In this document: in pieces, positions 1 to 64,000 of the stretch
How the letters are laid out: the number at the start of each line of letters is the position of its first letter
How positions within the stretch are numbered: position 1 is the first letter of the stretch
Source: Rhodococcus yunnanensis NBRC 103083
GTDB taxonomy: Bacteria; Actinomycetota; Actinomycetes; Mycobacteriales; Mycobacteriaceae
Reading direction: 5' to 3'
Length of the DNA: 64,000 nt
NCBI RefSeq assembly: GCF_001895005.1
Contig: NZ_BCXH01000001.1
Location: forward strand, 1 to 64,000
Translations under genes and position numbers: made by a program
Notes under the pieces: generated by a model
Databases searched by the model: none
What the model saw: the letters and a program-made list of their open reading frames with translations, nothing else
What the model was told of the DNA's origin: nothing

Positions 1-6
1 TCTTCG

Positions 7-38
7 AAAAGGGGACCCACTGTGTGGGTCCCCTTTTT
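7..38 (+). terminator. intrinsic terminator of a gene left of the window
   Basis: A perfect 14-bp stem (AAAAGGGGACCCAC pairing with its complement) with a 3-base loop is followed by a T-run. It ends transcription coming from outside the window. Because the stem has A and T tracts on its two sides it could work in both directions. Confidence 0.85.
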
Positions 39-121
39 GCGTTCGCAGCCATTTTTTCTGTTTGGACGCTTCTTCTGTTTGGATGACACCAAGCTCCAAC
101 GCATGATCGAAAGGAAACGTT

Positions 122-1045
122 GTGCCGGAAGACAGCAACGACCGCCGCTCCTTCCGGGGTGACGGCACCCCTCGCTCGAACGATCCTCGGGGGCGATCCG
201 GTGGTCGCCCCGGCGGTGAAGGTCGCTCCGGCAACGCACGTCGGCCCGACAGCGCCGGTAGATCCGACGCCGGTAGATCCGACGGACCTCCCCGTCGTCG
301 CGGGGGAGAAGGCGGATTCTCTGGTGACCGGCGAACCGGCAGCGGACCCGCAGATCGGCGTCCGGCCCGTCCGGACGAGCCAGACCTTCCCGATGACGTC
401 GAAGCGGGTCAGCTCGAGCCGGCTGTCCGACGTGACCTGTTGAGTCTCGACAAGAACAACGCCACTGCCGTCGCACGTCATCTGGTGATGGCGAGCCGGC
501 TCGTCGACGACGATCCTCAACTTGCGCTACTGCATGCACGAGCTGCGCGCCAACGCGCCGGCCGTATTGCCGTTGTCCGCGAGACGGCAGGACTGTCCGC
601 GTACCACGCAGGTGAATGGGCCGAGGCTCTGTCCGAGTTGCGCGCTGCCCGGCGTATGGCCGGCGGTCCAGGGCACCTTGCGGTCATGGCCGATTGCGAG
701 CGCGGACTCGGTAGGCCGGAGCGTGCCATCGAACTCGGTCGAAGCGACGAGGCCCGGGAACTGACCGGTGACGAAGCGTCGGAGCTTCGGATCGTCGTCG
801 CCGGTGCACGTATGGATCTGAGTCAGTACGACCAGGCTGTCGTCACCCTCCAGACACCGGATCTCGACGCGTCACGTTCGGGTACCGCGGCGGCCCGCCT
901 GTTCTACGTCTACGCCGATGCCCTGGTTGCGGCCGGCCGCGTAGAAGAGGGTGTGAAGTGGTTCCTCAACTCTGCCGCAGCCGACGTCGACGGCGAAACC
1001 GACGCCGAGGAACGCGTCGAAGAGCTCTCTGGTGACGGATTGTGA
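122..1045 (+). CDS. TPR-repeat protein with a disordered arginine/glycine-rich N-terminus
   Basis: The start is GTG with an AAAGGA-type ribosome site about 7 bases upstream. Residues 1 to about 90 are low-complexity and rich in Arg, Gly, Asp and Ser. From about residue 105 the chain is helical and Ala/Leu-rich with TPR-like spacing (for example LLHARAARQRAG and the following helices). No enzyme motif is visible. The stop overlaps the GTG of the next gene by 4 bases, so the two are translationally coupled. By position it matches Rv1691 of M. tuberculosis, which lies before the Rv1692 phosphatase. The function is unknown; a scaffold role is the most that can be inferred. Confidence 0.85.
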   Translation: MPEDSNDRRSFRGDGTPRSNDPRGRSGGRPGGEGRSGNARRPDSAGRSDAGRSDGPPRRRGGEGGFSGDRRTGSGPADRRPARPDEPDLPDDVEAGQLEPAVRRDLLSLDKNNATAVARHLVMASRLVDDDPQLALLHARAARQRAGRIAVVRETAGLSAYHAGEWAEALSELRAARRMAGGPGHLAVMADCERGLGRPERAIELGRSDEARELTGDEASELRIVVAGARMDLSQYDQAVVTLQTPDLDASRSGTAAARLFYVYADALVAAGRVEEGVKWFLNSAAADVDGETDAEERVEELSGDGL

Positions 1046-2031
1046 CGGTCCTTCGCTCACAGCACGACGTTCTCCTTCTCGACCTCGATGGCACGGTGTA
1101 CCAGGGTGAACAACCCATCGCCGGTGCTGTCGAGGCGTTGAGCGCAGGCTCGGAGAAGCAGTACTTCGTCACCAACAATGCGAGTCGATCTCCGAAGCAC
1201 GTCGCCGACCATCTCCGCGGCCTCGGTTTCGAGACCTCGGAGGACTACGTCGTCACGAGCGCTCAGGTTGCGGCCAGGATGTTGGCGGAGAAGTTGACGC
1301 CGGGGGCATCGGTCGTCGTCGTCGGTACCGACGCTTTGTCGGACGAGATTTCCAACGTCGGTCTGACTCCGGTCAGATCCGCGGACGGATCGCCTTCCGC
1401 TGTTGTTCAGGGGCACAACGTCGAGACCGGCTGGGGCGCTCTGGCCGAGGCGGCGTTCGCGATTCGTGCAGGTGCACTGTGGGTTGCGACCAACATCGAT
1501 GCGACCCTTCCCACCGAGCGCGGTCTCGCCCCCGGCAACGGTTCGATGGTTGCTGCGGTGAGGACTGCGACGGGTGTGGAACCCGAAGTCGCAGGCAAGC
1601 CCGCTGCTCCCATCATGCGGGATGCGATTCGTCTCAGCTCGGCCGAGAAGCCTCTTGTCGTCGGAGACCGGCTCGATACCGACATCGCAGGCGCAAATGC
1701 AACGGGCATTCCTTCGCTGCTCGTGTTGTCTGGAGTGAGTAGTGCGCTCGACGCCGTTCGGGCGGTGGAATCGGAGCGTCCGACATATATCGGGTTCTCG
1801 CTCGACGTCCTGAATCAAGCCCCGGAGGCGTCGCTCGTCGGTGTCAAGCCCGGGTGGCGCGCATCGGTCGAGGCTGGAGTTCTAAGGGTGACGCACGACG
1901 GTTCCACGGTTGTCGATCCCCTGGACGGCCTCCTGACGGCCGCGTCGGTGGCCTGGGAGTCGACGGGGTGGGACACGGTCGAGGTGGACGGTTCGGACGT
2001 CGAGCGCGTGCGGCAGCTGCTGCAGGCGTGA
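1042..2031 (+). CDS. HAD-family phosphatase, NagD/glycerol-3-phosphate phosphatase type
   Basis: This is a haloacid-dehalogenase-superfamily hydrolase of 329 residues. Motif I is DLDGT with the nucleophile Asp at residue 14 and the acid/base Asp at 16. A Thr-Asn-Asn motif (residues 44-46) follows, and the metal-binding motif VGDRLDTDIAGA is near residue 215, with a C2-type cap between. The position between an Rv1691-like and an Rv1693-like gene matches Rv1692, described as a glycerol-3-phosphate phosphatase in glycerophospholipid recycling. The C-terminal 70 residues look like an extra small domain, as in that subfamily. The substrate is inferred from synteny, not proven by sequence. The start GTG overlaps the upstream stop. 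Confidence 0.85.
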   Translation: MTVLRSQHDVLLLDLDGTVYQGEQPIAGAVEALSAGSEKQYFVTNNASRSPKHVADHLRGLGFETSEDYVVTSAQVAARMLAEKLTPGASVVVVGTDALSDEISNVGLTPVRSADGSPSAVVQGHNVETGWGALAEAAFAIRAGALWVATNIDATLPTERGLAPGNGSMVAAVRTATGVEPEVAGKPAAPIMRDAIRLSSAEKPLVVGDRLDTDIAGANATGIPSLLVLSGVSSALDAVRAVESERPTYIGFSLDVLNQAPEASLVGVKPGWRASVEAGVLRVTHDGSTVVDPLDGLLTAASVAWESTGWDTVEVDGSDVERVRQLLQA

Positions 2032-2098
2032 GCGTTCCTCACGCCACGCGGTACTGCGCTCGGACATCTGTCGGGTCGATCCGATAGCGTTGGCACCG

Positions 2099-2314
2099 AT
2101 GAGCGCGTCCATTCCACTCCCAGGCCAGCATCGTCCGCACGATGCGAGTACCCCCGCGGTCGAGCCCAGCTCAGTCGTGGCCGAGGTCGACCGATTGCTG
2201 GAGCGACTTCCGGGCCGAGATGCCCCGCCGATGGAACTGAACGTGCAGGCCCAGATCCTCGAACGCGCGCATGACGTGCTCGTCGATGCTCTGTCCTCCG
2301 TGGACAAGAGCTGA
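2099..2314 (+). CDS. small conserved protein of unknown function (Rv1693-like position)
   Basis: This is a 71-residue protein. I chose the ATG at 2099 over an upstream TTG at 2090 because ATG is the better codon. The N-terminal third is Pro/Ser-rich. The C-terminal half is predicted helical (AEVDRLLERL, then QAQILERAHDVLVDAL). It ends one base before tlyA, so it belongs to the same transcript. Its position fits Rv1693, a small hypothetical protein always found before tlyA. No function can be assigned. Confidence 0.7.
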   Translation: MSASIPLPGQHRPHDASTPAVEPSSVVAEVDRLLERLPGRDAPPMELNVQAQILERAHDVLVDALSSVDKS

Positions 2315-2315
2315 C

Positions 2316-3143
2316 GTGGCACGACGCGCACGCGTCGACGCCGAGCTCGTCCGTCGTGGGCTGGCCAGGTCACGCGAACATGCTGTGCAGCTGATCGATT
2401 CGGGGAGGGTGAAGATCTCCGGAACAGTGGCCACCAAGCCCGCGACGGCGGTCGAGGCCGGGACTCCGCTCGTGGTCACCGAAGAGGACAACGAGATCAA
2501 CTGGGCGTCGCGAGGCGCACACAAGCTTCTCGGCGCACTCGAGGTCTTCGAACGCGATGGGTTCTCCGTTGCCGGTAAGCGGTGCCTGGATGCGGGAGCA
2601 TCCACCGGCGGATTCACCGATGTGCTGCTCAGTAAGGATGCCGCCGAGGTCGTTGCCGTGGACGTCGGATACGGACAACTCGTGTGGCGGCTTCAGTCGG
2701 ACGACCGGGTCCGTGTGATCGATCGAACCAACGTCCGGTCGATCGATGCCGAGGCGATCGGCGGCACCGTCCAGATCGTGGTCGCAGATCTGTCGTTTAT
2801 TTCCCTGAAGTTGGTTCTGCCTGCGTTCGTTGCGTGCGTCGCGCCTGGTGCGGAGCTTGCTCTCATGGTCAAGCCGCAGTTCGAGGTGGGAAAGGATCGC
2901 GTCGGCTCGGGCGGGGTCGTCCGCGACCCGGTACTCCGGGCAGAGACCGTCGTCGACGTGGCCGAGTCCGCCCGTGGACTCGGATTGTCCCTGCGCGGTG
3001 TAACGGCCAGTCCGCTTCCCGGCCCCTCGGGCAACGTCGAGTACTTTTTGTGGCTACGATCGCAGTCCGTCGAGCGAGATGACGAAGCCGAGCGCGATAC
3101 CGCCGCTCTGGTGCAGCATGCCGTCGAGGAGGGTCCACAGTGA
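2316..3143 (+). CDS. tlyA: TlyA 16S/23S rRNA cytidine 2'-O-methyltransferase
   Basis: TlyA methylates C1409 of 16S and C1920 of 23S rRNA with S-adenosylmethionine, and its loss gives capreomycin resistance in mycobacteria. The 275-residue protein has an N-terminal S4 RNA-binding domain (residues 1-65), then an FtsJ-like Rossmann domain with the SAM motif DAGASTGGFTD and the catalytic-type motifs VVADLSFISLK and MVKPQFEVG. The GTG start at 2316 gives the usual N-terminus (MARRARVDAELV). The tail EEGPQ is the source of a tandem repeat that continues past the stop codon into the nadK start region. Confidence 0.95.
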   Translation: MARRARVDAELVRRGLARSREHAVQLIDSGRVKISGTVATKPATAVEAGTPLVVTEEDNEINWASRGAHKLLGALEVFERDGFSVAGKRCLDAGASTGGFTDVLLSKDAAEVVAVDVGYGQLVWRLQSDDRVRVIDRTNVRSIDAEAIGGTVQIVVADLSFISLKLVLPAFVACVAPGAELALMVKPQFEVGKDRVGSGGVVRDPVLRAETVVDVAESARGLGLSLRGVTASPLPGPSGNVEYFLWLRSQSVERDDEAERDTAALVQHAVEEGPQ

Positions 3144-3212
3144 CAACCGAGGAAGGTCCTCAGTGACAACCGAGGAGGGTCCTCAGTGACAACCGAGGAG
3201 GGTCCTCAGTGA
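3140..3212 (+). repeat. 23-bp tandem repeat forming three coupled octapeptide frames before nadK
   Basis: GTG codons lie at 3140, 3163, 3186 and 3209, exactly 23 bases apart. Each unit carries a GAGGAGG or GAGGAAG Shine-Dalgarno sequence a few bases before the next GTG. Frames 3140-3166, 3163-3189 and 3186-3212 all read MTTEEGPQ and stop, and each stop overlaps the next GTG as GTGA. The fourth GTG starts NAD kinase. The first GTG overlaps the tlyA stop. The repeat looks like duplication of the original tlyA/nadK junction. The unit is not a multiple of 3, so copy-number change leaves both flanking genes intact. Confidence 0.85.
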
Positions 3213-4150
3213 CAACCCCGGTACGAGAGATACTTCTCGTCGCCCATCCCGGCCGTCCCGATATCGCGGACACGGCTCGCCGCGTCGGGAAGGTCCTCGG
3301 TGAGTCGGGGATCCGCCTTCGCGTCCTTCTGGACGAGGCGAACTCGACCCGAATCGAGGCATCGGGCTCGGACGATACGGATCGAGCGCTGAGCTCGGAT
3401 CTCGAGCTCCAGGTTGTGGAGTTCGGGCCGAACGCGGCGGTCGGCTGCGAGCTGGTTCTCGTCCTCGGTGGCGACGGCACGTTCCTCCGGGCAGCCGAGT
3501 TGGCCAAGGGCGCGGGCATTCCGGTGCTGGGTATCAACCTCGGTCGAATCGGCTTCCTCGCCGAAGCAGAAGCCGAGCACCTGGAGGAGTCGCTTGCGCG
3601 GGTCATCAGCGTCGATTACCGAATCGAAGAACGCATGACACTCGACATCTCGATCCGAGTCGGCGACCGCATCATCGAACGCGGATGGGCGTTGAACGAG
3701 GCCAGCATCGAGAACGGATCTCGGTTGGGTGTCCTCGAAGTCGTACTCGAGGTCGACGATCGGCCCGTGTCGGCTTTCGGATGCGACGGAGTGCTCATCT
3801 CGACGCCGACCGGCTCGACCGCATATGCGTTCTCTGCAGGAGGCCCGGTCGTGTGGCCGGAGCTCGAAGCGATTCTCGTCATTCCGAGCAACGCACATGC
3901 GTTGTTCGCCCGTCCGCTCGTCACCAGTCCCGAGTCGTTCATCGCCGTCGAAACCGATGCGGGTGGACACGATGCGGTGGTGTTCTGTGATGGACGTCGA
4001 ACGATGAAACTCCCGGCGGGCGGGCGGGTAGAAGTAGTCCGCGGTTCTTCGCCGATCAAATGGGTCAAACTCGACTCCGCACCGTTCGCGGATCGAATGG
4101 TCAAGAAATTCGCACTGCCGGTCACCGGATGGCGGGGGAGAGCGAGGTAG
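3209..4150 (+). CDS. nadK: NAD kinase
   Basis: It phosphorylates NAD to NADP using ATP or polyphosphate. The 313-residue protein has the family GGDG motif ([15 protein letters not shown], near residue 90), the [12 protein letters not shown] motif, the LNEASIE motif and the substrate-loop motif [15 protein letters not shown]. The length is normal for actinobacterial enzymes. The GTG at 3209 is the last of four equivalent SD-GTG units; it alone opens the long frame. Synteny with Rv1695 supports the call. Expression may depend on re-initiation through the upstream octapeptide chain, which is an inference. Confidence 0.95.
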
Positions 4151-4152
4151 TC

Positions 4153-5919
4153 ATGCTCGAAGAGATTCGGATCGACAGTCTCGGTGTCATTTCTTCGGCA
4201 AGCGCCCAGTTCCACGAAGGTCTCACAGTTCTGACCGGTGAGACAGGCGCGGGCAAGACGATGGTGGTGACGAGCCTGCACCTGCTGTCGGGTGCTCGGG
4301 CCGACGCAGGCCGGGTGCGCCTCGGCGCCGACCGTGCCGTCGTCGAAGGCCGATTCAGCACGGAGACGGCGTCTGCGCAGGTCGTGGACGAGGTCGAGAA
4401 GGTGCTGGAATCGGCGGGTGCTCAGCGCGACGAGGACGCGTCGATCATCGCCCTGCGCACGGTCAACGCCGACGGGCGATCACGGGCTCACCTCGGTGGC
4501 CGCAGTGTCCCGGCGGCGGTGTTGTCCGGGTTCACCGACTCACTGCTGACCGTGCACGGCCAGAACGACCAGCTGCGGCTGCTCCGAGCAGATCGGCAGC
4601 TCGACGCGTTGGATCGCTTCGCAGGCGACTCGGTTGCGGCTCCGCTGAAGAAGTACAGGGCCGCACGTACGCAGTGGTTGACCGCTCGCAACGAGCTGAT
4701 CGACCGAACCGAGCGCAGTCGTGAGCTCGCTCAGGAGGCAGATCGACTGCAATACGGCCTTCAGGAGATCGACGCGGTCGCGCCGGAGCCGCAGGAGGAC
4801 GTCACCATCGCGGGTGACGTGCGAAGACTGGGCGATCTCGACTCCCTGCGTGAATCGGCCGAAGGCGCGGGTGCGGCGCTGGTAGGAGGCGTCGACGACA
4901 CCGGAGAAGCACTGTCGGCTCTGCGCCTTCTGGGTGAGGCACGCACGCGTCTGGAAAGTGTGGACGACGCGATTCTGACGGATCTTCTGCCTCGGCTCAA
5001 CGAAGCGCTGGCCGTGGTGACCGACATCGGCGCCGACATCACCTCGTACCTGTCCGATCTGCCGTCGGATCCGAGTGCACTGGAGACGCTGCTCACGCGG
5101 CAGGCCGAGCTGAAGGGCCTGACGCGCAAGTACGCGGCCGACGTGGACGGCGTGATCGCCTGGGCCGACGACGCACGCGTGCGATTGTCGAAGATCGACG
5201 TCTCCGCTGATGCCCTCGCGGAGCTGTCGACGCGTGTCGAGGAATCCGCAGCCGACGTGGTCTCGGCGGCAAGCAGATTGACCGCCGCGCGGACCAAGGC
5301 GGCGGTGAAACTGGCCAAGGCAGTGAGCGTCGAACTGGCCGGATTGGCGATGGGCAAGGCGAAGCTTCAGCTGGACCTGCGTACCGTTCCCGCCGGCGCG
5401 AACGACGGCGCACCGCTGACCATCGGCGGAACCGAGCTGCACGCCGGGCAGAGCGGGGTCGACGAGGTCGAATTCAAGCTGTCGGCACACGACGGCGCAC
5501 AGGCACTGCCCATCAGCAAGAGTGCGTCCGGAGGTGAACTCTCGCGTGTGATGCTGGCGCTCGAAGTGGTACTGGCCGGGTCGGACAAAGGCGCGACGAT
5601 GGTGTTCGACGAGGTCGACGCCGGTGTCGGCGGCCGGGCAGCAGTGGAGGTCGGCAGACGGCTCGCACGCCTGGCTCGGACTCATCAGGTCATCGTCGTG
5701 ACGCACCTTCCTCAGGTGGCCGCGTTCGCGAACACACACTTGGTCGTCGACAAGGCGGATACGAAGAGAGGCGCAGCCAACAGCGGAGTGAAGTCGCTCT
5801 CGTCCGCGGAACGTGTCGTCGAACTGGCCCGCATGCTGGCAGGCCTCGACGACACCGAGACCGGCCGAGCGCACGCGGAAGAGCTGTTGGCGACGGCGCG
5901 GGCGGACCGCGAGAGCTGA
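4153..5919 (+). CDS. recN: DNA repair protein RecN
   Basis: RecN is an SMC-like ATPase acting at DNA double-strand breaks. The 588-residue protein has Walker A GETGAGKT (about residues 31-38), central coiled-coil stretches (about 150-370), the ABC signature SASGGELSRVMLAL and Walker B MVFDEVDAGVGG near the C-terminus. The ATG at 4153 is 2 bases after the nadK stop and gives the standard N-terminus MLEEIRIDSLGV. Actinobacterial recN is often LexA-controlled, but no separate promoter is evident in the 2-base gap here. Confidence 0.95.
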   Translation: MLEEIRIDSLGVISSASAQFHEGLTVLTGETGAGKTMVVTSLHLLSGARADAGRVRLGADRAVVEGRFSTETASAQVVDEVEKVLESAGAQRDEDASIIALRTVNADGRSRAHLGGRSVPAAVLSGFTDSLLTVHGQNDQLRLLRADRQLDALDRFAGDSVAAPLKKYRAARTQWLTARNELIDRTERSRELAQEADRLQYGLQEIDAVAPEPQEDVTIAGDVRRLGDLDSLRESAEGAGAALVGGVDDTGEALSALRLLGEARTRLESVDDAILTDLLPRLNEALAVVTDIGADITSYLSDLPSDPSALETLLTRQAELKGLTRKYAADVDGVIAWADDARVRLSKIDVSADALAELSTRVEESAADVVSAASRLTAARTKAAVKLAKAVSVELAGLAMGKAKLQLDLRTVPAGANDGAPLTIGGTELHAGQSGVDEVEFKLSAHDGAQALPISKSASGGELSRVMLALEVVLAGSDKGATMVFDEVDAGVGGRAAVEVGRRLARLARTHQVIVVTHLPQVAAFANTHLVVDKADTKRGAANSGVKSLSSAERVVELARMLAGLDDTETGRAHAEELLATARADRES

Positions 5920-6018
5920 CGCGGGCCGCCTCGGCGGTTGGTACTGATGTGACCGGTGTGGTAATTGTTTCGGCGCGCCTCCGTCGTCGGGCGTGTCGTC
6001 GGCCCCATCATGGGAGCC

Positions 6019-7203
6019 ATGAAGATGCCCGCTCTGCTATCACGAAGTCAGGATTCGCTACCCGGAATCAGTGGTATCGCCCGGGTCGATCGAAACACCG
6101 CCAAACTGCTCAAACGGGTCGGACCCGGTGACATCGTCGTACTCGACGAGTTGGACCTGGACCGTCTGACCGCAGATGCGCTGGTTGCGGCGGGCGTTCT
6201 CGCCGTCGTGAACGCGTCGCCGTCCATCTCCGGGCGTTACCCGAACCTGGGGCCCGAGGTGATCGTCGCGAACGGCATCACGCTGATCGATTCGACCGGC
6301 GCCGACGTCTTCAAGAAGATCAAGGACGGCACCAAGATTCGCCTGAACGAGGGCGGCGTCTACACGGGTGACCGCAGACTCGCGAAGGGCGAGGAGCAGA
6401 GCGAAGCGGAAATCTCGGATCGGATGATCGAAGCCAAGACCGGCCTCGTCGATCACCTCGAAGCGTTCTCCGGGAACACGATCGAGTTCATCAGGACCGA
6501 AAGTCCGCTGCTGATCGATGGCGTCGGTGTACCGGACATCGACATCGTGCTCCAGGATCGCCACGTCGTCGTCGTCGCGGACGGTCCGGGGCATGCCGAG
6601 GACCTCAAGGCGCTCAAACCGTTCATCAAGGAATATTCGCCGATCATCATCGGGGTCGGAGCAGGCGCGGACACCGCGATGAAAGCCGGGTACCGCCCCG
6701 ACCTCATCGTGGGCGATCCCGAGGAAATCACTGCTCAGACCCTCAAATGTGGTGCAGAAGTGGTACTTCCGGCCGACTCGGACGGCCATGCCAACGGGCT
6801 GGAGCGCATCCAGGACCTGGGTATCGGTGCGATGACGTTCCCGGCAACCGGTGCCCCAGCCGACCTGGCGCTGCTGTTGGCCGATCACCACGGTGCTTCA
6901 CTGATCGTCACGGTGGGAAGCCCGGCAAGTCTCGACGAGTTCTTCGATCGAGGACGACGCAACACCAACCCGGCAGCGTTCATGACACGACTGAAGGTCG
7001 GCGCCAAGCTGGTCGACGCGAAAGCTGTTGCGACGCTGTATCGTAGCCGCGTGTCCGGGGGTGCGATCGCGTTGCTCGTGCTGGCGGGGCTCGTCGCGGT
7101 CATCGTCGCGCTCGTGGTGTCCAACATGGGTAGCGAGGTCCTCGACTGGGCCGTCGACCTGTGGAACCGCTTCGCTTTGTGGGTCCAGGGGTTGCTCGAG
7201 TGA
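6019..7203 (+). CDS. steA: SteA-like cell-separation protein
   Basis: The ATG at 6019 (MKMPALLSR) matches the N-terminus I recall for Rv1697; the frame also has an ATG at 6010 and a TTG at 5965. The 394-residue protein has a thiamin-pyrophosphokinase-like core (GVGAGADTAMKAGYRPDLIVGDPEE, quoted in part, and an ADSDGHANGLERI stretch) and one C-terminal membrane segment (about residues 350-372) with a short extracytoplasmic tail. In Corynebacterium glutamicum, SteA and SteB act with the RipC-FtsEX cell-separation pathway. The stop overlaps the start of steB by 4 bases, which supports a protein pair. Confidence 0.85.
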   Translation: MKMPALLSRSQDSLPGISGIARVDRNTAKLLKRVGPGDIVVLDELDLDRLTADALVAAGVLAVVNASPSISGRYPNLGPEVIVANGITLIDSTGADVFKKIKDGTKIRLNEGGVYTGDRRLAKGEEQSEAEISDRMIEAKTGLVDHLEAFSGNTIEFIRTESPLLIDGVGVPDIDIVLQDRHVVVVADGPGHAEDLKALKPFIKEYSPIIIGVGAGADTAMKAGYRPDLIVGDPEEITAQTLKCGAEVVLPADSDGHANGLERIQDLGIGAMTFPATGAPADLALLLADHHGASLIVTVGSPASLDEFFDRGRRNTNPAAFMTRLKVGAKLVDAKAVATLYRSRVSGGAIALLVLAGLVAVIVALVVSNMGSEVLDWAVDLWNRFALWVQGLLE

Positions 7204-8144
7204 TTTCGATGCGTCAACATGCCATATCGATCGCCGCGATCTTCATAGCGCTCGCGATCGGGGTGGTGCTTGGATCCGGTCTTCTGTCCAGTGGCCTCGT
7301 ATCTGGTCTACGCGACGACAAGTCGGGGCTCGAAGGTCAGGTCGATTCGTTGCAGAGCACCAACAATCAGCTCGGTGAACAGCTCAACTCCGCGGACGGA
7401 TTCGACGCTGCTGTCTCTCCGCGCGTCGTGCGAGATGCGCTGGCCGAAAGAAGCGTAGTCGTCATCACGACGCCGGATGCAGACCCGGGCGACGTCGATG
7501 GCGTCACCAGGTCCATTCAGGCGTCGGGCGCAGTGGTGACGGGCCGGGTGTCGTTGACGGACTCGTTCGTCTCGGCTGCGAGTGGGGACGACTTGCGCAC
7601 GCGGCTGACCAACGTCGTGCCGGCCGGAACGCAGCTGCGCACGGGTGCGGTGGATCAGGGCAGCATGGCCGGTGACCTACTGGGTTCGGTGTTGTTGCTG
7701 AACGCGCAGACAGCGGAGCCGCAGTCCACTCCCGAGGAATTGTCTCTCGCGCTCGAAACGCTGCGCAGTGGTGGTTTCATCGCGTACGACAACGGCGCTG
7801 TCGCTCCGGCGCAGTTGGCGGTAGTCGTCACCGGTGGAGGTTCGGCCTCCGAGGACGGAAACCGCGGCGCCATCGTTGCGCGCTTCGCGGGAGGCCTCGA
7901 TTCGCGCGGTGCAGGCACGGTGCTTGCCGGTCGGACCGGAGCCGCGGACGGTAACGGCGCGGTGGCCGTGGTTCGCGCAGATGCGGCGCTGTCGTCGGGC
8001 GTCAGCACCGTCGACAACGTCGATCGTGAGGCGGGACGCATCACGACGACACTGGCGTTGCAGGAGCAGTTGGACGGCGCTGCCGGTCGTTACGGCACTG
8101 GGCCGAACTCCACGGCCATCACCGTGGGCGCACCCGCGCGGTGA
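7200..8144 (+). CDS. steB: SteB/MctB-family membrane-anchored protein
   Basis: This 314-residue protein starts at a GTG overlapping the steA stop and begins MISMRQHA, like Rv1698. Residues about 8-28 form one transmembrane helix (ISIAAIFIALAIGVVLGSG), followed by a coiled-coil stretch (about 40-70) and a large exported domain. The family has two literatures: MctB in mycobacteria, described as needed for copper efflux and resistance, and SteB in corynebacteria, a partner of SteA in daughter-cell separation. The adjacency to steA favours the second role. No Cys or His cluster for copper is visible. Confidence 0.85.
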   Translation: MISMRQHAISIAAIFIALAIGVVLGSGLLSSGLVSGLRDDKSGLEGQVDSLQSTNNQLGEQLNSADGFDAAVSPRVVRDALAERSVVVITTPDADPGDVDGVTRSIQASGAVVTGRVSLTDSFVSAASGDDLRTRLTNVVPAGTQLRTGAVDQGSMAGDLLGSVLLLNAQTAEPQSTPEELSLALETLRSGGFIAYDNGAVAPAQLAVVVTGGGSASEDGNRGAIVARFAGGLDSRGAGTVLAGRTGAADGNGAVAVVRADAALSSGVSTVDNVDREAGRITTTLALQEQLDGAAGRYGTGPNSTAITVGAPAR

Positions 8145-8272
8145 CAGTGCACTCCAGGGAACAAAAGCATTCCACGGTGACATCGGGTACATCGGTGGCG
8201 CGTCGTTCGCGGTGGACGTGCCATTGGTGTTACCGTGAAGACCCGTGGGTAGCAGGCCCATTTTGTACGTAA

Positions 8273-10716
<2,444 letters not shown>

Positions 10717-10720
10717 CCAC

Positions 10721-11635
10721 GTGCTGGGCGAGCAGATGTCGACCTACCTCGATCACCTGGAGGTCGAGCGGGGCTCACCGCAGAACACTCTGTCCTCGTA
10801 TCGCCGCGACCTGCGGCGGTACGAGGCTTTCCTCGGTGGTCACGGCATCGAGGATCTGGCGAAAGTGACCGAGGCGGACGTCTCCGAGTTCGTGATCGAC
10901 CTTCGGCGCGGGAGTGAGGAGTTTTCACCTCTTGCAGCGAGTTCGGCTGCCCGTACGCTCATCGCGGTCCGTGGGTTCCACCGATTCGCGGCAGCCGAGG
11001 GCCTGGTGCAGCACGATGTCGCGAGTGCGGTGAAGCCGCCGACGCCCAGTCGGAGACTCCCGAAGTCTCTGCCTCTCGACCAGGTTGTCGCCATCCTGGA
11101 TTCCGCGTCCACCGATGGGGGAGACGCGCCGCGTGGCCTCCGCGACAAGGCCATTCTCGAATTGTTGTATTCCACCGGGGCTCGAATCTCGGAAGCGGTA
11201 GGGCTCGACGTGGATGACATCGACACCGAGACCCGGTCGGTCATTCTTCACGGTAAGGGCGACAAGCAGCGCCTCGTGCCGGTCGGGAGGCCAGCGATCG
11301 AAGCGTTGGATGCCTATCTGGTGCGTGGGCGACCGGCGCTGATCAAGAGATCGACGCCTGCGTTGTTTCTGAACGTGCGCGGCGGACGGCTGTCCAGGCA
11401 GAGTGCCTGGCAGGTTCTGCACTCGGCGGCCGAACGTGCGGGCATCACCACCCCCGTGTCACCGCACACCCTGCGGCACTCGTTCGCGACGCACCTGCTC
11501 GATGGCGGCGCGGACGTACGCGTCGTGCAGGAATTGCTCGGTCATGCGTCGGTGACGACGACTCAGATCTACACACTCGTCACCGTCACCACGCTGCGTG
11601 AAGTGTGGGCCGAGGCGCATCCGCGTGCTCGGTGA
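10721..11635 (+). CDS. xerD: tyrosine site-specific recombinase XerD
   Basis: XerD resolves chromosome dimers at dif with XerC. The 304-residue protein has an N-terminal SAM-like core-binding domain (residues about 5-90) and a C-terminal catalytic domain with the expected residues: Arg in [12 protein letters not shown], Lys in [11 protein letters not shown], His-x-x-Arg in [13 protein letters not shown], His in [13 protein letters not shown] and the nucleophile Tyr at the end of that motif. The GTG at 10721 is 4 bases after the Nudix stop; ATG 10736 is an alternative. Position equals Rv1701. It is a housekeeping recombinase, not part of the mobile region. Confidence 0.93.
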
Positions 11636-11757
11636 CTGCTCGCGGGGGTTTTGCGCGTGTCCCGCGATGTAGCGCACGGGCTACACGGTAGCGTTCAGAG
11701 GACGGTCGTCTCGCGATCGAATGGGCCGAGAACAACGGACAGGGGAGCGTAGGAGAA

Positions 11758-12813
11758 GTGTCGACACCGCAGCCGCCAGCGGCGGAGTCAGGCTCAGGAT
11801 CGATTCTGGCTGACTCGACGCCGGTGAGTCCGCCGTCGGCCGACATTCCACATGCCTCGCCCGCGGTCCAACCGGACGGCCTACCCACCGTCCATCCCCA
11901 CCATGACGGCGCGCTGTTCCATACGCGCCAACCCGAAACCAGCCGTGAGACGAGAGATATCATTCCTGCGGCCAACGAACTAGGTCCTACGGGTCGTAAG
12001 ACCCGAGAAGTTCCCGATCCGACACCGCTGCCCAGCCATGGTCCGGCCAAGATCATCGCGATGTGCAACCAGAAGGGTGGCGTCGGCAAGACGACGTCGA
12101 CCATCAACCTCGGAGCCTCCCTCGCGGCCTACGGTCGTCGGGTGCTTCTGGTCGATCTGGACCCACAGGGTGCACTCTCCGCAGGCCTGGGCGTCGCGCA
12201 TCACGAGCTCGATCTGACGGTCTACAACCTGCTGGTCGAGCCGAAGATTTCTGCCGACGACGTCATCATGCGCACGCGCGTGGACAACCTCGATCTTCTT
12301 CCCAGCAACATCGATCTGTCCGCAGCCGAAATTCAGCTGGTCACCGAGGTGGGGCGTGAGCAGACACTCGGGCGCGTTCTGCACCCTATTCTCGATCGAT
12401 ACGACTACGTCCTGATCGACTGCCAGCCATCGCTGGGCCTGCTCACCGTCAATGCATTGACCTGCGCCGACGAGGTTCTGATACCGATGGAGTGCGAGTA
12501 CTTCAGCCTGCGCGGGCTGGCGTTGCTCAACGACACAGTGGAGAAGGTGCGCGACCGACTCAATCCTCGGCTCAAGCTCGCGGGCATCGTGGTGACGATG
12601 TTCGACGCTCGTACGCTGCATTCGCGCGAGGTCATGACCCGGGTCGTCGAGGTGTTCGGTGATGTCGTCTACGACACCGTCATCACCCGAACGGTGCGTT
12701 TCCCCGAGACATCCGTCGCAGGCGAGCCGATCACGACGTGGGCACCGAAATCCTCCGGTGCACAGGCCTATCGGGCGTTGGCCCGAGAGGTGATCTACCG
12801 GTCCGGCCCGTAA
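11758..12813 (+). CDS. ParA-family ATPase with a long disordered N-terminus
   Basis: The 351-residue protein begins with about 95 Pro/Ser/His-rich residues. The MinD/ParA ATPase domain follows: deviant Walker A CNQKGGVGKTTSTINLG, then VDLDPQGALSAGLG and the Walker B-like region YDYVLIDCQPSLG. GTG 11758 lies just behind AGGAG with a further AGGGGAG upstream. It sits 3 bases before scpA, the same arrangement as Rv1708-Rv1709. It is a chromosome-organisation ATPase; it is not the canonical origin-proximal ParA because no parB or parS is nearby. Confidence 0.88.
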   Translation: MSTPQPPAAESGSGSILADSTPVSPPSADIPHASPAVQPDGLPTVHPHHDGALFHTRQPETSRETRDIIPAANELGPTGRKTREVPDPTPLPSHGPAKIIAMCNQKGGVGKTTSTINLGASLAAYGRRVLLVDLDPQGALSAGLGVAHHELDLTVYNLLVEPKISADDVIMRTRVDNLDLLPSNIDLSAAEIQLVTEVGREQTLGRVLHPILDRYDYVLIDCQPSLGLLTVNALTCADEVLIPMECEYFSLRGLALLNDTVEKVRDRLNPRLKLAGIVVTMFDARTLHSREVMTRVVEVFGDVVYDTVITRTVRFPETSVAGEPITTWAPKSSGAQAYRALAREVIYRSGP

Positions 12814-12816
12814 GCC

Positions 12817-13650
12817 ATGACGCAGACCGCAGATGCTGCGATCGAGGCACCCGAGAACGAGGATCCATCTCGATTTCGGGTGCGCCTGCTCAACTTCGAA
12901 GGTCCGTTCGATCTGCTGCTCACACTCATCAGTCAGCATCGTCTCGATGTCACCGAAGTAGCGCTGCACACCGTCACCGACGATTTCATCGCGTTCACCA
13001 AGAGCCTCGGCAAAGAGATGGGCCTCGATCAGACGACCGAGTTTCTCGTCGTCGCAGCGACTCTGTTGGACCTCAAGGCCGCGCGGCTGCTGCCCTCGGG
13101 TGATGTCGAGGACGCCGAGGATCTGGCCTTGCTCGAAGTGCGGGACCTACTGTTCGCGCGATTGCTGCAGTACCGCGCCTACAAGCAGGTCGCGCAGTTG
13201 TTCGGCGAGCTGGAAGCTGCTGCGCTGCGCCGATATCCGCGATCGGTGTCGGTCGAGGACCGCTTCGCGGATCTGATACCGGAAGTGTTGCTCGGAGTCG
13301 ATGCCGCGCGGTTCGCCGATATCGCTGCGACGGCATTTCGGCCGAAGCCGGTGCCCGAGGTCGGACTCGATCACATCCATCAACATTCGGTGTCCGTTCC
13401 GGAGCAGGCAACCTGGATCATCGGCCTCCTCGAAGCCAAGGGTGAGGGAGCGTGGACTCCGTTCGGCGAACTCACCGAGGGGTGCGAGCACACCGTCGAG
13501 ATCGTGGCGCGGTTCCTGGCGCTGCTCGAGTTGTTCCGCGAGAAGGTCCTTGCCTTCGATCAACCCGAGCCACTCGGCGAACTGTTGGTCAGTTGGACGG
13601 GCACGGCGAAGTCGGACGAGATACTCGTCGCGGCGGTGGACTATGGATGA
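12817..13650 (+). CDS. scpA: segregation and condensation protein ScpA
   Basis: ScpA is the kleisin that links SMC heads with ScpB. The 277-residue protein has the typical N-terminal motif VRLLNFEGPFDLLLTLI followed by LDVTEVALHTVTDDFI, a central helical region and a C-terminal winged-helix part ending near LLVSWTGTAKSDEILVA. The ATG is 3 bases after the ParA stop, and the 3' end overlaps scpB by 8 bases. Confidence 0.92.
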   Translation: MTQTADAAIEAPENEDPSRFRVRLLNFEGPFDLLLTLISQHRLDVTEVALHTVTDDFIAFTKSLGKEMGLDQTTEFLVVAATLLDLKAARLLPSGDVEDAEDLALLEVRDLLFARLLQYRAYKQVAQLFGELEAAALRRYPRSVSVEDRFADLIPEVLLGVDAARFADIAATAFRPKPVPEVGLDHIHQHSVSVPEQATWIIGLLEAKGEGAWTPFGELTEGCEHTVEIVARFLALLELFREKVLAFDQPEPLGELLVSWTGTAKSDEILVAAVDYG

Positions 13651-14347
13651 GCAGGAACAGCAGATGGCCGAGCCGAACGTCCCGGAGATCGAGAGTGCCG
13701 AGGACGAGTCCGAACTCGACGACGCCACGTTGGAAGCAGCACTCGAGGCAGTGTTGCTCGTCGTGGATTCGCCCGCGTCGAACGAGCAGTTGGCGTCCGC
13801 GGTCGGCAGCGATGTCCGACGGATCAAGCCGGTGCTGGCGCGAATGGCTGCGCAGTTCACCGAACGCCGCAGCGGAATAGACCTGCGGTACGCCGGTGAC
13901 GGATGGCGTTTCTACACCCGCACCGCCTACGCGCCGTACGTGGAGAGGCTGCTTCTCGACGGCGCTCGGTCGAAGCTCACACGTGCGGCATTGGAGACTC
14001 TCGCCGTTATCGCCTATCGTCAACCGTTGACCCGCGCGCGAGTCAGCGCCGTGCGAGGAGTCAACGTAGACGGAGTGATGCGCACGTTGCTCGCTCGCGG
14101 TCTGATTTCGGAGGCTGGAGTCGATCCGGAATCGAACGGCACCATGTACTCCACGACCGAGTTGTTCCTCGAACGGCTCGGACTGGCATCGCTCACGGAC
14201 CTGCCTGCACTGGCCCCGCTGTTGCCGGGTGTGGACCTGATCGACGAGATCAGTGACAGCATGGACACCGATCCGAGAGTGACCCGCTCCACCAAGAACC
14301 GCGGATCGAAACCCGATCCGGTATCCGAGCTCGACTCGGACGACTGA
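13643..14347 (+). CDS. scpB: segregation and condensation protein ScpB
   Basis: ScpB has two winged-helix domains and binds ScpA in the SMC complex. The frame is open upstream, but ATG 13643 gives the expected acidic N-terminal leader (MDEQEQQMAEPN) and then the first domain LEAALEAVLLVVDSPASNEQLA. The second domain includes LETLAVIAYRQPLTRARVSAVRG (shown in part). Length is 234 residues. It overlaps scpA by 8 bases. Confidence 0.92.
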   Translation: MDEQEQQMAEPNVPEIESAEDESELDDATLEAALEAVLLVVDSPASNEQLASAVGSDVRRIKPVLARMAAQFTERRSGIDLRYAGDGWRFYTRTAYAPYVERLLLDGARSKLTRAALETLAVIAYRQPLTRARVSAVRGVNVDGVMRTLLARGLISEAGVDPESNGTMYSTTELFLERLGLASLTDLPALAPLLPGVDLIDEISDSMDTDPRVTRSTKNRGSKPDPVSELDSDD

Positions 14348-14358
14348 TAGGTACAAAA

Positions 14359-15486
14359 GTGAACAAGCCCGCTCGCCGTGATGGCACACCGGACAGGAAC
14401 AAAAGACAGGCTCCGCGCAGGAAGCCGACCACAGGTGGTAGGTCGGAAGATCCGCGCGAGAACCGCCGCGGAGGCGACGCGCCCCGCGGAGCACGAGCCG
14501 AGAGCCCCCGTGGAGGACGCCGCTCGGCAGCCCCACGGACGGGCGCCGACCAGCGCAAACCCTTCGAGGACAAGCCGGTCGACAGTGGCGTCAACGACCG
14601 CAGCAACGACGCGGTCTCTCGCAAGAAGCCGTCTCGGCCCAAGCCGCCGAAGCCGCAGAAGAAGCAGACTCCCACCACCACCATCAGCAACGCGAAGCCT
14701 GCGAAGCACCAGTACATCGAGCCCGACACCAAGCGGCGCCACGTGCCGCGCGGTGAAGGCGTGCGGTTGCAGAAAGTGCTCGCTCAGGCAGGTGTGGCGT
14801 CGCGTCGCGCAGCCGAGGAGCTGATCGCCGACGGCCGTGTCGAGGTCGACGGTCGCATCGTCACCGAACAGGGAATCCGCATCGATCCCGATGTCGCGGT
14901 CGTGCGTGTCGACGGCACTCGTGTCGTCGTCAAGGAAGAGCTCGTCCACCTCGCGATGAACAAGCCGCGTGGATGGCAGTGCACCATGTCCGACGATCTG
15001 GGACGACCGTGTGTGGGCGATATCGTCTCCGAACGGGTTCAGTCCGGCCAGCGTCTGTTCCACGTCGGTCGTCTCGATGCCGACACCGAAGGCCTGTTGC
15101 TGTTCACCAACGACGGTGATCTTGCTCACCGCCTGATGCATCCGTCGTACGAGGTCTCGAAGACCTATCTGGCGACACTGTTCGGCGCGATCCCGCGCGA
15201 TCTAGGCAAGAAGTTGCGCGACGGAGTCACCCTCGACGACGGCCCGGTCAAGGTCGACGGCTTCTCGCTGCTCGACATCTCCAACGGTCTCTCGTTGGTC
15301 AAGATCACCCTGCACGAAGGCCGCAAGCACATCGTCCGTCGATTGTTCGATCAGGTCGGTTTCCCGGTCGGACGTCTCGTGCGCACCGACGTAGGCAATG
15401 TCGCACTCGGTGATCAGCGCCCCGGCACTCTGCGCGTCCTGGGACGCGGCGAGATCGGCAAGCTGTACGAGTCGGTCGGTCTGTGA
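14359..15486 (+). CDS. rluB: 23S rRNA pseudouridine synthase RluB family
   Basis: The 375-residue protein starts at GTG 14359 with a disordered basic leader of about 130 residues rich in Arg, Lys and Pro. An S4 RNA-binding domain follows ([20 protein letters not shown]), then the RsuA/RluB catalytic domain with the nucleophile Asp in [18 protein letters not shown]. It makes the pseudouridine at about position 2605 of 23S rRNA by family knowledge. The long basic leader is common in actinobacteria. It overlaps cmk. Confidence 0.92.
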
Positions 15487-16184
15487 TGGCAGGGCTCGAC
15501 ACCGCCGGTCTTGTGATCGCCATGGACGGGCCGTCCGGAACCGGCAAATCGACGGTCTCGCGCAAGGTCGCCATCGCGCTCGACGCTCGCTACCTCGACA
15601 CCGGTGCCATGTACCGGGTGGCAACGGTGTGGGTGTTGCGGGCGGGAATCGATCCGACGGACTCCGAGAAGGTCGCCGACATCGTCGCGACCCTCCCGCT
15701 CGACATCGGTACCGATCCAGCTGCCGAAGCCGTCACGATGGGCGGTGAGGACGTGTCCGCAGAGATTCGGGGAGGCGCCGTCACCAAGGCCGTCTCCGCT
15801 GTGTCGGCAGTCCCGCGGGTGCGAGAGCTGCTGGTGCAGATGCAGCGCGATCTGGTCGCAGCATCGCCGCGAATCGTGGTGGAAGGCAGAGACATCGGCA
15901 CTGTCGTGTTGCCCGAGGCCGACGTCAAGGTCTTCCTGACGGCATCTCCCGAGGCACGAGCAGGCCGCCGGAACAAGCAGAACATCGACGAAGGACGCGG
16001 CGACGATTACGACGCCGTTCTCGCCGACGTCCAACGCCGCGATCACGCGGACTCCACTCGCGCCGTGTCTCCGCTGCGGCCTGCCGAGGACTCCGTGATC
16101 GTGGACACCAGCGATCTGGGCATGGACGGCGTCATCGCCGCGTTGCTCCAGGTTGTGCACGACAGAACTGGAGTGAAGCAGTGA
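15483..16184 (+). CDS. cmk: cytidylate kinase
   Basis: It phosphorylates CMP and dCMP. The 233-residue protein has the P-loop GPSGTGKST near residue 17, the LDTGAMYR motif and the NMP-binding and LID regions ([13 protein letters not shown], then RRNKQN). Either GTG 15483 (GTGA overlap with rluB) or the next codon ATG 15486 can be the start. The operon order rluB-cmk-der is the usual one. Confidence 0.93.
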
Positions 16185-17623
16185 CCGAAGAATTCTACGC
16201 AGGCGAGGTCGCAGGCGACGGAACGTGGAGCGAAGAGGGGGAGTGGGACCTTCTCGACTACGTCGACGGTGACGATGCCGAAGCCGCCGTTGCAGTTCCG
16301 ACTCTCGCAGTCGTCGGACGGCCCAACGTGGGCAAGTCGACTCTCGTCAACCGCATCATCGGCCGTCGTGAAGCGGTGGTCGAGGATGTACCCGGTGTGA
16401 CGCGTGACCGTGTCTCGTACGAGGCCAATTGGTCAGGGCGCCGATTCCTGGTGCAGGACACCGGTGGTTGGGAACCCGACGCCAAGGGACTGCAGCAGTC
16501 CGTTGCGCGCCAGGCAGAGCTGGCCATGAAGACAGCGGATGCGATACTCCTCGTCGTCGATGCTCGCGTCGGATCCACGACCACCGATGAAGCAGTGGCA
16601 CGGGTGCTTCGCCGTTCGAAGACACCGGTGTTGTTGATCGCCAACAAGGTCGACGACGGCCGCACCGAGTCGGAGGTCGCTGCACTGTGGTCCCTCGGTC
16701 TCGGCGAGCCGCTCGCGGTGTCCGCAACGCACGGCCGCGGAACCGGCGACATGCTCGACCGCGTCCTCGAAGCACTGCCGGAAACGCCTCGCGAGGGAAT
16801 TCCCGGCGGCGGGCCGCGCCGAGTCGCGTTGGTGGGCAAGCCCAATGTCGGCAAGTCATCACTACTGAACAAGCTGTCCGGTGACGAGCGTTCGGTGGTG
16901 CACGACGTTGCAGGAACCACCGTCGACCCCGTCGACTCGCTCGTCGAGTTGGGCGGTAAGACATGGAGATTCGTCGACACCGCTGGTCTGCGCAAGCGGG
17001 TCAGCCATGCCAGTGGTGCCGAGTTCTACGCGTCACTGCGCACCAAGTCGGCCATCGAGGCCGCCGAGGTCGCCATTCTGCTGCTCGACTCGTCCGAGGT
17101 GATCTCGGAGCAGGACCTGCGGGTGCTGTCCATGGTCGCCGACGCAGGCCGCGCACTAGTGCTCGCGTTCAACAAGTGGGACCTCGTCGACGAGGACCGC
17201 AGGCTGCAGTTGGAGAAGGAGATCGACCGCGATCTTGCTCGGGTTCCGTGGGCGCAGCGCGTCAACATCTCCGCACAGACCGGCAGGGCCGTTCAGAAGC
17301 TCGTTCCGGCCCTCGAGACGGCTCTGGAGTCATGGGACAAGCGCGTCCCGACAGGCAGGCTCAACACCTGGCTGAAGGAAGTTGTGGCTGCCACTCCGCC
17401 GCCGATGCGCGGTGGCCGTCTGCCGAGGATCATGTTCGCGACGCAGGCCTCGACCCGTCCGCCGACGTTCGTCCTCTTCACCACGGGCTTCCTCGAGGCC
17501 GGCTACCGCCGGTTCATCGAGCGTCGTCTGCGTGAGGAGTTCAACTTCGACGGCAGCCCGATCCGCGTGTCGGTCCGCATCCGCGAAAAGCGCGAACGGC
17601 CGGGCAAGGGAAAAAACCGCTAA
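16181..17623 (+). CDS. der: ribosome-associated GTPase Der (EngA)
   Basis: Der is a tandem GTPase for 50S assembly. The 480-residue protein has an actinobacterial N-terminal extension of about 40 residues, then two G domains: first with [17 protein letters not shown] and NKVDD, second with [17 protein letters not shown] and NKWD. A KH-like C-terminal domain ends with [16 protein letters not shown] 16181 overlaps the cmk stop. This is the last gene of the core block. Confidence 0.95.
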
Positions 17624-17633
17624 TTGTTCCGCG

Positions 17634-17672
17634 TCCTACCTCTGAGCAGGCGATTTCCTCTCAGGGGTAGGA
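17634..17672 (+). terminator. hairpin after der
   Basis: A 13-bp stem (TCCTACCTCTGAG against CTCAGGGGTAGGA, one G-T pair) with a 13-base loop starts 10 bases after the der stop. No T-tract follows, as in many actinobacterial terminators, so strength is uncertain. Confidence 0.6.
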
Positions 17673-17678
17673 CTGGGG

Positions 17679-17684
17679 TAATCT
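17679..17684 (+). promoter_or_regulatory. candidate -10 element for tRNA-Pro
   Basis: TAATCT lies 25 bases before the tRNA 5' end, at a distance fitting a -10 hexamer with a short leader. A matching -35 is not clear because the preceding bases form the der hairpin. Confidence 0.4.
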
Positions 17685-17708
17685 CATCGAGCGCCTTAAC
17701 CGGCGCGG

Positions 17709-17782
<74 letters not shown>

Positions 17783-17803
17783 CACTCATTTACGCAGTTC
17801 AGA

Positions 17804-17837
17804 GGCGGTCTCGGAGAGTTCCGAGGCCGCTTTTTTC
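17804..17837 (+). terminator. terminator of tRNA-Pro
   Basis: GGCGGTCTCGGA and TCCGAGGCCGC form a stem with a 4-base loop and one G-T wobble, followed by six T. It is a clear intrinsic terminator. Confidence 0.85.
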
Positions 17838-17964
17838 GTTTGCGTACCGTGAGCGTGTCACTACTCGTTTCTTACATTCCAGAAAGCGGACATCACTGGG
17901 CATGACGGCGCTCATCGAAAATGCTCAACTTCGCTCAGCGAAAGTGCTCACCCGGTAGCGGTGA

Positions 17965-18312
17965 TCACTGTAGCGGTTGACGGGTCCCGGTGACGGCTTT
18001 GCGGAGTTTCTCCGAGCGTGCGTTGTGGTCGCGGAGGCGGTAGGAATCATCGGACATATCGAGCACCACCGATCGATGCAAGAGCCTGTCGAGCATCGCT
18101 GCTGCGACGGTATCGTCGCCGAGAACCGTTCCCCACGAACCAACACCACACCACGATTGCTGGCAATCACGATCGATGTCTTCATATACCGCCCGAGAGA
18201 CAACCTGAAACAACGCTGACGCCGCTTCACCCGGCAACGGTAAATACCCGAGTTCGTCGATACCCCCCGTGTCGGGCCGGCATAGAACAGCGTCGTCTCC
18301 CATGACCGTCAA
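17965..18312 (-). pseudogene. IS21-family IstB helper ATPase, frameshifted C-terminal remnant
   Basis: The minus strand encodes IstB-like blocks in two frames: DELGYLPLPGEAASALFQVVSR, then in another frame MKTSIVIASNRGV, then back in the first frame WGTVLGDDTVAAAMLDRLLH and DMSDDSYRLRDHNARSEKL (blocks shown in part). Intact IstB has these in one frame, so there are two frameshifts. The N-terminal half with the Walker A is missing and no istA is present. It is a dead remnant of an IS21-type element beside tRNA-Pro. Confidence 0.8.
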
Positions 18313-19145
18313 TCTTTGTCAAACCCTTGGTGCCGTTGGCTTGCTCGGTGGACTGTTTTCCCGGCAGGTCGACGAGCTGCGCGGCGTCGCCGCTTAATTT
18401 CATTCCAACGATACTCGTACTCGGCATGCCGGATCGAACCATCGAGCAGCCAGCACTCGTCACACGTAATGCTCTCGATGGACGGTGCCGTACTAGACGC
18501 CACCAATATTGCAGAGATACGGTCCGCGGTCTGCGCGTCCACCACAGCCATGTGAACTAGGTGCAGAAGTGTAGCGTTGACAACTGTCGGTGCCGATTCT
18601 TTGTGCCGAATCACGATATCGTAGGGAGACAGTGCGGCAAGCGGGTCTTCGCGTATACGCACGACCAGATCCGCGATCCCGTCTGCGACGACTCTGTGGG
18701 CCTTTCTTTGGTCTGCGGCTTCGTTGCCTGCGTGCCAGTACGCTCCGTCGTACTCCAATCCGATCGTGTCACCGCCCGCCGTGCGGAAACGCATATCCAA
18801 GTGCATTCTCCCGTCGCTCGGCAGCTTCAAATCTTGCTCGCCGCCTCCGAGAACAAAATTCAGCAAGTCGAAAATCTGCGTTTCCAGACGTGAGGACCGC
18901 GGCTGGTCGCCCACGCATGCAGGACAACTATCACCTCTGAAGTATCGCCCGCGTGCAGATCCTGACCAATGTCGTCGCATACGGCGAAAATACTTGGTGG
19001 TACCGACACACTTCGCGATCAGCCAGCAAGTTGGCCAGATTGAATCCGAGCAACAACTGAATCGCGGCACGGTTGAGACAATCGATGTCAAGGCATCCAA
19101 CGTTACCGTCAAGGCTCCACGGCCGCCGCGCCATACAATTCTCAT
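18309..19145 (-). CDS. orphan protein with zinc-ribbon and endonuclease-like motifs
   Basis: I do not recognise a named family with certainty. The frame holds 278 codons from ATG 19145, but the first 60 residues look unlike protein and the start may lie further in, or the 5' part may be decayed. The middle has CPAC (one zinc-ribbon knuckle), then LDMRFRTAGG, LEYDGAYWH and a later VVRIREDPL. This order resembles Vsr/DUF559-like nucleases joined to zinc ribbons. Base composition appears less GC-rich than in the core genes, and it lies between two insertion-sequence relics, so it was probably imported. It could be a nuclease of a defence or mobile system, or a relic. Confidence 0.45.
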   Translation of the reverse strand: MRIVWRGGRGALTVTLDALTSIVSTVPRFSCCSDSIWPTCWLIAKCVGTTKYFRRMRRHWSGSARGRYFRGDSCPACVGDQPRSSRLETQIFDLLNFVLGGGEQDLKLPSDGRMHLDMRFRTAGGDTIGLEYDGAYWHAGNEAADQRKAHRVVADGIADLVVRIREDPLAALSPYDIVIRHKESAPTVVNATLLHLVHMAVVDAQTADRISAILVASSTAPSIESITCDECWLLDGSIRHAEYEYRWNEIKRRRRAARRPAGKTVHRASQRHQGFDKD

Positions 19146-19239
19146 GTGTTGACAGTGTTCGCCGGCAAATTCAACTGGCAGGTCCCCGATAGTCGGACCA
19201 CCGCGTTTTAGAACCGCTTCGGTTTGATCTTCAGTCGAT

Positions 19240-20091
19240 CTAGCCCTCGACCGGCTGGTGGTTGTGGGTGCACTGGGCAGCGTACTCGGCCGGCGTGAGG
19301 TAGCCGAGCGAAGAGTGGCGATGCCGGTTGTTGTGGTCGTCCTTGAAGTCCTCGATCACAACCCGAGCTTCGAGCAAGCTCGTCCAATAGTTGCGGTTCA
19401 GGCACTTCTTCCGAAGACGGTTGTTGATCCCCCAGAGGGAGGTGCCCCCAGACTCGATGTGCCCGTTGTTCCACGGCGTCCCCGGCGGGATGTACGAAAT
19501 ACCAACTCGGTCACGGCAAAACTGTTGCAGCACATGCGAAATGAACTCCGGACCGTTGTCCATCCGCAACACCAACGGCGGTCCACCCCACAACGCGAAC
19601 ACCTTATCCAGCTCGTCGGTCAACCGTTGCGCAGTGATCGACCTCTCGACGATGTTCAGCAGCGACTCACGAGTGTGCTCGTCGATCACCGACGCGATCT
19701 TGATCGCATTCCCGTCGATCGTGGAGTCGAACTGAAAATCCATAGCCCACACCACCTTCGGAGCATCAGCTTCGACCTGCGGGCAGGAACTGATTCCCGC
19801 GCGTTTGCGTGGGTGGTAGATCCGCACCTGTAGGCCTTCCTCTTTCCAGAGGCGGTGGATTTTCTTCTTGTTCACCTGCATGCCTTTGTCATGCCTCATG
19901 TGCGCCCAGGCCCGCCGGAAGCCGTGCAGCGGGTTCATACGTGCGTACTCACGCAGAAGCGTTCTCAGGGCCGCGTCCGGGTCGGCAGGGGTCTGCGCGA
20001 TAGGGATGCGGGAGTAGGTTGAGCGGGCAAGCCCAACTGCTTTGCACGCGAGCCGTTTCGACATGTTCATCGTCGTGACGAGCATGTCCAC
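19240..20091 (-). CDS. IS3-family transposase OrfB (DDE integrase domain), with insertion next to catalytic Glu
   Basis: The 283 residues have an HTH_21-like N-terminal region (RTLLREYARMNPLHGFRRAW), then the rve integrase core: first Asp in VVWAMDFQFDS, second Asp in LRMDNGPEFIS, and Glu 213 in NNGHIES. In relatives this Glu is followed at once by a FNNRLRKECLN-type motif. Here seven codons (GGTSLWG, 19429-19449) stand between ES and INNRLRKKCLN. The frame stays open. OrfB is normally made by a -1 frameshift from orfA near AAAATTTT at the orfA end; an in-frame GTG at 20091 is only the formal start. Activity is doubtful. Confidence 0.85.
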   Translation of the reverse strand: MDMLVTTMNMSKRLACKAVGLARSTYSRIPIAQTPADPDAALRTLLREYARMNPLHGFRRAWAHMRHDKGMQVNKKKIHRLWKEEGLQVRIYHPRKRAGISSCPQVEADAPKVVWAMDFQFDSTIDGNAIKIASVIDEHTRESLLNIVERSITAQRLTDELDKVFALWGGPPLVLRMDNGPEFISHVLQQFCRDRVGISYIPPGTPWNNGHIESGGTSLWGINNRLRKKCLNRNYWTSLLEARVVIEDFKDDHNNRHRHSSLGYLTPAEYAAQCTHNHQPVEG

Positions 20092-20114
20092 AGCAGCGCG
20101 TTTGGCGGCTGGGC

Positions 20115-20435
20115 CTAAAATTTTCCCTTCGCCACCTCCCGCAACGCATCCTTCTCCAGCTCGGCTTCGGCGAGCAACCGCTTGAGTTTGCTGTTCTGCT
20201 CGCGCAGTTCCTTGAGCTCTTTCGCCGCGTCCGTGTCCATCCCGCTGTATTGGCGGCGCCCGTTGTACAGCGTCGCCGACGACACCTCGAGCTCAGCGGC
20301 GACCTCGTCCTGAGTCTTGCCCATCGCAGTGAGCTCGTCTGCACGCCGCAGCTTGCGGACGATGTCCTCCGCGGAATTCCGCTTCCGTCCAGCCATATTC
20401 TCCATCGTCCTGTCTGCCCAGTTCACGGGCAACAA
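20115..20435 (-). CDS. IS3-family OrfA (HTH transposase subunit)
   Basis: This protein of about 100 residues has a HTH_Tnp_1 domain (SAEDIVRKLRRADELTAMG followed by a second helix pair) and a leucine-zipper-like tail (LKELREQNSKLKRLLAEAEL). The best start may be the internal ATG giving MAGRKRNSAEDIV. It ends AKGKF at an A/T run suited to -1 slippage into the orfB frame. Confidence 0.85.
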   Translation of the reverse strand: MLPVNWADRTMENMAGRKRNSAEDIVRKLRRADELTAMGKTQDEVAAELEVSSATLYNGRRQYSGMDTDAAKELKELREQNSKLKRLLAEAELEKDALREVAKGKF

Positions 20436-20699
20436 GACTCTAAAACAAGATGGCCTCGTTCACCGGGAACACGCCAGTCGCTATCTCGGTGTTCACCTAG
20501 GTGTCTAGATTCTGTAGTGACGAGCGCTCTTGATAGAGGCTGCCTACCTCACGAGGATTCCGGGGTTCCACGATGGTCGTTGGAATTGCTGTGAGGCTGC
20601 ACTATGCCTGGCCAAGGTAACTAGCGACGTTCGTGTTGTGACTTGGGTCGTGGTGACGATCTGGACAGCTGACCTCCATGTTGCAACGACCTGCGCATT

Positions 20700-20715
20700 T
20701 CAAACGGTCGTTTGG
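20700..20715. promoter_or_regulatory. putative TetR operator before the cluster A regulator
   Basis: TCAAACGGTCGTTTGG is a near-perfect palindrome with 7-base arms about a 2-base centre, 55 bases before the tetR ATG. The same motif recurs at four other operon starts, with one further weak copy. It suggests autoregulation. The 315 bases from the IS end to the tetR gene hold nothing else I can identify. Confidence 0.65.
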
Positions 20716-20770
20716 AATTAGTGCCGACGTGTAGTGCAATAGGGTCGAATCGAACCGACGGGCAGATCCC

Positions 20771-21469
20771 ATGGATGACGAGATGGGGAGGAGTACGAGA
20801 AGGTTGACGAAAACCAACGACGGCAAGCGTGGGAGGGGGCGACCGCCGGCGAGTGACAAGACCAAGAAAAAGGACCTCGACGGAGCACGGTCGCGAGACA
20901 AGGAAGTGGTCGCTGCAGCAGTTCGCCTTTTCTACAGCAAGGGCTACGCCTCGACGTCGATGCAGGACATCGCGGACGAGTTGGGATTGCTGAAGGGCAG
21001 CCTTTACTACTACATCGACACGAAGGAGACCCTGCTCCGTAGGATCTTCGAGAGTTCGCATGACCAAGTCCAGGTGATCGCCGAGAAATACAAGCAGTCC
21101 GATGCGCCCGCGATGGACCGCTTCAGTGGGTTCTTGAACGAATACACGCTCTGGTATCTCGACAACATTCCCCGTGCGAGCCTCTTCGCGCGTGAATGGA
21201 GGCACGCCGGAGACGACTTGCGCGCTGTGATGGTCGAGCAGCGTCGCTACTACGATCACACGCTGCGCGTGCTGATAGTCGAATTGGCGGAGGACTATGA
21301 CCTTGGTTCCTCTGTCGACGCTCCGATGATGAGCAACTTCATCATGTCAGCAGTGTCGTCGGTGCCGGACTGGTTTCACTCGACGGGTTCACTCACGGCC
21401 GCCCAGGTTGCAACACGCTATGTGGATTACGCGACACGTGTGGTGCTGAACGGTGCGCCAGCGCTGTAG
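20771..21469 (+). CDS. TetR-family regulator of cluster A
   Basis: The 232-residue protein has a basic leader (RGRGRPPASDKTKKK), then the TetR HTH (AAVRLFYSKGYASTSMQDIA and LGLLKGSLYYYIDTKETLL) and a helical ligand domain of about 130 residues. ATG 20783 is an alternative start. The gene is first in cluster A and has its own terminator. The palindrome at 20700-20715 and its copies downstream make it the likely repressor of the cluster, released by a pathway intermediate, perhaps an acyl-CoA. That ligand is inferred. Confidence 0.85.
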   Translation: MDDEMGRSTRRLTKTNDGKRGRGRPPASDKTKKKDLDGARSRDKEVVAAAVRLFYSKGYASTSMQDIADELGLLKGSLYYYIDTKETLLRRIFESSHDQVQVIAEKYKQSDAPAMDRFSGFLNEYTLWYLDNIPRASLFAREWRHAGDDLRAVMVEQRRYYDHTLRVLIVELAEDYDLGSSVDAPMMSNFIMSAVSSVPDWFHSTGSLTAAQVATRYVDYATRVVLNGAPAL

Positions 21470-21494
21470 CGGAGGGATCTTGCTTGTTGTCCGG

Positions 21495-21527
21495 AGCCCA
21501 CGCCTGTTCCACGGCGTGGGCTTTTCT
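21495..21527 (+). terminator. terminator of tetR
   Basis: AGCCCACGCC and GGCGTGGGCT form a perfect 10-bp stem with an 8-base loop, followed by a T-rich stretch, 25 bases after the tetR stop. Confidence 0.85.
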
Positions 21528-21610
21528 CGTGGATCTCGGCTTGGATCGTGTGTGACGTCATCGCCCCTGGAATAGCCCACTAGACGCGGATCACATTCTC
21601 CGATATTCTA

Positions 21611-21626
21611 CCAATCGGTTGATGGA
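21611..21626. promoter_or_regulatory. weak copy of the cluster A operator
   Basis: CCAATCGGTTGATGGA sits 18 bases before the CoA-transferase ATG. It keeps the spacing of the other sites but differs at about four positions, so it may be a weak site or chance. Confidence 0.4.
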
Positions 21627-21644
21627 AAATCGGAAGGCGTCACA

Positions 21645-22346
21645 ATGGCAGTGAACAAGGTCGTCGGGTCTCTCGACGATGCGGTCGCCGGCATCTCGGA
21701 TGGGGCAACGTTGATGGTCAGCGGTTTCGGGCCACCGGGTCAGCCGTCAGCGCTCATCGATGCCGTACTCGACAGCGGTGCAAGCAATCTCACGATAATC
21801 AACAACAATGCAGGGGCCGGAGGGCGTGCGATCTCGGAGCTCTTCGCAGCCAAGCGGGTGCGCAAGGTCGTGTGTTCGTTCCCGAAAGCCATCGGATCGA
21901 CCGTGTTCGACGACCTCTATCGCGCGGGTGAGATCGAACTCGAGCTGGTGCCGCAGGGAACCCTGGCCGAGCGAATCCGCGCAGGCGGGGCCGGAATCAT
22001 GGGCTTCTACACGCCGACCGCGCACGGAACGGAATTGGCTGCAGGCAAGGAGACTCGTGTGTTCGGCGGTGTCGATTGTGTCCTCGAACTGCCCCTTCGC
22101 GCCGATTTCGCACTGGTGCGGGCCGAGGTCGGAGATCGGTACGGCAACCTCACCTATCGCAAGACGGGCCGAAACTTCGGTCCGCTCATGGCGGCCGCGG
22201 CAGATGTGACAGTCGCCGAAGTGTCTCGTCTGGTCCGTCCCGAAGTGATGGATCCGGAGACGACTGTTACGCCTGGAATCTACGTAGACCGACTGTTCGT
22301 GCTCGACGAGCGTTCGAGCACGTCTACCGAGGAGGAGTCTCGATGA
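21645..22346 (+). CDS. CoA-transferase subunit A, 3-oxoadipate (PcaI) type
   Basis: The 233 residues follow the PcaI/ScoA pattern: DGATLMVSGFGPPGQPSALI near the start (CoA-binding glycine region), NNNAGAGGRAISELF, KVVCSFPK, ELVPQGTLAERIRAGGAG and GDRYGNLTYRKTGRNFGPLM (pieces of conserved blocks). The protein transfers CoA, usually from succinyl-CoA, to a free acid. The partner subunit overlaps by 4 bases. It is near PcaI by eye, but no pca genes lie nearby, so the substrate is likely a pathway acid such as a dicarboxylate or oxo-acid. Start ATG 21645 has GGAAGG upstream. Confidence 0.85.
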   Translation: MAVNKVVGSLDDAVAGISDGATLMVSGFGPPGQPSALIDAVLDSGASNLTIINNNAGAGGRAISELFAAKRVRKVVCSFPKAIGSTVFDDLYRAGEIELELVPQGTLAERIRAGGAGIMGFYTPTAHGTELAAGKETRVFGGVDCVLELPLRADFALVRAEVGDRYGNLTYRKTGRNFGPLMAAAADVTVAEVSRLVRPEVMDPETTVTPGIYVDRLFVLDERSSTSTEEESR

Positions 22347-22996
22347 GTCGGTGGACCCGCGACGAGTTGGCCGCCCGTGTTGCCGCCGACATCCCGGACG
22401 GTTCCTACGTCAACTTGGGAATCGGCATGCCGACGATGGTGGCAGACCATGTACCAGCCGGTCGCGAACTCGTGTTCCACACCGAGAACGGGATGCTGGG
22501 AATGGGTCCTGCGGCTGTCGGCGACCAGATCGACGAGGATTTGATCAACGCCGGAAAGCTCTACGTAACAGAGACATCGGGCTCGTCCTACTTTCATCAC
22601 GCAGACTCTTTCGCGATGATCAGAGGTGGCCACATCGAATACTGCGTTATCGGCGCCTATCAGGTCGCTGTCGACGGCGACCTCGCGAACTGGCGAACGA
22701 ATTCCCCTGAGGTGATTCCGGGTGTCGGCGGCGCCATGGATCTCGCGGCGGGTGCCCAGAACGTCTTCGTGTGTATGGACCTGTTCACCAAGAGCGGTGA
22801 GTCGAAACTCGTCACGGATTGCGCGTACCCGCTCACCGGGCGTGGATGCGTGAACCGTGTCTACACTGACTACGGCATCTTCGAGCCGAAGGATGGCGGG
22901 TTCGCAGTAGTCGAACTCAGCGGTGCGGCGACCCTCGAGGAACTGCGAGAGCGCTGCTCTGTTCGTCTCGACGCCCCCAGCGGTGTCCACGCATAG
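22343..22996 (+). CDS. CoA-transferase subunit B, 3-oxoadipate (PcaJ) type
   Basis: The 217 residues have the family N-terminus (YVNLGIGMPTMVADHVPAG) and the catalytic Glu in FHTENGMLGMGP near residue 49, which forms the glutamyl-CoA thioester. IPGVGGAMDLAAGAQNVFV and KLVTDCAYPLTG are also typical. ATG 22343 has GGAGGAG 6 bases upstream and overlaps subunit A as ATGA. Both subunits together form the active heteromer. Confidence 0.87.
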   Translation: MSRWTRDELAARVAADIPDGSYVNLGIGMPTMVADHVPAGRELVFHTENGMLGMGPAAVGDQIDEDLINAGKLYVTETSGSSYFHHADSFAMIRGGHIEYCVIGAYQVAVDGDLANWRTNSPEVIPGVGGAMDLAAGAQNVFVCMDLFTKSGESKLVTDCAYPLTGRGCVNRVYTDYGIFEPKDGGFAVVELSGAATLEELRERCSVRLDAPSGVHA

Positions 22997-23078
22997 ACGA
23001 CATTCACTGTGCTGCAGACCTTTCGGATAGGTCGCGTGGCACGCAGGATTCGTCGTTCGCAATCGATACACATTCCGC

Positions 23079-23106
23079 CGCCCAGCCGCGGCCGCCCAGC
23101 CGCGGC
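23079..23106. repeat. 14-bp perfect tandem duplication
   Basis: CGCCCAGCCGCGGC occurs twice head to tail in the 153-base gap between the CoA-transferase and the next gene. It is GC-only apart from one A per unit and each copy can fold on itself. A ribosome site (GAGGAG) stands about 40 bases later. No role is evident. Confidence 0.7.
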
Positions 23107-23149
23107 CGCACGGCGCAGTGAGCATGCGCCGCATTTCTGAGGAGAATTC

Positions 23150-25150
23150 ATGAGTTTGGTGACGGTCGAGACGGTCGGCGACGTCGCGGTGTTGTCCATC
23201 GACAACCCTCCGGTCAATGCCGGTAACTCGGCGCAGCGGAGCGCGTTGTTCGATGCCATTGCCGTTCTCGGCGCCCGAACCGACGTGTCCGCGATCGTGA
23301 TCACCACGGCAGGTAGACACTTCTACGCCGGTTCCGATCTGCGTGAATTCGATCTTCCGCTGTCCGAACCTCAACTTCCGGCAGTGATCTCGGCGCTCGA
23401 TGGCTTGACGATTCCCGTCGTCGCGGCTGTTCGAGGGCTCGTTCTCGGCGGGGGGCTCGAACTCGCGCTGGGTTGCGACGCGCGAATCTCGACCCCGACA
23501 ACCGAACTCGGATTTCCCGAGGTCGGATTCGGAATCGTTCCCGGCGCCGGCGGCACCGTTCGGTCGGCACGGCTGATCGGTGTCGAGTCGGCGGCGGATC
23601 TCGTCACGACAGGCCGCCGAATCGGCGCAGCTGAAGCGGAGAAGATCGGTCTCGTCGATGCCGTTGTGCCCGATTCGGAGCTACTCGAACGAGCAGTCGC
23701 GTGGGCCGCGGGCCTGCGTAGTCGGCGACGACTCGTCGATGTTCCATCGTCGGCACCGTTCGCCGACCGTGCCGGGGTGACAGCAGGTCTGCCGCGCCGC
23801 CACCGACCGAACGTGCGTATCGCCGCTGAATTGGTCGTCGACGGCATCGAGCTGTCGGCAACCGACGCGCTCGCAGTCGAGCGAAAGACTTTCGACGACC
23901 TGCGGATCACCGACGAATCGAACAGCCTTCGTTACTTGTTCTTCGCTCGCCAGGCTGCGGCGAAGGATCTGAGGGGCTCGTCCGGTCCCTCCCGCCTCGA
24001 ACGAGTCGGAGTCATCGGCGCAGGCACGATGGGTGCAGGCCTGGCCGCGTTGTTCGCCGAGCACGGATATCGTGTCGTCGTCGTCGACGGCAACACCGAT
24101 GCTCTGGCACGAATCACCGAAGATTCGATTACGACATCCACCTTGCTCGACGCCTGTGCCGAGTGCGACCTGGTGATCGAGGCGGTGTTCGAGGACATGG
24201 CCGTCAAGCAGGATCTGTTGCAGAACTTGGAGAAGACCGTCCGCGACGACGCTGTTCTCGCGTCGAACACCTCGTATCTCGACCTCGACGAGATGGCCGA
24301 GAGAATGCTGCATCCGAACCGGTTCGCGGGATTGCACTTCTTCAATCCTGCACGCCGAAATCCGCTGGTCGAAGTGATTCCTGCAGCGAAGACCGACGAA
24401 CGGACTCGGTCCGCTCTCGGTTCACTAGCATCGGCAATGGGCAAGGTAGCGATCGTCAGCGGCGTCGGCGATGGATTCGTCGGCAATCGCGTCTATGCCG
24501 ACTATCGGGCGCAGGCCGAAATTCTGGTCGAGGACGGAGCGACTCCGGCCCAGGTCGATCAGGCCATGGGAGAATTCGGAATGGCCGTCGGACCGTTCGC
24601 CGTCGCAGATATGTCGGGCCTCGACATCGCGTGGTCGCGGCGCAAGCGACTTGCCCCTGATCGAGATCCCGATTGTCGTTATGTGCATATCGCGGACAGG
24701 CTGTGCGAAGCAGGTCGTTTGGGCAAGAAGGTGGGCGCCGGCTGGTATGCGTACCCGGACGGCGCAGGTCGGGGCATCGATGATCCCGCAGTGAACGCGA
24801 TCATCGATGAATGTCGTGCCGCAGCAGGATCGACGCCCCGCGCGATCGACGCAGACGAAATACGGATGCGCATCCTGGGCGCGATGGTGGCAGGCGCGGC
24901 CGCGGTGCTCGCCAGCGGTGTGGCTCGTAGGGCCTCCGATGTCGACGTTGCACTCACCGAAGGTTTCGCATTCCCGAGGCACCGCGGCGGTCCCGTCAAG
25001 GCGTTCTCCCGACTGAACGAGTCCGAGCAGGTCCGAGCGCTGGCGGCAGTGCATTCCTCGGACCCACACGGCTACCCGATCTTGGCGGAGTCCGGTGACG
25101 GTGTTGTGCCGTCGGCCGTCCGCCGACTTCTGGACGAGGCCACACGATGA
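23150..25150 (+). CDS. fused enoyl-CoA hydratase / 3-hydroxyacyl-CoA dehydrogenase
   Basis: This bifunctional beta-oxidation enzyme has 666 residues. The N-terminal crotonase domain (1-190) has the oxyanion motif HFYAGSDL, both catalytic Glu positions (VLGGGLELALGCD and FPEVGFGIVPGAGG) and so can hydrate. The NAD-binding dehydrogenase begins near residue 285 with VGVIGAGTMGAGLA, followed by SNTSYLDLDEMA, the catalytic His in GLHFFNPARRNPLVEV and a C-terminal dimer domain. No thiolase is fused. It belongs with the nearby CoA-transferase, dehydrogenase and thiolase genes as the beta-oxidation core of cluster A. Confidence 0.9.
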   Translation: MSLVTVETVGDVAVLSIDNPPVNAGNSAQRSALFDAIAVLGARTDVSAIVITTAGRHFYAGSDLREFDLPLSEPQLPAVISALDGLTIPVVAAVRGLVLGGGLELALGCDARISTPTTELGFPEVGFGIVPGAGGTVRSARLIGVESAADLVTTGRRIGAAEAEKIGLVDAVVPDSELLERAVAWAAGLRSRRRLVDVPSSAPFADRAGVTAGLPRRHRPNVRIAAELVVDGIELSATDALAVERKTFDDLRITDESNSLRYLFFARQAAAKDLRGSSGPSRLERVGVIGAGTMGAGLAALFAEHGYRVVVVDGNTDALARITEDSITTSTLLDACAECDLVIEAVFEDMAVKQDLLQNLEKTVRDDAVLASNTSYLDLDEMAERMLHPNRFAGLHFFNPARRNPLVEVIPAAKTDERTRSALGSLASAMGKVAIVSGVGDGFVGNRVYADYRAQAEILVEDGATPAQVDQAMGEFGMAVGPFAVADMSGLDIAWSRRKRLAPDRDPDCRYVHIADRLCEAGRLGKKVGAGWYAYPDGAGRGIDDPAVNAIIDECRAAAGSTPRAIDADEIRMRILGAMVAGAAAVLASGVARRASDVDVALTEGFAFPRHRGGPVKAFSRLNESEQVRALAAVHSSDPHGYPILAESGDGVVPSAVRRLLDEATR

Positions 25151-26013
25151 CAACCACCGAGGAAGGGCTCAGCGGCGTGAATGCTGGAAAGAATTGGGGC
25201 GGCGGTACCTGGGAGGGCGACTTCACCTGGCCGACTATGTCGAATCGCGTGTACGACTTGGCAGTTCGCCTCGAGCACGGGATGACACACCACGTCGCGC
25301 ACCCTCCGTACTCCTACACATTGGTGAAGAAGCACGGAAGCCACAACTATCCGGGTGGGATCTCGTCGGCCATGGAACTGGTGACGATTCCGGGTCACGG
25401 AGGCACACACGTGGATGCTCCCGCGCACATCTCCAAGGATGGCTTGGTGTTCGGGGGAGTCGGCGTCGACGACCACCAGACCTGGACCGACGGAGTCGAT
25501 GTCGGTTCGGTCGAAGAATTGCCACCCCTCGTCGGTCCCGGACATCTCGTCGACGGCGAAGTTCTCTTCGGTCGTGAAATGACGCACCGCGACGGATTCG
25601 GAGCGGATGAACTCGATCGATGGTTCGCCGACAGGCCTGCACCGGAACGCGGTTCCGTGGTGCTCTTCCGGACCGGGTTGATGAAGCACTGGGACGACTC
25701 GGAGCGCTACCTCGGCACGGGAGTCGGGGTTCCAGGAGTCAGCCTGTCCGGTGCGAAGTGGTTGACCGATCGAGGCGTTCTCGCCGTCGGTGCGGATACC
25801 GCTAGCTTCGAACACAAACCGGAGTGGACAGTTCCGGCTCTCGACGTACATGTTCATCTGCTGGTCGAGCACGGCACGCCGATCATGGAGTCCGTGCAAT
25901 TGGAGCTGTTGGCACAAGACCGGATATACGACGGGTTCCATTTCGTCGCTGCCGCCCTGCGAATCAAGGGTGGTACCGGTTCACCGCTGCGTCCGCTGGC
26001 TTTCGTCAGCTGA
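25147..26013 (+). CDS. cyclase-family metal-dependent hydrolase (kynurenine-formamidase fold), copy 1
   Basis: The 288-residue protein belongs to the cyclase family Pfam PF04199. The metal motif HxGTHxDxPxH is complete as HGGTHVDAPAH at about residues 79-89. Later typical parts are PERGSVVLFRTG, GVPGVSLSGAKWL and DVHVHLLVEHGTPIMES. Members hydrolyse amides, lactams or cyclic compounds with Mn or Zn. In this cluster a role in opening a ring or lactone is plausible but unproven. ATG 25147 overlaps the previous stop. Confidence 0.85.
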   Translation: MTTTEEGLSGVNAGKNWGGGTWEGDFTWPTMSNRVYDLAVRLEHGMTHHVAHPPYSYTLVKKHGSHNYPGGISSAMELVTIPGHGGTHVDAPAHISKDGLVFGGVGVDDHQTWTDGVDVGSVEELPPLVGPGHLVDGEVLFGREMTHRDGFGADELDRWFADRPAPERGSVVLFRTGLMKHWDDSERYLGTGVGVPGVSLSGAKWLTDRGVLAVGADTASFEHKPEWTVPALDVHVHLLVEHGTPIMESVQLELLAQDRIYDGFHFVAAALRIKGGTGSPLRPLAFVS

Positions 26014-26058
26014 GTTGCCGGTTGCGTGTGACCCCGGACATACATACGATTATTTCAA

Positions 26059-26074
26059 CCAAACGAACGTTTGA
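26059..26074. promoter_or_regulatory. putative TetR operator before the carboxylase operon
   Basis: CCAAACGAACGTTTGA is an almost exact palindrome with an AA centre. It ends 11 bases before the ATG and just before the GGAG ribosome site, a position where a bound repressor would block transcription or initiation. Confidence 0.7.
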
Positions 26075-26085
26075 AGGAGCGGTAA

Positions 26086-26610
26086 ATGAGCGTTTTACCC
26101 AACGACATCAAGCTGATTCTCGATACCCTGCAGGATTCGGAATTCGACCAGGCCGAGGTCGTGATCGGCGACGTGCGCATCTCGGTCGCACGCAACGGAC
26201 TGCAGCTGGCCGGTGCCGCGGCACCGGTGGCAGCGGTGGCGGAACCCGTTCGCGCCGTGGTCGCCGAGCAGCATGAACAGCCTGCAGCGGTTGTCGCCGC
26301 TGCGCCTGCACAGCCCGCTTCGCTTGCGACAGCGTCACCGGCGACCGGTGTTGCGGCCGCCGAGAACGCGCACGTCGTCGAGTCACCCAGCGTCGGAGTC
26401 TTCTGGCGCGCCTCAGCGCCCGGCGCCGCGTCGTTCGTCGAGATCGGGCAGACGGTGGCGGCGGACGACACCGTGGGCATCGTCGAGGTCATGAAGTTGA
26501 TGACGAACATCGCAGCCGGAGTCGACGGTGTCGTCACGGCGATTCATACCGAGAACGCTGTCGCCGTCGAGTTCGGAACCCCGCTGGTCACCATCGAGCC
26601 GAAGGCATAG
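26086..26610 (+). CDS. biotin carboxyl carrier protein of an unassigned carboxylase
   Basis: The 174 residues have an N-terminal helical part, an Ala/Pro-rich linker (about 45-100) and a biotinyl domain with VEVMKLM, where Lys 137 is the biotin site. This layout is that of AccB-type carriers. It is followed 2 bases later by a biotin carboxylase and then by a carboxyltransferase, so all three enzyme parts are together. The AGGAG ribosome site abuts the operator. Confidence 0.92.
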   Translation: MSVLPNDIKLILDTLQDSEFDQAEVVIGDVRISVARNGLQLAGAAAPVAAVAEPVRAVVAEQHEQPAAVVAAAPAQPASLATASPATGVAAAENAHVVESPSVGVFWRASAPGAASFVEIGQTVAADDTVGIVEVMKLMTNIAAGVDGVVTAIHTENAVAVEFGTPLVTIEPKA

Positions 26611-26612
26611 CC

Positions 26613-28019
26613 GTGGACGGCCGAACAATAGACCGAGTCCTCGTCGCCAACCGGGGTGAGATCGCGGTTCGCATCATCCGTGCGTGCTTCGACGAGGGCA
26701 TCGAAAGCGTGCTCGCCTGCTCGGCGGCGGATACCGAAACACTTGCCGCCCGGTTGGCGGACAAGGTGGTCGTCATCGGACCCGCCGCAGCGGCAGAGAG
26801 CTACCTCGACATTCCGCGTGTCGTACAAGCCGCGATCGCGACCGGGTGCGACGCCCTGCACCCCGGTTACGGATTCCTGTCCGAGCGACCCGAACTCGTC
26901 GACGCCTGCCAGGAGAACGGCATCGTCTACATCGGACCGCCTGCCGACATCATGCGGCGGTCGGGTTCCAAGCTGGGCGCGCGTGCTGTTGCCGACGAGG
27001 TCGGTATTCCCACCGGTGCAGGCTCCGGCGGACTCGCGAGCGTGGAAGACGCCGTCGAGGCGGCTCGACGCCTGGGATTTCCGCTGTTGCTCAAGGCATC
27101 TGCGGGCGGAGGCGGCCGGGGTATGACGATTCTGCGGACCGAGGACGAGGTGAAGGACGGCTACGTCCGTTCGAGCCTGGAAGCAGAGAGGGCATTCGGC
27201 GACGGGACGGTGTACGTCGAACCCTACGTCGAGCGCGCCAGGCACGTCGAGGTGCAGATTCTCGCCGACACGTACGGAAACGTGTGCCACCTGGGTGAGC
27301 GTGATTGCTCGACTCAACGCCGCTACCAGAAGGTCATCGAGGAAGCCCCGGCCGTCGGTTTGCCGGACAGCCTCATCGGCGACATTCGTGCTGCGGCAGT
27401 GAAATTGTGCGCGGCGCTCGACTACGTGGGAGCAGGCACGGTCGAGTTTCTCGTGGACGCGGACCGGAACCGATTCGTGTTCCTCGAGGTCAACGCTCGC
27501 GTGCAGGTCGAGCATCCGATCTCCGAGGCGATCACCGGGATCGACATCGTTCGTGAGCAGCTGCGTATCGCCAGCGGACGCCCTTTGTCGTTCCAGCAGA
27601 GCGACGTCCACACCACGGGACACGCGATCGAGTGCCGCCTCAATGCCGAGGACAGCACACGAAATTTCGCGCCCACGCCCGGAACGATCACCGAGTGGAC
27701 GGTCCCCGGCGGCGAGGGGATCCGCGTGGACACCTTCGTGCACGCCGGAGCCGTCATCTCGCCGTGGTACGACTCGCTGATCGCGAAGATCATCGTGCAC
27801 GCGGCCACTCGTGATCAAGCGATCGAACGTATGCGAGCTGTGCTCGCCAGGACTCGCGTGGGCGGCGTAGCGACGACTGCACCGATCCACGATGCCATCC
27901 TCGCCCACCCGGACTTCGCGAAAGGTCCGGTGACGACCAAGTGGCTGGAGGACGTCTTCCTTCCCGAATGGGACGCCGACACAGCCACGCTGCCCGCTTC
28001 CGGGCGCACAGCGTCCTAG
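26613..28019 (+). CDS. biotin carboxylase subunit
   Basis: It carboxylates the carrier's biotin with ATP and bicarbonate. The 468 residues have the N-domain VLVANRGEIAVRIIRACF, the glycine-rich ATP-grasp loop KASAGGGGRGM, ERDCSTQRRYQK, the catalytic FLEVNARVQVEHPISEAI and the C-terminal AEDSTRNFAPTPG. The GTG start at 26613 follows the carrier stop by 2 bases. It is AccC-like and by itself says nothing about the final substrate. Confidence 0.93.
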   Translation: MDGRTIDRVLVANRGEIAVRIIRACFDEGIESVLACSAADTETLAARLADKVVVIGPAAAAESYLDIPRVVQAAIATGCDALHPGYGFLSERPELVDACQENGIVYIGPPADIMRRSGSKLGARAVADEVGIPTGAGSGGLASVEDAVEAARRLGFPLLLKASAGGGGRGMTILRTEDEVKDGYVRSSLEAERAFGDGTVYVEPYVERARHVEVQILADTYGNVCHLGERDCSTQRRYQKVIEEAPAVGLPDSLIGDIRAAAVKLCAALDYVGAGTVEFLVDADRNRFVFLEVNARVQVEHPISEAITGIDIVREQLRIASGRPLSFQQSDVHTTGHAIECRLNAEDSTRNFAPTPGTITEWTVPGGEGIRVDTFVHAGAVISPWYDSLIAKIIVHAATRDQAIERMRAVLARTRVGGVATTAPIHDAILAHPDFAKGPVTTKWLEDVFLPEWDADTATLPASGRTAS

Positions 28020-28036
28020 ATCATCGAAGGAAAATC

Positions 28037-29500
28037 ATGCACATCGATTTCGTCGAACAGAGTCTTCGCGACGGTCAGCAGAGCCTGTGGGGCATGCGTT
28101 TGCGCGCCTACGAGGCGGCAGGCGCGCTGCCGTACCTGAAGGACGCCGGCTACCGCACGATCGACCTCACCGGCGCGGGCATGTTCACGGTGTTGCTCCG
28201 TGAGTACGCCGACGACCCATGGGCAACACTGGATTTCCTCGTTGCAGGTTTGAAGGGCAACGAGTTGCGATCGGGTCTGCGGACGCTCAGCTGTGTCGGC
28301 TTCGCCCCGACGCCGCAGGTGATCATGGACCTGTGGATCCAGACGCTCATCAAGCATGGCGTCACGAGCTTCTGGCTGTACGACTGCCTGTACGACATGC
28401 CGTTGATGAAGCACATGGTCGACGTCGTCACGCAGGCGGGTGGCCAGGCCGTTCCAGCAATCATGTACGGCCTCACCGACGTTCACGACGACGTCTACTT
28501 CGCCGATCGCGCCCGGGAGATGGCGTCGTGGACCGGAGTCGAATCGATCTACTTCGAAGATGCTGCTGGAGTGCTGAAGCCGGAGCGCGCGCGGACGTTG
28601 CTCCCAGCCATCCGTGAGGCGACCGGAACCATCCCCCTCGAACTCCATTGCCACAACACGACGAATCTTGCGCAGCACAACTACATCGTCGGAGTGGAGA
28701 GTGGCTTCACCCGGTTGCACACTGCCTCGAGGCCCATGGCCAACGGACCATCGTTGCCTTCGACCGAGGCGATGGTTACGGCGATCGAACATATGGGTTT
28801 CACACACTCGATCGACACGTCGACCTTCGAACCCGTCGCCGCGCACTTCGAGCAGGTTGCACGCGACGCCGGCCGCTCGACGGGCGTTCCAGCCGAGTAC
28901 GACCCTCGGATGTACGACCACCAGTTGCCCGGTGGAATGACGGGAACGCTGATCAATCAGCTCGAGCGCCATGGATTGGGGCATCGGTTCCCCGCGGTGC
29001 TCGAGGCGATCCCGAAGGTTCGAGTCGAACTCGGGTCGCCGATCATGGCGACGCCGTTCTCGCAGTTCGTCGGTGTTCAGGCAGTGCTGAACATCATCAC
29101 CGGTGATCCCTATTCGATGGTGTCCGACGAAGTGGTGCACTACGTTCTCGGCCACTACGGACCGGTCCCCGCGCCCGTCGCACCCGATGTGCTCGACAAG
29201 ATCCTGTCGAGTCCTCGGGCCAAACAACTGCAGGATTGGACCAGGCCGGAACCGACGCTCGACGAGATCCGAGCGCAGTTCTCGCCGGGAATCTCCGACG
29301 AGGAACTGCTCATCCGCTTCATGATGTCGGACGAGGAGGTAGACGCCATGCTGGCAAAAGGCCCACTGCGGACGGATCGACGCCGCAGCACGAACAAAGT
29401 CGTCGAGTCGGTCGTCGAGCTGCTCGGCGATTCCCGGGGCAGCAAGTCGTTCTCGGTGTCGACTCCCGAGTTCAGCATCGCCACATCGAGAGGTGCATGA
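28037..29500 (+). CDS. carboxyltransferase subunit, transcarboxylase-5S/pyruvate-carboxylase type, with changed Lys ligand
   Basis: The 487 residues form an HMGL-like TIM barrel plus C-terminal domain related to transcarboxylase 5S, oxaloacetate decarboxylase alpha and PycB. Metal ligands Asp 12 (LRDGQQS) and His 204/His 206 (ELHCHNTTN) are kept, as are LPGGMTGTLINQL and SQFVGVQAVLNIITG. The carbamylated Lys of the family (Lys 184 in 5S, motif LKDMAALLKP) is Glu 174 here (FEDAAGVLKP). The enzyme therefore is either a carboxylase with a Glu ligand or has new chemistry. Known relatives act on pyruvate or oxaloacetate; the substrate here is unknown. Confidence 0.85.
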   Translation: MHIDFVEQSLRDGQQSLWGMRLRAYEAAGALPYLKDAGYRTIDLTGAGMFTVLLREYADDPWATLDFLVAGLKGNELRSGLRTLSCVGFAPTPQVIMDLWIQTLIKHGVTSFWLYDCLYDMPLMKHMVDVVTQAGGQAVPAIMYGLTDVHDDVYFADRAREMASWTGVESIYFEDAAGVLKPERARTLLPAIREATGTIPLELHCHNTTNLAQHNYIVGVESGFTRLHTASRPMANGPSLPSTEAMVTAIEHMGFTHSIDTSTFEPVAAHFEQVARDAGRSTGVPAEYDPRMYDHQLPGGMTGTLINQLERHGLGHRFPAVLEAIPKVRVELGSPIMATPFSQFVGVQAVLNIITGDPYSMVSDEVVHYVLGHYGPVPAPVAPDVLDKILSSPRAKQLQDWTRPEPTLDEIRAQFSPGISDEELLIRFMMSDEEVDAMLAKGPLRTDRRRSTNKVVESVVELLGDSRGSKSFSVSTPEFSIATSRGA

Positions 29501-30351
29501 TGTCCGAGCTCGGCAACGCCGTCGAGGTCGAGGTGGATGGTCCGGTGACCTGGTTGACGCTGAACAGGCCCGAACGTTTGAACGCACTCGACGACAGGCT
29601 TCTGAACGAACTGGGTGACAGGCTGGACGACAGCGCGAAGACGGACGCGCGAGTGGTCGTCATTCGGGGCGCTGGTCGTGCCTTCTGTGCGGGATACGAC
29701 ATCGCACCGGATTCGTCCGAGGTCGGCTATGCGGCAGAGCGCTCACCGGTCGAGGACAGGGACAGGTTGCTCGGCAACATCGAACTGTTCACGCGAATAT
29801 GGCGACACCCGCAACCGGTCATCGCATCGGTGCACGGGCACTGCGTCGCCGGTGGCGCGCAGCTGGCCTCGCTGTGCGACATCACGATCGTGGCCGAGGA
29901 TGCGAACATCATGACTTCGCCCGCTCTCGCACTCGGCGGAGGATACCTCTCGCCGCTCTGGGTGCACAGGGTCGGCGGTCAGCGCGCCAAACTCATGTCG
30001 ATGGATGCCGGACGACGCATCACCGGTTCGACGGCGGCCGAGTGGGGGTGGGCCGCCGATGCGGTCCCAGCGGCAGAGCTGCACGACTACGTCCGTCGTA
30101 CGGCGCACTCGATCGCGCGAACGGCAGGCTCGCTCCTGAGACTCAAGAAGGAGGCGGTCAATCGCGCGGTGGAGCTGGACGGGCTGCTCACCTACGCGAG
30201 GATAGGCGCGGAAACCGATGCGTTGCTGCATATGACCCCCGAGGTCAAGCACACGCAATCGCGCATCAAGGACATCGGGCTCAAGGCCGCTATCGCCGAG
30301 TTCAACGCCGATTTCGAGGCGCAGTTCGGCAGTGTTCGGGGTGCCAGGTGA
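29497..30351 (+). CDS. crotonase-superfamily protein lacking the hydratase Glu
   Basis: The 284 residues have the crotonase fold: LNRPERLNALDD, the oxyanion motif RAFCAGYDI and GHCVAGGAQLASLCD. Hydratases have Glu where this protein has Gln (GGAQLA), and the second Glu of a PExxLG-type motif is also absent (PALALGGGYLSPLW). It is thus unlikely to hydrate an enoyl-CoA. Crotonase relatives with other chemistry include hydrolases, isomerases, decarboxylases and ring-cleaving enzymes. It overlaps both neighbours by 4 bases, between the carboxyltransferase and the second cyclase. Confidence 0.8.
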   Translation: MMSELGNAVEVEVDGPVTWLTLNRPERLNALDDRLLNELGDRLDDSAKTDARVVVIRGAGRAFCAGYDIAPDSSEVGYAAERSPVEDRDRLLGNIELFTRIWRHPQPVIASVHGHCVAGGAQLASLCDITIVAEDANIMTSPALALGGGYLSPLWVHRVGGQRAKLMSMDAGRRITGSTAAEWGWAADAVPAAELHDYVRRTAHSIARTAGSLLRLKKEAVNRAVELDGLLTYARIGAETDALLHMTPEVKHTQSRIKDIGLKAAIAEFNADFEAQFGSVRGAR

Positions 30352-31262
30352 CCGTCGACCTGCCCACGTACGACGAGCTTCCCGAACTCGGTGATCTGGG
30401 GGTTCGGCACTCGTGGGGGTTGCTACCTCACCACACCGGCACGCTGGAGCGGATCGGCCCGAAACAGGTGCGGCTCGCCTCTGAATCGGTGACACTTGGA
30501 ACGGCGTTCTCGCTCAGCGAGCCGATGACCACGTTCGGCAATCCTCTGTTCGGTCGAGATGCTCTGTCGCACAGAGTGATCGAGGCTGGTCGAAATGAAC
30601 TCGAGGATGTTCTCGACAGTTTCAATCCGCAGGCCTACTCACAGATCGATGGCCTTGCACATGTGCGTGCCCGCGAATTCGGTTTCTACGGAGGGCATGT
30701 CGACGCTGCAGAAGCGAGGGAAGAACTCGGTATGCATCACTGGGCCACGCGTGCCATCGTCGGACGAGGCGTGTTGCTCGACGTTCACCGGTCCAGGCTC
30801 GCACGGGGTGTCGACGACGATCCGACGGCAGGCACGCCCATCACCCCGACGGAACTCGATACGGTGGCCAACGAACAGGGTGTGGTCGTCGAGCGCGGCG
30901 ACATTCTCCTCGTTCGGACCGGCTGGCTGAGTGCGTTTCGCCAGCGACCGGCTGAGCCGGTGCGCACCTGGAACGGTCTTCACGCGGGAGAAGATACAGC
31001 GAGGTATCTGTGGAATCGCGGGGTTTCGCTACTCGGAGCGGACAACCCGGCGGTCGAGGATTCGCCCGGTTCTCGTGAGGCAGGATCACTGCATCGACGC
31101 TTGCTTCCTGCACTCGGTTTGTCGTTGATGGAGTTGTTGAATCTCGACGATCTAGCGAGTGCGTGTAGTGATCACGAACGCTGGAGCTTCCTGTTCACCG
31201 CGGCACCGCTGCCGCTTCACGGTGGCGTCAGTTCGCCGGCGAACGCTCTCGCAATCCTGTAG
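30348..31262 (+). CDS. cyclase-family protein, copy 2, divergent metal motif
   Basis: The 304 residues are of the same cyclase family as copy 1 but in a distant branch. In place of HxGTHxDxPxH it has AYSQIDGLAHVR near residue 97, then RGVLLDV, ERGDILLVRTGW and LGADNPAVEDSP. Asp and one His remain. It is likely a different hydrolase rather than a duplicate. It ends the carboxylase operon; GTG 30348 overlaps the crotonase stop. Confidence 0.8.
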   Translation: MTVDLPTYDELPELGDLGVRHSWGLLPHHTGTLERIGPKQVRLASESVTLGTAFSLSEPMTTFGNPLFGRDALSHRVIEAGRNELEDVLDSFNPQAYSQIDGLAHVRAREFGFYGGHVDAAEAREELGMHHWATRAIVGRGVLLDVHRSRLARGVDDDPTAGTPITPTELDTVANEQGVVVERGDILLVRTGWLSAFRQRPAEPVRTWNGLHAGEDTARYLWNRGVSLLGADNPAVEDSPGSREAGSLHRRLLPALGLSLMELLNLDDLASACSDHERWSFLFTAAPLPLHGGVSSPANALAIL

Positions 31263-31298
31263 TTGCTCATAGGCGGGGTCGAGCCGTACCCACATTAT

Positions 31299-31314
31299 TC
31301 AACCGGACGTTTGG
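31299..31314. promoter_or_regulatory. putative TetR operator before the acyl-CoA dehydrogenase pair
   Basis: TCAACCGGACGTTTGG matches the cluster A palindrome with one change in the left arm and lies 10 bases before the ATG. Confidence 0.62.
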
Positions 31315-31324
31315 TGAAATTAAA

Positions 31325-32467
31325 ATGACTGCACAGATACTTCATACCGGGCGCGACATCGAGCAGTTCGCGGCCCAGGCCGAAAAGTGGCTCGCCGGTG
31401 CCGTTCCCGAGCGGTGGAAGAACAACCGGGGCTCGCTGAGCGGTCACGACATGGACGAACTACGTCGCGAATGGGATTTCATCCTGTGGGAAGGGGGCTA
31501 CTCGGGATTGTCGATCGCCAAGGAGTACGGCGGTCAGGGACTCGGTCTGGCCGAAGAGATCATCTTCCACGTGCTCGCCGGTGGCGCGCAGGCTCCCGAT
31601 GGTCTGGCGCGCGTCGGAAAGTCCCTTGTCACCCCCATGCTGATCAAGAGCGGGAGCGAGCAGCAGAGGGCGGCGTACATCCCGTCGATCATGAACGGCA
31701 CGGACGTCTGGTGCCAGGGATTCTCGGAGCCGGAAGCAGGTTCGGACATGGCCAACATTCAGATGCGTGCACGTCGCGTGGACGGTGGGTACCTGCTCAA
31801 CGGCACGAAGACATGGACGTCGTTCGCGCAGCATGCGCGTCGTTGTTTCGTGCTCGCGCAGACGCAGCCCGACGCCGGTAGATACCGAAATCTGTCGATG
31901 CTGTTGGTGGACATGAAATCTCCCGGAGTGTCGATCAGTGATATCAGGCAGATATCGGGTGCGGTCCACTTCGCCGAAACGCGGTTCGAGAACGTGTTCG
32001 TCTCCGACGACGATCGGGTCGGCGACGACGGGGACGGATGGGGCGTTGCGATGCGCGTACTCGGCGACGAGCGCGGGGGAATCGAGACAGCAGCACGCTA
32101 CGTCGAGATCCGATCCGATGTCGATGCGCTCGTAGCAGCCCTCGGCGACAACCCCCGGTACGCCGACCGAATTCGTGATCTCGACATTCGAACCGAAGTG
32201 GTGCGATGGCAGTTGGCGAAGATCGCAGATCTGGAGGCCGCAGGCGACGAGAAGAGGTTCGCGCGTGCGGGTGGCGTCATGAAGCTCATGTGGAGTGAGC
32301 TGTGGCAGGACATCGCCCGCCTCGGCGTTCTCGAAGTGCCGCCCGGCCGACAAGAGCAACATTGGGCGTATCAGTACCTGGAGTCCCGCGCGGTCACGAT
32401 CTACGGCGGTTCCAGCGAAATTCAGCGAAACATCCTGTCCGAACGAGTGTTGGGCCTACCTCGATGA
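31325..32467 (+). CDS. acyl-CoA dehydrogenase, large subunit of a likely two-subunit enzyme
   Basis: The 380 residues have all three ACAD domains: the FAD/substrate motif CQGFSEPEAGSDMANIQ, LNGTKTWTSFAQHA, and a C-terminal IYGGSSEIQRNIL. The usual MCAD catalytic Glu (IYEGTS) is Gly here. A Glu in helix G (VLGDERGGIE) is at the place used by isovaleryl-CoA dehydrogenase, so it may be the base. The next gene is a shorter ACAD overlapping by 4 bases, like alpha2beta2 FadE pairs of steroid side-chain catabolism. Confidence 0.88.
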   Translation: MTAQILHTGRDIEQFAAQAEKWLAGAVPERWKNNRGSLSGHDMDELRREWDFILWEGGYSGLSIAKEYGGQGLGLAEEIIFHVLAGGAQAPDGLARVGKSLVTPMLIKSGSEQQRAAYIPSIMNGTDVWCQGFSEPEAGSDMANIQMRARRVDGGYLLNGTKTWTSFAQHARRCFVLAQTQPDAGRYRNLSMLLVDMKSPGVSISDIRQISGAVHFAETRFENVFVSDDDRVGDDGDGWGVAMRVLGDERGGIETAARYVEIRSDVDALVAALGDNPRYADRIRDLDIRTEVVRWQLAKIADLEAAGDEKRFARAGGVMKLMWSELWQDIARLGVLEVPPGRQEQHWAYQYLESRAVTIYGGSSEIQRNILSERVLGLPR

Positions 32468-33375
32468 GCACTGCAAGCACACAGTACGCAATGTCCACCC
32501 TGCCGACCGAGTTCGGTTCGACCGGCGCCGACGGAATCCGGGATCTCGTGCAGCGAGCTACTTCTCGCGCACCAATCGCCGCATACGCCGAGGAGGGCAT
32601 TCCGCCGGTGTCGTGGAGCGCTATCGCCGACGCCGGGTGGGACGAGGCAGGAATCGTCGAGGACGGCGACGGAGCAACCACGAGAGACCTCGTCGAGATC
32701 GCGCGTGAATGGGGATATGGTTGCATTCCTCAACCGCTGCTGCCGACGTTGCTCGCGAAGCGGTTGTCCCGCGTCGCACGATCGGCGGCCGGACCTGTGA
32801 CGTTCGCTCTTTCGATGGGTGAGAAGTCGCTGGTGCCGTTCGGGCAGATCGAGGCGATCTCCGTCGTCACCGAGTTGGGAACCGACGGCGGTGAACTGCA
32901 TCCGGTATCGGAGGGCGAGCCCGACGGTCTCGACTTGATCGCACGTGGGCTTCGTTCGACCGCGTCGCAGACCACCACGTTGACCACCCTCGCGGCACGA
33001 GAGGTCGCTCTGGTGTTCGCGGCCGAAGCGCTCGGTGGAGCGGAGCGGCTGCTCTCTGATTCGATCGAGTTCGCAAAGCAGCGAACGCAATTCGGACGTC
33101 CCGTGGGGTCGTTCCAGGCCGTCAAGCACAAGATCGCCGACGCGGCCATCGCCGTCGAGGCCGCCGAGACCGCCCTGATCTGGGGGTCTCAGCGGCAGGA
33201 GAACGCATTCCGAGCATCGGTGTTCGCGACCGACCGATGCGTGGATGCCGCAGAGATCGCCGTGCAGGTGCACGGTGGCCTCGGATTCACATGGGAAGCG
33301 GGTCTGCACTTCCCGTTTCGAAAGCTCCTCTCGGCGCACCGTGTCGCCGCGTCGTTGGAGCACGATCATGGCTGA
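32464..33375 (+). CDS. acyl-CoA dehydrogenase-like small subunit
   Basis: At 303 residues it is shorter than a full ACAD. The N-terminal and middle parts are poorly conserved and the usual TExxxGSD motif is absent, but the C-terminal domain is clear (FAKQRTQFGRPVGSFQAVKH and VQVHGGLGFTWEAGLHF). Such proteins form heterotetramers with a full subunit, giving half-occupied FAD sites for bulky or ring-bearing acyl-CoAs. Start ATG overlaps the large-subunit stop; its own end overlaps the thiolase by 8 bases. Confidence 0.83.
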   Translation: MSTASTQYAMSTLPTEFGSTGADGIRDLVQRATSRAPIAAYAEEGIPPVSWSAIADAGWDEAGIVEDGDGATTRDLVEIAREWGYGCIPQPLLPTLLAKRLSRVARSAAGPVTFALSMGEKSLVPFGQIEAISVVTELGTDGGELHPVSEGEPDGLDLIARGLRSTASQTTTLTTLAAREVALVFAAEALGGAERLLSDSIEFAKQRTQFGRPVGSFQAVKHKIADAAIAVEAAETALIWGSQRQENAFRASVFATDRCVDAAEIAVQVHGGLGFTWEAGLHFPFRKLLSAHRVAASLEHDHG

Positions 33376-34561
33376 GGCGATCATTCTCGGAAGCCGTCGT
33401 ACCGCGATCGGCCGCGCGTACAAGGGTTCGCTCGTAGCGACGCGGCCCGACGACATGTTGGCCGACGTCACACGCGCACTCCTGGGCTCGATTCCCGATC
33501 TGGATCCGACTCGGATCGACGAGTTCCTGTTGGGGTGCAGCCTTGCATCCGGCGAGCAGGGCGGAAACCTGGGCAGGGTGGTTCCGGTGATGCTCGGGCT
33601 CGACGGTGTGCCCGGTTCGACGGTCAACCGGTATTGCGCCTCCAGCATGCAGACCACCCGCTCGGCGCACCACGCGATCAGGAACGGGGACGGAGCCGTC
33701 TATCTCTCGATGGGGCTCGAGGCCGTCAGTCGAATCGGTTCGCGTGGGCCGGATCCGGTGGAGGACGAGCGTCACCCGATGTTCCGTGGTCTGGTGCCCT
33801 CGTCGCCCTGGAGCGACCCGCGCACGCACGGTGCTGTTCCCGACGTCTTCGTAGGGATGGGGTTGACCGCGGAGAACGTTGCTGATCTCCACTCCGTAAG
33901 CCGTCTCGAAATGGACGAGTTCGCCGTCCGCAGCCACGAACTTGCGATAGCGGCCCGAGACTCGGGGTTCTGGGACGACGAGATCGTTCCCGTCGAGCGA
34001 GCCGATGGGTCGACGTTCGACAGGGATGAGGGCCCGAGAGCTGGATCGTCGATCGAAGCTCTGGCTGGTCTGAAGCCTGCTTTTCGGGAGAACGGCCGTG
34101 TGACTGCCGGAAACTCGTGCCCGCTCAACGACGGTGCCGCTGGCCTCGTGATCGTCGACGAGACGGTCGCGTCCGAGATCGACTCTCCGTTGAAGGCGCG
34201 GATCGTCAGTACTGCCGTTCATGCTCTCTCGCCCGAGATCATGGGTATCGCGACGGTCGGAGCCGCGCGGCGAGCGTTGCACCGCGCGCAGCTGTCGATC
34301 GACGACATCGGCGTCGTCGAGATCAATGAGGCGTTCGCTGCGATGGTGGTGCCTACCTACCGCGAACTGGGTGTCCCGCTGGAGAAGGTCAATCCCTTCG
34401 GCGGAGCTCTGGCTCTCGGACACTCGTTCGGGATGTCCGGTGCACGCATCACCGGAACGCTCCTGCGGGGAATGCGTTCCAGAGGAGCGCGTTACGGGTT
34501 GCAGACGATGTGTGTGGCCGGCGGTCAGGGAATGGCGATGGTCGTCGAGCTGCTCGAGTGA
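33368..34561 (+). CDS. thiolase (acetyl-CoA acyltransferase)
   Basis: The 397 residues carry the nucleophile Cys 90 (VNRYCASSMQT), NEAFA, GHSFGMSGAR in place of the common GHPxGxSG, and the second Cys in MCVAGGQGMA. It cleaves a 3-oxoacyl-CoA to acetyl-CoA (or another unit) and a shorter acyl-CoA. It closes the beta-oxidation set of cluster A. The start ATG overlaps the small ACAD subunit. Confidence 0.9.
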   Translation: MAEAIILGSRRTAIGRAYKGSLVATRPDDMLADVTRALLGSIPDLDPTRIDEFLLGCSLASGEQGGNLGRVVPVMLGLDGVPGSTVNRYCASSMQTTRSAHHAIRNGDGAVYLSMGLEAVSRIGSRGPDPVEDERHPMFRGLVPSSPWSDPRTHGAVPDVFVGMGLTAENVADLHSVSRLEMDEFAVRSHELAIAARDSGFWDDEIVPVERADGSTFDRDEGPRAGSSIEALAGLKPAFRENGRVTAGNSCPLNDGAAGLVIVDETVASEIDSPLKARIVSTAVHALSPEIMGIATVGAARRALHRAQLSIDDIGVVEINEAFAAMVVPTYRELGVPLEKVNPFGGALALGHSFGMSGARITGTLLRGMRSRGARYGLQTMCVAGGQGMAMVVELLE

Positions 34562-34610
34562 CCTCTCAGCTGGCGGGTTGCATATGTGGTGCGCCTCACT
34601 TATTGTTATA

Positions 34611-34626
34611 TCAAACGAACGTTTGA
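34611..34626. promoter_or_regulatory. putative TetR operator before the monooxygenase operon
   Basis: TCAAACGAACGTTTGA has perfect 7-base arms and is the best example of the motif. It lies 16 bases before the ATG, next to the ribosome site AAAAGGA. Confidence 0.72.
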
Positions 34627-34642
34627 CTGAAAAAGGACCGAG

Positions 34643-36277
34643 ATGACCCGACCTACGGAAACACCCGAATACGACGTCGTTGTGATCGGCGCCGGTTTCT
34701 CCGGTTTGTATGCCACTTATCGACTCGCGCAGGCAGGTTACTCCGTGCATGCGTTCGAGGCAGCCGACGGCGTCGGCGGAGTGTGGACGTGGAACAACTA
34801 CCCGGGTGCACGTACGGATTCGCTCCACGAGACGTACCAGTTCTCGTTCGACCGCGATTTCGCGAGCTCGTGGAGGTACTCCGACATCCACCCCACGCAA
34901 CCCGAAGTACTCGACTACTTGAACACGTTCGCCGATCATTTCTCGCTTCGTGACCTGTACTCGTTCGATACGCGGGTCGAGCAGGCCGCCTTCGACGCAG
35001 ACGCCGGCCGCTGGAATTTCACCACCGACACCGGTGAAACGGCGCGCGCCAAGTACTTCGTCACCGGTCTCGGGTTGGTATCGGCCCCGCTGTTTCTCAA
35101 CACTCCGGGCTTCGAGAAGTTCACGGGCCGAGTCGTGCACACGTCACGGTGGCCGGCGGAGGGAATCGACTTCGTCGGTAAGAAGGTTGCGGTCATCGGA
35201 ACCGGCTCGAGTGGTGTGCAGGTAGCGCCCGCGATCGTCGACGATGTCGCCGAGTTGACTGTGTTCCAGAGGACACCGAACTGGTGCCCCCCGACCGGTC
35301 ATCGGCCGGTGTCGGACGACGAGCACGTGTCCATCGTCGAAGACTTCGACGGGCTGTGGTCACGCGTACGGCAACACCCAGCTGGGTGGCCGTGGAATCC
35401 GACGGGCCGAAACGTGCTCGACGCGGATCCTGACGAACGTGAACGAATCTTCGAGGAATGCTGGACCCGCGGCGGATTCTCGATGCTTTTCGAGACGTTC
35501 GACGACGTCAATGTCGTCAAGGAAGCCAATGATCTGCTGTGCGACTTCGCCGCTCGCAAGGTCCGGGCGATCGTCCAGGATCCGGCAGTGGCCGAGAGTC
35601 TCATCCCGGATCATCCCTACGGGGCCAAGCGCCCGCCCGCGTCCGACGGATACCTCGAGATGTTCAACCGCGAGAACGTTCGCCTGGTAGACGTGCGCCG
35701 TACGCCGATCGCTCGGTACTCGGAAAGCGGAATCGATACCACGGAAGAAAGCTTCGACTTCGACATCGTCGTACTGGCGACCGGATTCGACGCCGTTACC
35801 GGCGCGTTCACTCGCATGGACATCCGCGGACTCGGCGATGAAAGTCTGGCGGATCGGTGGAACGCCGAAGGCCCCAAGACCTTCCTCGGGCTTGGAGTAC
35901 ACGGGTTCCCCAACATGCTCATGGTTGCGGGTCCGCAGAGTCCGTTCTCCAACCTGCCTCCTGGCGCTCAGGCCGCAGGTGAATGGATCACGAACGCGCT
36001 GAAGCACTTCGAGAGTGAAGGAATCGAGGCGTTCCACCCGGCGCAGGAAGCGCAGGAGGCGTGGAACGACCACGTCCAGGAGATCGCTCTCGGCGGCCTG
36101 ACGGCCTACGGCAAGGATGCCAACTCGTGGGCGGTCGGTGCCAACATCGAGGGCAAGCCTCGTGTCTACAACGTCTACTACGCCGGTTTCAAGGCGTACG
36201 CAGACCGCTGCGACGAGGAAGCCGCGGCGGGATACACGAACTTCGTGCGCGCCCGGACCGCCGAGCGAGTCGGCTGA
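34643..36277 (+). CDS. type I Baeyer-Villiger monooxygenase
   Basis: The 544-residue flavoprotein has an N-terminal FAD Rossmann motif (VVVIGAGFSGLYATYRL), the BVMO fingerprint FxGxxxHxxxWP as FTGRVVHTSRWP at residues 160-171, and the second NADPH Rossmann motif GTGSSG. Length and motifs match cyclohexanone-monooxygenase-like enzymes. It inserts oxygen next to a ketone, giving an ester or lactone. With an adjacent mycofactocin-type SDR and acyl-CoA enzymes, a cyclic ketone is the likely substrate. Confidence 0.9.
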   Translation: MTRPTETPEYDVVVIGAGFSGLYATYRLAQAGYSVHAFEAADGVGGVWTWNNYPGARTDSLHETYQFSFDRDFASSWRYSDIHPTQPEVLDYLNTFADHFSLRDLYSFDTRVEQAAFDADAGRWNFTTDTGETARAKYFVTGLGLVSAPLFLNTPGFEKFTGRVVHTSRWPAEGIDFVGKKVAVIGTGSSGVQVAPAIVDDVAELTVFQRTPNWCPPTGHRPVSDDEHVSIVEDFDGLWSRVRQHPAGWPWNPTGRNVLDADPDERERIFEECWTRGGFSMLFETFDDVNVVKEANDLLCDFAARKVRAIVQDPAVAESLIPDHPYGAKRPPASDGYLEMFNRENVRLVDVRRTPIARYSESGIDTTEESFDFDIVVLATGFDAVTGAFTRMDIRGLGDESLADRWNAEGPKTFLGLGVHGFPNMLMVAGPQSPFSNLPPGAQAAGEWITNALKHFESEGIEAFHPAQEAQEAWNDHVQEIALGGLTAYGKDANSWAVGANIEGKPRVYNVYYAGFKAYADRCDEEAAAGYTNFVRARTAERVG

Positions 36278-37113
36278 TGGGTCGTTTCGACGGCAAGGTC
36301 GCGTTGGTGACTGGCGCGGCGCGCGGCCAGGGCCGTAGCCATGCCGTGCGCTTGGCCGCGGAAGGCGCCGCCATCGTCGCGGTTGACCTGTGTCGCGATG
36401 TGTCGACAACCGACTACGCACTGGGAACCGAAGAGGATCTCGCCGAAACTGCGCGTGCGGTGGAAGCCGAAGGCGGACGAATCCTCACGAAGGTGGGGGA
36501 CACCAGGGTGCAGACCGATCTCGATTCGGCAGTTGCGGCGGGGTTGTCGCGATTCGGCTCTGTCGATATCGCGGTGGCCAACGCCGGCATCGTGAGCTGG
36601 GCACCGGTCCACGAGATCTCGGATGCACAGTGGACCGAAATGATCGACATCAACCTCACCGGTACCTGGCGGACCATCAAAGCCGTCGTCCCTGCGATGC
36701 TCGAGCGCAAGAGTGGCAGCATCGTCATCGTCAACTCCGGTGCCGGACTCAGTGGGCCGAACAATCTGGCGCACTATGCTGCGGCGAAGCATGGGTTGGT
36801 TGGGCTCATGCGTTCGGCGTCGAACGAATTGAGTCCCGAGGGAATTCGTGTCAACAGTGTGCATCCGAGCCAGGTCGACACTCCGATGATCATGCACGAC
36901 AGCCTTTTCGGTCTGTTCCGCCCCGACCTGGAGAAGCCGACCAAGGACGACATCGTCGGTGTCTCGCAACGGCTGCACACCATACCCGTGCCGTGGGTGG
37001 AACCGGTCGACGTCTCGCACGCAGTGTTGTTCCTGGCGTCCGACGACGCGCGATACATCACCGGGACAAGCCTTCCCGTGGATGCGGGCGGATCGATCAA
37101 GACGTCGTACTGA
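36277..37113 (+). CDS. mycofactocin-coupled short-chain dehydrogenase
   Basis: The 278 residues show GKVALVTGAARGQGRS, the catalytic YAAAK, and the family-specific insertion after the second strand (VDLCRDVSTTDY, then GTEEDLAETARAVEAEGG). This insertion marks SDRs with tightly bound NAD that pass electrons to mycofactocin; carveol dehydrogenase of R. erythropolis is of this type. It should oxidise a secondary alcohol to the ketone used by the preceding monooxygenase. The ATG overlaps that gene's stop by one base. The mycofactocin maturation genes are not in the window. Confidence 0.87.
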   Translation: MGRFDGKVALVTGAARGQGRSHAVRLAAEGAAIVAVDLCRDVSTTDYALGTEEDLAETARAVEAEGGRILTKVGDTRVQTDLDSAVAAGLSRFGSVDIAVANAGIVSWAPVHEISDAQWTEMIDINLTGTWRTIKAVVPAMLERKSGSIVIVNSGAGLSGPNNLAHYAAAKHGLVGLMRSASNELSPEGIRVNSVHPSQVDTPMIMHDSLFGLFRPDLEKPTKDDIVGVSQRLHTIPVPWVEPVDVSHAVLFLASDDARYITGTSLPVDAGGSIKTSY

Positions 37114-37148
37114 CTCGATCAGTTCGAAAGGAAAGTAGGTAGATCGTA

Positions 37149-37943
37149 GTGACTGCTCTCGAAGGACAGGTCGCGATCGTCACGGGTGCGGCGAACGGGA
37201 TGGGCGAACGCGTTGCCATCACTCTTGCGTCGCGAGGCGCGCATGTGATCGTCGCGGACAAAGATGGTGAACGAGGGCCTACAGTGGCCGGCGACATCGA
37301 GAAGAGCGGCGGCAGTGCTCGTTTCGCCCAAGTCGATGTCACCGACGAGCCTGCTGTTCGCGATCTGGTGGATCAGGTGATCGCCACCGAAGGCCGCATC
37401 GACTTTCTCGACAACAACGCCGCAGCTTTGGAACTCACCGCGAACGATCCGGACGTGATGGCCCTGGAGTCGAGCATTCTGCTCGAAACGTTGCGTGCAA
37501 ATCTCGTCGGTCCGTTTCTGTGCTGCAAGTATGTGTTACCGCACATGGTGCACGCGGGGCGTGGTTCGATCGTGAACATGGCGTCGGTGTCGGGGATGCT
37601 CGGCGAGACCTCGCTCACCGCGTACGGGATTTCGAAAGCCGGTGTCATACAACTGACTCGGGACGTTGCCGTGCAGTACGGCAAGTCGGGTGTTCGGTGC
37701 AACGCGATTGCTCCCGCGCTCGTGATGACCCGGAATACCACCGAGTGGATGCCGCCGGAGTTCAAGGACATCTACCTCAGGAACAGTCTGACGCCCTACG
37801 TGGGCGATCCGCAGGACATCGCCGGTGTTGTTGCGTTTCTCGCGAGCGACGAATCGCGCTACATGACAGGACATGTGATCCCCGTGGACGGCGGAATCGC
37901 CTCCGCGTCACCCATCGTGGCCGACAGGCGTGCGTTGGGCTGA
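37149..37943 (+). CDS. short-chain dehydrogenase/reductase
   Basis: The 264-residue classical SDR has VAIVTGAANGMGERVA, NNAA, the catalytic Ser in MASVSGMLG and YGISK. It lacks the mycofactocin-type insertion and so probably uses free NAD(P). GTG 37149 has GGAAAG and GTAGG upstream. It may oxidise a hydroxy acid or alcohol formed after lactone opening. It is the last gene before a strong terminator. Confidence 0.87.
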   Translation: MTALEGQVAIVTGAANGMGERVAITLASRGAHVIVADKDGERGPTVAGDIEKSGGSARFAQVDVTDEPAVRDLVDQVIATEGRIDFLDNNAAALELTANDPDVMALESSILLETLRANLVGPFLCCKYVLPHMVHAGRGSIVNMASVSGMLGETSLTAYGISKAGVIQLTRDVAVQYGKSGVRCNAIAPALVMTRNTTEWMPPEFKDIYLRNSLTPYVGDPQDIAGVVAFLASDESRYMTGHVIPVDGGIASASPIVADRRALG

Positions 37944-37995
37944 CGACGAGGGACGGCGCCGTGCGTGAGGGCATCGCGCCGGACAATGTCAGTGT

Positions 37996-38039
37996 GCTCG
38001 GATAGCTCCATCACCAGTAGGGGATGGAGCTATCCGAGC
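37996..38039 (+). terminator. strong terminator after the SDR genes
   Basis: A perfect 17-bp stem (GCTCGGATAGCTCCATC and its complement) with a 10-base loop, followed by CTTTG. It separates the monooxygenase operon from the alcohol dehydrogenase/transporter operon. Confidence 0.85.
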
Positions 38040-38127
38040 TTTGTGCTGTCCGGACGAATGAAAGTCATTGCAGCGCAATTTCTTGCGTTGTCGGGGGGGA
38101 ATTCAAATTGATGCCAATTCTCTCTTG

Positions 38128-38143
38128 CCAAACGGTTGTTTGA
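38128..38143. promoter_or_regulatory. putative TetR operator before the dehydrogenase/transporter operon
   Basis: CCAAACGGTTGTTTGA matches the cluster A motif with one change in the right arm. It lies about 100 bases before the alcohol dehydrogenase start, so it would act at the promoter. Confidence 0.6.
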
Positions 38144-38231
38144 AAAATACAGTTCCTGAGTATGACGTCAGACACAGCGACGTCGGTTCGAGACGTCGCT
38201 AACTGATGTCCAATCCCTAGTGAGGTGCGTA

Positions 38232-39173
38232 GTGCGTGCGTGGCAAATGATCGCGGCCGGGGAGCCGTTGAAATTGGTGGAGCTCCCGGATCCCGAACCG
38301 GGGCCCGGGCAGGTGGTCATCGACGTCAAGGCAGCTGGGTTGTGCCACAGCGATGTCGGCTTCCTGGACGGATCCATGGCATGGATGCTGGAGCAGATGC
38401 CGATCGTCCTCGGACACGAGGTGGCGGGCGTCGTATCGGCGATCGGTCCCGATGTCGAAGGATTTGCAGTCGGCGACCGGGTGGGTGTGGCCGGCGACGG
38501 CCTGGATGCCCCGGGAATCGTCCTCGACGGCGGATTCGGTGAGCGGTGCATCGGCAAGGTGGTTCAACTGGTGCCCATCCCCGACAGCGTGTCGTTCGGC
38601 CAGGCGGCAGCCGGTACGGACGCCGGAATGACCTCGTATCACGCAGTCAAGGTGGCGGGTGGCGTCGGACCGGGAAGCCGGTTGGGAATCATTGGACTCG
38701 GCGGGCTCGGATTGACGGGCGCCAAGATCGCCGTCGGACTGGGCGCGGATGTCTACGCTGCCGAGATCGACGAAGGCGTTCACGACCTCGCCCGAGCCGC
38801 CGGAGTGCTCGAGGTAGTCGAGGACACCCGTGACCTCGCTCAGTACGAGCTGGACACCATCGTGGACTTCGCAGGTGTAGGAGTCACCACGGCGGCCGCC
38901 ATCGAGGCCATCGCGCCACACGGACGCATCGTTCAGGTCGGTATGGCGCGTGATCAGATGACGCTGCCGACACAGACTTTCGTGTCGAAGCAGCTCACCC
39001 TCATCGGATCACTCGGCGGCAAGAAGGAGGACACGGCAGCTGTCTACGAACTGATGGCGAACGGCACCCTGGAGATTCTGGCGACGTCCATTCCCTTCGA
39101 GGAGTTGGCAGAGGGCATCGAGCGGTTGCACCGCGGCGAAGTCCGCGGTCGACTGGTGGCGTCGTATGAGTAG
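38232..39173 (+). CDS. zinc-type alcohol dehydrogenase without the structural-zinc lobe
   Basis: I place the start at GTG 38232 (MRAWQMIAAGEPLK); GTG 38220 is possible. The 313 residues have the catalytic zinc site (AAGLCHSDVGF, GHEVAG) and the NAD motif GIIGLGGLGLTGAK. Between VGDRV and the coenzyme domain the usual four-Cys structural zinc lobe is missing (GVAGDGLDAPGIVLDGGFGE stands there, with no Cys). The protein is thus about 30 residues short of the norm. It oxidises an alcohol in the pathway. It overlaps the transporter ATPase by 8 bases. Confidence 0.85.
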   Translation: MRAWQMIAAGEPLKLVELPDPEPGPGQVVIDVKAAGLCHSDVGFLDGSMAWMLEQMPIVLGHEVAGVVSAIGPDVEGFAVGDRVGVAGDGLDAPGIVLDGGFGERCIGKVVQLVPIPDSVSFGQAAAGTDAGMTSYHAVKVAGGVGPGSRLGIIGLGGLGLTGAKIAVGLGADVYAAEIDEGVHDLARAAGVLEVVEDTRDLAQYELDTIVDFAGVGVTTAAAIEAIAPHGRIVQVGMARDQMTLPTQTFVSKQLTLIGSLGGKKEDTAAVYELMANGTLEILATSIPFEELAEGIERLHRGEVRGRLVASYE

Positions 39174-40734
39174 CAGCGCGGCCGACGACTTGCCCGTCGG
39201 GCAACCCGATGAGGTGCCGCAGCACATTCGATTGCGGGGTGTGGTCAAGACCTTCGCCGGCACGCAGGCCCTCAATGGTGTCGACCTCGATATCCGCCCC
39301 GGTGAGATTCACGCTCTCTGTGGTGGAAACGGTTCCGGCAAGTCCACGTTGATCAAGATTCTCTCCGGCGTCTATCAGGCAGACGAGGGTGGAACGATCT
39401 CGGTCGGCGAGAAGACGGTTCCGGCGCACGAGATGACTCCGTTGTCGGCTACCGAGCTGGGTGTTCGCACCGTCCACCAGGATCTGGCGGTGTTTCCAGA
39501 CCTCACCGTCGCCGAGAACTTCGGGTTCGGTGTCGGGTTCCAGACGGCCCGGTTCGGCCGGATTGCCTGGCGCAAGCAGCGGGCGCTCGCGCAAGAGCTC
39601 ATCAGCGAGTTCGAGATCGACGCCTCGCCGAACACTCTCCTGCGAAAGCTCACTCTCGCTCAGCGGGCTCAGGTTGCCATCGCGCGAGCGCTCCGTGCCG
39701 GTGAAGGAAAGCCCAGGCTCCTGATTCTCGACGAGCCGACCGCAGCCTTGCCGATCCGTGAGGTGAAGCAACTGCTCGCCAGCTTGCGTCGACTCGCGGC
39801 AGCCGGCCAGGCGATTCTCTACGTGAGCCACAGGCTCGACGAAGTTTTGGCGTTGAGTGACTCCATCAGTGTCCTGCGAGACGGAGCCCTCGTCGAGACG
39901 AGAGCAGCGGCCGACTACACGGAGTCGACGTTGGTCGAGGCGATGTTGGGCCGGTCGATCGAGGCTGCGCTTCCGCGCGAGTCCCATGCGGTCGGAACGG
40001 ACGCCGTCGTTCGAATCTCCGGCTTGAACTGTGGCCCACTCACCGATCTCGATCTCAGTGTCTATCCCGGTGAGATCGTCGGGGTAGCAGGATTGAACGG
40101 GTCGGGCCGGTCACGGCTGCTCCGCACGCTGTTCGGGCTCGAACGGCCCGACTCCGGTGAAATTCACATCAGCGGAAAGCCGGTCAAGTTCTCTCGGCCG
40201 AGTCAGGCGATGGCGCAGGGCATCGCGATGGTGCCGGAGAACCGAATTTCCGATGCCAACTTCCCCGGCTTGTCCATCGAGGAGAACATGACGGTCACCG
40301 TCATGGGTCGGTACTTCCGTCGACTTCGGATGGCAACCCCAGCAGCGCGCACGGCAGCAACCGAGTTGAGCGATGCCTTCAAGGTCAAGACGACGTCGGT
40401 GCGTGCTCCGATGACATCGCTGTCCGGCGGCAACCAGCAAAAGGTGATCATGGCGCGCTGGATGCAGCGCACGCCGTCGTTGCTTCTTCTCGACGAGCCC
40501 ACCCAGGGAGTCGACGCTGGTGCGCGGGCCGACATCTACGCACTGGTGCGGGATGCGACCGCGAACGGCGCCGCGGCGATCGTCGTCGCATCCGATTTCG
40601 AAGAATTGGCGCAGGTCGCCGACCGAGTGCTCGTGATGCGGCGTGGCCGCATCATCGCCGAACTCGCCGGGGATCGCATCACGGCACACACGCTTACCGA
40701 ACTCAGCATGTCAGAAGGGAATGTCCGGTCGTGA
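39166..40734 (+). CDS. sugar-type ABC importer ATPase (RbsA/MglA-like)
   Basis: The 522-residue protein has two ABC domains. The first has GGNGSGKSTLIK, the signature region LTLAQRAQVAIARAL in place of LSxGxxQ, and LLILDEPTAALP. The second has the degenerate Walker A LNGSGRSRLL, a full LSGGNQQKVIMARW and LLLLDEPTQGVDAGA. This pair is typical of carbohydrate-uptake-2 family importers. ATG 39166 overlaps the dehydrogenase. Its presence in a catabolic operon suggests uptake of the growth substrate rather than a common sugar. Confidence 0.9.
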   Translation: MSSSAADDLPVGQPDEVPQHIRLRGVVKTFAGTQALNGVDLDIRPGEIHALCGGNGSGKSTLIKILSGVYQADEGGTISVGEKTVPAHEMTPLSATELGVRTVHQDLAVFPDLTVAENFGFGVGFQTARFGRIAWRKQRALAQELISEFEIDASPNTLLRKLTLAQRAQVAIARALRAGEGKPRLLILDEPTAALPIREVKQLLASLRRLAAAGQAILYVSHRLDEVLALSDSISVLRDGALVETRAAADYTESTLVEAMLGRSIEAALPRESHAVGTDAVVRISGLNCGPLTDLDLSVYPGEIVGVAGLNGSGRSRLLRTLFGLERPDSGEIHISGKPVKFSRPSQAMAQGIAMVPENRISDANFPGLSIEENMTVTVMGRYFRRLRMATPAARTAATELSDAFKVKTTSVRAPMTSLSGGNQQKVIMARWMQRTPSLLLLDEPTQGVDAGARADIYALVRDATANGAAAIVVASDFEELAQVADRVLVMRRGRIIAELAGDRITAHTLTELSMSEGNVRS

Positions 40735-41816
40735 CTAACACCAATGGCTCCGCAGCGGCGGGCCGAAACAAAGTGGGATTCCCGATCGGTCGTATTCTCG
40801 AGTACGCCGGGTTGCCCATCGCTCTGCTCCTGTTGGTGCTGTGGTTCAGTCTCGACTCGGACTCCAGCGTCGCCTTCCGTTCGACGGCGAACATCACCAA
40901 CATCCTCGCGAACCAGTCCGTGACGGGAATCATCGCGCTCGCCATGGTGATCCCGCTGGTGTGCGGTTACTTCGACCTGTCCGTCGCCGCCGTCGCAGGG
41001 CTGGCGAACGTCGCCACGGCCACCGTGATCGGCACGCACGGCCAGCCGATCTGGGTCGGCATTCTCGCCGGGCTACTGTGCGGTCTCGTTGCGGGAGCGA
41101 TCAACGCATTTCTCGTGGCCGGTCTGAAACTGAACGGATTCATCGCCACACTGGGTACGTTCACGTTGCTCGGCGGGGCGCTGCAGTGGTACACCAACGG
41201 CCAGACGATCACCAACGGGATCCCTCGTGCATTGAGCGCGTGGGGAACTCAGAACTTCCTCGGACTCCCACGCCCGTTCTGGTTGCTGATGGTCGTCGCG
41301 GTCCTGGCCTGGTATCTGTTGGCGCACACACCGCTCGGACGCATCTTCGAGGCGTTGGGATCCAACGAGGCAGCAGCCAAACTCGTGGGAATCCGCGTCG
41401 AGCGCACGGTCGCGATCGCGTTCATGCTGTCGGCGACGCTGGCGAGTATCGCCGGGGTGCTGTTGACGGTCCGCACCGGCGGCGCCAATCCCACGGGTGG
41501 TTCGTCGTACCTGTTCCCCGCTCTTGCCGCAGTGTTCTTGGGTGCGACGGCGATTCGACCCGGCCGATACAACGTGTGGGGCACGGTGTTCGGTGTCTTC
41601 CTCGTCTCCGTCGCGGTCAACGGCTTCACGTTCCTCGGCGCGGAAGCCTGGGTGAACAACGTGTTCAACGGCGGCGCGCTCGTTGCTGCCGTGGCTATCT
41701 CGACACTCGTCGGCCGACGAAACGAGAACAAGATGAAAGCAGTTCTGCAAGAAACCAACTCGCACGCCACTGAAACGCAGACATCCGATACCGCGCCCAT
41801 CGATTCCCGTCGATGA
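40731..41816 (+). CDS. sugar-type ABC importer permease (RbsC-like)
   Basis: The 361 residues contain about 8 to 10 hydrophobic segments (for example LPIALLLLVLWF, GIIALAMVIPLVC, ILAGLLCGLVAGAINAF) and the BPD_transp_2 pattern GSNEAAAKLVGIRVERT in the coupling region. GTG 40731 overlaps the ATPase stop by 4 bases. The C-terminal 35 residues are a polar tail. Confidence 0.9.
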   Translation: MTNTNGSAAAGRNKVGFPIGRILEYAGLPIALLLLVLWFSLDSDSSVAFRSTANITNILANQSVTGIIALAMVIPLVCGYFDLSVAAVAGLANVATATVIGTHGQPIWVGILAGLLCGLVAGAINAFLVAGLKLNGFIATLGTFTLLGGALQWYTNGQTITNGIPRALSAWGTQNFLGLPRPFWLLMVVAVLAWYLLAHTPLGRIFEALGSNEAAAKLVGIRVERTVAIAFMLSATLASIAGVLLTVRTGGANPTGGSSYLFPALAAVFLGATAIRPGRYNVWGTVFGVFLVSVAVNGFTFLGAEAWVNNVFNGGALVAAVAISTLVGRRNENKMKAVLQETNSHATETQTSDTAPIDSRR

Positions 41817-41848
41817 ATCGCAGACCGAACCGCTCGACTGGAGATAAA

Positions 41849-43000
41849 ATGAAAACGACAACTATCGTTCGCAGCTCGGTGACTGCCGCCGCTGCACTCC
41901 TCGTATTCGGGGCGCTGACTGCGTGTTCGGACTCGGGATCGACCGCTCAGTCCGGGCCGGTAGGTGACACCGAATCACTGACGGCGCTCTATGAGGGCAC
42001 CGAACACCAGCCGCCGTCCGAGTCGCCCGCAGCAACAGCAGGCGCCAACGTGTGGTAGGTTTCGTGCGGGCAAGCCATTCCGGACTGCGCGGTTCCCGCG
42101 AACGCTGCAAAAGAGGCTGCGGAGAAGCTCGGAATTCGTTTCTCGATAGCCGACGGCAAGCAGGGCGTCGGCGGAGGAAACGAAGCGGCAGTTCGCACGG
42201 CTCTCGCCGCGCAGCCGACTGCCATCATCATTCACGGCATCTCCTGCAGTGAGGTCGAGGCTCCCATTCGCGAGGCACGCGAGGCGGGAGTTCACGTGAT
42301 GGGCGTCGAGGCGCTCGACTGCTCGGATACCGGGGGAGACGACCTGTTCGACTTCGAGATGAACTATGCGGACACTGCTCCGACGAGTGCCGACTACTTC
42401 CGAACCTGGGGGCGTCTGAGTGCCGAGTACATCATCGCCGCGACCGACGGGAAGGCGCAGGTGGTCAACAACGTCGGAGCCGACCCGTTGCAGCAGATCC
42501 TGAACGACTCCTTCGTCGAGACCATCGGGGAATGCAGCGGCTGCGAGATCATCGACACCGTCGACTACACAACACCAGACCTTGCCCCCGAGGGTTCCTG
42601 GATCCAGCAGTTCAGGGCGACTCTGGCGAAGAACCCATCCACCACGGCTGTCTTCTTCCCGTTCGACGTTCAGATTGCGTCGGCCGGTGGCGCGCAAGCT
42701 GTCCGCGAGAGTGGGCTCAACCTCGTGACCGCAGGTGGCTCGGGACAGTCGACGGCAATCGACATGGTGCGCGACGGCTTGGTGACGGCCATCACCGGCT
42801 CGCACTCCGCAGAGTGGCTCGGATGGGCAGCGATCGACAATGTCAACCGCGCCCTCAGCGGCCAGCCGACAGTCCCACAGGGTGTCGGATTCCGCGTCGT
42901 CGACTCCACGCACAACCTCCCGGAGCAGCCGGGCAACGGCTACACGACGCCGATCGACTTCAAGTCGGCCTACGAAGCCGCGTGGCCGTCGAACAACTGA
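41849..43000 (+). pseudogene. lipoprotein substrate-binding protein of the ABC importer, interrupted by an in-frame TAG
   Basis: ATG 41849 opens a lipoprotein signal peptide with lipobox LTAC (Cys 26). The frame reads to GANVW and then meets TAG at 42056-42058 (codon 70). After it the same frame continues without a break as VSCGQAIPDC and on for 313 codons to a normal stop, as a periplasmic-binding fold. Only one base (TGG to TAG) would be needed to break it. Either the gene is freshly dead, the amber codon is read through, or there is a sequence error. A re-start is possible at 42296 (GTG-ATG) but would lack the signal peptide and the first lobe. Confidence 0.85.
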
Positions 43001-43028
43001 ATCTCGTTGTGAGGCAGCCATAATTCGG

Positions 43029-43074
43029 CTCCGTGACAATGCTGGGGAAGCCTTCCCTCTGCGTTGTCACGGAG
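43029..43074. terminator. inverted repeat after the binding-protein gene
   Basis: CTCCGTGACAA and TTGTCACGGAG form a perfect 11-bp stem about 24-base loop that can fold further. There is no T-tract. It is probably the end of the transporter transcript. Confidence 0.5.
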
Positions 43075-43101
43075 TTGTGGCTATATCCGCGAGCAGGCAC
43101 G

Positions 43102-43410
43102 TCAGTAGCAGGAGCGGACGACCGCAGCTGCGATATTCTCCGAGTCGGTTGGGTCGCCCAGTACCGATCGGAATTCGACGTCGTCGTATTTCTGCGTGAA
43201 GTTCCTCGAGGCACCCAAGCCCACAACCACGCCGCCGCCCACAGTCTGCATCTCACGTGCCACGCGTTTCATCAGTAGTTCTGCGTCAGGCAGCGTTCCC
43301 ACGACTATGTCCGGGTCACCGAGAGAACCACTCAGTTCGGTCATGATGCGTCCGATGTCGGCGTCGGACGTGATGTCTCCGCTGGCGGAGAGCGCCCAGA
43401 TTCTCGCCAG
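43102..43410 (-). pseudogene. C-terminal fragment of an unrecognised protein
   Basis: About 98 codons on the minus strand (starting near RIWALSASGDITSDADIG and ending AAAVVRSCY) have good protein character but no N-terminal part. Upstream, the same strand encodes the start of a transporter in another frame, so two unrelated genes appear joined. I do not recognise the family. Confidence 0.45.
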
Positions 43411-43790
43411 CCCCAGCTGTAGAGCACGTCCTCCGGCAGTAGCGCAACTGGAAGGAAAACCACGGTGGGCAGGCAACCGATCGCGAAGGATGCGGCACCC
43501 ATCATGACGACGGTGATCAGCATGACGCGCTTGCGGCCGACTCGGTCTCCGAAGTGGCCCATGACAACTGCGCCGATCGGGCGTGCGACATACCCGACCG
43601 CAAAGGTAGCGAGCGAGGCGATCAATGCCACGGTCGGATCGCCCGTAGGGAAGGACAGCACGTTGAACACCAATGCTGCAGCGGCACCGTAGATGAAGAA
43701 GTCGTAGTACTCGAGAGCGCTGCCGAGCAGTGCGGCGATGGCCGCCCGGCGAGGAGTCATCGCGGGGTGAGGCGATGTGGGTCGTGTCAT
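43341..43790 (-). pseudogene. MFS transporter (metabolite:H+ symporter family), N-terminal fragment
   Basis: From ATG 43790 the frame gives RRAAIAALLGSALEYYDFF, then a second and third helix and the MFS signature GHFGDRVGRKRVMLI. The protein then leaves the family pattern after IGCLPT and stops at 43341, about 150 residues against a usual 430. It is the N-terminal stub of a proton symporter of the shikimate/benzoate type. Confidence 0.7.
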
Positions 43791-44076
43791 GTCGGTCCAT
43801 CCGGTTGTGTACGAACGGCTCTCGGACGCAGCGAGTTCACGTCTGATCGATAGGGGTAGGGCGCTGCTCTTAATCGAACGAAGGTGTCGGCCGTCATAGC
43901 CGCTGTAGGTCAAAGTTGGGAGTATGTCCCAGCTCACACCTGTTCCGATCTGGAACACTGGGCGCTCCTCGGCATCAATGTCGTCGCCCGGGATACACTG
44001 GACTATCCGAGTGCTGGTGTGTCGAAGAACCCACATGATCTGGTGCCGGTGGACAACGGCTGCGATCGTCTCGCCG

Positions 44077-44640
44077 ATGAGCAGCGAACGCGACGAGGCA
44101 GTGCGTGCGGCATCGGTACGACCGAATCACATTGCAGTGAAATCGGACTCGGTCGACGGTGTTGTCGAGACCGACGACAGGATCGTGCTGCAGGAAGTAG
44201 GGAGTTCGCACTATCAGAACGTGCTCGACTCGCTCGGCGACCGGGTCGACGACGAGGCGCGGCGGATCCGGGACAAGCTGGCCGAGTTGGAGTCCGCGAT
44301 CGAGCAGAACGACTATCGACGCGCGAACATCCGAGCCGGTTACGTCTACGTCATCAGCAATCAGGGCGCGTTCGGTCCGGACGTGGTCAAGATCGGGATG
44401 ACGCGCCGCCTCGATCCCATGGATCGGGTGAAGGAGCTCAGCAGCGCATCGGTGCCGTTCCCCTTCGATGTGCACGCCCTGTATTTCTCCGACGATGCTG
44501 TCGCGCTCGAAGCCGCGTTGCATGCGGCGTTCACCGAGCGTCGCCTCAACCATGCGAATCTGCGACGAGAGTTCTTCTTCGCGACACCGTCACAGGTACG
44601 GATCGTGCTCGCGCAGCAGGTCGGGAACCTCATGGAGTAG
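44077..44640 (+). CDS. GIY-YIG (T5orf172/MUG113) nuclease-domain protein, probably N-terminally truncated
   Basis: The C-terminal 100 residues are clear: RRANIRAGYVYVISNQGAFG, VVKIGMTRRLDPMDRVKEL, EAALHAAFTERRLNH and NLRREFFFATPSQV. This domain usually ends proteins of about 400 residues with a DUF4041 coiled-coil part. Here only a short remnant of that part precedes it (ARRIRDKLAELESAIEQN). ATG 44077 is the best start; the frame is open from 43924 but that part does not look like protein. It lies in a patch of broken genes and may be a relic. Confidence 0.6.
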   Translation: MSSERDEAVRAASVRPNHIAVKSDSVDGVVETDDRIVLQEVGSSHYQNVLDSLGDRVDDEARRIRDKLAELESAIEQNDYRRANIRAGYVYVISNQGAFGPDVVKIGMTRRLDPMDRVKELSSASVPFPFDVHALYFSDDAVALEAALHAAFTERRLNHANLRREFFFATPSQVRIVLAQQVGNLME

Positions 44641-44669
44641 ACCGAGGAACCTGAGGCGACGCAGTACTT

Positions 44670-44777
44670 TCAGAGTCGGGGAAGCATCGGCATGGTGCGG
44701 CACTGCGCTCTCAATTGCCAGTCCCATGCCTCGGCGGTAGGCGGAGGCAGTAGGAGGTCTCGTGACTTCTCGGCCAT
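44670..44777 (-). pseudogene. possible WhiB-family N-terminal remnant
   Basis: A 35-codon frame on the minus strand reads AEAWDWQLRAQCR, which resembles the N-terminus and first Cys of WhiB iron-sulfur regulators, then loses similarity and stops. The other three Cys are missing. The match is short and may be chance. The 200 bases between the GIY-YIG gene and the symporter hold nothing else. Confidence 0.35.
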
Positions 44778-44838
44778 GGTGGTCCTCTGCATCATGGAGC
44801 GACGGGCAATCGCTTGCGGCGGACCCGAGGATGCATGC

Positions 44839-46431
44839 TCAGTGCCTGGCCTCGGCCAGCTCGGAGCCGATTCCGGTTTCGGCGCGCACGAGCATCTCGG
44901 CGAACTTCTCGTCGCGATCCGTGGAGCGTCCGTCACGGCGTTCGGCCCACAGAGATCCGATGATGGCCGCAGCTGTGCCGAGCGGCATCGTGATGACGAC
45001 CGGCAATTGAAGTGTCAGTGGTGCAGGTCCGCTGCCGAGCCATAGCGCTTCGGTGAACATCAAGCTGACCACCGTCGACACCAGCCCCACGGAAATACCC
45101 CATACCGCTCCGGTGCTGTTGAATCGCCGCCAGTTCAGGCACAGCAGCAGGCTCGGTAGGTGCGCGCTGCCGGCAACCATGAAGGCCATGCCCATGAAAT
45201 AGGTGATGTTGGTCGAGTCGCCGATGAGCATGGTCAATGCAATCGCGAAGACGCTGAACCCGACGGTGGCGTAGCGCGCGATCCTGGCGTCCCGGGCGTC
45301 GTCGTCGCGGTCAGTGCTCCGCGTCAGGGAGGGCCACACGTCGCGGGCGAAGGTTCCCGCGGCGGAGATGACGACGCCCGCAACGACTGCGACGATGCTG
45401 GCAAAGGCAACGGCCGCGACAAGAGCCAGCGCAACGGATCCACCGAGGGTCCGGGTGCCACCGCCGAGCTCGGTGACCAGAGTCGGTGCGGCCAGATTGC
45501 CGCCGGCGCCGACGCGTTGTGCGCCGTCCGGCCCGAGGAGCGCTGCCGCACCGAATCCCATCACGATGACGATCAGGTAGAACATGCTGCACAATGCGAC
45601 CGTCCAGCCGATGGACCTTCTCGCGGTGCCCGCTTCCGGAACGGTGAAGAAGCGGATGAGTATGTGCGCCATGCCTGCGGTGCCGAGCGCGAATGCGAGC
45701 GAATAGGAGACGAGGTTGAGGGCGCTGGTCTCACCGAAGATCAGTCCGGGAGACAAGATCTTCTCGCCCGCAGATGCGTTCGATGTGGCACCGGCCAACA
45801 TGCCGGGAAGGCTGAAGCCGAATTTGGCCAGAATCCCCAGTGCCACGACGATGGCGAGGGTGGCCAGGATCGTCGACTTGATGACCTGGACCCACGTCGT
45901 GGCCAACATTCCGCCGACGAAGACATAGACACCCATGAGCGTTCCAGCGACCACGACCGAGAGCCCGAAAGGAATGCCGGATACCGATTGGAGCAGGACG
46001 CCGGCGGCGACGAGTTGGGCCAGAAGAACGAAGACCCCGGTGACGATGGTGCTGGACGCGACGACGATGCGCACGCGTCTGGCACCGGTCCGAAACACGA
46101 GAACATCGGCGAGCGTGAACTTTCCGACGTTGCGCATCTTCTCGGCCAACAGGAACAGCACGGGAAGGAACGAGACGACGGACGTGCACAGGATGACTGC
46201 TCCGTCGACACCCTTGTAGAAGATCAGGCCGGTTGTTCCTAGAAAGCTTCCGGCGGAGATGAATTCGCCGGCGATGGCGAACCCGTTCTGCCATCCGGTG
46301 ATGGAGCGACCTGCGGCGAAGAATCCCTCGGCGCTCCGGCTGCGACGGGACACTGCGAACGTCACCCACAGAGTCAGGGAAATGACGGCGATGCATACGC
46401 CTATCGCCAGGAAATTGGGTTCGGTGGTCAC
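44839..46431 (-). CDS. sodium/solute symporter, acetate-permease (ActP) type
   Basis: The GTG start at 46431 overlaps the upstream DUF485 stop by 4 bases and gives MTTEPNFLAIGVC; longer upstream readings are not supported. The 530 residues have about 13 hydrophobic segments and the SSF patterns SITGWQNGFAIAGEFISAGSFLG (part) and GTAGMAHILIRFFTVPEAGTARRS (part). ActP-type carriers import short monocarboxylates with Na+ or H+, and nearly always follow a DUF485 gene. It probably imports a short organic acid for cluster B. Confidence 0.9.
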   Translation of the reverse strand: MTTEPNFLAIGVCIAVISLTLWVTFAVSRRSRSAEGFFAAGRSITGWQNGFAIAGEFISAGSFLGTTGLIFYKGVDGAVILCTSVVSFLPVLFLLAEKMRNVGKFTLADVLVFRTGARRVRIVVASSTIVTGVFVLLAQLVAAGVLLQSVSGIPFGLSVVVAGTLMGVYVFVGGMLATTWVQVIKSTILATLAIVVALGILAKFGFSLPGMLAGATSNASAGEKILSPGLIFGETSALNLVSYSLAFALGTAGMAHILIRFFTVPEAGTARRSIGWTVALCSMFYLIVIVMGFGAAALLGPDGAQRVGAGGNLAAPTLVTELGGGTRTLGGSVALALVAAVAFASIVAVVAGVVISAAGTFARDVWPSLTRSTDRDDDARDARIARYATVGFSVFAIALTMLIGDSTNITYFMGMAFMVAGSAHLPSLLLCLNWRRFNSTGAVWGISVGLVSTVVSLMFTEALWLGSGPAPLTLQLPVVITMPLGTAAAIIGSLWAERRDGRSTDRDEKFAEMLVRAETGIGSELAEARH

Positions 46432-46769
46432 GAGACGGACTCCTCGGCGTGTTGATCTGGGGCGTGCTGATCTATGGCGTGCACTGCGGCGGAGACGGCC
46501 GGGGCGATGTACGTGCGGGAAAGGCGGAGATAGGCATAAACCAAGACCCAGGTCCCGACGAACTGCGAGAACACAACCCACAGCGAGAGTGGGATCCCCA
46601 CGATTTCGGTATCACCGAGCACGGCCGGAAAGTAGGCGAATGCGATGAGGAAACTCGCGAACAGTGCGACCGCGACCGTCCCGAGAACTGTGGTGACCCT
46701 GCGCCTACGCCTGCGTAGCTCGACGAACTCGGGGAGATCGAGGATGGGCAGCCATGCTCGAGTGGTCAT
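46428..46769 (-). CDS. DUF485 membrane protein, partner of the symporter
   Basis: The 113 residues have two transmembrane helices (VTTVLGTVAVALFASFLIAF and LWVVFSQFVGTWVLVYAYL) with a basic RRRRRR stretch before the first. DUF485 (YjcH) genes sit directly before actP in many bacteria. Both ends overlap neighbours by 4 bases. Confidence 0.88.
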   Translation of the reverse strand: MTTRAWLPILDLPEFVELRRRRRRVTTVLGTVAVALFASFLIAFAYFPAVLGDTEIVGIPLSLWVVFSQFVGTWVLVYAYLRLSRTYIAPAVSAAVHAIDQHAPDQHAEESVS

Positions 46770-47245
46770 GCGTGCACCGCCGCACGCTCGGCGGAGGGCA
46801 GTGAGAACTGGTTCTCCGCCCACCCGTTCTCGAGCGGGCCGAAGAAGTGAAATCGCACCTGCTTCACCGTGTAGAGCCATCGGCCGTCGACTTTGACCAG
46901 CGTGTCGGTGTAGCGACCCGCGGCGATCGACGGGATGCCGTCCAGAACACACGGTTGCCACAAGAACGATCGGACGGTGGCGTTGTCGCCGTCGACGTCG
47001 ATCTCCATGTTGGTGATGAAATGCCAGAACGCAGTCAGCCCGGTGTCGGCGAGCCCGGCGAAGAACGTCTTCAACTCGGACTTGCCCTCGGCGCGAGAGA
47101 GTCCGTCGAATACGCCGTCTTCGCTGAACAGGGACATCAGATCATCCCAGCCTCCGTCGTCGAGGTAGCGGCAGTACCGCGCATCCAGGTGCCGGATTGC
47201 CTCGATGTCCTCCAGTCGCGCAATTCTCTGGTCGAGAGAGCTCAA
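46766..47245 (-). CDS. SnoaL/NTF2-fold protein
   Basis: The 159 residues match the SnoaL-like pattern: IRHLDARYCRYLDDGGWDDL, LFSEDGVFDG, HFITNMEIDVDGDNATV, then GRYTDTLVKVDGRWLYTVKQ. The fold serves dehydratases, isomerases and hydroxylases acting on small cyclic or aromatic compounds; catalytic residues cannot be assigned here. The start is TTG 47245 with AGGAGG 8 bases upstream. It is the first gene of the minus-strand operon and is divergent from the TetR gene. Confidence 0.8.
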   Translation of the reverse strand: MSSLDQRIARLEDIEAIRHLDARYCRYLDDGGWDDLMSLFSEDGVFDGLSRAEGKSELKTFFAGLADTGLTAFWHFITNMEIDVDGDNATVRSFLWQPCVLDGIPSIAAGRYTDTLVKVDGRWLYTVKQVRFHFFGPLENGWAENQFSLPSAERAAVHA

Positions 47246-47280
47246 CGTGTGTTCCTCCTGTATGAATCCACGGCATTTAA

Positions 47281-47294
47281 TTAACGATCGTTCA
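47281..47294. promoter_or_regulatory. putative operator of the cluster B TetR regulator
   Basis: TTAACGATCGTTCA is a palindrome with 6-base arms (one mismatch) in the divergent gap between the SnoaL gene and tetR. A close copy, in reverse orientation, lies before the acyl-CoA dehydrogenase at 48053. Confidence 0.6.
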
Positions 47295-47388
47295 TGTGAT
47301 GTGGACCATAAACGATTGATCCGTGTCCCGTCAACAGAGGCTTGACCGCGCTTGCACTGTCTTTACGGCCCGCTTTAGTGTTCTTCTC

Positions 47389-47994
47389 ATGAACACACGA
47401 TCGACAGTCGGCGACGCTCGAACCGTCCGGCAGCGGATTCTCGACACCTCGGTGCAGGAGTTCTACGACTACGGCTTTCATGCCGCCACGCTGCGCAACA
47501 TTGCCAAAAGTGCAGGCTGTAGCGCTGCAAACGTGTACAACCACTTCGAGAACAAGGACGAGATCCTGGTCGAGCTGCTCAGATCGGCCAGTGACGAGCA
47601 GTTCACGGCGACTCGCAATGCAATTCGCAAAGCGGACCCCACGCCGCCGTCGCAGTGGGCGGCGGCCGTGGCTGCACATGCGCTGTACACAGCGAACAAC
47701 GTTCAGGCGTGTCTGGTGGCGAACACCGAACTGCGCTACCTCGACGAGGTGGATCGCAAGCGTGTGGTCGGTTCGCGGGACGCGCAGGAGCACCAATTCG
47801 TCGCCATCGCAGAAGCGGGTGTGGCCAGTGGAGACTTCGATATCGCCCTCGTGCATCAGGCGGTGACGGCGGTGCTGACGATGTGTTCGGGAATCGCCCT
47901 CTGGTTCCGAGGTGACGGTCCGCTGTCGGCGCAGGAGGTGGCCGAATCGTACGGCCGATACGGCCTGAATCTGGTCGGATACAGGCCGTCGTGA
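47389..47994 (+). CDS. TetR-family regulator of cluster B
   Basis: The 201 residues start at ATG 47389 (the frame is open from 47323). HTH: RQRILDTSVQEFYDYGFH, then LRNIAKSAGCSAANVYNHFENKDEIL (part). The ligand domain resembles TetR regulators of fatty-acid genes (Pfam TetR_C_33-like; loose). The divergent palindrome and its copy 65 bases after the gene's end suggest control of both the symporter operon and the acyl-CoA operon. Confidence 0.87.
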   Translation: MNTRSTVGDARTVRQRILDTSVQEFYDYGFHAATLRNIAKSAGCSAANVYNHFENKDEILVELLRSASDEQFTATRNAIRKADPTPPSQWAAAVAAHALYTANNVQACLVANTELRYLDEVDRKRVVGSRDAQEHQFVAIAEAGVASGDFDIALVHQAVTAVLTMCSGIALWFRGDGPLSAQEVAESYGRYGLNLVGYRPS

Positions 47995-48052
47995 GGCCAT
48001 GTCGGTTGACGGTGGGACGTTGACGGTCCGGTGGCGTACGTGCTCTACTGGG

Positions 48053-48066
48053 TGAACAGCCGTTAA
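48053..48066. promoter_or_regulatory. second copy of the cluster B operator
   Basis: TGAACAGCCGTTAA shares TGAAC and CGTTAA with the reverse complement of the site at 47281, including spacing. It lies 47 bases before the acyl-CoA dehydrogenase ATG. Confidence 0.55.
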
Positions 48067-48112
48067 TGTGACGTGGCATTCAATGCCGACGCACCACCCT
48101 TCAGGAGTACCC

Positions 48113-49306
48113 ATGACTCACCGGCCGTCCCAGCCGCGCACCGATTCCCCGCGGTATCTCACCGCCGACCGGATTGCCATCCGCGACCTGGCACGCGACT
48201 TCGCGATGAAGCAGGTTCTCCCTGTCGCGAACGAGCTCGACCCTGTGCAGGGCACCATCCCGGATTCGTTGAAGAAGGCGATGTCCGAAGTCGGCTTCTT
48301 CGGCATCATGATTCCCGAGGAGCACGGCGGACTCGGCCTCGGAGTGTTCGAATACTGCCTGGTCGCCGAGGAGCTGTCACGGGCATGGATGAGCGTGTCC
48401 GGACTGCTCGCCCGAGGCAACGGAATGGGAGGCGGATTCACTCCCGAGCAGGAGGCCGCGCTGCTCCCCAGGGTTGCCAGCGGCGACTACCTCGGCGCGT
48501 ACGCACTGTCCGAGGCCGAGGCGGGCTCCGACGTCGCCAACATCTCCTGCCGTGCGACACGCAGCGGTGACGAATGGGTTGTCAACGGAACCAAGATGTG
48601 GTGCACCTACGCCGACGAAGCCGACTACCTCGTTCTCTTCGCACGGACAGATCCACAGAAGGACCCCGCAAAACCGCACCGCGGCATCAGTGCATTTCTG
48701 ATCGACAAGGAGCGTGGAGTCCTTCCCGAGGGAATCAGTGGAACCAAGGTGCGCAAGATCGGTTATTTCGGTTGGAGCACATGGGAACTGGCATTCGACA
48801 ACTTCCGGGTACCGGCGGCGAACATGCTCGGCGAGGAAGGCAAGGGCTTCTACCTCGCGGTCAGTGGACTCGAGGTCGGTCGCGCTCACACCGCCGCCCG
48901 TGCCATCGGATTGGCGCGCGCCGCCCTCGAAGATTCCATCGCCTACATGCACACCCGGCGGCAGTTCGGTCATCCGATCGCGGATTTCCAGCACCTGCGT
49001 TTCAAGATCGCTTCGATGGCTGCGGACATCGAGGCGGCCCGTCAGCTCATGTACTCGGTCGCCACCGATATCGATACGGGTCGTCGGTGCAGCCTCGAAG
49101 CGTCGATGTGCAAGCTCGTCGCGACCGAGATGGCCGAACGCGTCACCAGTGACGCCGTCCAGATACACGGCGGTGCGGGCTACACGACCGATTTTCAGGT
49201 CGAAAGACATTGGCGTGATGCACGATTGACCAAGATCTTCGAGGGAACGAGCGAGATCCAGATGCGGATCATCTCGGACGAACTTCTCGGACGGGCCTCG
49301 TCATGA
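48113..49306 (+). CDS. acyl-CoA dehydrogenase
   Basis: The 397 residues have YALSEAEAGSDVANISC, VNGTKMWCTYADEAD, RRQFGHPIADFQHLRFK, and the catalytic Glu in KIFEGTSEIQMRII, so it is a complete MCAD-like enzyme. ATG 48113 has AGGAG 6 bases upstream. First gene of the cluster B operon. Given the C5 enzymes at the operon end, a methylsuccinyl-CoA-like or other short branched substrate is possible. Confidence 0.9.
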   Translation: MTHRPSQPRTDSPRYLTADRIAIRDLARDFAMKQVLPVANELDPVQGTIPDSLKKAMSEVGFFGIMIPEEHGGLGLGVFEYCLVAEELSRAWMSVSGLLARGNGMGGGFTPEQEAALLPRVASGDYLGAYALSEAEAGSDVANISCRATRSGDEWVVNGTKMWCTYADEADYLVLFARTDPQKDPAKPHRGISAFLIDKERGVLPEGISGTKVRKIGYFGWSTWELAFDNFRVPAANMLGEEGKGFYLAVSGLEVGRAHTAARAIGLARAALEDSIAYMHTRRQFGHPIADFQHLRFKIASMAADIEAARQLMYSVATDIDTGRRCSLEASMCKLVATEMAERVTSDAVQIHGGAGYTTDFQVERHWRDARLTKIFEGTSEIQMRIISDELLGRASS

Positions 49307-50079
49307 CCACGCAGACCCATACTGCTGTCCATGTCGGCGACAGGTCCGCGTCGGGAAGCCTTCGAGTCGGTGATCTCCTGTTGCGCAGCGGTGTCGATCC
49401 TGTTGTCTCGCAAACGATCGGAACTGCTGGGCTGGTGTTCGCGGGGCTGTCGAGTACACCTGTCTCGGGCGGTGAGCGAACCGGGATGGAGTGGAAACGC
49501 ATCGATGCGGTGGAGCCTGGCGACAGCGCGCGCGTATACACCGTGGTGACACGTGTTGCGGTACTCGACCGTGGAACCGAACTCGACCGACACGTACGAG
49601 TCGTCGACTCGCTCGGCAACATTCGAGAAGAAGGCACCGAGACGTGGTCGGTACCGACCACCACAGCGATTCGCGTCGATGCAGGTACCGACTTCTGCAC
49701 CGGACCGTGGGCCGACGCCCTGGTCGAATCCCTCGCTCGGGAAAGCGAATTTGCGGATTCACTGTCCACCTGGGATGGAACGATCGGGCTGAGGTGCACT
49801 GACGGTTCGTCTCGCTCGCGTGAGATTCACCTGCGCATATACCGCGGCCGGATCATCGACGTCACCCGCCGAACGCCGCACGGGGCAACGTTCGTCTTCA
49901 CCGCGAGTGCCCGCGCATGGATCGACCTGGTGACGGCCGAGCGAAACGATTTCATGCGGCGGGCGATCCGCGGCGAATTCGATTCCAGCGGAGACGGTTA
50001 CGAGTATCTGAGGCTGACCAAGCCGCTCGGCATCATCGTCGAGCACGCCCGGACCATCGCGAAAGGCACACGCGCATGA
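49303..50079 (+). CDS. hotdog-like and SCP2-like two-domain protein
   Basis: The N-terminal half (to about residue 120) has hotdog features (EPGDSARVYTVVTRVAVLD, then DRHVRVVDSLGNIREEGTET in part). The C-terminal half resembles sterol-carrier-2 domains (WDGTIGLRC, LRIYRGRIIDVTRRTPHGA, FMRRAIRGEFDSSGDGYEYL). Such a protein may bind or hydrate an acyl-CoA. No catalytic Asp-His pair of R-hydratases is obvious. Overlaps both neighbours by 4 bases. Confidence 0.7.
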   Translation: MTTQTHTAVHVGDRSASGSLRVGDLLLRSGVDPVVSQTIGTAGLVFAGLSSTPVSGGERTGMEWKRIDAVEPGDSARVYTVVTRVAVLDRGTELDRHVRVVDSLGNIREEGTETWSVPTTTAIRVDAGTDFCTGPWADALVESLARESEFADSLSTWDGTIGLRCTDGSSRSREIHLRIYRGRIIDVTRRTPHGATFVFTASARAWIDLVTAERNDFMRRAIRGEFDSSGDGYEYLRLTKPLGIIVEHARTIAKGTRA

Positions 50080-50924
50080 TCGAAGCGAAGTATCTGTCCA
50101 TCGATGGACCACTCGGTTTCGTAGAGATCGTGACTCCTGACAAGCCGAGCACGACAGCGCTGCCCACAGTGTTGTGTCTGCACACAGCCGGCCAGAGTGG
50201 GGTTCAGTGGCGCCACGTCGCCAGAGAGTTGGCCGAGCAGGGCTACCGCGTCGTCGTGCCCGATCTACCAGGACACGGCCGCTCCGAACCCGCACCCGGT
50301 GGGCCCGTCGACGACCTGGTCCGGTACGCGGATTGGCTCGGGACTCTACTCGATCTCCTGGAGGTCACCACGCCCTTCGTCATCGGCTGCTCGATCGGCG
50401 GAAAACTGACGCTCGAACTCGCAACCCGACCTGGCCGTCCGCTCGCCGGCGCTGTCGCGATGGAAGCCGAGGCGGCCCCTGGCCGCGTCAACGTTCACGG
50501 CCTGCGCCGGGAACTCGAGGACGTCGCCGGACCCAGCCGCTCTGACAGGACGTATCTCGGCACGCTCGCATCGATCGGCACCGACGTTGGATTCGAACGC
50601 GCGCACCTCATCGCGGCGATGCACAAGCGGGAGGACCCGCAGATCTCGTCGACGGATCTGATCGGGTGGGGAACCCACGACGTCCGGGATCGGCTGCGAG
50701 ACGTGACGTGCCCGATCCACCTGGTCGCAGGAGACGAGGATCCGTGGATTGAGGTCTCCGCAGTGCAGGCGGCCGCCGACGCGATCAACACCGTGCATCC
50801 AGGACTCGCTCGGTGCACCGTATTGAAGGGAATCGGTCACTACCCGATGGAGGAGATCGACGACTTCGCGGCTCTCGCGACGGGCTGGTTGCTCGATCTC
50901 GCATCGGTGGGGGCAGCGTCATGA
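50076..50924 (+). CDS. alpha/beta hydrolase
   Basis: The 282 residues have the oxyanion region VLCLHTAGQSGVQWR, the nucleophile Ser in IGCSIGGKLTLEL near residue 112, the acid in VAGDEDPWIEV and the catalytic His in GIGHYPMEE. It may hydrolyse an ester, lactone or C-C bond of the pathway substrate before CoA activation by the next gene. ATG overlaps the upstream stop. Confidence 0.87.
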   Translation: MIEAKYLSIDGPLGFVEIVTPDKPSTTALPTVLCLHTAGQSGVQWRHVARELAEQGYRVVVPDLPGHGRSEPAPGGPVDDLVRYADWLGTLLDLLEVTTPFVIGCSIGGKLTLELATRPGRPLAGAVAMEAEAAPGRVNVHGLRRELEDVAGPSRSDRTYLGTLASIGTDVGFERAHLIAAMHKREDPQISSTDLIGWGTHDVRDRLRDVTCPIHLVAGDEDPWIEVSAVQAAADAINTVHPGLARCTVLKGIGHYPMEEIDDFAALATGWLLDLASVGAAS

Positions 50925-52585
50925 CCACACTCGCGCAGTTCTTGGCCAGCGTCGTCGAGGCGGATCCGGATGCAGCCGCGACGGTAGACGTCGTCGACGA
51001 CCGGCTCGTGACTACCTCGAGAAGGGAGCTGGCGGACCGAGTTGCCGCGCTTTCCGCGGAATTGAAGACTGTGGGGGTCACCGAAGGCGACTGCATCGCG
51101 GTGATGCTGCCCAACTGGTCCGACACCATCGTCTGGCAGTTCGCGGCAGCGTCCCTCGGAGCCCACGTCATCGGTGTCAACACCCGCTACAACACACGCG
51201 AGGTCGCTCATATCCTGGACTCCGCTGCTCCGAGCGTCGTGGCCGTGGCCGAGCGGTTTCACGGTCTCGACCTGTTCGCGACATTGTCCGCCGCGCTGAC
51301 CGGGCCTGCGCCGGCAGTGGCAGTGGTCGGCGGTCCTGACGCCACGACGACCGACCCCGATCCGGTGCAGTTCGATCTGGGTGGGGGAGCCTGGAACGCG
51401 GAAAGCGGCAATACGGGTTCCGTTCGGGTTCCGGTCACTCCGGACATGGCAGCCTTGACCGTCGCCGGGATGGCACATGACCGCGGCGACCCGCTGACCG
51501 TGGCATTCACCACCTCGGGATCGACCGGCACACCCAAGCTCGCCGCGCACCGCGAGGGCGCGGTCGTCGCACACGCGCTGGCCGACGCGTCCGCGACGAA
51601 CATCACGGACGGAGACGTCGTGCTGTGCGTCCTGCCGGTATCGGGTGTGTTCGGCTTCAACACCGCGATGGCAGGGTTGGCAGGGGGAGCGACGCTGTTC
51701 ATGGAACCGGTGTTCGACGCATTCGCGACCCTGGCGCGGATGGAGACGTTGCGTGTCACGCACATCGTCGGCGGCGACGACCTCTACGGTCGATTGCACG
51801 ACCAGTGGCAGACATCGGGAGGTGACCTGTCCTCGTTGAAGCTGCTCGGAATCGCCGACTTCCTCGGCCGCACAACCGAAATCGCAACATGGGCTCGTGA
51901 TGAGTTCGGTGCAGTGACTACCGGTGTCTTCGGATCATCGGAAGTATTCTCCTTGATGCTGCTGTGGCACTCGGACGACAGCGAGAAGTTGCGGTGGACA
52001 GGTGGTGGCCGACCGGTTGCCACGGCGATCGAGGTACGCATCGCGGACCCGTTCGACGACTCGGTCCTTCGAGATGGTCAGCAGGGCGAGATCCAGGTTC
52101 GCGGACCGAATGTCGTCGACGCCTATCTCGGCAACGCAGAGGCCGCAGCCGCTGCATTCACGACGGACGGGTGGTTCCGCAGTGGGGATCTGGGTACGGC
52201 GACCGGCGACGGCGGATTCTCCTACGTCTGCAGGATGGGCGACGTGCTGAGACTGCGCGGCTTTCTCGTCGACCCTGCGGAGATCGAACAGCGGCTTGCG
52301 GAGCATCCTGCGGTGGCCCTGTCGAAGGTCGTCGGCATCACCGGCGACGGCGGATACACGCGAGCCGTTGCGTTCGTGGTGCCGATCGAGGGTTCCGAGG
52401 TGGACGCTCTAAGTCTGAAGGACTGGTGCGCTTCGGCGCTGGCGTCGTTCAAGGTGCCGTCGGCCGTGCATTTCATCGATTCCATGCCTACCACCGTCGG
52501 TGGCAACGGCACCAAGATCCGGGCAGTCGAGCTCCGTGAGTGGGCTCGGCAGTGGACCGACTACGAAAGGGATTTCCGTGCCTGA
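50921..52585 (+). CDS. AMP-forming acyl-CoA ligase
   Basis: The 554 residues show the P-loop FTTSGSTGTPKLAAHRE, the A5-like FGSSEVFSLML, DGWFRSGDLGT and MGDVLRLRGFLVDPAEIE, and near the end VGGNGTKIRAVELR with the catalytic Lys. The enzyme activates a carboxylic acid with ATP and CoA. It overlaps the hydrolase (4 bases) and thiolase (8 bases), so the acid is probably produced by the hydrolase or imported by the symporter. Confidence 0.9.
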   Translation: MTTLAQFLASVVEADPDAAATVDVVDDRLVTTSRRELADRVAALSAELKTVGVTEGDCIAVMLPNWSDTIVWQFAAASLGAHVIGVNTRYNTREVAHILDSAAPSVVAVAERFHGLDLFATLSAALTGPAPAVAVVGGPDATTTDPDPVQFDLGGGAWNAESGNTGSVRVPVTPDMAALTVAGMAHDRGDPLTVAFTTSGSTGTPKLAAHREGAVVAHALADASATNITDGDVVLCVLPVSGVFGFNTAMAGLAGGATLFMEPVFDAFATLARMETLRVTHIVGGDDLYGRLHDQWQTSGGDLSSLKLLGIADFLGRTTEIATWARDEFGAVTTGVFGSSEVFSLMLLWHSDDSEKLRWTGGGRPVATAIEVRIADPFDDSVLRDGQQGEIQVRGPNVVDAYLGNAEAAAAAFTTDGWFRSGDLGTATGDGGFSYVCRMGDVLRLRGFLVDPAEIEQRLAEHPAVALSKVVGITGDGGYTRAVAFVVPIEGSEVDALSLKDWCASALASFKVPSAVHFIDSMPTTVGGNGTKIRAVELREWARQWTDYERDFRA

Positions 52586-53816
52586 TTTCCAGCCTGCGCA
52601 TGCCGACGACATCGTCGTGTGCGAGCCGCTTCGCACCCCCGTCGGCCGATACGGCGGCCAGTTCAAAGACGTCGCGGCGACGGATCTCGGTGCCAGGGTG
52701 GTCTCCGAACTCCTCGCGCGCACCGGAATCGCTCCGGAGGTGATCGACGACGTCATCTTCGGCCAGTGTTATCCCAACGGGGAAGCGCCTGCCATCGGTC
52801 GCGTCGTCGCTCTCGATGCAGGCTTGCCCGTCACCGTCCCCGGCCAGCAGATCGATCGACGCTGCGGCTCCGGCCTGCAGGCCGTCCTGGACGCGGCGAT
52901 GCGTATCCAGACCGGGATTGCCGAGGTTGTCATCGCCGGCGGCGCCGAGTCGATGAGCCAGGCGGAGTACTACAGCACCGACATGCGGTGGGGTGCCCGG
53001 GGGAAACCGTCGACCATGCACGATCGCCTCGGCCGCGGGCGCGTCACCGCAGGTGGCCGGAACTACCCTGTACCCGGAGGCATGCTCGAGACGGCCGAGA
53101 ACCTGCGTCGCACTTACGGAATCGGCCGTGAGGAACAGGACGCGTTGGCCGTCGAGTCGCACCGTCGAGCGGTCGCTGCCATCGATTCCGGGATCTTCGC
53201 CGAGGAGATCGTTCCCGTCGACATACCCGTTCGCGGACGTGCGCCTCTGGTGGTGGACCGCGACGAGCATCCGCGTGCCGACACGACGCGAGAGTCGCTG
53301 AGCAGACTACGGCCGATAATGATCGACGCCGACCCGGATTCGACGGTCACGGCAGGCAATGCCAGCGGTCAGAACGACGGCGCCGCAGCATGTCTCGTCA
53401 CCACTCGGACAGGTGCGGAGAGTCTGGGCCTACGGCCGTCCGCGCGATTGGTGACGTGGGCTGTGGCAGGGGTCGAGCCGTCGCTCATGGGAATCGGTCC
53501 GGTCCCGTCGACCGAGCAGGCACTCCAACGCGCCGGACTCACCTTGGCGGACATCGACCTGATCGAGCTGAACGAAGCGTTCGCTGCGCAGGCGCTCGCC
53601 GTTACCCGTGAATGGAAGTTCACGGATGCGGACTTCGAACGCACCAACGTCAACGGCTCCGGGATCTCGCTGGGCCACCCCGTCGGCGCGACCGGCGTCC
53701 GAATCCTCACGACACTGCTGCGGGAGATGGACCGTCGAGGCTCCCGATACGGTCTCGAAACGATGTGTATCGGTGGGGGACAGGGACTCACCGCAATCTT
53801 CGAGCGAACATCGTGA
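52578..53816 (+). CDS. thiolase
   Basis: The 412 residues start at GTG 52578. Nucleophile Cys 96 (IDRRCGSGLQAV), NEAFAAQ, GHPVGATG and the second Cys in MCIGGGQG are all present, so it is an active-type degradative thiolase. It releases acetyl-CoA or a C5 unit for the following CaiB/CitE/hydratase genes. Confidence 0.92.
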   Translation: MPDFQPAHADDIVVCEPLRTPVGRYGGQFKDVAATDLGARVVSELLARTGIAPEVIDDVIFGQCYPNGEAPAIGRVVALDAGLPVTVPGQQIDRRCGSGLQAVLDAAMRIQTGIAEVVIAGGAESMSQAEYYSTDMRWGARGKPSTMHDRLGRGRVTAGGRNYPVPGGMLETAENLRRTYGIGREEQDALAVESHRRAVAAIDSGIFAEEIVPVDIPVRGRAPLVVDRDEHPRADTTRESLSRLRPIMIDADPDSTVTAGNASGQNDGAAACLVTTRTGAESLGLRPSARLVTWAVAGVEPSLMGIGPVPSTEQALQRAGLTLADIDLIELNEAFAAQALAVTREWKFTDADFERTNVNGSGISLGHPVGATGVRILTTLLREMDRRGSRYGLETMCIGGGQGLTAIFERTS

Positions 53817-55000
53817 CCTCCAGGCCGCTCGACGGAGTACGCGTGATCGACATGTGCACGTTCGTCGCGGGTCCGACCGCGGGACGTATGCTCGCCGAGC
53901 TCGGCGCCGAGGTCATCCGCATCGATCCGCTGCGCGGTGCCATCGATGCCGATCGTTGGCCGGTGAACGAGTCCGACACGAGCCTGTACTGGGCCGGCCT
54001 CAACCAGGCGAAGAAGTCCGTTGCCGTCGATCTTCGGAGCGACGCAGGCCGCGAGCTCGTCGCGGACCTCGTCACCGAGGCAGGCGTGTTGGTGGAGAAT
54101 CTCGCGCACGCACCATGGTTGGCCAACGACGTATTGACCGAACGCCGTGCGGATCTCGTGCACCTGCACATTCAGGGAAATCCGGACGGTACTCCGGCAA
54201 TCGACTACACCGTCAATGCGTGCGTGGGCCTGCCTCTCATGACAGGGCCGGTCGATTCCACGACGCCGGTCAATCATGTCCTGCCGGCGTGGGACATGAT
54301 CTCCGGCGTTCACGCAGCGCTGGGAATCGTTTCGGCACTGCGGCTTCGCGACACGACGGGAGTGGGGTCGTACATGGAATTGGCATTGTCCGACGTCGCA
54401 TTGTCCGCAGTCGCAGGTATGGGCTGGGTGGCCGAAGCCGAGCAGAACGGACATGGGCGGCCGCGTCAGGGCAATGCTCTGTACGGCAGCTACGGATCCG
54501 ATTTCGCGACGGCGGACGGAAGATCGGTGATGGTCGTCGGCCTGACTGTCGGTCAATGGAGAGCGCTCGTCGATGCCACCGAAACTTCGGACATCTTCAC
54601 TGCGCTCGAGAAGCAACGTGGTCTCGATCTGACCGTCTCCGCCGATCGATATCGAGCCCGGGATGCCATCACCGCAATCATCCGTCCGTGGTTCGAATCT
54701 CGAACTCTCGCCGAGATCGAGCACGGGCTTCAGGATAGCCGCGTCTTGTGGTCGGTCTACCGCGATCTCGCAGAGGTGGCGTCACAGGCTAGCCCGGTAC
54801 TCCAACGCGTCGACCACCCAGGAGCGAACTCGATGCTCACCTCGCGTTCGGCGTTGCGGTGGCACGGCGAGTACACCGACGCCGCATCCGCGCCGCGGCA
54901 CGGTGAGCACACCGCGGACGTCCTCGGCGCCATCTTGGGTCTCGACGCCGAACGGATCGAGACGCTGGTGCGCGACGGCATTGTCGGCGGCGTGTCGTGA
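53813..55000 (+). CDS. CaiB/BaiF family CoA-transferase, mesaconyl-CoA C1-C4 transferase-like
   Basis: The 395 residues start MTSRPLDGVRVIDMCTFVAGP, with the family N-terminus and the catalytic-type Asp region PAWDMISGVHAALG. The blocks DADRWPVNESDTSLYWAGLN and AKKSVAVDLRSDAGREL look like 2-methylfumaryl-CoA isomerase (Mct) of the 3-hydroxypropionate bicycle. Mct moves CoA within mesaconate from C1 to C4. The two next genes code for matching lyase and hydratase types, which supports this call or a close itaconate/mesaconate CoA-transferase. GTG overlaps the thiolase stop. Confidence 0.8.
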   Translation: MTSRPLDGVRVIDMCTFVAGPTAGRMLAELGAEVIRIDPLRGAIDADRWPVNESDTSLYWAGLNQAKKSVAVDLRSDAGRELVADLVTEAGVLVENLAHAPWLANDVLTERRADLVHLHIQGNPDGTPAIDYTVNACVGLPLMTGPVDSTTPVNHVLPAWDMISGVHAALGIVSALRLRDTTGVGSYMELALSDVALSAVAGMGWVAEAEQNGHGRPRQGNALYGSYGSDFATADGRSVMVVGLTVGQWRALVDATETSDIFTALEKQRGLDLTVSADRYRARDAITAIIRPWFESRTLAEIEHGLQDSRVLWSVYRDLAEVASQASPVLQRVDHPGANSMLTSRSALRWHGEYTDAASAPRHGEHTADVLGAILGLDAERIETLVRDGIVGGVS

Positions 55001-55827
55001 ATCGACGTAGGCGATCGGTCTTGATTGCGCCTGCGTCGAACGAACGCATGGTGGCGACAGCGCTCGTCTCGTCTGCGGACGAGGTGGTGCTGGATCTCGA
55101 GGATGCGGTAGCGCCGGATGCGAAAGCCGCGGCGCGTGATGTGTTGCGCCGAATGTTGACTACAGAGCCGGGACGTAGGACGTCGGTGCGCATCAACGGG
55201 CTGACCACACGCTGGGCAGCCGAGGATCTGGAACTCTGCGCCACACTGGGCAATCGAGTGCACAGCATCGTGGTGCCGAAAGCCGAAACCGCTCAGCAGA
55301 TCGCCGAGATCAGTGGGGCGTTGGTTGCCACGGACATCGGCGTACAGGCACTGATCGAGACGCCGTCGGGCCTAGCCAATGCGCGCAGCATCGCCGGCGC
55401 GAGTGCCCGCGTCGAGTCGCTGGTGTTGGGTTACGCGGATCTGGGGGCGGCGCTGGGTCGCAGCCCCGATGCGGGGCCGGGCCTGTGGCTGACTCATCAG
55501 GATGCTGTCCTGACTGCGGCTCGTATCGCCGGCATCCAGGCCATCGACGGGCCATGGTTGGCCGTGGCGGACAGCTCCGACTTCCGGGAGTGGACGCGCC
55601 ATGTCGGTGATCTCGGTTTCGATGGCAAATGGGTCATACACCCCAGCCAGATCGATTCGGTGACAACGGCATTCACACCCTCGCCCGACGCGGTTGCTCA
55701 TGCTCGTCGTGTACTGGATGCACTATCGAGGGCGGAATCAGATGGGACCGGAGCGGTGCAGCTCGACGGGAAAATGCTCGACGAGGCTGTCGCAGTCGCA
55801 GCTCGGCGCGTGTTGTCGCGCCGATGA
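54997..55827 (+). CDS. CitE/HpcH-family CoA-ester lyase, citramalyl-CoA lyase-like
   Basis: The 276 residues have RRRRSVLIAPASNERM, the metal region VLDLEDAVAPDAK, VPKAETAQQI, the Glu in ALIETPSGLANA, GKWVIHPSQI and the C-terminal lid AVQLDGKMLDEAV. This is the malyl-/citramalyl-CoA lyase type rather than a citrate-lyase subunit, because no other citrate-lyase genes are present. The likely reaction is citramalyl-CoA to acetyl-CoA and pyruvate. GTGA overlap with the CaiB gene. Confidence 0.85.
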   Translation: MNRRRRSVLIAPASNERMVATALVSSADEVVLDLEDAVAPDAKAAARDVLRRMLTTEPGRRTSVRINGLTTRWAAEDLELCATLGNRVHSIVVPKAETAQQIAEISGALVATDIGVQALIETPSGLANARSIAGASARVESLVLGYADLGAALGRSPDAGPGLWLTHQDAVLTAARIAGIQAIDGPWLAVADSSDFREWTRHVGDLGFDGKWVIHPSQIDSVTTAFTPSPDAVAHARRVLDALSRAESDGTGAVQLDGKMLDEAVAVAARRVLSRR

Positions 55828-55844
55828 ACAGTAGGGGAGGACTC

Positions 55845-56834
55845 GTGAACGTCACATCCACCGGCGGACCGTACTTCGACGAACTCGCGGTCGGCGACGT
55901 CTACGACCGCGCACCCGCCGTCACGCTCACCGACGGCGTGGCCGCAGTGCACCTGTCCATTCTCGGGAGCCGGTTGCGGCTTCCCCTGGATGTAAGTCTG
56001 TCGGCGCTCGTGACCGGACGGTCCACCCCGCTCGCTCATCCTGCGTTGGTGTGCGATGTTGCGATAGGGCAGTCGACGCTTGTGACACAGCACGTGATTG
56101 CCAACCTCTTCTACCGTGGCCTCCGGTTTCATCGATTTCCCCACATCGGTGACACCATCACGACGAGGACCGAAGTGGTGGCGCTGAAGGAGAACTCGGC
56201 GCGACCGGGTCGGGCACCCACGGGTCTGGTGGCACTGCGGATCACCACGATCGACCAGAACGGCAACCTCGTGCTCGATTTTCACCGGTGCGCGATGCTG
56301 CCACTGTCCGACGATCCGAACCCGAATCGGCCGCGGCACAACGACGACATGTCCGCCGTCGGAGCCTCGGAGGATTCCGCGTGGGAGATACCGTCGGACT
56401 GGGATCTCGACGCATATCGCGAGAGGACCGGTTGTGCACCGTTCGAGGTTCCGGGCGTCACCTTCCGGAGTAGCGGCGATGTGGTCTCCAATGCCCCGGA
56501 GCTTGCGCGCATCAGTATGAACATCGCTGCAGTGCACCATGATCGGCGGGAACGAGGAGATCGGCTCGTCTACGGTGGTCACACCATTGGACTGGCCCTG
56601 GCACAGGCGAACCGCATATTCCCCGACATGATCGGGATCCTGGGCTGGATTTCCTGTGATCACACGGGGCCGGTCCGAGAAGGGGATACCGTGGTCAGCG
56701 AGGTGACGGTGGACAGCGTCGACCGCGGGCCCAGGGGATCCGTGGTCCACCTGCGGTCGATCGTGCGTGCGCAGCGTGACGACGCCGACGACGTCGAGGT
56801 TCTCGACTGGCGCTTCGTGGCCCTGATGTCGTAA
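55845..56834 (+). CDS. double-hotdog acyl-CoA hydratase, mesaconyl-C4-CoA hydratase-like
   Basis: GTG 55845 has GGGGAGG six bases upstream; ATG 55824, overlapping the lyase stop, is an in-frame alternative. The 329 residues hold two MaoC-like hotdog halves: GPYFDELAVGDVYDRAPAVT, then IANLFYRGLRFHRFPHIGDT, and in the second half DRLVYGGHTIGLALAQANR with the catalytic-type His. The whole layout follows mesaconyl-C4-CoA hydratase. It would make citramalyl-CoA for the upstream lyase. It ends 6 bases from the convergent AraC gene. Confidence 0.82.
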   Translation: MNVTSTGGPYFDELAVGDVYDRAPAVTLTDGVAAVHLSILGSRLRLPLDVSLSALVTGRSTPLAHPALVCDVAIGQSTLVTQHVIANLFYRGLRFHRFPHIGDTITTRTEVVALKENSARPGRAPTGLVALRITTIDQNGNLVLDFHRCAMLPLSDDPNPNRPRHNDDMSAVGASEDSAWEIPSDWDLDAYRERTGCAPFEVPGVTFRSSGDVVSNAPELARISMNIAAVHHDRRERGDRLVYGGHTIGLALAQANRIFPDMIGILGWISCDHTGPVREGDTVVSEVTVDSVDRGPRGSVVHLRSIVRAQRDDADDVEVLDWRFVALMS

Positions 56835-56840
56835 CCCCGG

Positions 56841-57794
56841 CTAGTACTCGTCACGGCGGAGCGTGCGCGACGGGGAGACCCCGTACTTGCGGCGGTAGGC
56901 GGCTGCGAACCGGCCGTTGTGCATCAGGCCCCAGCGGGCGGCGACGTCGGACACCGTCGACGAGGTATCACCGCCGATCAGATCGGTATGAACGCGGGCG
57001 AGGCGCACATCGGTCAGGTATTCGATGGGCGTCATGCCGACGTATTCGCGGAACCCCTGCTGCATTCGTCGGACGCTGACGCCGACGATCTCGGCCATGT
57101 CGCCCGCAGTCCACGGCCGCGAAGGGTCCTCGTGGACCGCATCGATGACGCGCTTGACGATGCGTGGTCTGATCCCACTCGCACCCGCGTCGTCCTCCGG
57201 CATCGCGGTGAGGACCAACGCAGTGGTGAGAGCGCCCGATAGGTGCTGTGACACGTGTTCGCTGTGCAGCAGAATGCTGTCGCTCAATGCCTGGTCGGAG
57301 ACCGATCGAACCAGTCGGAGCCACTCCGCGCCAGCGCCTTCGCGCAGGTCGAGCTGCCTGGGCAGACTCTGACCGGGGCGACCGAGAATTCGATCCATCT
57401 CACGTTGCAGGTAGTCGCGGTCGACCTTGAACCCGATGATCTCGCACGAGCTGGACCACTGAGTGATGACGGTCGGGGTGTCCGGCGGGCAGATCGTCGC
57501 CATCCCGGGCGTCGACGTGATCTCCTTGCCGTCCGTGACGGACACGATGCTGCCGGTCAGCGGGATATTGATGCCGTAGGCCCCTGGGTGGTCGGACTCG
57601 ATCGAGACGGCCGCGCCGAAGCCGATACGGGCGAACCGAAGAGCACCCATGCTCGACGACTCCAGCACCGACCGCGCCGCGGAGTCATGCGACAACGGGT
57701 GTAATGCGTGAGGGAAGTACGCGTCGGCAACAACCTCGTGGACTTCGTCCCAATCGGTGAAGCCGGGTCCTTCGAGCTGACCTCGATCGTGCAC
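56841..57794 (-). CDS. pheR: AraC-family activator of phenol hydroxylase
   Basis: I start at GTG 57794, which has GGAGG about 9 bases upstream; the open frame beyond it runs antisense to the flavin reductase. The 317 residues have an AraC-binding-like sensor (SSMGALRFARIGFGAAVSIE, part) and a C-terminal double HTH (PWTAGDMAEIVGVSVRRMQQ and SDVAARWGLMHNGRFAAAYR) ending YGVSPSRTLR. In Rhodococcus, AraC regulators called PheR stand beside the two-component phenol hydroxylase genes, as here. Confidence 0.85.
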   Translation of the reverse strand: MHDRGQLEGPGFTDWDEVHEVVADAYFPHALHPLSHDSAARSVLESSSMGALRFARIGFGAAVSIESDHPGAYGINIPLTGSIVSVTDGKEITSTPGMATICPPDTPTVITQWSSSCEIIGFKVDRDYLQREMDRILGRPGQSLPRQLDLREGAGAEWLRLVRSVSDQALSDSILLHSEHVSQHLSGALTTALVLTAMPEDDAGASGIRPRIVKRVIDAVHEDPSRPWTAGDMAEIVGVSVRRMQQGFREYVGMTPIEYLTDVRLARVHTDLIGGDTSSTVSDVAARWGLMHNGRFAAAYRRKYGVSPSRTLRRDEY

Positions 57795-57891
57795 TGAAAC
57801 AAACCTCCAGCCGTGCGCTGTGTCCGCACAGAGGCGGGTTCTGACCCTAGCATCGCTTGTGATGCACGTCACTGCAAGGTCCGGTCGATCA

Positions 57892-57927
57892 CCGTTTCGC
57901 AATCCGGCCCAACCGTTCGCGAAACGG
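57892..57927. promoter_or_regulatory. inverted repeat in the pheR/pheA2 divergent region
   Basis: CCGTTTCGC and GCGAAACGG are perfect 9-base arms 18 bases apart, about 90 bases before pheA2. The right arm is part of a tighter palindrome CCGTTCGCGAAACGG. It is a good candidate for a regulator site, though AraC proteins more often use direct repeats. Confidence 0.5.
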
Positions 57928-58019
57928 ATCGACGGGCTGTGACCGGCGTCATACGTTGTGCAGGTGCCTCCGATCGTGGAGGCAATCGCACGATTCGCGC
58001 CGGAAAGGCGGTCACCACA

Positions 58020-58592
58020 ATGGACCAGCGCACTCTGCGTAACATCTTCGGGCAGTTCGCCAGTGGCGTCACAGTCATCACCTGCTCGAACGGCGACGGG
58101 GATCCACATGGAGCGACGGTCACCGCGTTCACCGCCGTGTCGATCGAACCGCGCCTCTGCCAGGTGACGATGACTCGAAAGTCCAAGGCGTGCAGCTATT
58201 TGAGCGACACACCGTTCGCAGTCAACATCCTCGCTGCCGATCAACTCGACACAGCGATGCACTTCGCGGGCAAACCCCAACGCACCGAACCGAGTTGGAA
58301 CCACGACGGCCTCGCGCCTGCGCTGGTGGGTAACGCGGCGACCCTGATCTGCGCGCCGTGGGCGTCGTACGACGGCGGGGATCACGTCATCTTCATCGGT
58401 GAGATCGTCGATGCGCATGTCGATGCCACCTCAGAGCCACTACTGTTCTATCGCAGCACTTTTCACGATCTCGGAGTCGCATCGGGGACCACTGCCTGGA
58501 ACGGCTGCCTCGACGACCCCAACAGCGGCTGGTTCGACGCCGCCACCTCGTTCACACCGCTTCGTCAGCCCCTCGTCGAAGTTGCCTCCTGA
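58020..58592 (+). CDS. pheA2: flavin reductase of the two-component phenol hydroxylase
   Basis: The 190 residues are of the flavin-reductase-like family: [51 protein letters not shown] and [13 protein letters not shown]. It supplies reduced FAD from NADH to the oxygenase next door. ATG 58020 is the best start. It is 22 bases upstream of pheA1, the usual partner, and divergent from the AraC regulator. Confidence 0.9.
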
Positions 58593-58614
58593 AAATCCGT
58601 CCGAAAGGAACACG

Positions 58615-61082
<2,468 letters not shown>

Positions 61083-61091
61083 ACACCGTTG

Positions 61092-61122
61092 CTGCCCGGG
61101 TGAAAGGACTTCACCCGGGCAG
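61092..61122. terminator. strong hairpin between the convergent catechol genes
   Basis: CTGCCCGGGTGAA and TTCACCCGGGCAG form a perfect 13-bp stem with a 5-base loop, 9 bases after the first catA stop. No long T-tract, yet the convergent setting suggests a terminator for the phe transcript. Confidence 0.7.
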
Positions 61123-61148
61123 TACCCGTCAGGACATGAGGACAGAAC

Positions 61149-61289
61149 ATGGATACAGACACAACCCACATCGACTTCGTTGCACTGCTCGACGGGGATC
61201 CGTATCCCTTCGACTCAGGTCGCGTCGATGTCGGACGGGTGCTGGGCGAGCGGGGTCACCTCGATCGTCATGTACGGGAACAACGGTAG
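61149..61289 (+). other. short open frame, possible 5' remnant of a lost gene
   Basis: ATG 61149 follows a GAGGACAG ribosome-like site and opens 46 codons (MDTDTTHIDFVALLDGD...). From about 61215 it runs antisense to catC. The first 22 codons could be the start of a gene cut off when the cat operon came to lie here. No family is recognised. Confidence 0.25.
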
Positions 61290-61499
61290 GTTCCAGAGGA
61301 TCTCGTGGAGTCGTGCGTTGTCTCGGACGTCGAAGATGCTCAGATTCGAGTACTGCCCGACGAGTCGCCAGATGTTGACCCACTCACCCCCGCGTTGGAG
61401 CTCCTGTGAGTACGCCTTCTCCTTCGCGAGGGTATCGGTGCGCACGTCCGCATCGAGATCGAGGGGGAGTGCGACGTCCATCTTCACGGCGTACAGCAT
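61215..61499 (-). CDS. catC: muconolactone delta-isomerase
   Basis: The 94 residues match CatC: MDVALPLDLDADVRTDTLAKEK (part), GGEWVNIWRLVGQYSNLSIF and LPLFPYMTIEVTPLAQHPSD. It converts muconolactone to 3-oxoadipate enol-lactone. It is the last gene of the minus-strand cat operon, 12 bases after catA. Confidence 0.93.
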   Translation of the reverse strand: MLYAVKMDVALPLDLDADVRTDTLAKEKAYSQELQRGGEWVNIWRLVGQYSNLSIFDVRDNARLHEILWNLPLFPYMTIEVTPLAQHPSDIDAT

Positions 61500-61511
61500 G
61501 TACCTTTCCTC

Positions 61512-62360
61512 TCAGTTCTTGTCTAGAACGAAGTTGTACACGACTTGCTGGCCGTTCGGGGCGTCCTGCGGGTCGAGGATGAGCTCGGGCTTGACAGCGT
61601 CGGCGACATCGTCGTCGTTGTGGGCGTCACCGGGGAAGTAGAGCTGCGTGGTGATCTGCTGGTGTCCTGCTGCGCCGACCTTGAGGTGCAGGTGTGCCGG
61701 ACGCCACGGATGCCATCCGGCGGCGGAGATGAGCTTGCCGCAGGCTCCGTCGGTGGGGATCTGGTACGGGGCAGGCTTCAGCGTGTGGATCTGGAAGCGG
61801 CCTTCGTCGTCGGCGGTCACGCTGCCGCGCAGGTTCCATTCCGGGATGCCGGGTGCGAACTGTGAGTAGAAGCCGTCGGCGTCGGCGTGCCAGATCTCGA
61901 CGAGTGCACCGGGGATCGAGTTTCCGGAGACATCGGTGACCTGTCCCTGGAACAACAGCGGCGTGCCGTGCTCACCCTCACGGGTGGGAAGCGTTGCTTC
62001 CGAACCGAGTTCGGGTGCATCCGGCACGTAGTACGGGCCTTCGATGGTGCCCTTGCTGCCTTTGCGGGTGTCGCTCGCGACTTCCTCGACGACGTGCTCG
62101 ACCCACACATCCAGGAACAGCGGCCATTCACCGTCCTGGCCGACGTTGATCAGCCAGGCTTTGAGGGCGTTGTACTCGTCGTACGTGACATCGTGGTCGC
62201 GGATGGTCTTGTGGACCGCCGAAAGCACTTCGCGTGCAAGCAGGCTCACGCGTTCGGGCGGGGTGGACGCGGCGAACGACTTGTCCGAGGAAAAGCGCTG
62301 GGTTGCGTTCGCTCCCGATGCGGCAGCGGTGGCGGCTTCTGGTGCATGATCGAGGCTCAT
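61512..62360 (-). CDS. catA: catechol 1,2-dioxygenase (second copy, in the cat operon)
   Basis: ATG 62360 has AAGGAGT upstream; the longer open frame beyond it is spurious. The 282 residues have EGPYYVPDAP (Tyr ligand), TLKPAPYQIP (Tyr) and [12 protein letters not shown] (His). It is clearly a paralogue of the copy at 60234, with long shared blocks but many changes, so the duplication is not recent. It lies between catB and catC. Confidence 0.93.
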   Translation of the reverse strand: MSLDHAPEAATAAASGANATQRFSSDKSFAASTPPERVSLLAREVLSAVHKTIRDHDVTYDEYNALKAWLINVGQDGEWPLFLDVWVEHVVEEVASDTRKGSKGTIEGPYYVPDAPELGSEATLPTREGEHGTPLLFQGQVTDVSGNSIPGALVEIWHADADGFYSQFAPGIPEWNLRGSVTADDEGRFQIHTLKPAPYQIPTDGACGKLISAAGWHPWRPAHLHLKVGAAGHQQITTQLYFPGDAHNDDDVADAVKPELILDPQDAPNGQQVVYNFVLDKN

Positions 62361-62404
62361 GGATACTCCTTGAATCGAAGGTGAATCAGGCTGTGCGGGA
62401 AGGT

Positions 62405-63508
62405 TTACAGGTCGAGCCGGTAGCGCGCGAGCTTGTCGGGATCGATCTCGACGCCGAGCCCGGAGCCCGGTCGCACGGTGAGTACGCCGTCGCGGATGTC
62501 GAGCGGCTCGGTGAGTAGGTCGTCGCTCATGTCGAGGAAGTTCGACAGTTCGCCTGCACGGCGTGAGGTGAGTTCGAACGCGGATCCGAAGGCGACGGTG
62601 CACGTCGATCCGAGCTGGCCGTCGATCTGGTTGCCCATGACGACCTCGACTCCGAGTCCCTCGCAGAGATGGTGTGTACGGCGCGATCCGGTGAACCCGC
62701 TTCGCGCGGTCTTGATACTGACCGCCGTCGCCGACCCGCTGAGAATCTCGCGCGTCACCTCGGCCGGGGTCACCGCGGACTCGTCGGCGACGAACGGGAC
62801 GTTCAATTGTCCGACGAGCCAGCGCCGTCCGAGTACGTCGTCGGCGGGGCACAATTCCTCGGCCAAGGTCAGTCCGAGGTCAGACATGTCGTTCATCGCC
62901 CTGGCGGATTCCGACGCGCTCCAGCCGCGGTTGCCGTCGACATAGAGTTCGACGTCGTCGCCCAGGCCTTCTCGGAGTGCGCGTACGACCGCGGTGTCGA
63001 GCGAGACCGGCCGACGGCCGACTTTGACCTTGAACACCTCGATGCCGTACGTCTCGCGCATTCTGGTCGCTTCGTCGACCATCGCTTCCGGCGTGTCGAA
63101 ACCGAGCATGTGGCTCACGCGCATTCGGTCGGTGTACCCGCCGAGTAGATCGGTGACGGAGACGTCGAGTGTGCGTCCGAGCGCATCCCAGATCGCCATG
63201 TCGACAGCGGCTTTCGCGACGGGGTTGCCTACGGTTCGCGAAAACCGGGCGTGCACGATTTCACGTTCGTTCAACGTCAACCCGATGATCTGAGGGGCGA
63301 AGATCGTCTCGATGACGGCGACCATGCCGCGCTGGGTCTCGCCGTAGGTGAACGGCCGTGGGGGCGCGTCGGCGACACCGACGATGCCGTCGTCGGTGTG
63401 GACTCTGACGAGGACATGCTCCGCGGCATGGACTTCGCCGCTAGCGAATTTCAGGGGCTTCAAGTAGTCGATCGAATATGGAATCGCTTCGACTGCAGTG
63501 ATTTTCAT
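62405..63508 (-). CDS. catB: muconate cycloisomerase
   Basis: The 367 residues belong to the enolase superfamily: catalytic Lys in VFKVKVGRR, metal ligands in ELYVDGNRG (Asp), LAEELC (Glu) and VADESAVTP (Asp), second Lys in SIKTARSGFTGS. It turns cis,cis-muconate into muconolactone. ATG 63508 overlaps the stop of the LysR gene as ATGA, so both are read from one message. A start at 63796 would overlap catR entirely and is rejected. Confidence 0.92.
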   Translation of the reverse strand: MKITAVEAIPYSIDYLKPLKFASGEVHAAEHVLVRVHTDDGIVGVADAPPRPFTYGETQRGMVAVIETIFAPQIIGLTLNEREIVHARFSRTVGNPVAKAAVDMAIWDALGRTLDVSVTDLLGGYTDRMRVSHMLGFDTPEAMVDEATRMRETYGIEVFKVKVGRRPVSLDTAVVRALREGLGDDVELYVDGNRGWSASESARAMNDMSDLGLTLAEELCPADDVLGRRWLVGQLNVPFVADESAVTPAEVTREILSGSATAVSIKTARSGFTGSRRTHHLCEGLGVEVVMGNQIDGQLGSTCTVAFGSAFELTSRRAGELSNFLDMSDDLLTEPLDIRDGVLTVRPGSGLGVEIDPDKLARYRLDL

Positions 63509-64000
63509 GAGATGTCTTTCAGGGTCTGCGCATCGTTCGGCGGCAGAATATCCGCATCTTCGAGTGCTTGGACGAGGGAGTCCACGAGTGGCGACGAGTG
63601 ATCGCGGCGCCACGCGAGGGCGAGATCGATCGTCGTCGCCCCGCTGATATCGCGGAAGGTGACGCCGTCGAGTTTCAAGGCGCGAACCGATTCGGGAACC
63701 AGCGCGACGCCGAGGCCGGCGGACACCAGGGCGAGCAGTACGGACGTGTCCGGCGCCTCGTGCTCGCGCCTCGGTGTGAAACCTGCAGCACGACAACTAC
63801 GGACGACGGCGTCGTTGACGGCCGAATGACTGTCGGAGTACATGACGAAGTCTTCGTAACTGACGTCGAGAACTTCGAGTGCCGGTTGATCGGCAAGTCG
63901 GTGGTCTGTTGGGACGGCGAGAACGAGTGATTCGGTGGAGATGGTGCGCACCACCAGATCGTCGCCTGCAACGGGAGGACGCAGAACAGCCATGTCGAGG
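63505..64000 (-). CDS. catR: LysR-type regulator, C-terminal part (cut by window edge)
   Basis: Only the effector-binding domain is in the window: LVLAVPTDHRLAD, LLALVSAGLGVALVPESVRAL, then LALAWRRDHSSPLV. The N-terminal HTH lies beyond 64000. The stop overlaps the catB start. LysR proteins of this kind (CatR/BenM) answer to cis,cis-muconate. They are usually divergent from their target operon; here the gene is in line with it. The gene name rests on context. Confidence 0.78.
   Translation of the reverse strand, partial: LDMAVLRPPVAGDDLVVRTISTESLVLAVPTDHRLADQPALEVLDVSYEDFVMYSDSHSAVNDAVVRSCRAAGFTPRREHEAPDTSVLLALVSAGLGVALVPESVRALKLDGVTFRDISGATTIDLALAWRRDHSSPLVDSLVQALEDADILPPNDAQTLKDIS

Follow-up and report, generated by a model that had tools for sequence, protein, structure and literature searches.

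Biotin-dependent carboxylase with glutamate at the position of the carbamylated lysine in a probable catabolic operon of Rhodococcus yunnanensis

The carboxylase operon

The window, i.e. the whole stretch of DNA analysed (64,000 nucleotides of Rhodococcus yunnanensis NBRC 103083, contig NZ_BCXH01000001.1), carries a gene set from ~21645 to 41816, which is encoded entirely on the plus strand and is larger than the region 26086..29500 covered by the initial annotation. The genes, the regulator gene and the putative TetR-type operator sites are arranged as follows.

20700..20715, no strand assigned: predicted operator palindrome with 1 mismatch, TCAAACGnnCGTTTGA, located upstream of the TetR gene
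20771..21469, + strand: TetR-family regulator (PF00440, PF17932)
21645..22346, + strand: 3-oxoacid CoA-transferase subunit A (PcaI/ScoA family; TIGR02429, 310 bits, cut-off 128.5)
22343..22996, + strand: 3-oxoacid CoA-transferase subunit B (PcaJ/ScoB family; TIGR02428, 272.7 bits, cut-off 243.55; motif TENGMLGMG)
23150..25150, + strand: FadB-like enoyl-CoA hydratase / 3-hydroxyacyl-CoA dehydrogenase fusion
25147..26013, + strand: cyclase-family metal-dependent hydrolase 1 (GHGGTHVDAPAH; PF04199)
26059..26074, no strand assigned: predicted operator palindrome, 1 mismatch, 11 bases before BCCP
26086..26610, + strand: biotin carboxyl carrier protein (BCCP), biotinyl motif EVMKLM with Lys137 (codon 26494-26496)
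26613..28019, + strand: biotin carboxylase subunit (BC), motifs including GGGGRGM and EVNARVQVEH
28037..29500, + strand: 5S/PycB-type carboxyltransferase (CT), 487 aa, PF02436 and PF00682
29497..30351, + strand: crotonase-fold protein
30348..31262, + strand: cyclase-family hydrolase 2 (PF04199)
31299..31314, no strand assigned: predicted operator palindrome, 2 mismatches, before ACAD1
31325..32467, + strand: acyl-CoA dehydrogenase ACAD1 (best NCBIfam model pimC_large, 189 bits, under the 623.85 cut-off)
32464..33375, + strand: acyl-CoA dehydrogenase ACAD2 (best NCBIfam model IpdE2, 93 bits, under the 450 cut-off)
33368..34561, + strand: acetyl-CoA C-acyltransferase (thiolase), Cys and His motifs present
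34611..34626, no strand assigned: predicted operator palindrome, perfect, before the Baeyer-Villiger monooxygenase
34643..36277, + strand: Baeyer-Villiger monooxygenase (nearest solved: phenylacetone / steroid / cyclohexanone monooxygenase)
36277..37113, + strand: SDR oxidoreductase (start inferred)
37149..37943, + strand: SDR oxidoreductase
38128..38143, no strand assigned: predicted operator palindrome preceding the dehydrogenase and transporter genes, 2 mismatches
38220..39173, + strand: alcohol-dehydrogenase-like oxidoreductase
39166..41816, + strand: sugar-type ABC importer (ATPase 39166-40734, permease 40731-41816)

The claim of the initial annotation that one operon encodes a BCCP with Lys137, a BC and a 5S/PycB-type CT was confirmed by motifs and family models; encoded together, the three components represent a biotin-dependent carboxylase. 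Pfam describes the CT as an HMGL-like barrel plus PYC_OADA domain (PF02436, 94.5 bits; PF00682, 45.2 bits). Its best curated family matches were PycB/OadA models, all scoring far under the curated cut-offs (301.5 of 402, 273.2 of 718 and 263.8 of 756.5 bits), and it has neither the KDMA motif nor the scores of the pyruvate carboxylase family (301.5 of 402; 155.4 of 965 bits). An ordinary Lys-type pyruvate carboxylase frame of 1139 aa with the motif KDMAGLL was detected elsewhere in the same genome (C1:916430-917500), which differs from the situation named as contrary to the original proposal, a normal pyruvate carboxylase in a genome lacking another. Identification of the CT as a pyruvate carboxylase or OadA was rejected in view of the model scores, this second frame and the clade described below.

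The crotonase and the two cyclases noted earlier were likewise found to belong to the operon. Both subunits of the CoA-transferase score over their cut-offs and the ENG motif, which we take to be the mark of class I 3-oxoacid CoA-transferases, is present. In the PDB, cyclase-family hydrolase 1 matched an uncharacterised protein and isatin hydrolase weakly, and a search with ACAD1 at E 1e-30 gave no match. Two catalytic Glu, presumably the active-site residues of enoyl-CoA hydratase, served as reference columns for the crotonase; in an alignment read by eye, both appear to be absent in the window-type group. Neither a membrane beta subunit nor a 12S-type subunit is among the annotated operon genes, and the window operon yielded no kinase gene. 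The five predicted operator sites compare with 0.28 expected and tie together the regulator, carboxylase, dehydrogenases, Baeyer-Villiger monooxygenase and ABC importer. The palindrome was also predicted directly before BCCP in three related loci (L029, L041 and L043).

The metal site and the Lys-less clade

A carbamylated lysine is a textbook feature of transcarboxylase 5S and pyruvate carboxylase. For OadA, Lys178 was proposed to act as CO2 carrier (PMC2881705). Alignment placed the corresponding residues of the CT as follows.

28070..28072, + strand: Asp12 codon, predicted metal ligand
28556..28558, + strand: Glu174 codon GAA, at the position of the carbamylated Lys
28646..28654, + strand: codons of His204, Cys205 and His206, both His being predicted metal ligands

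Using phmmer, the CT aligned to 5KS8_C, 2NX9_A and 1RQB/1U5J/1S3H over ~384-393 query residues with E values from 5e-64 to 2e-49. In all five printed PDB alignments the column of Glu174 is Lys (KDMA; KDIA in 1U5J), whereas Asp12 and the motif LHCHNT (His204, His206) match the Asp and the His-x-His of the solved relatives. The CT thus has the Asp and His-x-His ligands of the 5S/PycB/OadA family and lacks its carbamylated Lys, exactly as originally proposed, and no misalignment of Glu174 was apparent. R11, D12, Q15, R82, H204, H206, T339 and S342 are all kept, and the active site is therefore not degenerate.

Glu174 occurs in 37 of 37 rows of a well supported clade around the window, whose Glu174-bearing members reach down to ~52% identity, and it is among the 102 invariant of 485 scored columns. 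A sequencing error or lone mutation was ruled out by its presence in every clade member. In a wider set of 100 CT ORFs, gathered by similarity to Lys-less CTs, the Lys is absent in 92. The 95 Lys-less CTs included in the tree form one clade (support 100/99), and its sister group (support 96/89) is a Lys-bearing Hpe/Acv-type set.

Substitutions at position 174 are coupled to two other positions. In all 55 Glu rows, position +2 is Ala and His206 is present; all ten Gly/Ala rows have Glu at +2, two residues after 174; and 28 of the 30 Tyr rows combine Thr at +2 with Asn206. The remaining two Tyr rows, both from L090, read Tyr-Thr-His and are the first to branch. This strict coupling argues for remodelling of the site and not for decay, and it fits one Lys-to-Glu change followed by Glu-to-Tyr (later HxH-to-HxN) and by Glu-to-Gly/Ala with a new Glu at +2. 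Since sister clades have Gly, Ala or Tyr at 174, Glu or a carboxylate at this position is dispensable in the family. Four Glu members (L075-L078) have Gln for the first His (QxH) with Glu174 kept; this and the variation at 174 speak against ketone carboxylation with Glu174 as ligand.

Arg82, whose column we take to be that of the pyruvate-binding Arg of pyruvate carboxylase, is retained by each of the tree's 95 Lys-less CTs and is Thr in five Hpe-type rows; its retention could mean an anionic, 2-oxo-acid-like substrate in place of a ketone. Where the pyruvate-type motif KDMA has Met, the window CT has Ala (EDAAG), and other non-pyruvate-type Lys relatives have Pro, Ala or Val.

Gene linkage and proposed function

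Linkage was counted in 13 window-type CT loci, 15 other Glu members, and 18 Tyr and Gly/Ala members whose flanks were complete. In the neighbourhood of window-type CTs, genes for crotonase, cyclases, PimC/IpdE2-like dehydrogenases, thiolase and CoA-transferase each occur at 5-9 of the 13 loci, and BC is kept beside CT in nine. The initial annotation had asked whether the Glu variants form a clade linked to cyclase/crotonase genes: the clade is well supported, but the linkage holds chiefly for the window subclade (cyclase models 8/13 and 7/13, crotonase model 8/13), with little in the other Glu members (2/15 and 4/15; crotonase 2/15) and none among the 18 Tyr and Gly/Ala members. General linkage of all Glu variants was thus ruled out.

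A CoA-activating enzyme and thiolase recur in the window and related loci, in line with a ketone substrate; Tyr loci, for instance, contain an AMP ligase in 11/12 and a thiolase in 10/12. That CoA-transferase genes are near only 5-6 and thiolase near five of the 13 window-type CTs points the other way. HAD models were found in 0/13 and kinase models in 1/13 window-type loci, compared with HAD in 4/6, PEP-utilizing kinase models in 2/6 and Tm-1-like in 2/6 Lys loci. The single exception, L041, carries upstream kinase-like genes of the PEP-utilizing type and one gene of the tyrosine-phosphatase family, so phosphorylated substrates may still apply. CTs outnumber cognate BCs in several genomes, which suggests a modular enzyme. 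Pfam and PDB searches gave no match for a 525-aa partner protein of PPDK-type operons.

The three-part biotin enzyme probably carboxylates a ketone-like compound in the course of that compound's breakdown. More specifically, we favour, with moderate confidence and from sequence comparison, an ATP-dependent ketone-type carboxylase. The sequences themselves show the gene content, the residue identities, the clade, the operator sites and the linkage, and from these we infer the ketone substrate, the order of steps and metal ligation by Glu174. BC would load CO2 onto the biotin of BCCP with ATP and bicarbonate, and CT would transfer it to a ketone-type catabolic intermediate, at the alpha carbon. 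The resulting 3-oxoacid would be activated by the co-encoded CoA-transferase (in related clusters by an AMP-forming ligase), cleaved by crotonase or thiolase, and passed to beta-oxidation by the PimC/IpdE2-like dehydrogenases and the FadB-like enzyme. Asp12, His204 and His206 would hold the metal, with the Glu174 carboxylate standing in for the Lys carbamate, so that no lysine carbamylation would be needed.

Several alternatives bear on this proposal. Glu174 might be no metal ligand at all, the metal being held by Asp, His, His and water or substrate while residue 174 tunes the substrate pocket. The Gly, Ala or Tyr of the sister clades and the persistence of Glu in the QxH group would agree with such a site, which we nevertheless regard as rather unlikely, as Glu is invariant throughout the window clade despite its divergence and its loss in the Gly/Ala members is always accompanied by the new Glu at +2, as if a carboxylate were needed. 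It is unlikely that the substrate is a 2-oxo acid or some other keto compound bearing a carboxylate, e.g. a keto acid from ring degradation, instead of a neutral ketone: against the retained Arg82 and Gln15 (with Thr82 in Hpe-type rows) and the lack of an operon kinase to add negative charge stand the exchanged Met, the ordinary pyruvate carboxylase frame and an operon containing 3-oxoacid CoA-transferase and thiolase, not anaplerotic genes.

Operation in reverse, as a biotin-dependent decarboxylase or transcarboxylase, appears improbable; OadA and transcarboxylase 5S are among the nearest solved structures, but a complete ATP-grasp BC lies next to the CT and often stays with it, and subunits of the membrane beta or 12S type are missing from the annotated operon genes. 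Scarcely credible, given the low scores, the separate clade with its strict residue coupling and the ordinary frame elsewhere in the genome, is a neutral substitution in what would otherwise be a common PycB-type pyruvate carboxylase or oxaloacetate decarboxylase; the PycB/OadA models as best curated matches could be cited in its favour.

Returning to the favoured ketone-type carboxylase, a broader version is conceivable, if somewhat doubtful: modular enzymes in which a single loss of Lys was followed by rebuilding of the metal site in at least three ways (Glu174; Gly/Ala174 with Glu176; Tyr174 with Asn206), several substrate-specific CTs would share one BC-BCCP, and the window branch would open a new, probably alicyclic, ketone route of carboxylation, CoA ester formation and cleavage. 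If true, enzymes of this family would not depend on lysine carbamate as CO2 relay. With a natural Lys-less clade, its three coupled forms and L090 as a living intermediate, native enzymes offer a direct test of whether the Lys acts as ligand or relay. The clade further points to a group of unassigned carboxylases from actinobacteria and proteobacteria whose substrates are likely ketones, and the layout of regulator, transporter and downstream genes should be useful for substrate finding and for C-C bond-forming CO2 fixation.

Relation to known systems

Transcarboxylase 5S (1RQB), PycB-type pyruvate carboxylase (5KS8) and OadA (2NX9) belong to the same family as the window CT over ~390 residues and share the Asp and His-x-His, but differ in Lys versus Glu, KDMA versus EDAA and the operon. 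The Pim operon, for pimelate-type degradation, and IpdE1E2, from cholesterol ring degradation, resemble the window in the FadB-like fusion, PimC-like and IpdE2-like dehydrogenases, thiolase and crotonase, with model scores below curated cut-offs; we know of no biotin-dependent carboxylase as first step in either pathway. At the level of titles and abstracts, no description of a 5S-type CT or clade lacking the Lys was found in the literature, and the accessible portion of a paper on ketones in sulfate reducers (PMC7888143) yielded nothing on this enzyme type.

The system had been put forward as undescribed, which has to be qualified, as described kin exist. HpeCBA of Rhodococcus rhodochrous GD02, an assayed phosphophenylethanone carboxylase acting on phospho-aryl methyl ketones (PMC9618137), has the gene set found in the sister group, which is in favour of a ketone substrate. 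HpeCBA, XccBCA of Aromatoleum aromaticum and the Acv carboxylase of Sphingobium SYK-6 share with the window a BCCP, a BC and a 5S-type CT in a catabolic operon, and a 3-oxoacid product that is CoA-activated and cleaved, as proposed for the window. The window CT falls outside the Lys-bearing Hpe/Acv-type loci, which were assigned by gene order and not by the GD02, EbN1 or SYK-6 sequences, and within their sister clade. The Hpe/Acv-type loci keep the Lys (KDP motif), with Thr for Arg82 in the five rows mentioned, and encode a kinase or Tm-1-like protein, a HAD hydrolase and a CoA ligase, whereas the window operon is devoid of kinase/Tm-1-like and HAD genes and instead carries a CoA-transferase, cyclases and PimC/IpdE2-like dehydrogenases.

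The carboxylase and its predicted metal site

The initial annotation placed a carrier, a biotin carboxylase, a carboxyltransferase (CT), a crotonase and two cyclase-family hydrolases in one gene set, and motifs and domains confirmed all of them. The biotinyl lysine of the carrier (BCCP) is residue 137, and the biotin carboxylase (BC) shows the expected motifs and domains. Every gene between 21645 and 41816 is read in the + direction, and several overlap by 4 bases; among them are:

25147-26013, + strand, cyclase-1, PF04199 hydrolase
26086-26610, + strand, BCCP
26613-28019, + strand, BC
28037-29500, + strand, CT
30348-31262, + strand, cyclase-2, PF04199 hydrolase
31325-32467, + strand, acyl-CoA dehydrogenase ACAD1
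32464-33375, + strand, acyl-CoA dehydrogenase ACAD2

In transcarboxylase 5S and pyruvate carboxylase, the metal-site lysine is carbamylated. The window CT was alignable with PycB (5KS8), OadA (2NX9) and transcarboxylase 5S (1RQB and two variants), and in all five alignments a lysine stands opposite Glu174, as proposed initially; the Asp and both His said to be retained are indeed present, Asp12, His204 and His206 falling in the columns of the metal-binding Asp and His-x-His. For OadA, one paper gives Lys178 as carbamylated (PMC2881705). By sequence, the window enzyme is clearly a biotin-dependent 5S/PycB-type carboxylase, of which one textbook feature, the carbamylated lysine, was checked and is absent. 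No description of a clade of such Lys-less CTs was found in the open-licence literature searched.

All rows with Glu174 carry Ala176 and His206 (55/55), all Gly/Ala174 rows carry Glu176 (10/10), and 28 of 30 Tyr174 rows combine Thr176 with Asn206, the remaining two, both from locus L090, having Thr176 and His206 and branching first among the Tyr rows; as each form arose once or a few times on the tree, these counts do not represent independent events. R11, D12, Q15, R82, T339 and S342 are retained in 92 Lys-less ORFs, except for Ala342 in L032 and the start-less partial L065, and His204 is replaced by Gln in four Lys-less CTs (L075-L078). The Lys-less metal site thus looks rebuilt, not decayed.

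Phylogeny and distribution

In a FastTree analysis of 112 CTs, excluding columns 174, 176, 204 and 206, the main set's 95 Lys-less rows all fell into a single clade (support 100); Tyr-Asn, Gly and Gln-His rows each formed one group. IQ-TREE with 54 rows (34 Lys-less, 20 Lys) recovered the same split (support 100/99; 100% of 200 bootstrap trees) and explained the residue-174 states by four changes, which fits a history in which one replacement of Lys by Glu would have come first, and Glu would then have been replaced by Tyr, by Gly and by Ala. A further Lys-less CT-like protein with Asn12 and Ser174 (L123; absent from the IQ-TREE set) lies on a long FastTree branch outside the main clade, so that the lysine may have been lost elsewhere too. 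L123 is a Sulfitobacter dubius plasmid, on which the CT-like gene adjoins two carrier-like proteins and a BC.

An eight-sequence profile run against the contigs of one genome per species (84,980 species) yielded 266 relatives; the best 80 of them (78 loci) were pooled with 12 plasmid-record loci and the window. In these 100 ORFs, residues 12/174/204/206 read DEHH in 48, DYHN in 28, DGHH and DKHH in eight each, DEQH in four, DYHH in two, DAHH in one and, in one partial, -EHH, counts that, given selection by similarity to Lys-less sequences, carry no information on how common Lys and Lys-less CTs are relative to each other. The eight Lys CTs are those of plasmid-record loci L033-L040, and every CT of L041-L118 is Lys-less. 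Record titles place the hosts in the Actinomycetota and the alpha-, beta- and gammaproteobacteria, with one Bacillus. Two MAG records titled Klebsiella pneumoniae (L100, L108) carry Tyr-type operons, which elsewhere occur in other proteobacteria; these titles may be wrong.

The Lys-less type is rare in the genomes sampled: it was found in at least 8 of 394 whole genomes of the class sample (at least 17 matches; among the 16 listed, nine Glu, four Gly and three Tyr), and 29 of the 30 best-match loci of the phylum sample (396 genomes) have Lys, the Lys-less one being the genome's own, all counts being lower bounds with at most four candidates scored per genome. Among 37 genomes of the genus (own and 36 others), a CT more than 60% identical to the window CT occurs in the own genome only; CTs 84-85% identical are found on two Rhodococcus plasmid records. 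The presence of this CT in 1 of 37 genus members, together with transposase-like ORFs (19240-20435, - strand; IS3 type as read) immediately upstream of the regulator gene, suggests horizontal gain. The Rhodococcus plasmid loci L029 and L030 contain BCCP-CT-ACAD1-ACAD2 with no BC within the stretch read, and L029 is surrounded by annotated IS elements.

The window's own genome contains an ordinary pyruvate carboxylase frame (C1:916430-917500, 1139 aa, IKDMAGLLRA) and, on contig 14, a second Glu-type CT (ELEDAAGLLTP; 42% identical to the window CT), a type also present in genus genomes G003 and G028. Its operon differs from that of the window, running from a PEP-utilizer mobile-domain protein through a 525-aa unknown, an AMP ligase, a ~203-aa unknown, a PPDK-type protein, BCCP, BC and CT to a thiolase-like protein.

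Fourteen genomes searched for both subunits contain 25 Lys-less CTs versus 16 BCs whose score with the window BC exceeds 500 bits (52-73% identical; next best G808 with 486 bits, 50%, and G810 with 452 bits, 52%), and such a BC lies directly beside 14 of the 25 CTs. In MAG G818 (locus L057) there are five CTs for a single BC >500 bits, although gaps in MAGs could conceal genes; Saccharopolyspora spinosa, Pseudonocardia kujensis and Acrocarpospora catenulata each have two CTs and one such BC. This excess suggests that several CT subunits share one BC-BCCP, as CT subunits do in acyl-CoA carboxylases of actinobacteria.

Gene linkage and predicted operator sites

Linkage was counted for CTs with full flanks using mechanically called ORFs; distant homologues can escape models derived from window-like or cluster sequences, and some loci are partly dependent through shared contigs or near-identity (L048/L049, L051/L055, L044/L058). 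The 13 CTs of the window's own subclade, window included, are accompanied by BCCP (11), BC, FadB-like, ACAD1 and ACAD2 (nine each), crotonase and cyclase-1 (eight each), cyclase-2 (seven), CoA-transferase B (six) and A, thiolase and AMP ligase (five each). The 15 other Glu CTs have AMP ligase (13), BCCP and BC (10), PPDK-type (seven), cyclases (two and four) and crotonase (two). Tyr CTs have PPDK (12/12), AMP ligase (11/12) and thiolase (10/12), and a model search of their flanks found no cyclase or window-type crotonase (0/12). Thiolase and AMP ligase each accompany five of six Gly/Ala CTs, and HAD four of six Lys CTs. Tyrosine-phosphatase-family genes lie near 5/6 Gly/Ala, 6/15 other Glu and 2/13 window-type CTs.

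The two cyclases belong to different subgroups and are co-conserved in the window subclade; opening of a lactone, cyclic amide or dione is a candidate role. A hydantoinase A/B pair lies near Glu-type CTs (L048:13467-17990, - strand), its B protein carrying an acetone-carboxylase-gamma domain, and these clusters (36/41) recur in L041, L049, L061, L063 and L064. Many Tyr and some Glu operons encode a PPDK-like protein matching the nucleotide and phosphohistidine domains only, without the pyruvate barrel, together with a separate PEP-utilizer mobile-domain protein and conserved 525-aa and ~203-aa proteins without a Pfam match, the former also without a PDB match. This set is possibly a new substrate kinase. 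Examples from such operons are:

L031, 4575-6149, within a PPDK-type operon
L103, 9362-9970, within a PPDK-type operon
L094, 1635-3401, within a PPDK-type operon

The palindrome TCAAACGnnCGTTTGA occurs in the window in five copies with at most two mismatches, preceding the genes for TetR, BCCP, ACAD1 and the monooxygenase and the dehydrogenase-importer set, versus 0.28 expected and 0/100 shuffles reaching five, the pattern having been taken from one of the sites, which is not independent. None was found in the window upstream of the CoA-transferase or FadB-like gene. Directly before BCCP it was seen, again allowing up to two mismatches, in 4 of 11 window-type loci with BCCP, window included, ending 13, 18 and 16 bases before the gene in L029, L041 and L043, respectively; in L042 and L047 it lies upstream of an ETF gene, and matches within genes occur in L030, L032, L048 and L059. 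In this genome, the sites probably place monooxygenase and importer in one regulon with the carboxylase. Both lie outside the conserved core, and a monooxygenase at least 50% identical was found in L065 only.

Substrate class and relation to known carboxylases

The recurrence of carboxylase, CoA-activating enzyme and thiolase provides the gene set needed for a route from ketone to 3-oxoacid. The window crotonase has lost both hydratase Glu, the alignment being judged by eye, and so may cleave, as BadI/MenB/EchA20-type crotonases do, instead of hydrating. Because of this crotonase, the PimC- and IpdE2-like dehydrogenases ACAD1 and ACAD2, and a Baeyer-Villiger monooxygenase nearest to phenylacetone, steroid and cyclohexanone types, an alicyclic ketone is the favoured substrate class. 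The substrate may instead bear a carboxylate, for which the retention of Arg82 argues, against an alicyclic ketone. The window-type locus of Amycolatopsis echigonensis (L041:2104-5728) also counts against the alicyclic ketone, having, unlike the window operon, PEP-utilizing kinase-like and tyrosine-phosphatase-family genes upstream of BCCP. Taken as one joint claim, the full explanation of the window enzyme as a ketone-type carboxylase appears slightly the likelier outcome.

The sister of the Lys-less clade, joined at 96/89 by IQ-TREE, consists of Lys CTs with KDP motifs. Among its loci are some that have a HAD hydrolase and either PEP-utilizing kinase subunits or a Tm-1-like ATP-binding protein nearby, in part also an acetoacetate-CoA-ligase-like gene. 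With loci assigned by gene order, these neighbours correspond to the Hpe/Acv gene set of aryl-ketone carboxylases (HpeCBA and others), as described in PMC9618137 and PMC13101465.
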